NCBI RefSeq assembly: GCF_000003855.2
Contig: NW_003101664.1
Coordinates: 1,240,878 to 1,304,877 of the forward strand
Reading direction: 5' to 3'
Length of the DNA stretch: 64,000 nucleotides
DNA from: Blastomyces gilchristii SLH14081
Taxonomy: Eukaryota; Ascomycota; Eurotiomycetes; Onygenales; Ajellomycetaceae
The translations under genes and the position numbers were made by a program. The notes under the pieces were generated by a model that made no database searches, was not told the origin of the DNA, and saw only the letters and a program-made list of their open reading frames with translations. This document shows, in pieces, positions 1 to 64,000 of the stretch. How positions within the stretch are numbered: the stretch's first letter is position 1; every line of letters starts with the position of its first letter.

Positions 1-1943
1 AAGGCAGAAAGACTATTGAACAACATAATCAGACTATCAAATACAGAGAGAGGTCTATTCTTCCAGGCTATGAGACAGTTATATATAGCCTGTATTACAT
101 CAGTAGCTGATTATGAAGTTCAAGTTTAATGAAATAATCAAGGGAATTTCACTGATCTCTTTCAAAGTCTGTAAAACAGAGCCTTGAGAAGAATTCTGAA
201 AGCATTCAAATCATCTCCTATTAAAGCAATGGAAATTGAAGCTTCAATTCCTCCTCCTGCTATTAGATTTGAAAAGGCCTGTATGAACTATACTCTGAGA
301 GTTGTAAAGATGAGCTCAAATCATATAATCAGAGAAAGAGTCTCTTCTTCATTTCCATCAATTAACTCTGGAAATGAACTGGATTGAAATAGATTTCTTG
401 ATTGGAATGAAAATAATTCTTCAAAGAAAATGCCTTCTCAACTGTACAGACTATGCTCTCTGATTAAAAATCAATTTTCTTCTTTAAATATTGAAAAAGT
501 TGATCATGAGAAGTTATCTCTCTGAAGAGAAAAGCTTGAATCTCTTATAGACTTACAAATAAGTGAACTATCAAAAGAGAAAGAATATAAACAGCATTTG
601 AAGAGAATTTCTACAATCAATATAAAAGACTCTATTCTGATTTATTCAGATGACTCAAAAAATGAGAATTTGAATAGATTAGATGCAGGCATTGCTTATA
701 CTGAAGATAATATCAATTTTATCGCAGATTTCTGAAATGTAGGCTGTGAATCTGAAGTCTTTGATGCTGAACTATTTGCAATAGTGAAAGCTTTCAAACT
801 CATTGAAATAAAATCTTATAAAAGAGGAAATTGTTTGAAAGAGGCATGAATATTCTCTGATAGTCAAGCTGCTTTAAAAAGACTTAGAAATAGTCAGATT
901 CATAATAGTCAAATGAATCTTGAACTGATCTTAAACTCTGTTTTGAAAATTCAAAAGAGAAGAATATCAAAGCTGATAATTCATCTGCACTGAGTTTCTG
1001 CTCATATGAATATTCATGACAATGAATTGGCTGATTCAGCTGCAAAAAAGGGTGCAGAATTAAGCAGATCTATTCAAAAAATTATGTCCTGGTCTTTTAT
1101 AAAGAGAAAAATAAAAGAATCTTGTTTAGATCAGTGAAATGAAAGCTGACAGAAACAAAAGAAGAGTATACATTATTCAAGATTTGAAACAAAACCCAAG
1201 TGAAAATCTTGTTCAATTAAATGTAAAAAGAAAATATTCTCATCTATAATACAGCTGAAACTAGAATATGGCTATTTCAAATCTTATATACAAAGATTTG
1301 ATGATAGATTTGACTCAATACAATGCTTATTCTGCAATACAAATGAGAATCCTGAGTATATTATAATGCACTGTGCATTATACAATAGTCTCAGAGCCAG
1401 ATTGAAAGAGAAGTATGATCTAAATCAATTAAATATGAGATTCTTATTCTCAACTGAGACAGGAATTAAATACTTAATACACTTTCTATCAGAAACTCAA
1501 GCAGCTACAAGAAAATGGCTAAATTCAGAATTATCTGAATATGAAGAGGAGGAAATCAACCAGATATAGTCTGTTAAAACAGCTATATACTATCTTTTAA
1601 TAATTTGTTTTATTACAGTCTTTCTTTACTTTATCTTTTCCTTTCAATTCCTTTCTGTCTATCTATTTAATGTGTCTATCTTTAAGACTGTGTTCTCTTT
1701 TCCTTTGTCATGATATTGTCAAATGATTTCAAAGTATCAGAAGATGTTAAAACACTGCAATTTGTCAACAGTTTTTGTATTCTGGGCTAGAATTTTCTGA
1801 TTTTGCATATCTGAAATTGATGAATGTATAATAGTTAACTTTACAGATATAGGAAAAACCCTGAGAACTAAAAGTTCTCATGTAGATGTCATAGTCTCTG
1901 ACTGCATACATCTATAATTGAAGAATAATAATAATAATAATAG
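1..1943 (+). mobile_element. LINE copy A (Tad-like non-LTR retrotransposon), 3' part
   Basis: This is the 3' part of a non-LTR retrotransposon, co-linear with positions 15021-16976 of copy B. The broken ORF2 shows an RNase H domain around 610-1080 (motif YSDDSK, then ELFAIVKAF, SDSQAALKRL and a HMNIHDNELAD segment), followed by a C-terminal CxxC...HC motif near 1323-1371 (CLFCNTNENPEYIIMHC). Trp codons are mostly TGA, as expected after RIP. The 3' UTR carries a hairpin (1859-1882) and ends in an (AAT)n tail (about 1923-1942). Copy C has GlySer and GlyAlaGly where this copy has Asp changes (DGSK to DDSK, LGAG to LDAG), both G-to-A. The element starts before the window and sits in gypsy-B sequence that resumes at about 1944. 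Confidence 0.88.
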
Positions 1944-4116
1944 AAGAATGAGACTCTGAACTTCAAAGTATCTCTGAATTTAAGATAATCACAGCTTATA
2001 AGAATCTCAAATACTTTATAATAATCTGTAAACTCACTGAATGATAGATATGATAATCTGAGTTTCTAAGTCACTTTTATTTTATAATACACTACTGTTT
2101 TAGCAGCTAGAACTTGATGACAGATACTCTCTCATAATAAGAGTAAGATATATCTTTCAATATAACAGATATCTGTTGAATGAACTGAGAACACTGACTT
2201 CTAGATCTGAAGATATTAGTTGATCAAGATGAAACAACTCATGATACTATATATACTTCTTTAATTAGAACATTCTCTCTCTAAACTAACACTGATACTG
2301 ATATCTCAACTTCTTCTGAACTTACACTAGATAAATTATGGTATGTAACAGCTTAAACTGATGAACTTCTTCAAGCACTTATTAAAGCAGTATATCAAGA
2401 AACACTCTGATTCTTCTCAGAACTATGTATAAGAACTGACATCTCAGAATATTCAATTAATAATAATAACATTCTACAATTCTATGAATAATACTGAGTC
2501 TCTCACTCTGAACTCTTACATACTTGAATAATGTAAGAGATGCATGATTTATATATAACTGATTATTCAGACTGTGAATAACTGTATAGAATAATCTTCT
2601 AAGAATTCTACTAATCAGAGATATTAAACAGTATCAGACACTTTATCTGAAACTGTAATCACTATTCTTCTATTATCTTATAAAAGAACTATGGAAAAGA
2701 TCTATTAAAATTACTCAATATCTCTGATAGAATCTGATAAGATGTAGTAATTGACTTCACTATTGATTTATTTAACAGCAAGAATTGTAGAAATATTCTG
2801 ATTATTGTAAATTAATTGAGTAAAAATGTAATATTGAAATCTTATGATAAGATAAATACTGAACAAGTCACTGAAGCTTTTCTACAGAGTCTGTTTTATT
2901 AAATGTATGAATTATCAAGATCTATATATAGTATTGAATTAAGATTACTAATTCATGAGCACTCTCTGAATAAGAATCTATCAAATTCTTAACATTATAC
3001 ACTGTTTATCAACTGTCTATCACTCTGAGACTGATGATATATCAGAATAGATAATTCAGACTGTGAAGAATTATCTTTATAAGTTCTGTAATCACTTATA
3101 AGATAATTAATCTAATCTTCTTCTACATGTAGAGATTACTATCAACAGTTAAGATACTATTTTAATAGATATAAACTCATTCTTTCTTATACATAAATAT
3201 CATATGAAAGTGTTGAATCTTCTAGAGATTACATCATTTATATCAAATCTTTACAGTTCAATTCAGATCACTGATAATATAGTAACAAAGCTCTGAGACA
3301 TCTGTGACTGAGCAGAGGTCTTCATAGTGACTGTGAAACAAGATTAAGAAGATTAAATCAATATCTGATAAGATTCTGTAGAGTAGTATAAGATAGAAGA
3401 TCTTATATAATTAAATCTCAAGAATACATAAATCACATATTCATCTTGTATGCTAGATTATCACTATGTCAAGTATAAAGTAATAGAAGTTCTAAATAGT
3501 TATAACTATTATCTTGACACATTATCAGAGATTCAAGATATCTTTTATATAAGCTTGTTTTACTGTGCTGTCACTGATCTATTCTCTTCTCAACTGACTT
3601 CTGACTGACAGTCATCAGGCATCATAGAAGAAGATAATAAGCTTAAGTGAGAGATTAAGAATATTCTTGATAAGAGATCTCACAGCTGTGACTGACAATA
3701 TCTTGTGAAATGAGTTAACTATAATTAATCAATCTGAACTCTGAGTTCTGTATTATTTAAAACAGTGATTCTTGGCTGATGAGAACTGCTTCTGAAAGAA
3801 TAAGACTAATGTGACAGACTGTATCTAATCAATCATATAATCTATTCTGTTACACTTTATAGATTCTTTCACTTCATTCTTGAATGTGTATACTCTGATT
3901 CTCAGTTATTCTCAATCACTGATTCTCAGTCATTATAAACACATATAGATTCTTCCACTCTGAAGCTTCACTATGTACATCATCACATATGTGTATAAAT
4001 ATTTATTTCAATCACTGATTTTCACACTTTCTCTTTCTTTTCTTCTCTAATGTTTTTCTCTTTGTTATATAAGATCTATAATATTATATCAATCTATTCG
4101 GCGTAGACCTCTTACA
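1944..4116 (+). mobile_element. Gypsy-B copy 1, 3' part with 3' LTR
   Basis: This is a degraded Ty3/gypsy element aligning with 34190-35725 and 51226-51889. It starts in the RNase H domain, passes through an integrase (zinc-binding region about 2460-2690, catalytic core about 2740-3000, with DFTIDL and NILIIV motifs) and a chromodomain-like C terminus (about 3640-3770), and ends in an LTR at 4116. Every frame is full of stops, mostly TGA. The last bases of the LTR keep CG and CC dinucleotides that are lost further inside. It is followed by LINE sequence whose first five bases (AGTAT, 4117-4121) are the probable right-hand TSD; the left one is outside the window. Confidence 0.85.
3810..4116 (+). 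repeat. 3' LTR of gypsy-B copy 1 (307 bp)
   Basis: The LTR begins TGTGACAG and ends CTCTTACA. It matches the LTRs at 4149-4512 and 51526-51889 but has only one copy of an internal unit of about 55-57 bp (starting CACTCTGATTCT) that is tandemly duplicated in the other two, which explains 307 versus 364 bp. A TATA-like TTATATAAGATC and pyrimidine-rich stretch lies about 60 bp before its end. Confidence 0.9.
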
Positions 4117-4148
4117 AGTATAATCTAAATTAATTAAATATAAGATTC
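4117..4148 (+). mobile_element. LINE copy D, left fragment between two gypsy-B LTRs
   Basis: These 32 bases match LINE positions 1412-1443 (copy A) with only G-to-A and C-to-T differences. They end in GATTC (4144-4148), the same five bases that follow the far LTR at 51890-51894, where the LINE resumes. The fragment is therefore the left half of LINE copy D, split by insertion of the second gypsy-B. Confidence 0.88.
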
Positions 4149-4512
4149 TGTGGCGGGCTGCACTGAATCAATTATATAGACTATTTCATCACACTTCACA
4201 GATTTCAACTGCTTCAATCTGAAATGCATACACTCTGATTCTTGATCATTCTTGATTGCCAATTCTCAGCCGCTATGAACACGTACACTCTGATTCTCAG
4301 TCATTCTCAATCACTGATTCTCAGCTGCTACAAACACATATAGATTCTTCTGCTCTGAAGCCTCACTATATACATCATCATGTACATATATAAATATTCA
4401 CTCTGATTGCTGATTTTCACACTTTCTCTTTCTTTTCTTCTTTAACATTTTTATCTTTGTTATATAAGATCTATCAATATTATATCAATCTATTCAGTGT
4501 AGGTCTCTTACA
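4149..4512 (+). repeat. 5' LTR of gypsy-B copy 2 (364 bp)
   Basis: Begins TGTGGCGGGCTGCACTG and ends GGTCTCTTACA. Its outer (left) end keeps GG, CG and GC steps lost in other copies. It contains a tandem pair of about 55-bp units starting at 4231 and 4286 and a TATA-like TTATATAAGATC near 4460. The preceding five bases (GATTC) are the TSD. Confidence 0.9.
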
Positions 4513-4889
4513 CTATAAAAATGTTCATCATCTTCTTATTAGAAATGATTATTCAGGCATTATCTTCTCATTAGAAATGATTACTCACTGAGATATCTGA
4601 ATACATAATAACATGTAAGAAATAGAGAAACAGTCAAAACAGTTAAGTGAACACTGAGTTCTCAGATAGAAGCTTGCTTATCAGTTACTCTGACTCTGTA
4701 ATAAGATTTTATAAAGAGAATGTCAGTAAAAGATCTAAGAGTTCTGACACTCAGATGTATAAGAATACAATTACACTTCTTCAGATTTCACAGATATCAT
4801 ACATCTGATAAAATGATATAACTATTTCTAATGATAATATGAAACCCTTGAATGCAAGTATAGACATGATGCCACAGTGACTCTGAGTA
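4513..4889 (+). other. Gypsy-B leader between 5' LTR and gag
   Basis: This stretch has no open frame of note. It holds a short direct repeat (TTAGAAATGATTATTCA / TTAGAAATGATTACTCA at about 4538-4590). No primer binding site complementary to a standard initiator tRNA is recognisable directly after the LTR, which RIP could have erased. Confidence 0.5.
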
Positions 4890-5939
4890 ATGTCGAAATT
4901 ACAACAATAACAGATAGCAGATATGCATACAACTCAGTAACTTCAATATAAAGAGATTCAATAATTAACTCATACAATTTCAACATCTACAGAATCAAAT
5001 ATAAAAGAACTGAAAGAACACTTAAATACTCTTACATATTTCAATACTTTCAATCTCACTCTCTACTCATTATGAAGAATGAAAATACTCACAAAACTGA
5101 ATATAGATGAAGATATCATCAGTTTATTAATTAATCAAGATTGATATATCAATGAATAATTGAAGAATCATGTGAAACAGAAGTTTTATTCATGAATAAA
5201 AGTATGTGAATCAGTATTGTGAACATCTGACAATATTATGAGATATCTTGATATTCTGTTTTAAGACACTATCATGCATCAGAAAGTATTAGATTGATTA
5301 CAGAGTATCTGACAGAGAAACACATCTCTTACAACATTTATTTCTGACTTCAATATTAAGATTCTAGAAGCAGGTGATTAATCTTGAAAAGATTAAATGA
5401 AGATTAACATGCTCAAGAAGACATTGACTTTCAAACTCTTACAGACTCTTATAAGTGTAGACAAAGATCAGACTTATGAAGGCTTCTGCACACAGCTTCA
5501 GACATTGAATGATTATCTTATTAAGCTCAAGAGTATACAGAACAGTGACAGAAGACATTACACTCACACATCTGTATTTAGAAATAACTCAGTCACTTAT
5601 ACACCTACACTGAAGAGGAGTAACAGCAATGATACAGATGTCATGAATTGAATAGACTTAAATATCTATATATAAGCAAGAGTCTCTGCTATCTGAACAG
5701 GCTTCTGAGCTTCTGAGATCACTTCTGAAGAAGTCACTAATCAATGTCAATATGAAGTGTGTATGAACTGTAATCAATCAGAGCATATTACTTTCAACTG
5801 TCAATCAGCCTATGTAGCTTCTCACTCAAAGAATAAATCAGTGTCTGTTCACACTAACTACATTACATTAGAGAAAGATTTGAAAGATAACTATAACAAC
5901 AAGCATCAAATGCTCACTTACACTCACTTTTCTGCTTGC
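4890..5939 (+). pseudogene. Gypsy-B gag, broken and interrupted
   Basis: A capsid/nucleocapsid polyprotein frame can be followed from an ATG at 4890 through many TGA stops. The clearest parts are 5397-5651, which looks like a retrotransposon gag core, and a CCHC zinc knuckle CMNCNQSEHITFNC (C-x2-C-x4-H-x4-C) near 5760-5801. Gag packages element RNA in virus-like particles. The frame stops at 5939, where gypsy-A copy 1 is inserted in opposite orientation (left TSD CTTGC, 5935-5939). The gag end and protease start beyond this point are not seen next to the insertion. Confidence 0.82.
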
Positions 5940-6197
5940 TGTAAGAATAAGTGCTCGCAGGCGATTATTCGGGTGTTTGCAGCTTGGCGTGATATGTACT
6001 GTTAACTACTAGAAGTATTCGCAGTAGAAAGATAAAATATAGAGATCAAATGTATAATAGTATTCAAGCTGAGTTATAAATAGTATTCACAAACTCCAGC
6101 CTATATAGTTGTGTGTAGTCAAGGGCTGCTAGCTCTATTAATTATATAAGAGATAGAAATAGAGATAAAGAATCTGTAAGAAGTAAGATTTCTTACA
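5940..6197 (-). repeat. 3' LTR of gypsy-A copy 1 (258 bp)
   Basis: It has exactly the same length as the four full LTRs of copies 2 and 3 and begins/ends TGTAAG...CTTACA. Its outer end (5940-6000) keeps GCTCGCAGGCGATTATTCGG, whereas inner LTR ends of other copies read CTCACAGATGATTATTCAG-like sequence. Confidence 0.93.
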
Positions 6198-7990
6198 TAC
6201 TCTCTTCTCTCTAAGGCTTTGTCTGTGAAGTCTTTCACTGAGTGACTTCATAGAATCAGCTCAGCACTGCAGTGATACTCATTAAAAATTCTTCATATCT
6301 ATAAAAAATCTTAGTGAGGAAAAATCCCTTGTTATTATAAAGAGAAAAGAGTCTGTTACTCAGTTTCTTATTTCATAAGATTCTTTATAATCTACAGATT
6401 CTTCTCTAACTACTATACAGATTCATCTCACATCTTTCATACAGAAGAGTTCTGATTGACTCTCAATCATTTTTATAAGATTCTTATATAATTATTATAT
6501 AGATTCATCTCACAGATGAATCACTCTCTATGAGATTATTCTTATCAAAGAGAAGTATTTATAAGTTGATCTTTCACTCATTCTTATAAATCATTGTTCT
6601 TTGACACTGTAGAATTGTGAGGAATTTTTCATTCTTTCATCAACTCTATAAAATTATAGAATCAAGATATTCACAGTCTGTAATCACTCTTTGTAGTCAT
6701 ATAGAAAGATTCAGATCTGTAATTCATAATCACTCTTATTTACTAAAGTGATCTGACTGTTTCACAGAATCACTCACAGTGTAAATAAATCTCTTTAAAG
6801 TAGTATAAATATCTCAGATCTGTCTGCAGAATCTCATCTTCTTTTTTCTTTTTCTATAATAGCTCTTATTTTCATAAACTGTGAGTATTCTCATTCATCT
6901 GTGAAGTATTTTCACTCAGATAATAGAGAGAGAGTGTTCCTAATAATATCTGTGTATTAATTCCAGAACTTCTCAAGAATAAAAAATTTTTCAATTTTAA
7001 TATCTTTATAAATAATATCTGATTACTACTGAGCTTCTTATGAGTGTCTCTGTAACTTCTCTGATTGCTTTTTACTAACTGATAAAGCAGAGATATCACT
7101 GCTTACAACTGCATCTTTATCTCTCTCAGTTCTGTCATCACACTCAATCTTCAGATCAGCAGTCAATCTCATATCTTCTTCAGATCAGTTTCTGACTTTA
7201 AGCAGTGCAGTCTTCTTCTTTACTGTAAGTCTTCTCACAAGTAATTCCTTACAGACTCTAGCTGACAGTTCTTGTGAAGCTCTCAGTGTTATCAGTGTCT
7301 TCTGCAGCTCTGCAGACCTATCATTATCTCTTCTCTGTTCACACAATCTCTGATCAGATATATGTAAATATGTCTCAGTTTTCTATCAATGATTCTCACA
7401 TCACAGCGCATTTCTGCAATTTCATTGTTAATAAGAGATGAGTTCTCAGATATCTGTAAAATTCAGGTAATCAAGACAATATGAATATCATAAATTTATA
7501 ACAGAAGTTGACCTGAGTAGATAAGCTCTCTCTCTATGTCTTAATTATTTTCAGGCTGAATACTTCAGTATAACTGAGAGAGCAGACACAGCTTCATGAG
7601 AAATATCTGATTATATACACAGATAGCCAGTTCTCAAGATTCTGCTGCAACTGTATACACTCTGATATTCAGCTTCTCTGAAGCCTGTACATTTCTGACA
7701 GTCTTTGTATTAAATGCAATAATTGTCTGTACTGCAGATACAATACTCTCTGCTTCTTTGAAGAGAAAAATTGATAGTTATAAGAAAGTTAAGTATTATA
7801 ATTTATAAGTATTGAGAATATGAGTTTGAGTTTTCTTTATTTTTTCTTTATTAATCTCTAAATTGTGTTTATGATCCTGTTTTTATTTCTTATTTTTTAA
7901 CTTTTATAAGAGTATGATTTCTTCTTTTCTTACATATATCACAGACTGTTCATCTCAGTAGAAACTCATTATCTTATAGACTAGAACTTA
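6198..7990 (-). other. Gypsy-A post-pol region, copy 1
   Basis: This 1.8-kb stretch lies between the end of pol and the 3' LTR and is conserved in all three gypsy-A copies (29000-30791 and about 41030-42816). A 75-codon open stretch at 7099-6872 on the minus strand corresponds to the region 29900-30110 of copy 2. Sequence just inside the LTR is purine-rich in element orientation and could hold the polypurine tract. No known domain is recognised. See copy 2 for the candidate frames. Confidence 0.5.
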
Positions 7991-10900
7991 TAAATAACAG
8001 TGTTAATATCTTTATTATAATCAGATTCTTAGTAAAGACTGTGTCATTCTGACTTATCAGAATTCACAGTATGAAAATCATGTCTCAGCTTCTGCAGATA
8101 TCTTATCTATCTGAATAATTCTCAAGTAAACTCATTCATCTTATCAGAATACTCTTATTACTGAATCTTAAATCAGAGCTTATAATCTTACTTCTCTGAG
8201 TTAATAATCTCTTTAATCTGATATTCTCTTTCACTCTCTAGTACTTTATAGATAGAGTGATGAGTTATAGAGTTCTCTTCTGAGAATTTCTTATATTTAT
8301 AAAGCAAAGAGATATGAAAAATATTGTATATCTATAATTCAGATAACAGTTTCAATCTGTAGAACTGTAAGTTAATTTTCTTTATAATCTTATAAAACTC
8401 TGTCTATAAGAGATTCAGCTTCTTACTAGATCTTTATATAGTGATATTTTCTAGACTCAGTCAGACTTTATTATCTTTCTTGAAACTCTTTATAATATGC
8501 TTGAAGTCATAGTATCTCTTCTAATACTCTTGAGTCTTTCTCAAGAATTCACAGACTTTCTCTCTGATCTTCTAAATTCTCTCAGCTCATTCACAGATAT
8601 TATCACACTCTATAGCATACTTTCACAGATTCATCAAGATTATCTGTGAATAAGTCTCAGTAAATATCTCAAAGAGAGTTTTGTCTGTGCTGATATACTT
8701 TGAGTTGGTATATACAAACTTTATAAGTGATAATCAATACACTCAGTTATTCTGATTATAATTAACAAAGCACTGCAGATATTATTCTAATATACTTATC
8801 AGATATTCTATTTAATTATCTGTCTATTAATAAAAAGTCATACTTAGATCTTATGAGATCTTCAGTATAGTTATCAGATCAGATCAGAACTCTTCTATAA
8901 AGATTAATTCTCTATCTGAGATAATATTCACAGATAACTCATGCAACTGAATTACATCACAGATGAAGATATAAGTTAAATTCTTTAACTTCAAGTTCTT
9001 ATAAGTGAGTATAAAGTGTATTATCTTGATAAAGTGATTTACTATCATCAGCACACTGTCAAAGCAGGCATTATATATACTCTTACTTTCAGAGAGACTC
9101 ACAAGAACATTCATTTCTAGCTATTCTCAAGGTTTTTATAAGATGAGTAGAGAAGTAAGTTCTTTATATAATCTGAATCACACTATCTGTGAACTCTGAT
9201 AAATAGTATAAGAATTCACTATCTTCTTCACAAGTTCTCATATCTTCAGTTAGAAGTATTTTCTTATAAGTAACTTATAAGTTCTAGTGTCTGTAAAATA
9301 ATCTGCTAGAGAAGAGTTATAATATCTTTTAATAAGTTCTATATATAGAAACTCATTTATAAATACATAAATTCAGCTCTCTCTTTATAAGAGATTATTT
9401 AAGTCTTTTTAATTCTTTATTTCTACAGAATTGATCTCTGCTGTGAGCAGTTTCTGAATATACTGAGTATATTCATTCTTCAGTTATAGTTCAGACAATC
9501 TGAATAGAAGATCTTATAAAGACTTATACTCTGTTTTTTCTTATATCAGATCTTCTACAGTACTTCTCAAAGTCTGTAAATTCTTCAGATTATAAATACT
9601 CTCTTCAAGAATTCTTACAGAGATTCTCAGAGTGTTAACTCTCAGTATTGTAAAGAGTAGTTATACAGACTTCTTCTCTCTCTTCTCTCTCTTCTCTTAT
9701 AAGAGATTGAGAGACTCTTCAGTCAATCTCTTTATAACACTCAGTCTGAGCATTTTATAAAGCTTTTCTATCTTCTCTAGTCTCTCTGTATCTATCACTC
9801 TGATCTTCTTAATATAGTCTGATCTATAAGAGAGTTCATCTGCTGAGTTCTTAGTTCTCTTGATATATTCTATCTTAAATCAGAACTCACTCAGTCTCTG
9901 AGCTCAGTGAATCTGTTATTACAAGAGTTTCTTAATTGAAGTAAACTATTATAAGCTGTTATAATCAGTTCTAATAGTAATCACTGTTACAAGACTCTCA
10001 AAGTAGTGATATTAGTAATAGAAGAATTTCACTATTATAAGAAGCTTCTGATTATAAATATTATAATTAATCTCTGTAAGTTACATCTTTCATAAGAAAA
10101 AGATCACTGAAACTCAGTTCTTATTTAACTGTAGTTATAAGACTATTTCTGAGATTATAAAGAAGAAGATATCTATCTTTAATCTGATTAAGAGTAAGAA
10201 ATCAAAGTGAAATAGTATCACTGTGTCTATGAATATCTATTTTAATCTTATAAAGACTCTATAAGCTTCTAAAATAAGAAAGTTCTTACAGTTCTTTCTT
10301 CTTAATAATCTTTTCATTCTCTATTCATAGAATGACTTCTTCTTATTTTTATTCTTCAGTATGTCTGTAAGAGTCAAGAAGATTCTTATAAATATAAAGA
10401 TAAATCATCTATAGAAATTCACAAAGTTTAGAAAGATCTGAATCTTATGAATACTAGTTGACTTCAGTTATGATAGAATAGTCTCAATTTATAAAGATTT
10501 CATCTGAATATCATCTACAGTGATTATATTTTCTAAGAAATTAATCTGATAGATACTGAAGTTATACTTTATAAGCTTAATATACAGTTCTGTCTTATCT
10601 AAAATCTTTATCACACTTTATATATACTCAGTGTGTTCTTTCTTCTTCACAGAGTATATTACTACATTATTTAGATATATTATTACAAAGATATTCAGAT
10701 ATATATGAAGTATTTTATTAATAAAAGACTGAAATACTGTAGAGATATTAGTCAGATCAAAAGATATCACTAGATATTTAAATAATCTCAGTGCAGTTCT
10801 AAAGACAGTCTTTTATTCATTCTCAGACTGTATTCACAGTTATATATATATATTAATTATATTCAGTTATATGAATATGACAGCTTCTGTGAGACAGTTA

Positions 10901-11924
10901 ATTATATTCTCAATCAGAGATAGAGAGTAGTAGCTCTTTATTATCTTAGAGTTCAGATCACAATAGTCTATATACAATCTAAGATCTTTATTCTTCTTCT
11001 TTATAAATATCACAGAGACTCTCACAGAGATCTATAAAGATTAGATAAAGTCATTCTTCAAATTCTTCTTTATATAGATCTGTAAGATCTCTGTTTCATA
11101 ATAAAAGAGCTTATAGATTGATTCTTAGAAGAGTTTTTACTCTGCTATTAAATTTATTATCAGATTCTTCTTATAGTAAGAGAGAAGCTCAGCTATCTTT
11201 ACTGAGTTAAATATCTCTATAAAATTTCAATATTTGTCTGATATCTGAAGCTCAGTTTTTATAACTATAAGATTCTCAGATACTTATAAAGTTATTATAT
11301 AGATAAGCTTATCTTCTCTAATTAACTCTACAGTATTAACTGATTCTATCTCTATAAGTAAGTCTGTTAACACTGATCAGAAGTATGAATCTGACTTATA
11401 AACAGCTATATGTGAATTATATCTTTAAAGTTATACAAGTCTTAAGTATATGTTATCTATAATATCTGTAATAATCACAGTTTCTATAAATCTTCTTCAG
11501 ATTTCAGAGAGATCTTATAATTCAAAGATAACTCTTACAAGTCTCTCAGTTCTCAGATCTGAGTTCTTATACTCTGCTTATTATAAGAGTAGATTCTCAG
11601 TTTTCATTATTCAGCTTATTCACTCTGTAAGCTTTAGAGATACTACAGTGATCTGAGATTCTGAGTTTATCAATACTTCTTATACTTATAGAGTAGTAGT
11701 ATTACAGTGCAGTCTCTCTCTGTGAGTAAGTATTTTCATTAGAGAAGTAACAGATTCAGATATCAGCTTTAAGACTTTTAAGAAGATTATTACTGACTCT
11801 GTCTGTAACTTCTTAAATTTCTATTTTAATTTATCTGAATAGTTTGCACAGAGATGTTCTAATTTAGAATAGATAAAGCAGAGTTTCTTTTTCTTAATCT
11901 CTCTATTATATACTCTATTCATAG
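7991..11924 (-). pseudogene. Gypsy-A pol and end of gag, copy 1
   Basis: Read on the minus strand this is the end of gag (zinc knuckle near 11886-11831, now with C-to-Y changes), protease/linker, reverse transcriptase (LRLCVDY-type motif near 10990-10950), RNase H, integrase (clear open stretch 9114-8884 with ALVSLSES, VNHFIKI and NIISDRE motifs) and a chromodomain-like tail near 8200. The protein would copy the element RNA and integrate the cDNA. Stops are mostly TGA. The upstream part of gag continues at 16977-18359 beyond the LINE insertion. Confidence 0.85.
11913..11924. repeat. Left TSD of the tRNA/LINE chimera
   Basis: CTCTATTCATAG here is repeated exactly at 16977-16988. Uninterrupted copies 2 and 3 of gypsy-A have only one such stretch at the matching place (about 25090-25101 on the opposite strand), so the 12 bp are a true insertion duplication. 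Confidence 0.93.
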
Positions 11925-11925
11925 A

Positions 11926-12006
11926 GCCAGCGTGGCCCAGTTGATAAGACTGGTAACCAAGGCTGCACACATTAGAGGTGCGTGGGTTCGAATCCCACCG
12001 CTGGCA
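11926..12006 (+). tRNA. tRNA-like head with Pol III A and B boxes (probably not a functional tRNA)
   Basis: The acceptor stem pairs perfectly over 7 bp (GCCAGCG with CGCTGGC), followed by a discriminator A. The T arm is a perfect 5-bp stem (GTGGG/CCCAC) around TTCGAAT. The B box GGTTCGAATCC (11985-11995) is an exact consensus match and the A box TGGCCCAGTTGA (11933-11944) is near consensus. The D stem has a mismatch that a G-to-A change could explain. No convincing anticodon arm with a U33-anticodon loop can be drawn in the 31 bases between D and T arms. It is therefore best read as a tRNA-derived promoter, as in SINEs; a tRNA pseudogene is the alternative. Confidence 0.6.
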
Positions 12007-12665
12007 CCTGCCACTTCTTACCCATGAAAGCCCCCATGTAATAGGGGCTGAGCCTAATTAGTAAGGCTTGGTGTGGGGTAGAACTCCCTACTGCAAGTCA
12101 AGCCACTAGTTAAGTGAGATCCTGTGAACACTCACCAGGGCCGGCATGAAATGTCAATGTCTCACTATTCTACTGTGCACCTGTCAAGGTGCTAATGATA
12201 TAGAGCCAAGCCTAATGTAGTGGTTATACACTACTTAAGCAAGTCCCTAACTAGGGCTATCATTGAAGCCTAGCTCCCCCTTAAATACAGAGAATGATTT
12301 TGAAAACCACCTGACTAGCAGGCCTAGACGCGCATCTAGGCCCTAGGCAGGGCACCCTGATAGGCTAGAGCCTGCAAGCTCCCTGCCAAGCCCTAATACT
12401 GGCAGAGAGGACTGCAGTCATCAAGCCTATGATTAGTCCCTAACACAGGGCAAGGTCACAATGACTGATTGATAGGTCTATGGACATCTAATGAGGCCGA
12501 GATCAGCAACTGGAAGCTTGGTGTGTACATCATCAAGTGAGCAGTGACAGCCACTAACTAACACCTCTGGAAATTAGTAACTGGCCCGAGAGGACAGACA
12601 CAGTGGTCAGTTAATTATAGAGGGTTAAATGTAATTAGCTTAAGATGCATCCTGCAGGTGGCTAG
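12007..12665 (+). other. Unmutated structured leader between tRNA-like head and LINE
   Basis: About 650 bp of balanced composition, rich in CC, GG and CG steps, with no long ORF. Several strong hairpins are visible by eye: AGCCCCC/GGGGCT near 12030-12050, GTGCACC/AAGGTGC near 12175-12192, and GCCTAGA/TCTAGGC near 12321-12341. Length and tRNA head resemble long fungal SINE bodies. Its lack of RIP suggests it was single-copy or too short to be recognised when RIP acted on the flanking LINE and gypsy. Confidence 0.6.
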
Positions 12666-15600
12666 CACCTGTAGTCACATTTATTCAAAATAATGTGAAT
12701 AGAAACTTAAATTATATTTATTCTTATCTTTAAATTACATTTGAATAAAAAGTTGATTTTATACTGCTTTAGAAGTCAAATTTTGATGCTGAGTAAAAAT
12801 ATATCATTTCTCATTCAAGCTACTACTGCTTTTTATCTCAAAAGTCTGAGATAAAGTCAAGAGTAATGATCTATGAAAGAAAAAGATCAAGATATTAATT
12901 TAATCTAAGATTTGATATCATATCTGACCCTGATATTCTGATGAGTGATATTATAGATAAAGAAAATGAGTTTAATACTATACAGCTTATAAATATCTAT
13001 AATAAAAAGTTATTGAAGAAAAATAACAATATCTGAATAATTGATAGAGAATTTCTGAACATAACTTCATTAAGAAACTCTATAATTATAGAAGATTTCA
13101 ATGCACATCATCTCTGATGAAATTCAGAATACAAGAGAGCAGTAAGAGCTGATAATCTAGTTGAATAAATCTTTGAACATTCAATAGATTTGATTAATAA
13201 GTCTGATTAACAAACATTCTTTAGAAAAGATATGAAACAGAAGTCTATTATAGATCTAATCTTCATATCATAAAATCTAATAGAAAGAAGACTTGTAAAC
13301 TGAGTTATTAATTCAAATGAGATATCAGGATCAGATTATGAGATTATTCAATTTGATATTAAACTGAGTGAAAAATAAATGAGTGAAAATCCTCTTCTCT
13401 CTAATCAGTATAACTTTGAAAAAGCTGATTGAAAAGCAGTTGAAGAAAGCATAAAACTGTTAAAATCTGAAAGACAGAATGAGCTATATTAGAATTCTGA
13501 TCAAGATATCTCAAATGAAATGCTTGAGAATAGAGTGAAGCTTATTACATCTATTATTCTAACAAGTGTTAGAGATAATATTTTAAAAAGAAAATCTTCT
13601 GAGTATTTAAAATCTTGATGAAATGAGAATATCTCATCTAAAAGAAAAGAATTAGCTACTGCTAGAAGAGATTGAAAGAATGATGTAATATCTGATGAAG
13701 AGTTCAAAGCTGTCAGAAATGAATATTTTTCAGATATTAAAAGAGTTAAAACAGACTGCTGGAATAAATTTCTTGAAGAAGCACAAGAGAAGAAAGTTTT
13801 TAAAGCTTTTAACTATACTAAAACAAGAAGTGTAGCAAAACTTCCAGCCTTAGAATATGAGTTTCAGAATGAATCATATACAGTAAACTCTTTTAAGGAA
13901 AAATGTCAAGCTTTTATGAGAATTCTCTTTCAGAACTCACCAGATTCAGATTGAGATTCAGAGAAAGAGAATATATCACTTCTCAACTACATTGATGAAA
14001 ATGACTGGGAATGACCTGATCTTACATAAGATGAATTAGAGTCAGCTATCTTCTCAAGTTCTGTTAAAACTGCTGCAGGTCCTGATTCAATTAATCACTT
14101 TATTATTTAAAATACATATTCCTACTTAAAGAATGAATATTTTGAGCTCTTTTTCAATCTCTTGAAAAATAAATATCATTCTGAATGCTGAAGAGAAGCC
14201 ACTGAAGTGATTCTTATAAAATCTAATAGAAAAACTTCAATTTCTAAGTTATATAGAGTAATATCTCTATTGAACTGCCTAGAAAAGGTTTTAGAAAAGA
14301 TAATAGCTACTCAACTATCTTTTATAAGCTCTATAGATGATTCTCTTTTATTCAGTGAATAAATGAGAGATAGAAAACAGTGTTCTGCAATTGACACTGT
14401 TCTCTCAGTTGTTCATGATATTCAAATAGCAAAGTATGAGAGTCTAGTCTCAACTGCAGTTTTTATTGATATAAAAGAAGTATTTAATCATGTTTCAAAG
14501 TCAAAGTTAATTCAGACATTGAAGATATTAAAACTGTCACTTTCTCTAATAAAATGAGTTAACTATTTTATATCTAAAAGAATTATACAACTCTTCTTTG
14601 ATGGAATGAAATAAGACAAGACTGAGATAAAAATAGAAGTATCACAGAAATCTTCAATCTCACTCATTTTATTTGTAATATACACTGCATATCTATTCAA
14701 AAATAGAAATATGAGAATAGTGTGATCTCTGAGTTATATGAATGATATTGGTCTAGTCTACAGCTTAAAAACTATCAAAGAGAATTTGAAAGTAATTGAA
14801 GAAGCTGTAAAGGAAATCTTTGTTAGAGCAGATATCAATTAAATTCAATTTAATATGAATAAAACTGAGTTAATTCATTTCTTTTCTAGATTCAATGAGA
14901 AAGAACTATCTCTAACTCTTTTAAATAGAGAGATTAAACCCAGTGTAAATGTTAAATGATTAGAAGTATGATTAAACTTCAAGTTGAATTTTAAATATCA
15001 CATTTAACAAAGAACTGTCAAGGCAGAAAGACTATTGAACAACATAATCAGACTATCAAATACAGAGAGGGGTCTATCCTTCCAGGCTATGAGACAGTTA
15101 TATATAGCCTGTATTACATCAGTAGCTGATTATGAAGTTTAAGTTTGATGAAATAATCAAGAGAATTTCACTGAACTCTTTCAAAGTCTGTAAAACAGAG
15201 CCTTGAGAAGAATTCTGAAAGCATTCAAATCATCTTCTATTAAAGCAATGAAAATTGAAGCTTCAATTCCTTCTTCTACTATTAGATTTGAAAAGACCTG
15301 TATGAAGTATGCTCTGAGAGTTATAAAGATGAGCTCAAATTATATAATCAGAGAAAGAGTCTCTTCTTCATTTTCATCAATTAACTCTGGAAATGAACTG
15401 GATTAAAATAGATTTCTTGATTGAAATGAAAATAATTCTTCAAAGAAAATGTCTTCTCAACTGTACAGACTATACTCTCTGATTAAAAATTAATTTTCTT
15501 CTTTAAATGTTGAAAAAGTTGATCATGAGAAGTTATCTCTCTGGAGAGAAAAGCTTGAATCTCTTATAGACTTACAAATAAGTGAACTATTAAAAGAGAA

Positions 15601-16588
15601 AGAATATGAACAGCATTTGAAGAGAATTTCTACAATCAATATAAAAGACTCTATTCTGATTTATTCAGATGACTCAAAAAATGAGAACATGAATAGATTA
15701 GATGCAGACATTGCTTATACTGAAGATAATATTAATTTTATCTCAGATTTCTGGAATCTAGGCGCTGAATGTGAAGTCTTTGATGCTGAACTATTTACAA
15801 TAGTGAAAGCTTTCAAACTCATTGAAATAAAATCTCATAAAAGAGAAAATTGTTTGAAAGAGGCATGAATATTCTCTGATAGTCAAGCTGCTTTAAAAAG
15901 ACTTAGAAATAGTCAGATTCATAATGATCAAATGAATCTTGAACTGATCTTAAACTCTGTTTTGAAAATTCAAAAGAGAAGAACATCAAAGCTGATAATT
16001 CATCTACACTGAGTTCCTGCTTATATGAATATTCATGACAATGAATTGACTGATTCAGCTGTAAAAAAGAGTGCAGAATTAAGCAGATCTATTCAAAAAA
16101 TTGTATCCTGGTCTTTTATAAAGAGAAAAATAAAAGAATCTTGTTTAGACAAGTGAAATGAAAGCTGGCAGAAACAAAAGAAGAGTATACATTATTCAAG
16201 ATTTGAAACAAAACCCAAGTGGAAATCTTGTTCAATTAAATGTAAAAAGAAAATATTCTCATCTATAATACAGCTGAAACTAGAACATGACTATTTCAAA
16301 TCTTATATACAAAGATTTGATGATAGATTTGACTCAATAGAATGCTCATTCTGCAATACAAATGAGAATCCTGAGTATATTGTAATGCACTGTGCATTAT
16401 ACAATAGTCTCAGAGCCAGATTGAAAGAGAAGTATGATCTAAATCAATTAAATATGAGATTCTTATTCTCAACTGAGACAGGAATTAAATACTTAATAGA
16501 CTTTCTATCAGAAACTCAAGCAGCTATAAGAAAATGGCTAAATTCAGAATTATCTGAATATGAAGAGAAGGAAATCAATCAGATATAG
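12666..16588 (+). pseudogene. LINE ORF2 (endonuclease-RT-RNase H), 5'-truncated and RIP-mutated
   Basis: Domains in order: C-terminal two thirds of an AP-endonuclease-like domain (about 12840-13380; motifs LINIYN, IIIEDFNAHH, DLIFIS, ISGSDYEI), reverse transcriptase (about 13980-15010; AAGPDSINH, FIDIKEVFNHVSK, SQKSSISLILF, and SYMNDI at the YxDD position with Asp-to-Asn), RNase H (about 15600-16080; YSDDSK, ELFTIVKAF, SDSQAAL) and a C-terminal CxxC...HC motif (about 16340-16390). The last open stretch ends at a TAG at 16586-16588. The order EN-RT-RH-CCHC is that of Tad-like LINEs. The start codon and ORF1 are missing because the copy is 5'-truncated. Confidence 0.87.
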
Positions 16589-16976
16589 TCTGTTAAAACA
16601 GCTATACACTCTCTTTTAATAATTTGTTTTGTTATAGTCTCTCTTTACTTTATCTTTTTCTTTATCTTTTTCTTTCAATTTCTTTCTATCTATCTATTTA
16701 ATGTGTCTATCTTTGAGACTGTGTTCTTTTTCTCTTTTCTTTTGTCATGATATTGTCAAATGATTTCAAAGTATCAAAAGATGTTAAAACACTGCAATTT
16801 GTAAACAGTTTTTGTATTCTGGGCTGAAATTTTCTGATTCTGCATCTCTGAAATTGATGAATGTATAATAGTTAACTTTACAGACATAGAAAAAACCCTG
16901 AGAACTAAAGTTCTCAGGTAGATGTCATAGTCTCTGACTGCATACATCTATAATTAAAGAATAATAATAATAATAA
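16589..16976 (+). other. LINE 3' UTR with hairpin and (AAT)n tail
   Basis: The UTR contains a perfect inverted repeat CCTGAGAACT/AGTTCTCAGG at 16897-16918 that is also present at 1859-1882 and about 52310-52330, and ends in an (AAT)n tail next to the right TSD. This is the expected place for the signal recognised by the element's own reverse transcriptase, though that role is inferred. Confidence 0.75.
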
Positions 16977-17764
16977 CTCTATTCATAGAAGCTTGTGAAG
17001 CTTCTTCTTTCTACTCAGTAGTCAGATATAAATCTCTCTATATCTTATTATCTTTTTCTGATAAATCTGTTCTCTGTTATTCTGACTCTTGCAGAGTTAG
17101 TCAGTGATTCACTCTCTACAGATCTATGACTCTTACAGTGATTTATAAGCAGTGAATAAGAGTTATCAGTTTCTTCAGAGTCAAGAACTTAGAGTCTTAC
17201 TCAATGAGCTTATTCTATATATTTTTATTCAGTCTCTTTATAAATATTATTATTCAGATGTTGTTTCAGAGCCCTGTTTTCACAGATCTTAATTCACATT
17301 ATAATTTCATGAAGTATTATAAATAGTCTTTATCAGATTTCTTATCTCTTTTTCTAATATTAATGATTACAGTTCAGATATTCTCTGTTCAGCTTACAGA
17401 GTCTCTTAACTTATTCTCTAAATAGATTTTAAGAATAAATCAGTGAGATCTCTTATAATCATTCTCTAAATAATTCAGTCAGTTCTTGACTTCAGTGTAA
17501 TAGAGATCTGTTATTGTATAGATAACAGCTTCTTCATCTTTTATATTATATAATCAGACTTGTGAGTCAATTTCAAATACAAACTTATAAAAGCTTTTAT
17601 AAATTATGATTTAATAAGTAATCTTAAGTAATCACAGCTTAAGAAAGTTTCTTTTCAGTTCACAGATATCTCTGAAGATCATGTCTAGAGACTCAGTTTA
17701 AAAGTGTTTACAGACAGTAAGCATTTCTTATAAAAAAAATAGCTTGATTTCATAGAAGATACTC

Positions 17765-18139
17765 GCCCCAGTGGCTGAATGGTTAATGCGGCCACCCGGT
17801 AGCGCCTTGGCGTGGGAAACCAAGGCGCGTGGGTTCGAAACCCGCAGGGGATACATTAAATCCGGAACTCAAGCACCTCAGGTTTCTAATAAATACAGAG
17901 GTGTACAAATCGCTTCAATGAATTGCTCTATGTTCCTGGGCTGAGAAGTTATTATCGCATGTATCTAATTGTCACTCCTTTGTATTTTCCTATGTTCTTG
18001 TTATCTTGACATGGTCTCAACACCTGTATTTCCTCCTGTATAACTAACACTTGACCTGTATTTAACATCATGCAAGGACTCATCATAAGCTCCGCTTGTA
18101 TATGAGTATAATAAAAGAATAATAATAATAATAATAATA
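17765..18139 (+). mobile_element. tRNA-derived SINE (375 bp) in gypsy-A gag
   Basis: A short, unmutated insertion bounded by the 13-bp duplication ATAGAAGATACTC (17752-17764 and 18140-18152); gypsy-A copies 2 and 3 are continuous across the site. The head is tRNA-like with A box TGGCTGAATGG (17772-17782) and B box GGTTCGAAACC (17832-17842), and contains a perfect 9-bp inverted repeat GCGCCTTGG/CCAAGGCGC. A roughly 260-bp body follows, ending GTATAATAAAAGAATAATAA..., very close to the LINE 3' end CTATAATTAAAGAATAATAA.... The tail is (AAT)n. It has no coding capacity and probably moved with LINE machinery. Confidence 0.88.
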
Positions 18140-18391
18140 ATAGAAGATACTCAAAAATGTTCTTCACTGAGATTGATTTATTTATGAATTTGAAGAGTTT
18201 CTCTGTCATAGATGCAGAGAATAATGTCTTATAAGTAATTAATAAGTTCTCTAAAACTTCATTTATAGAAATTATTCATGATTCAGATAACTGCTTCTGA
18301 GTGTCTGCAGTAGAGTTCACAGAGATTAAAGTATATAAGTTTCTAGTTCTTTTAGTTATAATAAGCAGTTACTGACTGACTGAGCTTGAAA

Positions 18392-18479
18392 TATAAGAAT
18401 AAGTGCTCACAGATGATTATTCAGGTGTTTACAGCTTGATATGATATATACTGTTAACTACTAGAAGTATTTATAATAG
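18392..18479 (-). repeat. Truncated 5' LTR of gypsy-A copy 1 (88 bp)
   Basis: Matches positions 5940-6027 of the 3' LTR, with C-to-T and G-to-A changes, then stops abruptly at 18479 where LINE sequence begins. The rest of the LTR and the right-hand TSD are absent. Confidence 0.88.
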
Positions 18480-19043
18480 TTCAAGATTCATTTGATCATT
18501 ATGAATCTGACTATTTCTAAGTCTTTTTAAAGCAGCTTGACTATCAGAGAATATTCATGTCTATTTTAAACAATTTCCTCTTTTATAAGATTTTATTTCA
18601 ATGAGTTTGAAAGCTTTCACTATTGCAAATAGTTCAGCATCAAAGAGTTCACATTCAGAGCCTAGATTCCAGAAATCTGAGATAAAATTGATATTATCTT
18701 CAGTATAAGCAATGCCTGCACCTAATCTATTCAAGTTCTCATTTTTTGAGCCATCTGAATAAATCAGAATAGAGTCCTTTATATTGATTGTAGAAATTCT
18801 CTTCAAATACTGCTTATATTCTTTCTCTTTTGATAGTTCACTTATTTGTAAGTCTAGAAGAGATTCAAGCTTTTCTCTTCAGAGAGATAACTTCTCATGA
18901 TCAACTTTTTCAACATTTAAAGAAGAAAATTGATTTTTAATCAGAGAGCATAGTCTGTACAGTTGAGAAGGCATTTTCTTTGAAGAATTATTTTCATTCC
19001 AATCAAGAAATCTATTCCAATCCAGTTCATTTCCAGAGTTAAT
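18480..19043 (-). mobile_element. LINE copy C, internal fragment
   Basis: The minus strand matches LINE copy B from about 15375 to 15946 (linker and RNase H domain). It is the least mutated LINE copy: the RNase H stretch 18806-18561 is open and keeps YSDGSK, LGAGIAY and DFWNLG with TGG Trp codons. It lacks the 3' UTR and tail, having been cut at 18480 against the gypsy-A LTR. Its 5' end passes directly into unmutated non-LINE sequence at about 19043, giving a chimeric 118-codon ORF (19235-18879) that is not a real gene. Confidence 0.85.
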
Positions 19044-19166
19044 TGGTGGAGATAGAGGTGATAGAGGTGATAAGAGTGAGTGATAAGATGCGAATAAAGA
19101 TATGAAGTGAAAGTGATAGAGAGTGCTACGGGGCGTTAGAGACGGTGGTGATAATAGAGAGTAGAT
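19044..19166. other. Unmutated sequence left of hAT copy 1
   Basis: Purine-rich GATAGAGGTGATAGAGGTGA-type sequence with intact CG steps. It ends in GAGTAGAT (19159-19166), the left 8-bp TSD of the hAT, and is continuous with 32243-32345 once the hAT is removed. Origin unknown: single-copy host DNA or RNA-derived sequence joined to LINE C. Confidence 0.6.
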
Positions 19167-19534
19167 TGAACTGACCGTGTGACCGTGTCTGAGACCAGGA
19201 TCAAACTTTACAGTTATTATGTTATCTAAAAGCATTACTTCTGGTCATAATTTGTATTCATCACATTGATCTCAAATCTCATTATTTTAAATATTAAAGA
19301 TCTCAGATTCACTTTTCAAATAAAAATCTAGTCTCAGATAAAGAATATATTTGAATTCTTAGTCACATTTTCATTCTGATCTCATTATTGAAAATGACAT
19401 TAAATAAGATCATGAAATCATTTCTCACTTATATAATATTATAACATAGTGCTCATTTGTTGAAAATTCAATAGAGAGTGTTATTAAATATTATTACTTT
19501 TCTGAACACAGATCATAATTAATATCATTTTAAT

Positions 19535-19731
19535 TAAAAAAAAATGTAAAATATAAAAAATAATAAAAAAATAAAAAACAAAATAACAAGAAAAAATCAC
19601 AACAAAAAAAAAAAAAAAAGAGAAAGAAAAAAAGAAAAAGAAAAAAAGAGATAGAAAGAGAAAGAAAAATAAAAAAAAAAAAGAAAAGAAAAAGAAAAAA
19701 ATAAAAAATAAAAATAAAAAAAAATTAAGAT
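19535..19731. repeat. A-rich purine tract in hAT copy 1
   Basis: About 200 bp of A runs broken by single G, T or C, also found at about 56398-56562 in hAT copy 2. Because C and G are nearly absent the tract offers little for RIP to change and differs between copies mostly by length. Confidence 0.85.
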
Positions 19732-20820
19732 TGCAGAGTTACAGCATTTTTAAAATACTCACTTCTTAGAGTCTTTACAATGTTCATTATTAACTGTGTA
19801 TCTCTCACAGTGAGAATAACACAGCTGCAATGAGTCATTGTCTTAACATTATCTAATAAATAATCAGTATATATCTATATAAATGTGAATAATTAGAAAA
19901 TATACACTTAAAAAGTGTGATCAGAGTGAACTCTGCTGTCACTTAAATAATATTAAGAATAGAATACTGAAATTGATGATTCTCTTCATTGATTTCACAG
20001 ACAAGGTGTGTGAAGATGATCTTGAGAAATATAAGATTCTCTGACTTCTGATAGAAATGAATCTCACAGAGAGACTCTATTTTCATCATATCAGAAACTG
20101 AGTATTATCAAAAAGTATTACTTTAATATATATACACTTACTGCAGTGATTCACTCTCTGCATATATAACTGAGAGTTGCAGCTTTCTCACACTGTATGA
20201 CTCTCTCTGAAATGCTGCTGTCAGTTTACAATTCATGCAGTCTCTCAGTTCAGCACATACTGCATATATACAGCTCTGTGTGCTGAGACTGTGTTGATCA
20301 TTATGATCTGGCATGATACTTACTTTTCACAGGTCATGTTTCATTTAATTGAGAGAGAAAAGAGACATGACTGCTGTTTTATTTAAGAGAGAGTGAGTAA
20401 TTGAATCTGTAGAAGATAATTTAATTTCTTCTACATTTAAAATTTAATTAGTCTATACTCTTCAATTTGAGAGTTTCTGAGAGTGTTTTAATAGTTTTCA
20501 TATCAGCTTGGAATTAGTGATTGATTGAAGAAGAGAAAAGAGAGAAGAAAGAAATGAGAATAACTTATCTTTATAATATGAAAATAGAGAATTGCTGCAA
20601 TTATTTACTCTAGTAATAAAGATCTGTTTTCTGCATGTATCTCTGATACAGATTATATGATAACTGTATACAAAGAATATTAACAGTGTATGTATTGAAT
20701 AAAGATAATATTACTATACAACACTGTAGCTGTTTCTGTACATCACTGAAAGCTGTTAATATTTTCTTTAAGTCTCTTTATATTTAATAAGTCAGTAATA
20801 TATTTCAATACACTTTCTCT
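19732..20820 (+). other. hAT 5' non-coding region
   Basis: Conserved in hAT copy 2 (56563-57653) but without an open frame that I can support. It probably holds the promoter and leader of the transposase gene. Confidence 0.4.
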
Positions 20821-20932
20821 TTCATTATCATCATCATCATTATTATCATCATTATTATTATTATCATCATCACTATTATCACTATTATTATCATTATCAT
20901 TATTATTATTATCATTATTATCATATCATTTC
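20821..20932. repeat. (ATC/ATT)n microsatellite
   Basis: About 110 bp of TCATCATCATTATTATC-type triplets, matching 57655-57752 in hAT copy 2, where more ATC units have become ATT, as expected for C-to-T mutation. Confidence 0.88.
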
Positions 20933-21009
20933 TGACTGCTGCTTCTGTCTTCACTCTTCTTCAACACTCACTGAAATCAATTATGTCATCTCTCTTCAAA
21001 TATTCTATG

Positions 21010-21790
21010 ATTCTGCAGATTATCAAGGCGTGTGAGCACTGTCACAGATTGAAGAGAGAGAAGAAGAAGACATTCAAGCAAGAGAAGACAGATTGTAAGA
21101 TATATTATAATATCTTGAAGAGACTCTGTAAGAGAGTAGAATGATAATAATTTTAACTAACACTTCTGATAGATTTAGACTGAACTAAGTATAGAAATAA
21201 TGCAGATGATGCCACCTGTGAGAGATTGAAGAAGAAGACAGCAAAGAGTCTTATATAGCAGTGATGAAATCAGAAGAAGTTCTGAGAATGATTTGAGATC
21301 AAGATAAAGAGAGAGAGAGAGAAGAAGAGTGTTACTATAAATAAGCAGTAGCAGAAGAAGATTGAGAAGATATTAAAGTAAGAGATAAAAAAGTCAAAAC
21401 TGATAAGTTTTTTATTTATTAAGAGATAATGATTTTTAATAATACTTCTATTCTCTAATTGATTAGCAGAAGCTGGCAGAGAAGAAGAGAATTAAAATCT
21501 TATTCAGGTCTCAAATGCACTTCATGATTCAGAATATTGAGAAGACAGCTCTACTCTCTGAGTATGTCAATCTGCTTACTACTGAGATGGAACCTGAGAC
21601 AGCAGATAAGAAAATGTGGGATTTTAAGACACAGATTAATCTGACTGAGAAGAAGTAGCAGAAACCCTTCTCTGAGAAGGCAGTGAAGAGAGATTTTGAG
21701 ATAATTATCATCTCAGATGAGGAGAAGAAGAAGAAGAAGAAGAATAAGAAGTGAATTATAAAGAATGATAAGAAGAATGAGAAAGAGAAG
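21010..21790 (+). pseudogene. hAT 5' exons with Cys-rich and Lys/Arg-rich segments
   Basis: Open stretches separated by likely introns (one ending TTGATTAGCAG before 21470). The first exon reads KACEHCHRLKREKKK...DCKIYYNILKRLCKR, a CxxC plus basic run that could be a damaged zinc-binding DNA-contact domain; it does not clearly match a BED finger or a Zn2Cys6 cluster. The last part (about 21470-21790) encodes a charged segment with several Lys runs. The same exons are in hAT copy 2 (57840-58640). Linkage to the transposase downstream is inferred from position. Confidence 0.45.
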
Positions 21791-21910
21791 AAGTAGATTT
21801 TTTTCTTTTTATATTAGTTAGTTATAAGTTTAAGTTTTTAATTATTAATAATTAAAATTGATTTTAAGTTTTCAAAAATTATTGTACAAGTTGTAATCAA
21901 GGCAGGAATA

Positions 21911-21930
21911 ATATATATATATATATATAT
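21911..21930. repeat. (AT)10 dinucleotide repeat
   Basis: A run of AT units, also present at about 58747-58767 in hAT copy 2. Confidence 0.9.
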
Positions 21931-22759
21931 TTAACTATCATGATTCACAAATCACTATAATGTATAAGTATTAACATTTTTTCAACATTGATATTCATAA
22001 TATTAATATATTTTTAATGATATCATCTGATAACATAATTTGATAACACTCTCTTTCACAATATTAATATATTTCAAGAAATATAACAGAGATTAATCAA
22101 GATTGTTTATTTACTTTTATACATCAATGATATTCAATCTGAGTTAGTACTAAAATTATAACTAAGCTAAGAAACAAGATTATTTTCTCTTATATTAATT
22201 CTTCTTACACATATCAGTGATCAGTTATTGAAAATAAATTGTTATCTTTCTTAAATTATTATCATATCTTCTGAATTCACTTCTTTCACTTCTTTTACTT
22301 CTATTGAAGATTTATAAACTCTTCAAGAAATTACTATGAATTACAAAGTCTATGTTATTTATAATTTAACACAGAATGCTCTCTTTCAATTATAATAAAT
22401 AATCACTTCATTCTTCACATCTGATTTCAGGTCATGAAATTTATGAAAAACTAAACATAAATATTGAGATGAACTATGAAATAATTATCAATAGATTGTA
22501 TTATAGATTACTGAAGAGTCATCTCTCTGCTATAATCACTACAACTTCATTCAGAAACATTTATTATAAACTAATCATAACTCTGAAGAAATTTCCTGAC
22601 ATCTGAAGTCATCAGAATACAGATAATAAAAGAAAAATAATCAGAAAATTACTACTGAGCTGATAAGTTACTCTATCAGATAATGATTTTTAATAACACT
22701 AACTTTCTAATTTGAAGAAAATCATGTGAAAATAATCATATATCAGTACTCTGATTTCA

Positions 22760-23818
22760 CAACTCTTATCTAATAACTTCTGTGAATAATTACTTTATAT
22801 ATGTATATCTCTGAATCTTTCTCTTCAATCAATTGAAAACTCTGAATTCTGAAAACTTCTTCAAATGCTTAATTCAAATCTTCATATTTCACATCAATTC
22901 TGTCTTCAGTTCAATCTTGAGATACATTATAAAGTTAATATACAATATCTAGAATCAGAGTTGAAGAATCATTGAAGAGTGTCTCTCACAGTGAATGCAT
23001 GAACTAGTACAAACAATCTTACATTTATAAGAGTTATATATTATTACATTGATGAGAACTGAACTTATCAAGAGACATTAATTGAATTTAAATCATTGAT
23101 CAGTAGTTATACTGAGAATTATATAACAGAGATATTAATAACTGTGATTAAAAATAACTATTAAGATATTAGTCTCAGTCTTCTTACAATTACAACTGAC
23201 AATGCTGTGAATAACTATACTATAATGAAGAGCTTGAAGTAAAAATTGACTTTGTATTTCTGAAATGATAAATAAGGTTATATCTTCTGCATTGCTCATA
23301 TGATTTAACTTGTGATACAAACACTGATAAAGAATCTTAACATTGAGATAAAGAATAATGAGATGACTGATTCTTGAAATGAGAATAAGATGAAAGTAAT
23401 TACTTAAGTAACTTTTATATTCACTTTATAAAAGATAATATTTTTTAATAACACTTTTTAATATTGCTTTTTAATAATGCTTTTTAATAATGCTACTGTT
23501 AATTTTGAATAGATTGACTAATAATTTAAATATCACAGATTTGAAACATTGCTAATATGATTTGTATCTTTTCTAAATAATAATAACAATTTCATAATAT
23601 TCAATAAATAAATAAATCAGTCACATCACTGAATATGATACAGAATATTAGAATACAGTGAAGTTCAATATATAAGATGACTATTCAGACTCTTCAATTA
23701 TATCAGATAATTGATTATTAAGTGCAACACTCTGATTAAGAAAAGATTCAGATATTGAAACTTTCTGATATGAAGTAAACTCAGTTGAAATATGTGATTG
23801 ATTTACTGTTTCAGTTTT
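22760..23818 (+). pseudogene. hAT transposase, N-terminal/central part
   Basis: The broken frame reads through motifs typical of hAT transposases: SIENSEFWKLLQMLN (pocket before the catalytic core), VSLTVNAWTSTNN (DxWTS type, with Asp to Asn), YYIDENW, and ITTDNAVNNYTIMKSL followed by IFCIAHMI (the TDNAxNN...CxAH region). These belong to the RNase H-like catalytic fold. The frame contains TGA stops and short introns (for example one with ATTTTTTAATAACACTTTTTAATA near 23430). It is interrupted at 23818 by gypsy-A copy 2 (TSD GTTTT) and resumes at 31055. Upstream coding from about 22430 is less certain. Confidence 0.8.
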
Positions 23819-24076
23819 TGTAAGAAATCCCGCTTCTTGCGGATCCTTTACCCCTATTCCTATCTCTCGCATAATCAATAGGGCTAGCGGCCCTTGGCTA
23901 CACACAACTATATAGACTGGAGTTCGCGAATACTATTTATAGCTCAGCTTGAATACTATTATACATTTGATTTCTACATTTTATCTTTCTACTGCAAATA
24001 CTTCTAGTAGTTAACAGTATATATCATATCAAGCTGTAAACACCTGAATAATTGCCTGTGAGCACTTATTCTTATA
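23819..24076 (+). repeat. 5' LTR of gypsy-A copy 2
   Basis: Begins TGTAAGAAATCCCGCTTCTTG and ends CTTATA (ancestrally CTTACA). The outer half keeps CCCG, GCGG and TAGCGGCCC; the inner end is depleted of CG and CC. The 3' LTR shows the reverse, so damage faces inward in both. Confidence 0.94.
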
Positions 24077-24108
24077 TTTCAAGCTCAGTCAGTCAGTAAT
24101 CACCTGTT

Positions 24109-27100
24109 ATGACTGAAAGAACTAGAAACTCACATGCTTCAACCCCTGTGAACCCTACTGCAGGCACTCAGGAGCAGTCACTCAAATCATAGATAACCTC
24201 TGTAAAAGAAGTCTCAGAGAACTTATCAATCACTCACAGAACATCATTCTCTGCATCTGTGACAGAGGAATTCTCAGAACTCATGAATGAACTAATCTCA
24301 GTGAAGAACATTCTTGAGCATCTCTCACAGAACTAAGCTATTTTTCTACAAGAAATGCTTACTGCTCATAAACATTCTTGAACTGAGTTTCTAGACATGA
24401 TTTTCAGAGACATTTATAAATTGAAAAGAAACTTTCTTAAGCTGTGATCACTTAAGACCATCTATTGAATTACAATCTATAAAAGCTTTTGTGAGTTTGT
24501 ATTTAAAATTGACTCATAAGCTCAGCTGTGTGACATGAAAGATGAAGAAGCTGTCACCTATGCAATGACAGGCCTCTATTACACTGAAGTCAAGAACTGG
24601 CTGAATTATCTAGAGAATGATTATGAGAGATCTCAATGATCTGTTCTTAAGATCTATCTAGAGAATAAGTTGAGAGACTCTGTGAGCTGAACAGAGAATA
24701 TCTGAACTGTGATCATCAATATTAGAAAAAGAGATGAGAAATCTGATGAAGACTACTTACAGTGCTTTATGAAATTGTGATATGAATTGAGATCTGTGGA
24801 AACAGGGCTCTGAAACAAGACCTGAATGATAATATTTGTGAAGAAGCTGAATAAAGATATGCAGAACAAGCTCATTGAGCAAGACTCTAAGTCCTTGACT
24901 CTGAAGAAACTGATGACTCTCATTCATCACTTACAGATCACTGTGAGAGTCACAGACTTATGAAGAGTGAATTATCAATCAGCTCTGTGAGAGTCAGAAC
25001 AACAGAGAACAGATTTATCAGAAAAAGATGACAAGATACAGAGAGATTTGTATCTGACTGCTGAGCAGAGAGAGAGAGCTTCATAAGCTTCTGTGAATAG
25101 AGTGTATAATAGAGAGACTAAGAAAAAGAGACTCTGTTTCATCTGTTTTAAATCAGAACATCTCTGCACAAACTGTCTGAATAAATCAAAATAGAAATTT
25201 GAGAAGTTGTGAACAGAGTCAGCAACAGCCTTCTTAAGGGCTCTGAAGCTGACATCTGAATCTGTTACTTTCTCAATGAAAATGCTTACTTACAGAGAGA
25301 GACTGCATCATAATGCTGCTGCCTCACAAGTATGAAAAGCATTGATGAACTCAGAATCCCAGGTCACTGTGATGTCTCTAAAGCTCACAGAGTGAATGAG
25401 CTGAAAGATGAAGACTGAGAACCTGCTCTTACAACAAGCAGAATGTGAGAACTCAGACCTGAGAACTGAGAAACTTATGAGAGTCATCTTTGAATTGCAA
25501 GATCTCTCTAGAATCTGAAGAAGATTTGTAGAAACTGTGATTATTATAAACATCACAGATGACATGTACTTGAGACTTGCATGACTTCAAAGACACAATT
25601 CACACATAGCTGTCTGTGAGTCAGGTTTATACTTTCAATCAGTGTTGACAGACTTACTTACAGAGATAGAATCAGTTGATACTGCAGAGTTAGTTAGAGA
25701 AGACAAGCTTATCTATATAATGACTTTATGAGTGTCTGAGAACCTCGTGATCATGAAAACTAAGCTTCAGATATCAGAGAAATACTGAGATCTTGCAGAG
25801 ATATTCAGCTCAGCAAAGACAGCTGAGCTTCTTTCTCACTGTGAGAAGAATCTAATAATAGATTTGATAGAAGAGTAGAAACCCTTCTGAGAACTAATCT
25901 ATAAGCTCTCTCATCATGAGACAGAGGTCTTGTGAATCTATGTGAAGAAGAATCTGAAGAATGACTTTATCTGATCTTCACAGGCCTCCACAGGAGCCTC
26001 TGTGATATTTGTGAAGAAGAAGAATAAAGATCTCAGATTATGTGTAGACTACTGTGACCTGAACTTCAAGATAATAAAGAGCTGCTACTCTCTATCTCTG
26101 ATTGAGAATGTGATCAACTGTCTCACAGAAGCTGTCATATTCACACAACTGAATGTGATTAATATATATGCATGGCTGTGAATATAATCTGAGAATGAAT
26201 AAAAGACTGTCTTTAGAACTGCACTGAGATTGTTTAAATATCTAGTAGTATCTTTTGATCTGACTAATGTCTCTGTGGTATTTCAGTCTTTTATTAATAA
26301 AACACTTCATGTATATCTGAATGTCTTTGTGATAATATATCTGAATGATGTGATGATGTACTTCACAAAGAAGAAAGAACACACTGAGCATGTGTGAAGT
26401 GTGTTAAAGGCCTTAGATGAGGCAGAACTGTATATTAAGCTTATGAAGTGCAACTTCAGTATTCATTAAATTAATTTTCTAGAATATATAATCACTGTAG
26501 ATGATATTCAGATGAAATCTTCATAGATTGAGACTATTCTATCATAATCAGAGTTAACTAGTATTCACAAGATTCAGATCTTTCTGAGCTTTGTGAATTT
26601 CTATAGATGATTTATCTTTATATTTATGAGAATCTTCTTAACTCTTACAGACATGCTGAAGGGTGAAAACAAGAAGAAGTCATCTTATAAATGAAGAATG
26701 AAAAGATTATTAAGAAGAGAGAACTGTGAGAACTTTCTTATTTCAGATACTTATGAGATCTTTGTAAGATTGAAATAGATATTTATGAATACAGTGATGC
26801 TGTTTCACTTTAATCTCTTACTCTTAACCAGATTGAAGACAGATATCTTCTTCTTTATGATTTCAGAAATAGTCTCATAACTACAGTTAAATAAGAACTG
26901 GGTTTCAGTGGTCTTTTTCTCACAGAAGATGCAACTCACAGAGATCAACTATAACATTCATGATCAGAAGCTTCTTATAATAGTGAAATTCTTTCATCAC
27001 TGATATCACTACTTCAAGAGTCTTATAACAGTGATTACTGTTAAAACTGATCATGACAGCTTGTAATAGTTTACTTTAATCAAGGAACTCTTGTGACAGC

Positions 27101-29000
27101 AGGTTTACTGGGCTCAGAGACTGAGTGAGTTCTGATTCAAGATAGAATATATTAAGAGAACTAAGAACTCAGCAGATGAACTCTCTCACAGACCAGACTA
27201 TGTTAAAGAGGCCAGAGTAACAGATATAGAGAGACTAGAGAAGGCAGAAAAGCTTTGCAGAATGCTTGAACTGAGTGTTATAAAGAGATTGACTGAAGAG
27301 TCTTTCAATCCCCTGTGAGAGAAGAGGAAGAAGAGAGAAAAGAAGCCTGTATAACTACTCTCTATAACACTGAGAGTTAATACTCTGAAAATCTCTGTAA
27401 GGATTCTTGAAGAGAGTATCTATAATCTGAAGAGTTTGTGAGCTTTGAGAAGTGCTGTAGAAGACCTGATATAAGAAGAAACAGAGTATAAGTCTTTATA
27501 AGATCTTCTATTCAGATTGTCTGAACTGCAACTGAAGAATGAATATGCTCAGTATATTTAAAAACTGCTCACAGCAGGGATCAACTCTGCAGAAATAAAG
27601 AATTGAAGAGACTTAAATAATCTCTTGCAAAGAGAGGACTGGATTTATGTGTCTGTGAATAAGTTTCTATGTATAGAACTTATCAAAAGATATCATGACT
27701 CTTCTCTAGTGAGTCATTTTACAGATACTAGAACTCATGAGTTGCTTGTAAGAAAATACTTCTGACTGAAGATGTGAGAACTTGTGAAGAAGATAGTAGA
27801 TTCTTATGCTATTTATCAGAGTTTATGAGTAGTGCAGTTCAGATTATATAAAGAACTTACTTCTCTACTCATTCTGTGAAAACCTTGAGAACAGCTAGAA
27901 ATGAATGCTCTTGTGAGTCTCTCTGAAAGCAAGAACATATATGATGCCTGCTTTGACAGTGTGCTGGTGATAGTGAATTACTTCATCAAGATAACACACT
28001 TTATACTCACTCATAAGAACTTGAAGTCAAAGAATTTGACTCACATCTTTGTCTGCAATGTGATCTGATTGTATGAGTTATCTGTGAATATTATCTCAGA
28101 TAGAGAATCAATCTTTGCAGAAGAGTTCTGATCTGATCTGATAACTATACTGAAGATCTCATGAGATCTAAGTATGACTTTTCATCAACAGACAGATGAA
28201 CAGACAGAACATCTGATAAGTATATTGAAACAGTATCTGCAGTGCTTTGTCAATTACAATCAGAATGACTGAATGCATTGATTATCACTTGTAGAGTTTA
28301 TATACAACAACTCAAAGCATGTCAGCACAGATAAAACTCTCTTTAAGATGCTCACTGAGACTCATTTATGAATGATCTTGATGAACCTGCAAGAGTACAC
28401 TATAGAGTGTGATGATGCCTGTGAATGAGCTGAGAGAATTCAGAAGATCTGGGAGAAAGTCTGTGAATTCTTAAGAAAGACTCAAGAGTATCAGAAGAGA
28501 TACTATGACTTCAAGCACATTATAAAGAGTTTTAAGAAAGATAATAGAGTCTGACTAAGTCTAGAAAATATCATCACACAGAGATCTAGTAAGAAGCTGA
28601 ATCTCTTATGAACAGAGTCTTGTAAGATTATGAAGAAAGTTAGCTTGTAGTTCTACAGGTTGAAACTGTCATCTGAGTTACAGATGTATAATGTTTTTCA
28701 TATCTCTTTATTTCATGAATATAAGAAATTCTCAGAAGAGAATTCTGTGACTCATCACTCTATCTGTGAAGTACTAGAGAGTGAAAGAGAATATCAGATT
28801 AAAGAGATTATTGACTCAGAGAAGTGAGATTGTGAGCTCTAATTCAAGATTCAGTGATAAGAATATTCTGATAAGATGAATAAGTTCACTTGAGAATCAT
28901 CTAAGCAGATAAGACATCTGCAGAAGCTGAGACATGACTTTTATACTGTGAATTCTGATAAGTCAGAATAATGCAGTCTTTGCTAAGAACCTGGTTATGA
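24109..29000 (+). pseudogene. Gypsy-A gag-pol polyprotein, single frame
   Basis: From the ATG at 24109, 33 bp after the LTR, one frame (interrupted by TGA, some TAG/TAA) covers gag with a CCHC knuckle CFICFKSEHLCTNC (about 25138-25180), a protease/linker region, reverse transcriptase (about 25970-26390; ASVIFVKKKNKDLRLCVDY, then YLNDVMMY at the YxDD site with Asp to Asn), RNase H (about 26790-27060; VVFFSQKM, INYNIHDQKLLIIVK), integrase (about 27600-28330; MNALVSLSES, SVNIISDRES, DEQTEHLISILKQYL) and a chromodomain-like end (about 28780-28940). Gag and pol in one frame with no shift is visible because 24109, 26041 and 27901 are in phase. Confidence 0.9.
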
Positions 29001-30791
29001 TAAAGATATTAACACTGTTATTTATGAATTCTAGTCTATAAGATGATGAGTTTCTACTGAGATGAACAGTCTGCAGTGTATGTAAGAGAAGAAGAAATCA
29101 TGTTCTTATTAAAGTTAAAAAACAGAAAATAAACAGGGCTGTGAACATAATTTAGAGATTAATAAAGAAAAAACAAAGAAAACTCACACTCACACTCTCA
29201 ACTCTCTCACAACTATCAATTTTCTTTTTCAAAGAAGCAGAGAGCATCATATCTGTAGTACAGACAATTATTGCATTTGATATGAAGACTGTTAGAAATG
29301 CACAGACTTCAGAAGAGCTGAATATCAGAGTATACACAGTTGCAGCAGAGTCTTGAAGACTGATCATCTATGTATGTGATTAGATATCTCTTACAAAGCT
29401 GTGTCTGCTCTCTCAGTTGTGCTGAAGTATTCAGCCTGAAAACAATGAGAATGTGAAGAGAGAGCTTATCTACTCAGGTCAACTTCTGTTACAAATTCAT
29501 GACATTTATATTATCTTGATTACTCAGATTTTACAGGTACTCAGAGACTCATCTCTCATTGATAATGAGATTGCAGAAATGTGCTGCAGTGTGAGAATCA
29601 TTGATAGAGAACCTAGACATATTCACATATGCCTGGTCAGAGATTGTATAAGCAGAGAGAGAGTGATTGTAGGCCTGTGAGACTGCAGAAGACACTGGTA
29701 ACACCAGAAGCTTTATAAGAACTGTTAGCTAGAATCTGTAAGGAATTACTTATGAGAAGACTTACAGCAAAGAAGAGAACTATACTGCTTGAAGTCAGGA
29801 ACTGATCTGAGAGAGGCAGAGAGTTGGTCACTGATCTGAAGATCAGGTGTGGTGATGAGACTGAGGGAGATGAAGATGCAGTTGTGAGCAGCAGCATCTC
29901 TGCTTCATCAGCTGATAAAAAGTGATCAGAGAAGTTATAGAGATGTTCATGAGAAGCTTAGTAATGACTGAATATTATTTACAAAGAGATTGAAATTGAA
30001 AAAATTTTTTATTCTTGAGAAGTTCTTGAATCAATATACAGACATTGTCAGAAATACTCTCTCTCTGTCATCTGAGTGAAAACACTTCACAGATGAATGA
30101 GAATACTCACAGTTTGTGAGAATGAAAGCTGTTACAGAAAAAGGAAAAAGAAGATGAAGTTCTACAGACAGATCTGGGATATTTATACTACTCTAGAGAG
30201 GTTTGCTTACACTGTGAATGATTCTGTGAAACAGTCAGATTACTTCAGTAAACAAGAGTGATTGTGAATTACAGGCCTGAATCTTTCTATGTGACTATAA
30301 AGAGTGATTACAGACTGTGAATATCTTGATTCTACAATTCTACAGAGTTAATGAAAGAATGAAAAATTCCTCACAATTCTATAGTATTAAAAAACAATAA
30401 TTTGTGAGAATAAGTGAAAGATTAACTTACAAATGTTTCTCTTTAATGAGAGTGATCTCACAGAGAGTGATTCACCTGTGAGATGAATCTGTGTGATGAT
30501 TACATAAGAATCTTATGAAAATGATTGAGAGTCAACTGAAACTCTTCTGTATGAAAGATGTGAGATGAATCTGTGTGATAGTCAGAGAAGAATCTGTAGA
30601 TTATAAAAAACCTTGTGAAACAAGGAACTGAGTAACAGACTCTTTTCTCTTTATAATAATAAGGAATTTTTCCTCACTGAGGTTTTTTATAGATGTAAAG
30701 GGTTTTTAGTGAGTATCACTGCAGTGCTGAGCTGACTATGAAGTCACTCAGTGAAAGGCTTCACAGATGAAGCCTTAGAGAGAGAGAGGTA
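29001..30791 (+). other. Gypsy-A post-pol region with candidate extra reading frames
   Basis: A 1.8-kb region absent from minimal gypsy elements but conserved in all three gypsy-A copies. Reading the sense strand and allowing TGA for Trp, one frame is open from about 29200 to 29900 (including 29453-29680 without a stop), and another frame from about 29990 to 30240 gives a charged segment with KRKKKMKFYRQIWDIYTTLE. No known domain (envelope, protease, chromodomain) is recognised, and a frameshift or intron between the two is possible. The antisense strand also has 70-86 codon open stretches, so coding strand is not proven. Confidence 0.5.
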
Positions 30792-31049
30792 TGTAAGAAA
30801 TCCTGCTTCTTATGAATTCTTTATCTCTATTCCTATCTCTTGTGTAATCAATAGGGCTAGCGGCCCTTGGCTACACATAACTATATAGACTGGAGTTTGT
30901 GAATACTATTTATAGCTCAGCTTGAATGCTATTATACATTTGACTTCTACATTTTATCTTCCTACTGTGAATACTTCTAGTAGTTAACAGTACATATCAT
31001 GCCAAGCTGCAAACACCCGAATAATCGCCTGTAAGCACTTATTCTTACA
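30792..31049 (+). repeat. 3' LTR of gypsy-A copy 2
   Basis: Begins TGTAAGAAATCCTGCTTC and ends ATTCTTACA. Its outer (right) end keeps CATGCCAAGCTGCAAACACC and ATAATCGCC, whereas the same positions of the 5' LTR (inner end) read CATATCAAGCTGTAAACACC and ATAATTGCC. Confidence 0.94.
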
Positions 31050-31054
31050 GTTTT

Positions 31055-32150
31055 ATAAGATAATAAAGACAGTCTCAATCACTTATACATCAATGCTGCA
31101 GTCAGCCTGATGAATGTATAATAGTTTATTTACTTATCTTGAGAAGCAGTTGAATCACTTAAACAGAAATTCAGTCTGAGATAAAGCTATAGTGCAGGCT
31201 ATTATTACTGTAAGAGATAAACTAGCATATTACTACAGTAAAACTGAACAATCTTTTACAGAGTACTATACTATAGCAGCTCTACTAGATCTCTTCTGTT
31301 AAGTTAATATCTACACTTCTCAAGATTGAACAGAGAAGAAATGAGACTTGTATATTAAATTAGTCTGAGACTACTACAATGTCAACTATCAGAGATTTGA
31401 ATGAGCAGATGTTTGAAATGTAAAGACAGTGAAATACAATTCTTTAGTAAGTAATGATCTTTGATAACACTTTATATCTCATAGAACTATAATACTAACT
31501 TTGAAACAGAACTTGCATACATTGATTATAACTGAAAATCAGGCAACACTACATACTTGTAAAACTGAATTTGATCACTATCTTTAAGATAATCTGACAA
31601 ATTTACATATCAAATCAATTCTAGAGTTATAAAAAATTATTAAGAGTACATATTTAACTGTTGCACTGATGATATATAATATTCTGATAATTTCATTGAT
31701 AGAGGTGAGAATGAAGTAAAAGTTCAACTCAAGTTGAGATATTTATCACTATTATCAGAGACAATTACAAGAAGAAATAATCAAGAAACTCATGATTATA
31801 AAATATAGAATTATTAGACAGTTTAATACCTCTGATCATAGTATATCAGAGAAGTGTAGTTTTCATAAGAAAGTGAAGAATAAACTTACACAAGAATATA
31901 TTTAGTTGTTTCATGAGTGTTATCAATAATTATTACCAAATTCTGATTATATAAGTAATCACTGAATGAACTGAATGAGACTGATTTTAATCTTCAGTCT
32001 CAGTCTCATTCTGATTTTGAAAGAATGATCATCTTTCACAGTTTATTCTGAGAAATTACTCTCATTTCACTGTTCTTGAATTAAATCTGATCATTTTTCA
32101 CATCATTTCTCTCAGAAATGATTCATTTTCAGATTTTTTTAAGGCTTAAT
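31055..32150 (+). pseudogene. hAT transposase, C-terminal part
   Basis: The frame resumes right after the GTTTT duplication and reads KLAYYYSKTEQSFTEYYTIAALLDL..., the usual KLxxYY...IYxxAxxLDP region upstream of the hAT dimerisation domain, ending around 31440 at a probable intron (GTAAGTAATGATC... with a CTAAC branch-like site near 31492 and ending at an AG near 31505). Further coding after the intron is too degraded to define. The last few hundred bases are subterminal sequence shared with the small hAT. Confidence 0.75.
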
Positions 32151-32154
32151 TCTG

Positions 32155-32234
32155 GTGGGACTCACGCCAAGAAATGTATGAGACCAGATCAAATGAGACC
32201 AAATGTGAAATTCATAGTCCCGCCGGTCAGTCTA
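32155..32234 (+). repeat. hAT right terminal region
   Basis: TGGGACTCACGCCAAGAAATG... to CCCGCCGGTCAGTCTA is shared with 43367-43413 plus 51187-51217 (the small hAT). The outermost bases inverted read TAGACTGACCGGCGGGAC. It is nearly free of RIP changes, unlike the interior. Confidence 0.85.
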
Positions 32235-32242
32235 GAGTAGAT

Positions 32243-32345
32243 AGAGTGATGCAATTGATAGGTGCTACTACATATTCATGAATTTTTGATAAGGTGCATG
32301 TGATGTCACGTGAGGTCACGTTACAGAGCATTTTACTCGGAAAAG
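32243..32345. other. Unmutated sequence right of hAT copy 1
   Basis: Continuation of 19044-19166 after the 8-bp TSD. It holds TGATGTCACGTGAGGTCACG (two CACG-containing boxes) but no ORF. Gypsy-B pol sequence begins at about 32346. Confidence 0.55.
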
Positions 32346-35300
32346 TTGGTTTTTCTATAATATATAGAGAGATGTTCTGATGAAATAGAGAAAAGATTAG
32401 CTTCTGTTCAAATCTATAAACAGAAGCTAGAAGAGATCAGACAATAATAATTTAAAGAGAAAATGATAATAAATGTAATTCTTGTATCTACTGTGATTGA
32501 TAATATGTATAATATGAAAGCTATGATAGACAGAAGTCTATACTACTATACAATGATAAAATCTTCAGTTATAAAATATTATAATCTTTAGCATATTCTC
32601 TTATCAAAACCCTGACTTCTCACAGAATTTGATAATTCAAAAGACATTTGTACTCATTACATGATGAAGTTGATCATAGATGTGAGAGAACATTAATATG
32701 AAGATATCTACATATATAAAGTTGATAATCTTGATTATAATCTTATATTAGAACTTGTCTGACTATCTGAATAAGACATCTTATTAAATACTTAAAACAG
32801 AAGCTTGATATTCTCTAACAATGATAGAATCTATGAAGATGATATTTATAAGATCATGAATCTGACACAGATCTCTGCTAACATATATAAAATGCTTTGA
32901 AAAAGAAGTCACTGATAGCAGAATTATATAACAATCTATTTCATCAGTCTGACTGATATTAAAAAGACTCTAGAAAAGTTATCTTATATTACAATAACAG
33001 ATTCTCATACAAAACTCTCTTAATAATATCATGAATATCTAGATGTCTTCTGATAAGATAATATTATAAACATATCACTCTTATGAGATTCTGAAGTGAA
33101 TCACAGTATCAAGTTAGAGAAAAAGAATAATAAGAACTCTGAACTGTCATGAGACTCTCTTTATAACATGTTTCAAGATAAACTTCTTCTTCTTTGAAAG
33201 ACACTCAATGATCTATTAAATAAAGAATTCATACATGTTAGCAACTCTTTCACTGCAGCCTCTATTCTCTTTGCAAAGAAATCAGATGAAGAACTTCAGT
33301 TCTGTATAGATTATCAAGAATTGAATAGATTAATAAAGAAAGACTGTTATTCTTTATCTCTTATCAATAAAACTCTAGCTCACATTGAATAAGCTTAATA
33401 GTTTACAAAGTTAGATGTCATCATCACATTTCATAAGATTCATATTACTGAAGAAGATAAGTGACTTACAGTATGTCAAATATGATATAATCTCTTTGAA
33501 TGAGTAGTCACACTCTTTGAACTGATCAATGTCTTCAGTATATTTCAGAAGTATATCAACTGAGCACTTCAAGACTTTCTTGATAAATTTGTATCTACTT
33601 ATCTAGATAACATTCTCATCTTCACTGATGAATTCAGAAAGAAATATCAAGAGTATGTGTAAAAAGTATTACAATAACTATAAGAAGCAGAACTATCAAT
33701 TGATATTAATAAGTGTGATTTCAAAGTCAAGAGTACTAAATACTTAGATTTCATCATAGAAGCTGATAAGAGAATCTGAATGAATTCTGAGAAGATCTCT
33801 ACTATTCTTGAATGAGAGACTCTGTGCACTGTGAAAGATGTACAAAGCTTTATTGAATTTACTAACTTCTATCAGTGATTTATACAACACTTCTCAGATA
33901 TTATAAGATCACTTACAGAACTCACTAAGAAAGACTCAGTATTTCAATGATCAGCAGATACTGAAGCTGTATTTATAAAGATGAAGAAGATCTTCATTAA
34001 TATCTCTCTGTTAATAATATTTGATTCTGATTATAAAACAGTTATTGAAGCTGATTTCTCTGACTATATAATAGAAGAAGTGATATTCTATAATTATATA
34101 CTTTCATATCTAAGAAACTGAGTTCTGCTGAATGCAATTATGAGATCTATAATAAGAAACTTCTTATAATTATATACTGTTTAGAAGAATGATACTCTGA
34201 ACTCTGAAATATCTCTGAATTTAAGATAGTCACAGATTATAAGAATCTCAAATACTTTATAACTATCTGTAAACTCACTGAATAACAGATATAATGATCT
34301 GAGTTCTTAAGCTGTTTTCATTTTATAATACACTATCATTCTGACAGTCAGAACTCAGTGACAGATGCTCTCTTACAATGAGAGTAAGATATATTATCTA
34401 ATGTAATAGATACTCACTGAATGAACTAAGAGCACTGACTCTTGAATCTGAAGATATTAGTTGATCAAGATGAAACAGCTTACAGCACTATACATGCTTC
34501 TTCAATTAGAACTGTTACTGATATCTTAACTTCTCTCAAATCTATATTAGATAAGCTATGATATACAGCAGCTTAAACTGATGAACTTCTTCAAGCACTC
34601 ACTGAAGCAGTATAATAAGAAGCACTCTAATTTCTTTCAGAATTACATGTAAGAATTGACATCTCAGAATATTCAATTGATGATAATAGCACTCTATAAT
34701 TTCATAAATAACACTGAGTCTCTCACTCTGAACTCTTACATACTCAGATAATGCAAGAGATACATAATTCATATATAACTGATTATTCAGATTATAAATA
34801 ACTGTATAGAATAATCTTCTGAGAGTTCTATTAATCTGAGATATTAAACAGTATCAGACACTTTGTCTGAAACTGCAATCACTGTTCTTCTATTATCTTA
34901 TAAAAGAACTATAGAAAAGATCTACTGAAATCACTCAATATTTCTGATAGAATCTGATGAGATGTAGTAATTAACTTCACTATTAATCTATCTAAGAGCA
35001 AGAGTTGTAGAAACATTCTAATCATCATTGATTAACTAAGTAAAGATATAATATTGAAATCTTGTAATAAGATAAATACTGAACAAGTTACTGAAGTCTT
35101 TTTACAGAGTTCATTCTATCAGATGCATGAATTGCTGAGATTAATAGTATTGAATCAGAGTCATCAATTCATAAGCACTCTCTGAACAAGAATCTGTCAA
35201 GTTCTCAAGATTATATATCATCTGTTAACTATCTATCACTCTGAGACTAATAATGCATCAGAACAGATAATTCAAACTGTAAAAAACTATCTTTATAAGT

Positions 35301-35725
35301 TCTGCAATCACTTATAAGATGATTGACATAACCTGCTTCTACACATAGAGATCACTATCAATGAACAAGATGCTATTTCAATAGATGTAAGCTCATTCTT
35401 TCTTATACACAGTTATTATATGAAGATGTTAAATCTTCTAGAGATTACATAGTTCACACTGAACCTCTGCAGTCTGATTCAGATCACTGATAATATAGTA
35501 ATAAAACTCTGAGATACATGTGATTAAGTAGAAGTCTTCATAGTAAGTGCTAAACAGAATCAAGAAGATCAAATCAATATTCATTAAAATCTTATTAAAC
35601 AATATAAGATAGAAGATCTAATATGATTGAATCTTAAGAATATATGAACTATATATTCATCTCATATACTAGATTATCATCATATCAGATATAAAGTGAT
35701 AGAAGTTCTAGATAGTTATAACTAC
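32346..35725 (+). pseudogene. Gypsy-B pol (protease, RT, RNase H, integrase), copy 2
   Basis: Domains in order: aspartic-protease-like region (about 32490-32770, with the pattern AMIDRSLYYY ... DYNLILEL, DS/TG site lost), reverse transcriptase (about 33180-33640; SILFAKKSDEELQFCIDYQELN, FTKLDV, YLDNILIF at the YxDD site), RNase H (about 33950-34260; IEADFSDY), integrase zinc region (about 34720-34880; NCNHC) and core (about 34960-35150; VVINFTINLSKS, NILIIID). Many TGA stops. It continues after the small hAT at 51226 with the chromodomain. The family is distinct from gypsy-A and gypsy-C by its motifs. Confidence 0.87.
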
Positions 35726-35866
35726 TAGACTGATTATGTGACTGTGTCTGAAACCAGAATCAGATTTTTTAATAGTCTCATTATCAATTTGTCTGATCTC
35801 ATTACATGATTTTAACATTAGATAGTAGTTTCATACTGTCTTAGTGAGACTTACTGTCTACTCTTA

Positions 35867-36124
35867 TGTAAGAAATCCCGCTTCTTGCGGATTCTTTACC
35901 TCTATTCCTATCTCTCGCGTAACTAATAGGGCTAGCGGCCCTTGGCTACACATAACTATATAGACTGGAGTTCGCGAATACTATTCATAGCTCAGCTTGA
36001 ATGTTATTATACATTTAATCTCTACATTTTATCTTTCTACTGTGAATACTTCTAGTAGTTAACAGTACATATCATATCAAGCTGCAAATATCTGAATAAT
36101 TGTCTGTGAGCATTTATTCTTACA
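35867..36124 (+). repeat. 5' LTR of gypsy-A copy 3
   Basis: 258 bp, TGTAAG...CTTACA. The outer part is unmutated relative to copies 1-2; the inner part reads CATATCAAGC and ATAATTGTCTGTGAG. Confidence 0.93.
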
Positions 36125-36156
36125 TTTCAAGCTCAGTCAGTCAGCAACTGCTCATT

Positions 36157-39100
36157 ATGACTGAAAGAACTAGAAACTTGTATACTTCAACCCCTGCAAA
36201 TCCTACTGCAGACACTCAGAAGCAGTCATCTGAATCATGAATAACTCTCATGAAAGAAGTCTCAGAGAACTTATCAATCACTCACAGAACATCATTCTCT
36301 GCATCTGTGACAGAGAAACTCTCAGAACTTATGAATGAATTAATCTCAGTGAAGAACATTCTTGAGTATCTCTCATAAAATCAAGCTATTTTTCTACAAG
36401 AAATGCTTACTGTCTGCAAACACTCTTGAACTGAGTCTCTAGACATGATCTTCAGAGATATCTGTGAACTGAAAAGAAACTTTCTTAAGCTGCAATCACT
36501 TAAGGCCATCTATTGAATCACAATCTATAAAAGCTTTTGTAAGTTTGTATTTGAAATTGACTCACAAGCCTGACTGTGTGACATGAAAGATAAAGAAGCT
36601 GTTATCTATGCAATGACAGGCCTCTATTACACTGAAGTTAAGAACTGGCTGAATTATCTAGAGAATGATTATAAGAGATCTTGATAATCTGTTCTCAAGA
36701 CCTATCTAGAGAATAAGTTAAGAGACTCTGTGAGCTGAACAGAGAACACCTGAGCTGTGATCATCAATATTAGAAAAAGAGATAAGAAATCTGATGAAGA
36801 CTACTTGTGACACTTCATGAAATTATGATGTGAATTGAGATCTGTGAAAACAGGGTCCTGGAACAAGATCTGAATGATGATATTTGTGAAGAGACTGAAT
36901 AAAGATATGCAGAACAAGCTCATTGAGTAAGACTCTAAGTTCTTGACTCTGAAGAAACTGATAACTCTCATTCATTACTTATGAATCACTGTGAGAGTCA
37001 CAGACTTATGAAGAGTGAATCATTGATCAGCTCTGCAAGGGCCAGGACAACAGAGAACAGATTTATCAGAAAAAGATGACAAGATACAGAGAGATTCATA
37101 TCTGACTGCTGAGCAGAGAGAGAGAGCTTCACAAGCTCTCATAAATAGAGTGTATAATAGAGAGATCAAGAAAAAGAGACTCTACTTCATCTATTCTAAA
37201 TCAGAACATCTCTATGCAAACTGTCTGAATAAATCAAAATAGGAATTTGAGAAGTTATAGACAGAGTCAGCAACAGCCTTCTTAAGGGCTCTGAAGCTGA
37301 TACCTGAATCTGTTACTTTCTTAATGAAAATGCTTGCTCATGAGAAGAGACTGTGCTGCAGTACTGCTGCTCTGCAAGCATGAGAAGCATTGATGAACTC
37401 AGGATCCCAGGTCACTGTGATGTCTCTAAAGCTTGTAGAGTGAATGAGCTGAAAGATGAAGACTGAGAATCTGCTCTTACAATAAGCAGAGTGTGAGAAC
37501 TCAGATCTGAGAACTAAGAGACTCATGAGAGTCATCTTTGAATTATAAGATCTCTCTGAAATCTGGAGAAGATTTGCAGAAACTGTGATTATTACAGACA
37601 TTATAGATGACATGTACTTAGAACTTACATGACTTCAAAGACACAATCTGTACATAGCTGTCTGTGAGTCAGGTTTATACTTCTGATCAGTGTTGACAGA
37701 CTTACTCACAGAGATAGAATCAGTTGATACTACAGAGTTAATTAGAGAAGACAAGCTCATCTATATAATGACTTTGTAAGTGTCTGAGAATCTTGCAGTC
37801 ATGAAAACTGAGCTTCAGATATCAGAGAAATACTGAGATCTCACAGAGATGTTCAGCTCAGTAAAGGCAGCTGAGCTTCTCTCTCATCATAAAAAGAATC
37901 TGATAATAGATTTGATAGAAGAGTAGAAACTCTTCTGAGAATCAATCTATAAGCTCTTTCATCATGAGACAGAGGTCTTATAAATCTATGTGAAGAAGAA
38001 TCTGAAGAATGACTTCATTCAATCTTCACAGACCTCTGTGAGAGCCTCTGTGATATTCATGAAGAAGAAGAATGAAGATCTCAGATTATGTGTAGACTAT
38101 TATAATCTGAACTTCAAGATAACAAAGAGCTGCTACTCTCTGTCTCTGATTGAGAATGTGATCAATCATCTCATAGAAGCTGTCATATTCATATAACTGA
38201 ATATGATCAATATATATACACAGCTGTGAATATGATCTGAGAATGAATAAAAGACTGTCTTTAGAACTGCACTGAGATTGTTTGAATATCTAGTGATATC
38301 TTTTAATCTGACTAATGTCTCTGTAGTATTTCAGTCTTTCATCAATAAAACACTTCATGTATATCTGAATGATGTGATGATGTACTTTACAAAGAAGAAA
38401 GAACACACTGAGTATATGTAAAGTGTGTTGAAGATCTTAGATGAGACAGAACTGTATGTTAAGCTTGCAAAGTACAACTTCAATGCTCACTGAATTAATT
38501 TCCTAGAATATGTAATCACTGTAGATGATATTCAGATGAAACCTTCATGAGTTGAGACTATTCTATCATGACTGAAGTTAACTAGTATTCACAAGATTCA
38601 GATCTTTCTGAGCTTTGTGAATTTCTATAGACAGTTTATCTTTGTGTTCATGAGAATCTTCTTGATTCTTACAGATATGCTGAAGAGTGAAAATAAGAAG
38701 AAGTCATTCTGTAAACAGAGAATGAAAAGATTGTTAAGAAGAGAGAACTGTGAGAACTTTCTTATCTCAGAAACTCATAAGATCTTTTACAAGATTGAAA
38801 CAGATATTCATGAATACAGTGATACTGTTTCACTTTGATCTCTTGCTCTTAATCAGATTGAAGACAGATATCTTCTTCTTTATGATTTCAGAAATAGTCT
38901 TATAACTACAGTTAAATGAGAACTGGGTTTCAGTGATCTTTTTCTCACAGAAGATGTAACCTGCAGAGATCAACTATAGCATTCATGATCAGAAGCTTCT
39001 TATAATAGTGAAATTCTTCTGTCACTGATATCACTACTTTGAGAGCCTTGTGACAGTGATTACTATTAGAACTGATTATGACAGCTTGTGATAGTTTACT

Positions 39101-41030
39101 TCAATCAAGAAACTCTCACAGTAGCAGATTCACTGAGCTCAGAGACTGAGTGAATTCTGATTCAAGATAGAATATATCAAGGAAACTAAGAACTCAGTGA
39201 ATGAACTCTCTCACAGGCCAGACTATGTTAAGAAGACCAGGATGACAGATATAGAGAGACTAGAGAAGACAGAAAAGCTTCACAGAATGCTTAAACTGAG
39301 TGTTGTAAAGAGATTGACTGAAGAGTCTCTTAATTCCCTGTGAGAGAAGAAGAGAAAGAGAGGAAAGAAGTCTGTATAACTACTCTCTATAACACTGAGA
39401 GTCAACACTCTGAAGATCTTTATGAGAATTCTTGAAGAGAGTATCTATAATCTGAAGAGTTTACAGGCTTTGAGAAGTGCTGTAGAAGACCTGATGTAAG
39501 AAGAAATAGAGTATAAGTCTTCATAAGATCTTCTATTCAGATTGTCTGAACTGCAACTGAAGAATGAATATGCTCAGTATATTTGAAAACTGCTCATAGC
39601 AGGGATCAATTCTGCAGAAATAAAGAATTAAAGAGACTTAAATAATCTCTTGTGAAGAGAGGACTGGATTTATGTGCCTGTGAATGAGTTTCTATGCATA
39701 GAACTTATTAAAAGGTATCATGACTCTTCTCTAGCAGGTCATTTTACAGATACTAGAACTCATGAGTTGCTTATAAGAAAATACTTCTGACTGAAGATAC
39801 AAGAACTTATAAAGAAGATAGTAGATTCTTACACTATTTGTCAGAATTCATGAGTAGTATGATTCAGATTATATAAAGAACTTACTCCTCTACTCATTCT
39901 GTGAGAACCTTGAAAACAGCTAGGAATGAATGCTCTTGTGAGTCTCTCTGAAAGTAAGAACATATATGATGTCTGCTTTGACAGTGTGCTGATGATAGTG
40001 AATTACTTTATTAAGATAGCACACTTTATACTCACCTGCAAGGACTTGAAGTCAAAGAATTTAACTTATATCTTCATCTGTGATGTGATTCAGTTGCATG
40101 AGTTATCTGTGAACATTGTCTCAGACAGAGAATCAATCTTTGTAGAAGAGTTCTGATCTGATCTGATAACTATACTGAAGATCTCATGAGATCTAAGCAC
40201 AGCTTTTCATCAACAGATAGATGAACAGACAGAATGTCTGATAAGTATATTGAAACAGTATCTGTGATGCTTTGTTAATTACAATCAGAATGACTGAGTG
40301 CATTGATTATCACTTACAAAGTTTGTGTATAACAACTCAAAGCATGTCAGCACAGATAAAATCCTCTTTGAGATGCTCACTAAGACTCATCTGCAGATGA
40401 TCTTGATGAATCTGCAAGAGTACACTATAGAGTGTGATGATGCCTGTGAACAGGCTGAGAGAATTCAGGAGATTCAGGAGAAAGCCTGTAAATTCTTGAG
40501 AAAGACCTAAGAGTATCAGAAGAGATACTATGACTTCAAGCATATTATAAAGAGTTTCAAGAAAGATGATAGAGTCTGACTAAGTCTAGAAAACATCATC
40601 ATGCAGAGATCTAGTAAGAAGCTGAATCTCTTATGAACAGAGTCTTATAAGATTGTAAAGAAAGTTAGCTTGCAGTTCTACAGATTGAAACTGTTATCTG
40701 AGTTATAAATATACAATGTTTTTCATGTCTCTTTACTCTACAAATATAAGAAATTCTCAGAAGAGAATTCTGTGACTCATCACTCTATTCATGAAGTACT
40801 AGAGAGTGAAAGAGAATATCAGATCAAAGAAATTGTTAACTCAGAGAAGTGAGATTATAAGCTCTGATTCAAGGTTCAGTGATAAGAATATTCTGACAAG
40901 ATGAATGAGTTCACTTAAGAATTATCTGAGCAGATAAGACATCTGCAGAAGCTGAGACATGACTTTCATACTATGAATTCTGATAAGTCAGAATAATGTG
41001 ATCTTTGCTAAGAACCTAGTTATGATAAAG
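36157..41030 (+). pseudogene. Gypsy-A gag-pol, copy 3
   Basis: Same domain order as copy 2, starting at the ATG at 36157. The zinc knuckle (about 37188-37230) has lost a Cys. The stretch 37990-38196 is an intact reverse transcriptase segment (LRLCVDYYNLNFKI). At about 38359-38372 it lacks 24 bp present in copy 2, fusing HVYLN to DVMMY, between two copies of TATATCTGAAT. The frame moves by one base between 38838 and 39926 because of an indel near 38790. Integrase is clear at 39926-40156. Confidence 0.88.
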
Positions 41031-42816
41031 ACATTAACACTGTCATTTATGAATTCTAGTCTATAAGATGATGAGTTTCTACTGAGATGAACAGTCTGCA
41101 GTGTATACAAGAGAAGAAGAAATCATATTCTCATTAAAGTTAAAAAACAGAAAATAAACAGGGCTGTGAACACAATTTAGAGATCAACAAAGAAAAAACA
41201 AAGAAAATCCACACTCACATTCTCAATCTTCTCACAACTATTAATTTCTCTCTTCAAAGAAGCAGAGAGTATTATATCTGTGATACAGACAATTGTTGCA
41301 TTTGATGTGAAGACTGTCAGAAATGCACAGACTTCAGAGAAGCTGAACATCAGAGTGTGTGTAGTTGTAGCAGAGTCTTGAAGACTAATCATCTGCATAT
41401 ATAATCAGATACTTCTTACAAAGCTGTGTCTGCTCTCTCAGTTATGCTGAAGTATTCAGCCTGGAAATAATGAGAATATGAAGAGAAAGCTCATCTGCTC
41501 AGACTAACTCTTATCATGAATTCATGATATTCACATTGTCTTAATTACTCAGATTTTGCAGATACCTGAAGACTTATCTTTTATTAACAATGAAATTACA
41601 GAAATGTGCTGCAGTGTGAGAATCATTGATAGAAAATCTAGACATATTCACATATGTCTGATCAGAGATTGTGTGAGCAGGGAAGAGATAATCATAGGTC
41701 TGCAGGGCTGTAGAAGACACTGATAACACTAGAAGCTTCACAAGAACTGTCAGCTAGAATCTGTAAGAAATTACTTATAAGAAGACTTACAGCAAAGAGA
41801 AAGACTGCACTGCTTGAAGTCAGAGACTGATCTGAGAAAGATAGAAGATTAGCTGTTAGTCTGAAGATTGAGTGCAGTGGCAGGGCTGAAAGAGATGAAG
41901 ATGCAGTTGTAAGTGATGATGTCTCTGCTTCATCAGCCAGTAAAAAGTGATCAGAGAAGTTGTGAGAACACTCATAAGAAGCTCAGCAGTGACCAGACAT
42001 TATTTGTGAAGAGATTGAAATTGAAAAAAATTTTTATTCTTGAGAAGTTCTTGAATTAATATACAGATATTATCAGAAACACTCTCTCTCTATTATCTGA
42101 GTGAAAACACTTCACAGATGAATGAGAATACTCACAGTTTGTAAGAATAAGAGCTGTTATAGAAAAAGAAAAAAGAAGATGAAGTTCTGCAGACAGATCT
42201 GGGATATTTATACTACTCTAGAGAGGTTTACTTACACTATGAGTGATTCTGTGAAACAGTCAGATCACTTCAGTAAACAAGAGTGATTATGAATTACAGA
42301 TCTGAATCTTTCTATGTGACTATAAAGAATGATTGTAGACTGTGAACATCTTGATTCTATAATTCTACAGAGTTAATGAAAGAATGAAAAATTCCTCATA
42401 ATTCTACAGTGTTAAAGAATAATGATTTGTGAGAATGAGTGAAAGATTAACTTACAAATATTTCTCTTTGATGAGAGTGATCTCACAGAGAGTGATTCAT
42501 CTGTAAGATGAATCTGTGTGATGATCACATAAGAATCTCATGAAAATAATTGAGAGTTAACTGAAACTCTTCTGTATGAAAGGTATGAGATGAATCTGTG
42601 TGATAGTCAGAGAAGAATCTGTAGATTATAAAGAATCTTATAAAATAAGAAACTGAGTGACAGACTCTTTTCTCTTTATAATAACAAGGGATTTTTCCTC
42701 ACTGAGGTTTTTTATAGATGTGAAGGGTTTTTAGTGAGTATCACTGCAGTGCTGAGCTGACTATGAAGTCACTCAGTGAAAGGCTTCACAGATGAAGCCT
42801 TAGAGAGAGAGGGGTA
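41031..42816 (+). other. Gypsy-A post-pol region, copy 3
   Basis: Equivalent to 29001-30791 of copy 2, with scattered C-to-T and G-to-A differences. A 73-codon antisense stretch (41398-41177) mirrors one in copy 2 (29367-29152). Ends with a purine-rich run before the 3' LTR. Confidence 0.5.
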
Positions 42817-43074
42817 TGTAAGAAATCTCACTTCTTGTGAATTCTTTACCTCTATTTCTATCTCTCATGTAATTAATAGAGCTAGCGGCCCTTGGCTACA
42901 CACAACTATATAGACTGGAGTTCACGAATACTATTCATAGCTCAGCTTGAATGTTATTATACATTTGACCTCTACATTTTATCTTCCTATCACAAATACT
43001 TCTAGTAGTTAACAGTACATATCACGCCAAGCTGCAAATACCTGAATAATCGCCTGCGAGCACTTATTCTTACA
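42817..43074 (+). repeat. 3' LTR of gypsy-A copy 3
   Basis: 258 bp. The inner start reads AAATCTCACTTCTTGTGAAT (mutated) and the outer end ATCGCCTGCGAGCAC (preserved). The TSD TCTTA follows. Confidence 0.93.
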
Positions 43075-43413
43075 TCTTATCATATTTTTCAAATGAGACC
43101 ATGATTTCCACTTCTCAATTCAAATTATTTTTATTGCTTTAAATGACTTTAAATCTCATTTGAGTATTATCAAAAAGCATTACTTTTTAAAAAATTAAAA
43201 ATAGTCTAAAAAAAACCTTAAAATTTCTAAAAATAGTAACTTTATGCCAAGAATGAGACTAAATAAGATTAAATGAAATCACTTTCTCATTTTTTTCAAG
43301 TCATGGTTTCATTTTAAGATCTGATATATAGTCACTTTACATGTTTTTTTGATAGTCAGTCCCAGCGGGATTCACGCCAAGAAATGTATGGGATCAGATC
43401 AAATGAGACTAAA

Positions 43414-43957
43414 TATAACATAGCGGAACTGAAGCGGTGGCTAGTCAGCGGTGTCACATAGAGGTAGTTGTTAAGAAGCTGTATGAGTGAGCTTGACTAT
43501 CTTGCTTGAATAGTGAGCTCATAGGCTACAGAGTTATTGTGAGAATATCACAGATATGATACTTAGTATACTAAGAAAATTGTATGAGACATACAGTAAC
43601 TCTTATATATATTTTAGTAGATGAAAAAACAAATCACTGACTTCTTTGATAAGAAGTCAGTATCTAGCTATTTTATATAAACAATGAGTGAATACTCTTC
43701 TTTCATTTCATAAGTGTGAATAGCTGAAGTAATACCTCAGTAACATCTCATTGTCAAGAAAGAGTAATTTACTGACCTTATATAGAAGTGAGATTCTCAT
43801 ATTCATCAATCAGATCTTTCTATAATACATCTGAATAATGTCATAGAGTGATTAAAAATCAGTTCAGACAGTCTGCAGAATGAATAAAATCATTCATATG
43901 AAAGTAATAAGCTGTGTAAAACTGCAACAGAGTCTTGACATAGCTAAGAGTATGACA
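43414..43957 (-). repeat. 3' LTR of gypsy-C (left on the plus strand)
   Basis: 544 bp, aligned without gaps to 50638-51181. The outer 70 bp keep TAGCGGAACTGAAGCGGTGG and TCAGCGGTGTCAC; the inner part is strongly depleted of CC, GG and CG. Confidence 0.93.
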
Positions 43958-45790
43958 ATGCTCTTTTCTTTAAGAATATAGTCTCTATACTCTCAAGATT
44001 ACTGGATTAGAAATTATCTTTATTATATAGTAATAATTGTCAACTGATTAACAGTGTATATACTGCATGTGATACAAAGAAATAGATGATTTTTTCTACT
44101 GACTGTGTAGATCTTTCTTTACTCATCTTCATTTAAATTAAATATGTGATAAGTGAGTTTCTTATATATCAATTTAGAATATAAAAAATATAGTTAACAA
44201 GTGACTTACAGATCTCTTATTATATTTCATTTTATATATAAAATTCTCTGTAAAAGTGATGTATTTTAGAGATAAAGTTAACAGTAGTAATAGAATTTTT
44301 TGAAAAGATCTCTCTCTCTGTGAAATATTTTTCTTTCTCTCTCTCTTCAATTGTAATAGTAAGTGTATGAAAGTATTGTTCTTGAAGAATAATAAAGAAC
44401 TTATTCTGATGTTTTCTAGTGAGTAAACATCTTCATGATGTGGCTGCAGCCTCTGTGGCTATTAAGAAAGTCAGGTTGAAGACAGAGACAGTGGCATCAA
44501 TGAGCTGCAGAAGCATCACTTTCATTGCCACATCTTCTTCTTCTTCTATATCTCTTATGGCTGTGGTGATAGTCACTGTGCCTTGCAGTGAGATGTTGTC
44601 TCTTCTGCTGATCAGTTTGTCTGTGTTCAGTTCTTTCTCTGCCTTTCTCTTCACTGTTGCAATGCCACTTCTTCTCTCAATCAACATGATAGCATATGAC
44701 CTCATGTGATCATTTGAAGAGAACCTCAGAGAGAGCTTGATTCTGAAAACAGTGACTCTGAGAAGCTTAATCTGTAGTTTCTCTCTCACAGCATATCTGA
44801 GCTCTGCTTGAGATGCTGTTAAGTTAAGTCTGCAGAGTCTCATGATTTCTTTATCTTCTCTCTGTGAAAAGGCTTCAGTGCAGTCTCTGACTGATACTGC
44901 TACTTATCTGCACTATGTCAAGCAGCTGAAGAAGAAGAAGATCTTATATACTCACTTCTTCTTTCACTTCTGTTATTTCTGTTACATCTGTAACAATAAC
45001 TCCTGTCTCTCTGTAAGTATTATCTTACAGAAAGACATTGTGTCAGCTCTGATAAGAAGTCTAGATGCTTAAGCAGTACAGAGCAAGAGTCTCAGAGCTT
45101 CAAGTGTTAATAAATTCTGTCAAGACTGAGAAGATCTCTCTTACTCATCTGTAAAAGAAGATGAAAGCATGAGTCTCTAAGATGAAAAAACATCTCAGAA
45201 TAACTGATCTCAAGAAGAGATCAGTTAGTATCACTGTTGAAAGTATCACAGAGATTAATCACTGATTGAAGAGAATCTCACTTCAATTAAAGCAGATGAC
45301 TGAGATGCTTTGTAAGTTGATAAGTTAATATTTTATGTATTTCTCATGCTCTTCTGCAGTGTCACAGCACTAACTTCTCAACAGACAAAGATATCAGTGC
45401 TGAAGACTTCAATGATGAAGAATGAGTTTAATGAGAGTATGATTGTTAATAAGTAGATTCTGAAATTCCCTCTTTTTACTTTTTCAGCAGGCTGCAGCTT
45501 TATTAGATTAGCAGTAGTCTGTGAGTTAATAATATTAATCTTTTTATTGATTTCAAATATCTCTTTTCTTTAATCACTTCAGAAATGTTACACTTGTGTA
45601 GTCTTATTAAACTTCTAAAAAACTCTTTGAGAGAAAATAGAACAAGAGTGTTATAGAGTCTATAAGACATTAGCTCATCATTATAAAATCATCTCTAAAA
45701 AATTCTTTAAGAAAAATGAGAAGTCTTAAGCAGTATTTCTTACTCAACATCTCTGATATGTAATGAGATAATCTCTACTAGCTGTCTCAT
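43958..45790. other. Gypsy-C post-pol region with candidate genes on both strands
   Basis: Minus (sense) strand: a 136-codon open stretch 44843-44433, open further upstream to about 44890, with an acidic run (RDIEEEEDVAMK) and no TGA stops. Plus strand: open stretches 44419-44709 and 44842-45072, and a coiled-coil-like segment around 45060-45320 (KKHLRITDLKKRSVSITVES, LQLKQMTEML) followed by what looks like an intron (GTAAGT at 45314 to CTGCAG at about 45360). The part 44410-44850 has more GG/CC steps than its surroundings. No family is recognised and the coding strand is unresolved. Confidence 0.45.
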
Positions 45791-45799
45791 AGCTTGCAA

Positions 45800-48700
45800 T
45801 CTCTTTCTCAGTATTTTTCAAATATTTAAGCAGTTTTCATAAATTCTCTGATAATGAATATTCTTCTTATTTCACAAGATATTAAAGCTTACTATAATAT
45901 GTTCACTTATTCAATATTTTCTTCATAAGATATTCAGTATTGTTCTCTATCTTGATATTATTCAGCTGAGACAGCTTTATTTTAGAGTATTACTTATAAA
46001 GCTTTAAATAGAAAATGTGATAAACAGAATGAATTGATTTTAATTCTGTAAGTAATTTCAACTTATATGTCTGCTTACTTATCATTCTTATTACTGAGAA
46101 AGATTCTAGTCACTGCTTACTAAGCTTCTTATATAATCTTGTTATCTTAATATTCTTTGCTGAAAGTAGTACTTGATTCTCTATCAAGAACTTCATTAAA
46201 AGATGTTTTCAATTATAGTATTTTATCTACTACTTCTGAGTGTAGTGAATGCTTTTCACTGTCTTTTCATAAATTTTATTTAAAAGTTTCAATCTCACTT
46301 TTACTTCTAACACTGAGAAATACTCTGTTCTCTGTATCTGTCTAATATTCTGACTGTCTATTTCTCTCTTTGAAACATCATTCACAATGTCACTGAGTAA
46401 TAAAGAATTATATTCATAATAAGTATAAAAAGAAGATATCTTTAAGATTGCATTCTTTGCATTGTTATATATGAATTCAGTAGTCAGAAGATGTTTTAGT
46501 CAATTATTCTGATAATATAAATAGAATACTTGAAGATGCTGTTCTAGTGTCTGATTCTGATGTTCAGTCTGATTATCTGTCTGTGAATAAAATGTAATAC
46601 TGAGAAGACATCTTATTATAAGATAATAGTAAAAAGTCAATCAGTATTTACTGATGAAGAGAGATTCTTGATCTATTATCAATGATTTTAAAGCACTGTG
46701 ATTACAAATAATGATATCTAAAAACAGGTCAGTCAATTCAGAGGCTTTAATCTTTTTATAAGTAGAAATATATCTGATTATCTTTATGAAGTAGTTAATA
46801 ATAACTAAAATTGAGTTATATTCTTTAACTCTTGTCAACTTCAGTAGATCAACTATGAAATTCATTGATAGATTCTGTCATAAGTTCTTTGAAATAGACA
46901 GTGATACTCACTTACTGTATTACTTATACTGCAGAATGTTTATTCTTTAACAGATATTATAAGTCTTAATATACTCTTTAACATCTGTCTGAAGCTTGTC
47001 TTAAATATATTTATATTTTAGAAGCTTCTCAGTCTTCTCTAACTCAAAGTGTCTCACATGAGAATTATTATAATAAATTCTCAATAACTCCTGATACATC
47101 ACTCTACTATAAGAGATGAAGACTGAACTATTCAGCAGTAGAAGTTCATATTCTTCTAGTTATCAGTGACTTGATTTCTTAGTGACACTGCCCTGCTNNN
47201 NNNNNNNNNNNNNNNNNNNNNNNNNNNNNNNNNNNNNNNNNNNNNNNNNNNNNNNNNNNNNNNNNNNNNNNNNNNNNNNNNNNNNNNNNNNNNNNNNNNN
47301 NNNNNNNNNNNNNNNNNNNNNNNNNNNNNNNNNNNNNNNNNNNNAGCTTATAATTTTCAGTGTCAGTTCTCGCAGAGATCTGAGTATCTTTCATCTGCTT
47401 TACTGAGTAAGCAGCTGCCTTTCTGATACTGTTCTGAGCTTTAGAGAATCTCAATTCTCTGTAGTCAGCTTCTTCTACAGTGATGACAGAGATTCTTTTA
47501 TAGAATTCTTCTTCACATTAATAATATTATAATTCAGTTATTTAGACAGTGTGTTGATGAGATTAAGCTGATCTGAATAATATTAAATATAGAAATCATA
47601 CTCTGAAAGCAGCTTCACTCATCTGACTTAATATTCTGTTAAGCTCTTTATTATCAAGAAGTAATGCAGATTTGCATAATCAGTGAGAACTTGCACTGAG
47701 TACTTACTACTCTGAAGATAATGTTATTAGATCTTAAAGAATTTAACAATTACTAACATCTTCTGATCATGAGTATTATATCTTCTCTGTGTGAGTGATA
47801 ACTTCTTAAAGAAGAAGATCACTGATCTTTATTCACAGTATCTTATAGACTCTGTGAAAAAGTCTTCTTTCACAGATAATTCATTATCTATTTTCTCAGA
47901 GATAATTATTCTCTGATTCTTTCAATGTTGAAAGATCTTTAATATCAACTGTGAAAAGATTTCATAGATCTTATTTCTGAATGTATCAGTCTTACACTGA
48001 CTGAGTAAGTCAGAGTCAAAGTAATTCAGTATTATAATATCTATGAAAGCTTATTTCAATTCTGCAAACATCTACACAGTATCTTGAATAAGAATAAATG
48101 ATTCTGTTTTTCTGTCTTTTATACTTCTCTTTAACAGATCTGTAAGAAGAGCAGTAATTCATGAATATATATAAAGGAATTATCTGTAGAAATTCACAAA
48201 TTCTAGAAATATCTATATCTCACAGTACATCTGCAGTGCTGATCAGTTCTCAATGACAGAGACTCAGCTTCTATTTATTGAAATGCTGTTCATCTCAATA
48301 ATATAATCTAAGAAATCAATCTCCTGCATGTAGAATGAGCATTTTTCAGTGTTTATATAGAGTTAATACTGTCTCAAGTGACTCAATACTTCTCAAACAT
48401 GAGTATCATACTCTTTCTCTGATTTCAAGAAGATTAAAATGTCATTCAGATGTACTATGTAGAAGACATTGACAAGATCTCACAGTATCTCATTTATATA
48501 GATCTGAGAGATGACTGAAGTGTTATAAAGATTAAAAGATAAAACAAGATATTCAAAATTACTGCACTTAGTATAAAAAGTCATTTTTCAAATGTTGTCT
48601 TTATTAACTCTGATTCTATGATAGATATTCTGTATATTAATCTTTGAGAACATCTTTGCTTCAGATAATCAATCAATCATCTTATTAATCAATAATAATG

Positions 48701-49480
48701 AATAGTGATTCTTAACTATCATTTTATTGAGACCTCTGTAGTCTATACATAGATATAGTCTATCATTCTTCTTGAGTATAAAGAGTATAGATGTCTCTGC
48801 TGAACTCTTTGATAAATGTATTCAGTTCTTTGATTATACTTCTTTAAGATATTTATACAGAACATTCAATTTCTTTACAGACAAGTTATAAAAAGATCTG
48901 TATAATATTATTATACTGTCTTCAAGATAAATCTTATATTATATCTTGATATTAGAAAACTTCACTACTTCTCTTTCTAAAAAGATATTCTTAAAATCTG
49001 TAAAGAGATGTTGTGTACATTCATCTTCAATAACAGATACTGCTGCTAATCTTGCAGTGAGAGTGATGACTTCTTCATCTATTCTTAAGTCTTAATTATC
49101 TACTATACAGTATATCAACTCAATCTTTTTCTCAAGATTCTTTTAATAAAACTCTTCAGATTTCTCTATCACTGTCTCTTCATTAGTAAGGTGATACTGA
49201 CACCTGAATGACTCAGTCAATGAGAGGATTGTTTTCTCTCAATTACAGAAGATCTAGAATGACATTCTCATCTATGATATTAACTATATGAAGAAGCAGA
49301 CTGCTCTTCTTAAAGATTTCTTCTGAGTCTGTGATCACATACTTTGCTTAGATTATGTTAAAATAGTGATATTTCATTCTATTAGTAAATTTTATATGAT
49401 CTGACAGATCTATCTTCTTTCAATTCTTTATTAAAGAAAAGGAATAGAATATGAAGTTAGTATTTATCTCAGAGTTGAGT
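45800..49480 (-). pseudogene. Gypsy-C pol
   Basis: On the minus strand, in order: protease-like region (about 49450-49250), reverse transcriptase (about 48800-48370; DRLYLCIDYRGLN, FEYLVLSFNLYNTS, HLNDILIFLKS at the YxDD site), RNase H (about 48050-47500, including the gap), integrase core (46865-46641; MNFIVDLLKLT, IIDQESLF) and chromodomain (about 45960-45800; YLMKKILN...YLVK with a TGA for Trp, then EEYSLSENL). A chromodomain on integrase directs insertion to heterochromatin in related elements. TGA stops dominate. Confidence 0.87.
47198..47344. other. Assembly gap (147 N)
   Basis: A run of undetermined bases within gypsy-C pol. Open frames reported across it are artefacts. Confidence 1.
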
Positions 49481-49559
49481 AGATATCTCACTGATATCTT
49501 CTTATTTAAGATATGCATTGTGATTATAACATGAACTTAGAGATGTAAGAATTGTCAAT

Positions 49560-50330
49560 TCTTTTCTTTCTCTTCTTTATCTTCTACAGATATGTTTGCT
49601 AGAAGAGAAGTTAACTTTGAGAAGATATCTTCTCAGTTTCTTCTCTTCTTCAGCTTCTTACAATCACTGATATAGTAATTACCAACTCTGCAGTTGAAAC
49701 AGAGATCTTTATCAAATCTTTTTTAATATTTCTTCACAGTGAGTGAAGAATCAGAATACTTGAAATTCTTCTTTACTTTCTCTACACTGAAGCTATCACA
49801 GTACTGTTTATATTCTATCATAAATTACTTAGAAGAGGTCTTATTAATCTTTTTCTCAGAGAATTGATTATTTAAATAGATTCAGAAAGTCAGATTGACA
49901 AGCTCAGTATAATTAATTAATAAACTCTGATATTATAATATTATTATTCACATCTTATAAGTCAGCTTTATAAGATAAAGCTGTGTTTTTAATTAATTCA
50001 AATTATTAGTTAATTTCTCTCAATATTCTTCAAATCTTGCATTGAAATTGAAAGAATTCTTATTATCTTATTAATATAATGAGTTAAACTACTATATTAC
50101 TGTGAAGCTGCAGTTGCAGTGATCTTTGATTTAATTCAGTAGAAAGTTCTTGAATTCTTCTTAAGTTATAATAGTATTAATACACTCAAGCTCTCTCTTC
50201 TTAATAACTCAAGTAGTTGCAGAGATGTCTTTAAGAAGGTTGACAGTGTATATTACTTATATCTCATAAGTATTATACTGACTCAGATTAAGATGGAATT
50301 TTCATTCAAGAAAATAGACAAAGCTGTGAA
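49560..50330 (-). pseudogene. Gypsy-C gag
   Basis: The minus strand near 49705-49650 reads DLCFNCRVGNYYISDCKK, a C-x2-C-x4-Y-x4-C knuckle whose His has become Tyr by a C-to-T change. Upstream to about 50330 lies a degraded gag-like frame with many stops. It precedes pol in the expected order. Exact start not determined. Confidence 0.7.
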
Positions 50331-50637
50331 ATTCAGATAAGATATTTTTCTTATATCTCAGTGAATCTCTGATCTTAATCTCTCTATCTTTATAATAGAT
50401 GTAGATGTGTAGAGGCTGTGATAATAATAGAGTGATTAAAGAGCTCATATTAAAATATACAGTAGATTCAGAAATCTCAGATTTCTGTTAGAGTAGAGAT
50501 ATACACACTCTAGAAAATAATATAGTGTTTTCTTTAGAGAGTGAAGTTAAGTTAGTCTCAGTACAGATGTATAAGACTATATTAGTCTGTTAGAGCTTGA
50601 CTGATTCAAATATATAATCAGATTAAGTGATTTAAAT
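50331..50637 (-). other. Gypsy-C leader
   Basis: Region between the 5' LTR and gag on the minus strand. No ORF and no recognisable primer binding site after RIP. Confidence 0.4.
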
Positions 50638-51181
50638 TATAATATAATAGAACTGAAGTAATGACTAGTCAGTGATATTATATAGAGATAGTTATTAAGA
50701 AGCTATATAAGTAAGCTTAACTATCTTACTTAAATAGCAAGCTTGTAGACTACAGAGTTATTATAAGAATATCACAGATATAATACTTAGTATACTAAGA
50801 AGATTATATAAGATATACAGTAACTCTTGTATATATTTCAGTAGAAGAAAAAATAAATCACTGACTTCTTTAATAAGAAGTCAGTATCTAGCTATTCTAT
50901 ATAAATAATAAGTGAATATTCTTCTCTCATTTCATGAGTGTGAATAGTCAGAGTGATATCTCAGCAGTGTCTCATTACCAAGAAAGAGTAATCTGCTGAC
51001 CTTATATAGAAGTGAGGTTCTTATATTCATCAATCGGATCTTTCTATAATACATCCGAATGATGTCATAGAGTGGTTGGAAACCGGTTCAGACAGCCTGC
51101 AGAATGGATGGAATCATCCGCATGAAAGTGATGGGCCGTGTGGAACCGCAACGGGGCCTTGGCGCGGCCGGGAGCGTGACA
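50638..51181 (-). repeat. 5' LTR of gypsy-C (right on the plus strand)
   Basis: 544 bp. The first 400 bp (inner) are fully RIP-converted, then at about 51035 the sequence switches to a GC-normal state (GGTTGGAAACCGGTTC, CGCGGCCGGGAGCG) up to its outer end. The matching part of the left LTR is converted, so the ancestral state can be read off directly here. Confidence 0.93.
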
Positions 51182-51225
51182 CTAAACATGAAATTCATGA
51201 TCCCGGCGGCCAGTCTAATAACTAC

Positions 51226-51525
51226 TGTCTTGACATATTATCAGAAATTCATAATATCTTCTATACAAGCTTACTCTACTGCACTATCACTGATCTGTTT
51301 CCTTCTCAACTGACTTTCAACTGACAGTTATCAGAGATTATAGAAGAAGATAATGAGCTTGAATAAGAGATTGAAGATATTCTCAGTGAGAGATCACACA
51401 GCTGCAGCTGATAATATCTTATAAAATAAGTCAGTTATAATTAACTGACCTAAACTCTGAGTGTTGTATTATCTGAAACAGCAGCTCTTAACTGATGAGA
51501 ACTGCTTCTGAAAGAAGGAAACTAA
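51226..51525 (+). pseudogene. Gypsy-B copy 2, chromodomain end of pol
   Basis: Continuation of 35725 after the small hAT. The frame near 51340-51440 reads IIEEDNELE...EIEDILSERSHSCS..YLIK, a chromodomain with TGA for Trp, equivalent to about 3635-3740 in copy 1. It ends before the 3' LTR. Confidence 0.8.
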
Positions 51526-51889
51526 TGTAACAGGCTGTGCCTGATCAATTATATAGACTATTTCATTACACTTCACAGATTTCAATCACTTCATTCTTGA
51601 ATGTATACACTCTGATTCTCAGTCATTCTCAATCACTGATTCTAAGTCATCACAAATGCATACACTCTGATTCTCAGTTATTCTCAATTGCTGATTCTCA
51701 GCTGCTATAAACATATATAGATTCTTTCACTTCAAAGCCTCATTATATATATTATTATGTATGTGTATAAATATTCACTCTGATTAATGATTTTCACACT
51801 TTCTCTTTCTTTTCTTCTCTAATGTTGTTATCTTTGTTATATAAGATTTATTAATATTATACTGATCTATTCAGTGTAGATCTCTTACA
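51526..51889 (+). repeat. 3' LTR of gypsy-B copy 2 (364 bp)
   Basis: TGTAACAGGCTG...TCTCTTACA, same length as the LTR at 4149-4512 and with the same tandem pair of roughly 55-bp units. It is followed by the TSD GATTC and LINE sequence. Confidence 0.92.
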
Positions 51890-52397
51890 GATTCTTATTC
51901 TCAACTAAGACAGAAATTAAATACTTAATAAACTTTCTATTAGAAACTTAAGCAGCTACAAGAAAATGACTAAATTCAGAAATATTTAAATATGAAGAGA
52001 AGAAAATTAATCAGATATAGTCTGTTAAAACAGCTATACACTATCTTTTAATATTTTATTTTATTATAGTCTCTCTTTACTTTACATTTTCCTTTTTATT
52101 CTTTTCTATCTATTTATTTAATATGTCTATCTTTAAGACTATGTTCTCTTTTCTTTTATTATGATATTGTTAAATGATTTCAAAGTATCAGAAGATGTTA
52201 AAATACTGCAATTTCTAAACAGTTTTTATATTCTAAGCTGAAATTTTCTGATTTTATATATCTAAAATTGATAAATGTATAATAGTTGACTTTATAAATA
52301 TAGAACAATCCCTGAGAACTAAAAGTTCTCAGACAGATATCATAGTCTCTGACTGTATACATCTATAATTAAATAATAATAATAATAATAATAATAA
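51890..52397 (+). mobile_element. LINE copy D, right part
   Basis: Continues the LINE from position equivalent to 1439 of copy A: end of ORF2, 3' UTR with hairpin at about 52310-52330, and an (AAT)n tail at 52372-52397. More strongly mutated than copies A and B, consistent with being older. Its tail abuts gypsy-C internal sequence, so it was inserted in an older gypsy-C copy. Confidence 0.9.
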
Positions 52398-52966
52398 ACT
52401 ATACTTTTAAAGAGAAGAGTATTATTATATCTCTGACTATATTAATACTCTGTTATAGTTTTATACAGTTCATTACTTTTCTATAAATGATTTTATTTAT
52501 TTCATGAATTATTTAAACTGATTTTCAATCACTCTATAGTATTATTTAAATATAATATAGAAAGATCTGATTAATAAATATAAGAATCTCACTTTTATAT
52601 AAGATTAGCAGATTACTCTTTTATAGTAGTAAGATATTACTAAGGTATCACTCTAGCTATTCTTACTTATAGAATATAAGAAGAGTATTCACTTATTCTC
52701 TATATAAAATAGTTAGATACTGACTTTTAATTAAAGAAGTTAGTAATCTGTTTTTCTTTTACTGAAATATATACAAGAGTTACTGTATTTCTTATATAAT
52801 CTTCTTAGTATACTAAGTATTATATCTGTGATATTCTTATAATAACTCTGTAGTCTATGAGCTCACTATTTAAGTAAGATAGTTAAGCTCACTTATACAA
52901 CTTCTTAAACAACTAGCTCTATATAATACTACTAACTAGTTATCACTTCAGTTTCATCATATTACA
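52398..52966 (+). mobile_element. Old gypsy-C copy: 25 bp of internal sequence plus 3' LTR
   Basis: The reverse complement matches 43414 to about 43982: the 544-bp LTR (52423-52966) plus the first bases of the internal region. It is the most degraded gypsy-C LTR, with both edges converted and almost no CG, CC or GG left. It forms the outermost layer of the nest. Confidence 0.88.
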
Positions 52967-53519
52967 TTATTATTAAAAGTCAGTATTTCAGAGATAAAAG
53001 ATAATGAAGAATTTATTAAATTAAAATAAATAGATTCTGTAAATAAGTATTAACTCTGCTTTTCTTTATTCTGAAGCTTCTTTATTATCTTATTATTAAA
53101 TTTCATACTCTGATAAAAACTGATCTTAGTCTTATCTTATAACTCAGAAATCTTCTTATAATAAGTAATTATTCTATTAATAAGTTATCTAGTAGAGTGA
53201 GTAATTTTAAATCTTGAGCTGAACTCTGAAGTAATAGATATATTACTTATATTAAGATGACTCTACTTCTTCTAGATATATAAAAACAAAGATAATATTC
53301 TTCATAAAGAGAATATACTTTTTCAAAAGTATATAAATCTACTAACTAATAAATTTAGAGAAAATGAAATATCTCTAATAAAAAGTAAGAGTCTTTTTAA
53401 AAAAGATAAACTACTCTTATCAAAAATATTGATACAATGTTCTAAAAAGAAAAACATGCTATTCAGGCTATAACCTGTAGAATAGTTTAAGGTTGTATTG
53501 ACAGATCTATTCACAAAGA
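52967..53519. other. AT-rich relic, unassigned
   Basis: Highly AT-rich sequence with short open stretches only. No match to the other elements in the window was found by eye. CG content begins to recover near 53460. Probably the flank of the old gypsy-C, or a dead transposon. Confidence 0.35.
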
Positions 53520-54234
53520 GCATAATATAGTGGTGGGTCACGTGATCTAGTGGGATCGCTAACCGCAACGGCCGTAACGGCCAACAGTTAGCGATCACCG
53601 ACTGTGGAGCGGGGGCGGAAAAGTAAGGGAGAGGAAAAGAAAAAAGGGCTCAAATGCCTGTGCCAAAATAAGGGTGATAATATCAACAGGAGAGATGGGA
53701 GGTTCTGTACGGAAACATCAGGTTTCAAGATTTGTCCCTCCGAATTCAAACATCCAGCGCTTGACTCTTTGATAGTTTAACTACCAGATAAAACGGCGGG
53801 ATCATCACAATCATTCATTTTCAATTGGACGTGATGTCAATTCCTCTCTGCTCTGCCGGTTGAAATTAAAATAAAAGTAAAATAAAAGTAAACATCTCGG
53901 TCACTCACTCGGTAAATTCTTCGTGTAATAAAATTAGAGTCAGGCATTCATCTTTGCCTCTGAAGCTTCCACAGGAGTCCCGTAGTCCCGGGTTATGCAC
54001 ATACATATTAGCTGATGTAAACCATATCCAAGTTACAACTCCGAAGTTACTCATGTTGGGCCCATTTTATAAAACTTACTGCCACAGATATACTAGGTAT
54101 CGAGCTTACAATTATATTCCATGCACAAGCGGATGACGAGGAAATCAGAAGCATACTAATAATATATAGAGAACAGGTAGGAAGCGGAGAGAAGTATTTC
54201 ACATAATGTCTCGTAATGTCTCGTTGGGCTCATT
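53520..54234. other. Start of normal-composition island, no gene found
   Basis: GC rises abruptly at about 53530. Features seen: GGTCACGTGATCT at 53536-53548 (also in the copia left end), a perfect 10-bp inverted repeat GATCGCTAAC/GTTAGCGATC at 53554-53596, and a small tandem repeat AAAATAAAAGTAAAATAAAA near 53870. No convincing coding region. Confidence 0.5.
53554..53596. repeat. Perfect inverted repeat with 23-nt GC-rich loop
   Basis: GATCGCTAAC (53554-53563) pairs with GTTAGCGATC (53587-53596); the loop contains CGGCC twice. It lies exactly at the switch from AT-rich repeat to GC-normal DNA. Confidence 0.8.
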
Positions 54235-55021
54235 TCATGGGATCAACTCATAGCTCCCTTGCAGCTCAACAATCTTCGCGATTCCCCTTTTGTGAGCTTC
54301 CCTCTCCTGGATCCGACTCACATATTCCGTGAGGTAAGGGTGTTGTTCCTTGTTGATCAAGCCTCGCAGAACCCCTGCCTCCAGCGGGAAGCTCATCAAA
54401 ATGTCCGAACCCGTGAGGATGTCTCCGCAGAGGAATAGACCCTTCCCTGGCGATGATTTGAGTTGGTCTTCTAGGAAGCTGAGGTTCGTCGCCAGGTCTG
54501 ATTTTACTAAAGCCGAATGTAGTTGAGAAGCTATCATTTTTGTTACCGGTCTGATGAAGAAAGGCACGGGCGCATCTCGAATTCCTTTGGAGTCTTGTCA
54601 GCCATTGTTTTCCCCAATTAATCCGGAGTATATTAAACCCCCTTACCTTCGACAATGAGCATTCTCATCAATAGGCCCATCAGAGACCTTCGGCATAGTG
54701 CATGAAGTACCGATCACGCCGCCATGATTCTGTCTCACCCCCTACTTGACCTTCCTTCCCATCAATATATCGCTGAGGAATTAAATGCGGGCCAAAATGG
54801 TCGACTAGATACTCGACGATAGTAGCAGATTCGCAGAATTCCACCACAGTGAGCTCTCGACGATATGACTGAGATTTCCCTAGAAGGTGATTTCTCAGCT
54901 CGGCGCAGCAGCATGTCTTGTCCCGTTTGAATAGTTTATCTGATATGATAACTAGCTCTTCTAGAAGCCAGATGATGCGTGCGCGCGGGACTTTTTCCAA
55001 CCTGTTGCACCAGTCAGTCAA
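54235..55021 (-). pseudogene. Glutathione S-transferase-like gene, frameshifted
   Basis: The minus-strand protein matches fungal GSTs that conjugate glutathione to electrophiles. N-terminal thioredoxin-like part: RIIWLLEEL, FKRDKT, LLGKS, ESATIVEYLVDHFGPHLIP, then GKEGQVGGETESW and FMHYAEG. After a likely 53-bp phase-1 intron (54646-54594, GTAAGG...CAAG), the alpha-helical C domain follows: PFFIRPVTKMIASQ, FLEDQL, GDILTGSDILMSFPLEAG, YVSRIQEREA, stop at 54235. About 40 bp before the intron (near 54686) one base is missing, so HYAEG runs into a stop although the next frame continues with GLLMRMLIV-like sequence. Parts of the N terminus also deviate from the family. Not caused by RIP, which makes substitutions only. 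Confidence 0.8.
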
Positions 55022-56032
55022 GGAAAAAACGCCGACTTAAACAGTGCCCAGAGAAGCAACATAAAATCCAAGTAGACTGTAATCTTCACAACACTATCTA
55101 AACCGGTCGCCATCTTGGCAGAGCAAACCACATTCGAGGATTCCTAGCTCTATGGTCTTATTCCACCGAGGGATGTTAAGTTCGCGCGAGAAAGGAAAAA
55201 ATGCGTCTATGTAAATAATTGTTCAGCAATATGGGGATCTTCTGCTTGAGTTCATCAGCTTTGATGTCAACTAGATCTCCCCTAGCTAAAAAAAAAGAAC
55301 GAAACCTGAATGTTGCTGCCTACGTAGGTCACTGATGAATATTTTGGATACGACACTAGTGAAGATTTCAGGAAAATAGCACTCACTCTCTTCCAAGTTC
55401 TTGACATCGCAGTAGCTGTTAAAAAGCTCCACCTCTGTTTGACATCTGGACAGCTTCAGAGGAAGAAGCTTGATTATACATATAATAATATCACCGATGT
55501 TCGCAGTCTTCCCGCCCATATATATATGTAAATATATGAGACAACTATACTACGTACCTTAGTTATACTCAACACATAGATTCCACAGCATGAAACACTG
55601 AAAGCTGATTGTTCAAACCGCCTCTGCAAAGTTGTGCCACTTGACCTCATTACATAATCATGACCCCGACCTTGTTGGCCGTTCCGGCCCAGGAAGCAGA
55701 AAATGTTGGGGGTCCCGCGGTTGGTCGGCCCTTCTACCAGCAGGCGCTGGTGGTGATTGAGCTCTTTTGTCCCAGTAGCCTACAGATTATGAGACTGTTA
55801 AGCATGAGCCCTGCTGTGATCAACATGCATGGGTTCAATCCCAGAATGAACTTAAAAATTTGTAACAAATACTCTGAAAATTTTAACAGTGTTAAGAGAC
55901 ATCTCAGAAGTGTGTTCTAGAAGTTTCATGAGCTCTAGAACTGACTGAGTTCACTATTAAAAAAAGAAGTCATTGTGAAGAGGCCACTGAAGAGAGTCAC
56001 TGAGAGAAAGTACTGTACTCTGTGATAGCTGG
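55022..56032. other. Island sequence upstream of the GST relic, no clear gene
   Basis: Contains a 77-codon ORF on the minus strand (55519-55286) and an 86-codon ORF on the plus strand (55660-55920); neither resembles a known protein. A B-box-like GGTTCAATCC at 55832-55841 lies in GC-normal sequence but no tRNA fold is supported. From about 55850 the composition turns AT-rich again up to the hAT. Confidence 0.4.
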
Positions 56033-58802
56033 TAGACTGACCGTGTGACCATGTCTGAGACCAGGATCAAACTTTACAGTTGTCATGTTGCCTAAAAGCA
56101 TTACTTCTGATTATGATTTGTATTCATTATATTGATTTCAAATCACATTATTTCAAATATTAAAGATCTCAGATTCACTTTTCAAATAAAAATCTAGTCT
56201 CAGATAAAGAATATGTTTGAATTCTTAGTTATATTTTCATTCTGATCTTATTATTGAAAATGATATTAAATGAAATTATGAAATCATTTCTCACTTATAT
56301 AATATCATAATATAGTACTCATTTGTTGAAAATTCAATAGAGAGTGTTATTAAATATTATTACTTTTCTAAATAAAATTATAATTAATATCATTTTAATT
56401 AAAAAAAAAATATAAAATATAAAAAATAACAAAAAAATAAAAAATAAAATAATAAGAAAAAATCATAATAAAAAAAAAAAAGAGAAAGAAAAAAAGAAGA
56501 AAAAGAAAAAAAGAGAAAGAAAGAAAAAGAAAAAAATAAAAAATAAAAATAAAAAAAAATCAAGATTACAGAGTCACAGTACTTTTAAAATACTTATTTC
56601 TCAGAGTCTTTATAATATTCATCATCAATTATATATCTCTTATAGTGAGAATAATATAACTGTAATAAGTTATTATCTTAATATCATCTAATAAATAATC
56701 AGTATATATCTATATAAATGTAAATAATTAGAAAATATACACTTAAAAAGTGTGATCAGAGTAAACTCTGCTATCACTTGAATAATATTAAGAGTAGAAT
56801 ACTGAAATTAATGATTTTTCTCATTAATTTCACAGATAAGATATATGAAGATAATCTTAGAAAATATAAGATTCTCTGACTTCTGATAGAAACAGATCTC
56901 ATAGAGAGACTCTATTTTCATTATATCAGAGACTGAGTATTATTAAAAAGTATTACTTTAATATATATATACTTACTGTAATAATTCATTCTCTGTATAT
57001 ATAGCTGAGAGTTGTAACTTTCTTATATTACACAGCTCTCTCTGAGATGCTGCTACTGATTTACAACTCATACAGTCTCTCAGTTCAGTATACACTGTGT
57101 ATATACAGCTCTGCATACTGAGGCTGTGTTGATTATTATAATCTGATATAATACTCACTTTTCACAGACTATGTTTTATTTAATTGAGAAAAGAGAGAAC
57201 ACAACTGCTGTTTTATTTAAGAGAAGATGAGTAATTAAATCTATAGAAGATAATTTAATTTCTTCTATATTTAAAATTTAATTAGTCTATACTCTTTAAT
57301 TTAAGAGTTTCTGAGAGTGTTTTAATAGTTTTCATATTAGCTTGAAATTAGTAATTGATTGAAGAAGAGAAAAGAGAGAAGAAAGAAATAAGAATAACTT
57401 ATCTTTATAATATAAAAATAGAGAATTGCTGCAATCATTTACTCTAGTAATAAAAATCTGTTTTGTGTATATATCTCTGATATAGATTATATAATAACTG
57501 TATACAAAGAATATTAACAGTACATGTATTAAATGAAGATGATATTACTATACAATACTGTAACTGTTTCTGTATATCACTGAAAGCTGTTAATATTTTC
57601 TTTAAGTCTCTTTATATTTGATAAGTCAGTAATATATTTTAATACACTCTCTCTTTTATCATTATTATTATTATTATCATTATTATTATTATCATCATCA
57701 CTATTACTATTATTATTACTATTATTATCATCATTATTATCATTATTATCATATCATTTCTGACTATCTCTTCTGTCTTTATCTCTCTTCAATACTCATT
57801 GAAATTAATTATATTATCTCTCTTCAAATATTCTGCAGTTCTGCAGACTATCAAGGCATGTGAGCATTATTATAGATTGAAGAAAGAGAAGAAGAAGATG
57901 TTTAAGTAAGAAGAGACAGATTATAAAATATATTATAATATCTTGAAGAGACTCTGTAAGAGAGCAGAATAATAACAATTTTAAGTAACACTTCTAATAA
58001 ATTTAGACTGAACTAAGTATAGAAATAATATGAATGATACTATCTATAAGAGATTGAAGAAGAAGATAGTGAAGAGTCTTATACAGCAGTGATAGAATCA
58101 GAAGAAGTCTCAAGAATAATTTAAGACTAAGATAAAGAGAGAGAGAGAGAAGAAGAGTGTTACTATAAATAAATAGTGATAGAAGAAGATTAAGAGAGTA
58201 TTAAAGTAGAAGATAAAGAAGTTAAAACTGATAAGTTTTTTATTTATTAAGAGATAATAATTTTTAATAACACTTCTATTCTCTAATTGATTAGCAGAAG
58301 CTGATAGAGAAGAAGAGAATTAAGACCTTGTTCAGATCTTAAATATGCTTCATAATTCAGAATATTGAGAAGACAGCTCTACTCTCTGAGTATATCAATC
58401 TGCTTATTACTGAGATGAAACCTAAGACAGTAGATCAGAAAATGCAGGATTTTAAGATACAGATTAATCTGACTAACAGAAAGCAGTGAGAATTCTTCTC
58501 TGAGAAGGCAGTAGAGAGAGATTTTAAGATGATTATTATCTCAGATGAGAAGAAGAAGAAGAAGAAAAAGAATAAAAAGTGAATTATAAAGAATAATAAG
58601 AAGAATGAGAAAGAGCAGAAAGATAATAAGTAGAAAAAGTTTTTTTCTTTTTATATTAGTTAGTTATAAGTTCATAATTATTAATAATTGAAATTAATTT
58701 TGAGTTTTTAAAAATTATTGTACAAGTTGTAATCAAGTCAGAAATAATATATATATATATATATATTTAACTATCATGATTCACAAATCACTATAATGTA
58801 TA
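56033..58802 (+). mobile_element. hAT copy 2, left 2.8 kb
   Basis: Starts TAGACTGACCGTGTGACC and is collinear with 19167-21965 of copy 1 including the A-rich tract (about 56398-56562), the triplet microsatellite (about 57655-57752), the Cys-rich exon (57845-57970) and the (AT)n run. It is more heavily converted than copy 1 (for example the CACTGTCACAGATTG of copy 1 is TATTATAGATTG-like here). It is cut at 58802 by the copia element; the transposase core would lie beyond the window. Confidence 0.88.
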
Positions 58803-61800
58803 TGTCAGGTCACGTGATCTGGCTTACTAATCCTTTCACTATATAACTTCTCACAAAGCTAGCAACCTTTCAATCACACAAGCTTTACACCTTTCACAGG
58901 ATATGAGACCCATTTTGTGCAAAATCACTGTCAATTCGGGATTCCTTGTCAATATACTCATTATTTAACTACTGCTTCATTTGATACACTCATCAGGAGT
59001 TAAAATCATCTTATTCTATCAGTATTGATGTGTTTGAGATCTTGATGATCAATAATACTACTGCTCACTTAAAAAAGAGGCTTGCAGAAAATGCATCACA
59101 TTTGCAAAAAAAAAAAAAAAGCAAGAAAAAGAGAACAATATTGGCAAAGATTCAATAAACTAATATCAAGAATCCAATAAATGAATATCAAGATGGTGGA
59201 TTCAATACAATCTCACTCACATACACATTCGCGATCTCGCGTCCTTTTCACTGAGTCAGTTGCAATTGATGATGATAATTCTTCACACTCACACTCTGTC
59301 AGTGAACATTCTTCTGAAGCCTTTGAAAGCTTCATTGACAAAACACTCTCTCAATTTGAAGCTGGTTTGAATACAGCTTCTGACACGGTCAGGCTGACCC
59401 TCTGATCTACTCAACAGCTTGATGCTGATTCTCTTGATGAGAATAATGAACACTCAGATATCTACTATTCAGGTGAGACAATATCAAACCAACAGATAAA
59501 GTATCTCAAGATGACACTTGAGATGAATAAGAGGAAACAAAGAGTTCTAGAACTCAAACTACAACTGGAAAAACTCTGTCAACAGAGATTCTCTACAGAT
59601 TGATCACAGAATATCAACAATCATTCTGTCATCACATCAACAGCCACATGGAATTCTAATCTCAGTGAAAGGTTGGAATTCAACCATTATGAACTGAATA
59701 GCTGTGTTGACAAGGCAATCTCCTAATTCAAGAAAGATGTCAAGAATACTGTGAGATCAAACAGTCTAACTGACACATTCAATTACACCACATGAAGCAT
59801 CTTCATGAAATTGAAACTGATTGATGCACAGTGTTGATATATGATAGAGAAACAACAGACTCAGAACCCTCTACAAAGAGATGACAAATGAGCACTATTC
59901 TGAGACATCAGAAACCAGTGACTCTACACATTCATCTTGAACTTCTTGAATGCAGATGTCAGACCACATTTCTTCAAATATGATGAAAATTGAATTGCTT
60001 ATACTCTATGAAATGCGATTAAACAGAAATACTCTGTTCTCAAAACACAGTTACACTGTGAGACAGTTCTGAAATTCATGTCTCTTGATAACACACAGGT
60101 CATCAATCTACACACATTCTTTGATAAGTTTCAGTCTGTCATTATGAAATTGAAGATGTTGAATGCTTCCCTCTCAGATGCATGAATATTTGATACCTTC
60201 TACTCAGTTCTACTCAATAATTGAAGAAATTATGTTCAGAAGAAGATAGAGAAAATACAGGATTTCAAATCCACAGCTGTGATATTGAATGTTGATCTTC
60301 TCATGAAGGAAATCTGTTCACAGCTTGATTCTTCAAAAGATAAAAAGAATCTGTAGAATATAGATTCTGCAGTTAACATAGCTACAACAGCTACAACAGC
60401 TACAATGACTATTAACAACAATACATTGAATTCAGCCTGTGAAGGCTGTACTGAACATGATTATAGTAGTACTCAAGAGAGCTCTTAAAACTATCAGAGA
60501 TCAGGAAATTCACCTATCTGTTCTGAATGTGAGAGATCTCACTTTAACATCTGTTGATTGATCAATCCAGACAGTGCTCTGAATAATTGAAGGATAAACA
60601 ATGCTGTGAGAATAAAGGAATTCAAGAAAAAGAAGAAAAAGAATAATAGTAAGAGTAGAACTCAACTATTCATTACAGATGAATCAGACACCTATCAGAT
60701 GACAAATCTCACAGAGGTTATCAATGTACCAGCCTGTTTCATGAAACCTCACAAGAATTCCCTCACTATATGAGATAGTGGCGCCGGATGCTACATAGTG
60801 AGTGATAGATCATGATTTTCAGAACTTATAGCAATCAATGATTCAACAGTTCAAGTGATCAACAAGGCCATTATGAAGATTCAGAGTGTCAGCACTGTAT
60901 TCATTCTAGTGAGTGAAAGATTGATAGAATTCAATCATGTATACTACATGTCAGAACTATCCGCAAATCTGATCTCTGCTGAGCTTATAAAATGTCAGAG
61001 CTATATTCACTGTGATATACAAGTTAATGCTGAGAACTACTTTGAGTTTCTGTCATCTATTAACAGTGATATCTTCTACATCAATCTGTCTCACAATAAT
61101 ATTTACATTCTATTCAACAGCTCACCGACATTTCATGAGATAATGAATAACTCAATGTATGAAGCAGTGGCATATGTGGCTGTTTCAAAACCAAAGACAA
61201 TCTCAACAGATTATGATCTGAATGCTGAGTCTTTGAGACCTTTCAGCCACAAGAAGATTGAACAGTTAATCAATTCTAAGAATTCAGATACTGATTTCTT
61301 TATTATCTCATCTTCATCTCAATTATCTGCAGTTCTTTCAAAACAGCTTCTGATAGATGAGTGACATCACTGACTTGATCATATCAGTGAAAATAGTATA
61401 TTAAAAATGACCAGGGACCCGCGATTTGATATTGTCATTATCAGTTCAAAGAAATTATTATTCTGTGTCACATGTATTAAGTCTAAACAGAAACACACTT
61501 TCTACAAGAATTCCACATCATGTTGTATCACCTGTAAGACCTTGAAAATTTGAGTGAATATCTTCAGTGATGATGAGACTCTTGAAACTGAGAATGATAT
61601 ATCATCTTACACTGACAAGAAGCTTGCAATGATGATAACAGATGATATCATCTGTATAAGGTGAATATTTCTATTGAAACACAAGGATGAGATGTTGAGA
61701 TATCTACAGATCTTCAATCAATTCATCAAGAATCTGCTGAGATGTGGCATTGCAATCATTCACTCAGATTGTGAAGAATTGAATTCAAATACAGTCACAG

Positions 61801-64000
61801 CATACATGCTCAGCAAAGATATAAAATGAGAGCTGACTCTCTCTGATACTTCATAGTAAGATGAAGTATCTGAACAATTAATCAGTTTAATCATTGAGAA
61901 GTTCTGATCACTATTAATAGACTCTTCAGCTCTGAAAAAGATATGAGATGAGACAGTTATTACAGTCACAGAGCTGCTTAATCTTATGCCAATCTCAACA
62001 ATATTGTATAAAAGCTCTGAAAATACAAAGCTGATTACACTGTATAAGGCCTGGCTTGAAGCTCTATCTTCTGCACACAATATTCACTGATGAGGTTGTA
62101 AAGCATTCTTGAAGATAGTTCTCAAGCTCATCAATAAGATGACTTCTCATTTCAAAGAGTTGATTTTTGTGAGTTATGATAATTTTATTAATTATAGATT
62201 AGTAAACCCCTTTAATAAGCATTTATACATATCAAAAGACATCATCTTTCAGAAGAACCTTCATCTTGCTGATTTATCAATACTGATAACACACAATCTG
62301 AAGATTCTACTCAATGCAGTCTGTAAAGCAGCTGCAGTGATTTCTTCAGTGACACCAGGCCTACTCACTGCAGTCTGTTAAGAGATTGCAGTGATTTCTG
62401 ATTCATCAATAGATGATCTATTCATTGATGAGGAAATTCAACCTGAGTGTTTATTATTTCTCATACTCACTAATAATTGATGAATTGACTATGATATCTC
62501 TATGAGAATACCTATCTTTTTAGTGCAGAATACACTGAACTTCTCAGAATTCACAGTTGAATCAGATGATTCTTCAACATCTATAAGAGATATCACTACA
62601 ATGAGAGAAGATTCAGTGAGAGACAGTCTTGAAGATCTACTCACTGATTCTGAGATTGCTGCACTTTCAATCCTGAAAAACCTCACATGTGTCAAAGCTT
62701 TCATGAAATGAAAGTATTATTACAAGACCTGTGTTAAAGAGATCAATTATTTGAAATAGATAGAGATCTGATGACTGATTGAGAGAACATCACAAATGAG
62801 TATTCTTCACAGTCAATGAGTATTTGACAAAAAGTTCAACAATATAAGTGATGTTATCTGCTATAAGACCTGCTGAGTTGTCTGCAGAAATCTTCAACAG
62901 AAGAAAGTTAATTACTCAAGAATCTTTGCATCTGTTATCTCTGCATTCATCTCATGAGCTCTCATAATGATCTCAGCATCCCGGGGATAATATGTTCTGC
63001 AGATTGATATGATGATCACTTTTTTGAATGCTCAGCTGCCTGCTGATGAACAGATATATATAAATCAACTCACAGAATTCCATGAAGACTGTGATGATCT
63101 TATGTGTGAGTTGATGCAGAGACTCTACAGTCTTAAGCAAGCAGCACTCTTATGATATGAGAAGCTGTGAAAGATGCTATTGCACTCAGGCTTCTGTGTC
63201 AGTCTCTATGATACTGAACTATTTATTCATGATGAAAGACAGGTCTATATAATCATTTACATGAATGATGTCCATCTCTACAGCCTGAAAATCGAAGATC
63301 TGGACTGGGCCAAAGCTGAAATTGCTGCTAATTACAAGATCAAGAATATAGGGGATTTCAATCACTATCTAGAAATGAAGATTGATAGAGATTCAACTTC
63401 ATTGACATTGTTTCAACTCCTCTTTATAAGGAATCTTCTGGAGAAGTTCTCAATGAATGACTGTCATTCTACATCCACTTCTATGAAGAAGAACATCAAT
63501 TTCATGAATGATGATGAGGAACTGATTGCATACATAGCAGAATTTACTCTATGATTCTATCAATTCAGTATCAGATCCCTGCAATATCTGGCATTCAATA
63601 CACATTCTGATATGAGCTTCACTGCAGGATTTCTTGAACAATTCAACTCTCAGTCTACATCAAAGAACTGGGCTGTATACAAGCATACACTCTGATATCT
63701 ACAGGGTTCAATCAATGAGGGTATAATCTATCACAGAGATGCCGAAATTGAACCTGTAGCATACGCAGATGCCGATTGGGCCGGTAGGGATTCAGAATTC
63801 TGTTCAATCACCAGTTATATCATCTACATGGCAGGTGGCCTCATTGCATGACGGAGCTGCCGACAAACAGGGGTCTTCAAGTCATCAACAGAGGCCGAAT
63901 ACATTGCATCCTCTGAGGCCGCATATGAGCTTGTCTGTCTTCAAGAGCTTCTAGAAGATGCTGGATTCATCCCATTCTGTCTCAACAATCTGAATGCTGA
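58803..64000 (+). mobile_element. Ty1/copia retrotransposon, continues beyond the window
   Basis: The left end begins TGTCAGGTCACGTGATCTGG exactly where homology to hAT copy 1 stops, so this is taken as the start of the 5' LTR; its end cannot be fixed without the 3' LTR. The gag-pol frame from 59181 has copia domain order (protease, integrase, reverse transcriptase, RNase H). The 5' end and the part after about 63240 are less mutated than the middle. Confidence 0.88.
59181..64000 (+). pseudogene. Copia gag-pol polyprotein, one frame, partial
   Basis: One frame runs from the ATG at 59181 to the window end, interrupted mainly by TGA at Trp positions. Gag: Ser/His-rich start, then a capsid-like part and a small Cys-His motif CSECERSHFNIC (60520-60556). 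Protease: WDSGAGCYIVSDRSWF with TGA for both Trp (about 60769-60816). Pre-integrase zinc region: HHWLDHISENS and CVTCIKSKQK (about 61360-61500). Integrase about 61600-62080. Reverse transcriptase: LQIDMMITFLNAQLPADEQIYI, LYSLKQAALLWYEKL and YMNDVHLYS at the YVDD site (63000-63290). RNase H: YADADWAGRDSEFCSITSY and STEAEYIASSEAAYELV (63758-63940). Single-frame copia elements like this need no frameshift signal. Confidence 0.9.

Follow-up and report, generated by a model that had tools for sequence, protein, structure and literature searches.

Repeat-induced point mutation (RIP) in Neurospora crassa is RID-dependent, converts C to T and G to A on both strands of repeats and takes CpA first; the repeats of Coccidioides show loss of CpG. 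A preference for CpA is common to RIP-like defences (PMC12543289), and a gene closely homologous to RID and Masc1 is present in Aspergillus (PMC2432034). The CpG signature in Microbotryum and Tuber has been linked to deamination together with methylation by Masc2-like genes (PMC4352252). In Podospora, most solo LTRs and fragments of the crapaud element carry few or no RIP mutations, and the LTRs of its full copies fall into a high-GC and a low-GC group (PMC10787394). This pattern fits a dependence on homology length; an outer/inner polarity of LTRs is absent from the searched text of that paper. The GC-poor tracts of Blastomyces are dominated by low-GC (~30-31%) gypsy elements (PMC4595289), and the accessible main text of that study names repeat-induced point mutation in a reference title only.

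The window analyzed here is a 64-kb stretch of the Blastomyces gilchristii genome (C19:1240878-1304877; 74.8 Mb in 75 contigs) that contains several nested repeats (Table 1). A first-pass annotation described the gypsy-C element as intact in the outer part of each LTR and converted at the same positions on the inner side of the opposite LTR. This polarity is borne out by both the column conversion and the CpG positions of the two LTRs, each 544 bp long. Conversion in the 5' LTR is 0.24 in columns 1-60 and 0.55 in columns 441-543, and the corresponding values for the 3' LTR are 0.70 and 0.12. The only CpGs of the 5' LTR are at 43424, 43435, and 43449. Both 20-mers quoted in the annotation are present, at 43421-43440 and 50645-50664. 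The polarity was also claimed for gypsy-A, and most bins of its five window LTRs agree. In columns 1-30, the outer copies are converted at 0.17 and 0.25 versus 0.58, 0.58, and 0.67 for inner copies; in columns 201-230, inner copies are at 0.75 and 0.75 versus 0.12, 0.25, and 0.00 for outer copies; and columns 231-256 are less clear (inner 0.33 and 0.50 versus outer 0.33, 0, and 0). The outer ends of gypsy-B have CpGs at 4099, 4102, and 4154, as judged by CpG positions and repeat limits only. The terminal 200 bp at the outer ends of the three full-length window elements hold 35 of their 37 CpGs in 5.4% of their length (binomial p = 3e-42, which is nominal since CpGs cluster).

Table 1. Repeats of the window and their parts, in window coordinates
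Feature	Position	Strand	Remarks
gypsy-A copy 1	5942-11925	-	Outer end at 5942 spared
LINE with 745-bp GC-rich head	11925-16975		Interrupts gypsy-A copy 1; rest of copy 1 at 16976-18479
gypsy-A copy 2	23819-31047	+	LTRs 23819-24074 and 30792-31047; outer ends spared
Inverted-repeat element, first piece	35726-35866	+	Hosts gypsy-A copy 3 and gypsy-C
gypsy-A copy 3	35867-43072	+	LTRs 35867-36122 and 42817-43072; outer ends spared
Inverted-repeat element, second piece	43075-43413	+	CpGs 43366 and 43375 near end
gypsy-C LTR retrotransposon	43414-51181	+	TSD CTAAA at 43409-43413 and 51182-51186
gypsy-C 5' LTR	43414-43957	+	Left tip to ~43480 spared; right part converted
gypsy-C 3' LTR	50638-51181	+	Left part converted; right tip 51035-51181 spared, 11 CpGs
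Inverted-repeat element, last piece	51187-51214	+	CpGs 51204 and 51207
gypsy-C 5' LTR fragment	52394-52968	-	Tip unspared: 0.71 in columns 1-30, 0.64 in columns 31-60

Two other parts of the window retain CpGs. The stretch 53541-55745, which lies between mutated repeats, has a GC content of ~0.45, holds 93 of the 208 CpGs of the window and is probably a gene. The CpG-rich stretch 17765-18137 within gypsy-A copy 1 has an 89% identical match in the flank of another extracted locus (L055), making it a further short repeat that retains CpGs.

Comparing the identical LTR column in the outermost and in the inner position separates the effect of location from that of sequence. Copies of gypsy-C were collected with the internal sequence adjoining the 5' LTR (30 loci including that of the window, of 40 matches listed) or the 3' LTR (20 loci after that of the window, of 40 matches listed), so that the damage pattern would not select the copies; these sets are samples from the best matches rather than a census. 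The LTR itself was rejected as a query because it carried the damage pattern: all 30 loci cut out, of 40 matches listed, were 3' LTRs, and they served as a labelled comparison only. The gypsy-C LTR has 225 variable C/T or G/A columns of 543. Columns 1-60 are converted at 0.36 in the 30 5' copies, where they are outermost, versus 0.66 in the 20 3' copies, where they are inner (p 2.5e-8), and columns 441-543 show the reverse (0.58 in 5' copies versus 0.24 in 3' copies, p 3.3e-8). The middle of the LTR (columns 201-340) is the same in both (0.47 versus 0.48, p 0.98). Within single copies, a comparison of different columns, the tip is less converted than the inner part in 29 of 30 5' copies, and the right tip is less converted than the left part in 20 of 20 3' copies.

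The second family behaves similarly. Its LTR is 256 bp long, and the sample comprises 20 5' and 20 3' copies, from 40 matches listed per query. Outer versus inner conversion is 0.11 versus 0.49 in columns 1-30, 0.29 versus 0.58 in columns 31-60, 0.06 versus 0.24 in columns 61-90, 0.09 versus 0.46 in columns 201-230, and 0.08 versus 0.37 in columns 231-256 (p < 1e-3 in every bin that differs), and these 40 copies show no outer/inner difference in columns 91-200. Sparing of outer ends is thus real and genome-wide, and in two LTR families it follows position in the duplicated segment, outer or inner, rather than sequence. The spared patches are not randomly placed. The annotation had also stated that the two LTRs of one element are mutated on opposite halves, and mirror images are found in six of the seven gypsy-C elements for which both LTRs are available: that of the window and, paired by coordinates, L035/L002, L036/L010, L040/L074, L042/L064, and L127/L128. 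The non-mirror pair, also matched by coordinates, is L044/L129.

The shape of the transition is a ramp. Binned at 30 bp, outer conversion in gypsy-C starts at 0.3 (right) or 0.5 (left) of inner conversion and reaches parity with it across ~240 bp, and ramp length is ~60-250 bp, varying with family and side. Two elements of the first-pass description need correction here: conversion declines gradually rather than at an abrupt boundary, and a mutator that works only beyond a fixed distance is not supported, given that the ramp varies by side and family and is lost in some copies. The idea that the machinery acts by position inside a duplicated segment is therefore supported in its polarity and unsupported in its fixed distance. 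A literature search, conducted largely outside subscription journals, found no description of an end ramp, and the portions of PMC11969663, PMC7862722, and PMC3017866 that were available contain nothing on repeat edges; novelty of the ramp is provisional.

Surviving CpGs trace the same ramp. Inner parts of the gypsy-C LTR keep CpG in 0 of 883 site-copies (0/625 and 0/258), these columns having turned into TG, CA, or TA, and ~2% of inner CC and GG pairs are left; outer parts keep CpG in 194 of 541 site-copies (129/271 and 65/270). Since CpG is erased from inner parts, and CpG and CpC are the preferred targets (see below), surviving CpG is an alignment-free marker for little-mutated DNA. By 20-bp bin from the outer end, CpGs per 1000 number 62, 43, 1.7, and 0 at gypsy-C 5' ends, and 153, 60, 50, 33, and 28 at 3' ends, with at most 5 past 100 bp. 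CpG is thus near 0 past 60 bp on the left and past ~130-200 bp on the right. Per 1000, inner ends have 0.0 CpG and 0-4 CC or GG, mid-LTR sequence has 0.2-0.7 CpG and 8-9 CC, and the DNA directly outside gypsy-C has 3-8 CpG.

As in RIP, C>T and G>A transitions affect both strands and cluster in repeats. Transitions between copies amount to ~14% versus 0.7% (5' LTR), 1.1% (internal), and 3.2% (3' LTR) for transversions. The order of targets is CpG and CpC first, CpA third, and CpT last. It can be read in the lightly mutated head linked to a LINE (nine copies; CpG 0.14-0.29, CpC 0.11-0.17, CpA 0.01-0.03, CpT 0.00) and, at C columns with an invariant neighbour, in the inner LTR at saturating dose (CpC 0.81, CpA 0.44, CpT 0.10) and in a ~509-bp element (CpC 0.55, CpG 0.43 at 3 sites, CpA 0.20, CpT 0.04). 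The classical Neurospora preference for CpA was not found; CpA is mutated but ranks third, and CpT is rarely hit. B. gilchristii resembles Microbotryum and Tuber (PMC4352252) in losing CpG as one of the main targets, and differs from them in that CpC is mutated nearly as much, CpA is mutated too, and a RID-like gene is present. At CpG and at CC/GG neighbours, adjacent target sites are mutually exclusive (correlations of ~-0.3 to -0.5); target sites more than a few bases apart show no correlation among gypsy-C LTR copies.

Three DNA-methyltransferase genes are found in the genome (L123, L124, and L125): one with a BAH domain (DIM-2/Masc2-like), one of the DmtA type (RID/Masc1-like), and one further gene whose match contains two stops, perhaps introns. 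DmtA is the name of the Aspergillus homologue of RID and Masc1. The DmtA-type gene has an open 608-aa frame and, judged by sequence, is a candidate RID/Masc1-type gene as in Neurospora; its predicted protein shares 87% identity with a Blastomyces protein that bears the name DmtA and is 87-89% identical to those of B. dermatitidis, B. parvus, and B. percursus among the best 120 of 243 matches listed.

Together, these observations are probably best explained by a C-to-T process akin to RIP, triggered by homology and declining in dose at the limits of the homology that copies share, a reading that we hold with moderate confidence. Such a system would detect repeats by homology and convert C to T on both strands, favouring CpG and CpC, with the dose at each base a function of the surrounding shared homology. 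The interior of a 7-8-kb element would receive a saturating dose that takes inner-LTR CpG to zero, while at its ends homology to other copies would stop at the unique insertion junction and the dose would drop over ~60-250 bp. The limiting factor would be the end of homology pairing, a RID-type methyltransferase may be the enzyme, and mutation may take place before meiosis. The edge of homology, rather than the physical end of the element, would then be decisive. The mirror-image damage of the two LTRs suggests that a base must have matching DNA to either side to be mutated. The transcript of a retrotransposon copies the inner parts of both LTRs, so an intact tip cannot be inherited by transposition from a mutated parent; the outer tips therefore show the element as it was when inserted, and its damage is of later date.

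How far the tips are protected depends on how heavily each copy was mutated. Across the 30 gypsy-C 5' copies, tip conversion follows inner conversion (rho 0.73, p 4e-6), a dependence on per-copy dose that further counts against a fixed distance. Tip conversion shows no increase with transversion divergence (rho -0.31, p 0.10), to which inner conversion is negatively related in these copies (rho -0.37, p 0.04). Because of this behaviour, tip sparing is a matter of dose. A different account is time since insertion, with the same process acting more slowly at tips and sparing a mark of young copies only. The tips of the most mutated copies do fill up, as this account requires, but the lack of any increase with transversion divergence opposes it, and a slower rate at tips would itself need explaining; we regard it as very unlikely.

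The copies also vary more than shuffled columns predict, an excess that fits unequal dose, relatedness, or the divergence of one copy (L068). The same excess, together with the many copies that have intact tips, counts in favour of a restoration of the tips by gene conversion from unmutated copies. However, the less converted part lies on the outer side in all 20 3' copies and in all but one of the 30 5' copies, the fall-off is smooth, site by site, no correlation is seen between sites separated by more than a few bases, and conversion tracts would reach the ends of homology least often. Replacement of tips by gene conversion, which the annotation had named as a possible source of the pattern, is accordingly extremely improbable.

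Sparing is indifferent to whether the element abuts a known repeat. Nested gypsy-C 5' ends, defined by a flank of up to 25 bp that matches another window repeat, are converted at 0.37 (n=15) versus 0.37 (n=14) for the others (p 0.74; the window copy is left out, and the others have non-matching flanks that may still be repeats). Host DNA adjoining nested insertions shows no sparing: the share of transition differences from window homologues in which the host has kept C/G is 0.40 over the first 50 bp and 0.36 at a distance of 500-1000 bp. Unspared host flanks fit hosts mutated before the insertion, and they lend no positive support to a homology edge. These data also bear on the possibility that methylation or H3K9 marks peak in the middle of a transposon and fade at its ends, with deamination of methyl-cytosine following the marks. 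The published link of a CpG signature to methylation and deamination (PMC4352252) and the predicted BAH-domain methyltransferase, as in the DIM-2/Masc2 class, are in its favour, but ends abutting known repeats are equally spared, and since nested insertions are flanked by mutated host DNA, their tips do not border open chromatin. The near-equal mutation of CpC and CpG and the mutation of CpA are likewise unexpected for it, and we judge it distinctly unlikely.

If the homology edge is decisive, copies with a common junction should lose protection; such copies give mixed results. Three copies stand out as exceptions: L044, which is unspared at both ends (5' tip 0.75; 3' tip 0.58 over 33 columns), L068, whose right tip is converted at 0.62, and the gypsy-C 5' LTR fragment of the window (Table 1). 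Eleven gypsy-C 5' junctions (L044 and a pooled ten) were used as queries, and junction-spanning relatives were found for 3 of 11 among the matches listed. All of them are separate insertions ~4-15 bp apart in a common host repeat (L042/L130/L131, L039/L132/L133, and L044/L127), which suggests an integration-site preference. Tips at these near-coincident junctions are raised in one trio (0.56, 0.44, 0.66), ordinary in the other (0.31, 0.28, 0.28), and split in the pair (0.75, 0.19). A shared junction was rejected as the cause of the unspared L044 tip, as its partner is an independent insertion ~10 bp away with a spared tip. For the unspared gypsy-C fragment in the window, no junction-spanning relative was present among 40 matches listed.

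Elements of other kinds extend the comparison. The sequence flanking gypsy-C, annotated in the first pass as a hAT terminus, instead terminates an inverted-repeat (MITE-like) element of ~509 bp whose ends read TAGACTG...CAGTCTA. In seven copies taken from the flanks of loci already extracted, CpG and CpC sites are converted at 0.53 in the centre, 0.36 within 40 bp of the ends, and 0.36 at 40-100 bp. The centre exceeds the outer 40 bp in 7 of 7 copies, a comparison of different sites, and in one copy the 40-100-bp zone exceeds its own centre. The edge effect is weaker than in the LTR elements. This element is relevant to transcript-bounded targeting, in which an RNA guide or a transcription mark would direct mutation to the transcribed R-to-R part only and leave untranscribed U3 and U5 spared. 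The outer ends of LTRs lie outside retrotransposon transcripts, and the spared ends of both gypsy-C and gypsy-A fit this proposal. The ramp is graded, though, with no step at a start site, and in the ~509-bp element, too short for autonomous coding, conversion is lower over the outer 40 bp than centrally in all seven copies (at different sites). Targeting by transcript is unlikely.

The 745-bp head and its LINE have a different history. At least 40 copies of the head are found among the matches listed, and in all 9 copies examined the head is joined to the LINE at a different point (window coordinates ~12675, 12871, 14236, 15120, 15492, 15650, 15834, 16422, and 16578). The window copy, the one copy checked, has a 13-bp target-site duplication, ACTCTATTCATAG, at 11912-11924 and 16976-16988. 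Fusion of a 5' RNA copy to a LINE whose cut point varies is a feature of the MINE (WEIRD-MGL) chimeric retrogenes of Magnaporthe, which these elements resemble (PMC2104539). By eye the head has a tRNA-like start, although ARAGORN, run with bacterial settings, detected no tRNA anywhere in the window. LINE copies, each truncated at a point of its own, show no consistent sparing at the cut ends, a test of low power because the LINE has almost no CpG and little CpC. The head retains much CpG and CpC even in its own middle and is rich in CpC throughout, and edge distance alone is therefore not the rule. Transversions between head copies are 0.0018 versus 0.007-0.032 in gypsy-C and 0.003-0.005 in gypsy-A, and head copies look younger. 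Apparent age thus confounds length when the weakly mutated 745-bp head is set beside the mutated ~509-bp element.

A broader formulation, offered tentatively as quite possible though still somewhat doubtful, is that the mutation dose would be a continuous function of flanking shared homology with a reach of ~100-250 bp, so that one mechanism, in a lineage that prefers CpG and CpC over CpA, may lie behind the sparing of ends and of short repeats as well as the mirror-image LTRs. Where the LTRs of a pair carry their mutations on opposite halves, insertion dates based on LTR-LTR divergence mislead. Clusters of CpG flag transposon ends in such genomes, and the outer tips retain more of the sequence that preceded mutation. 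Recognition of homologous duplexes without breakage is an open question for which RIP is among the few readouts. LTR retrotransposons offer a natural assay with an internal control, as the same 544 bp lie at a homology edge and in an interior in many copies. If the proposed mechanism is true, every LTR pair would measure how far a homology-sensing machine looks on either side of a base.
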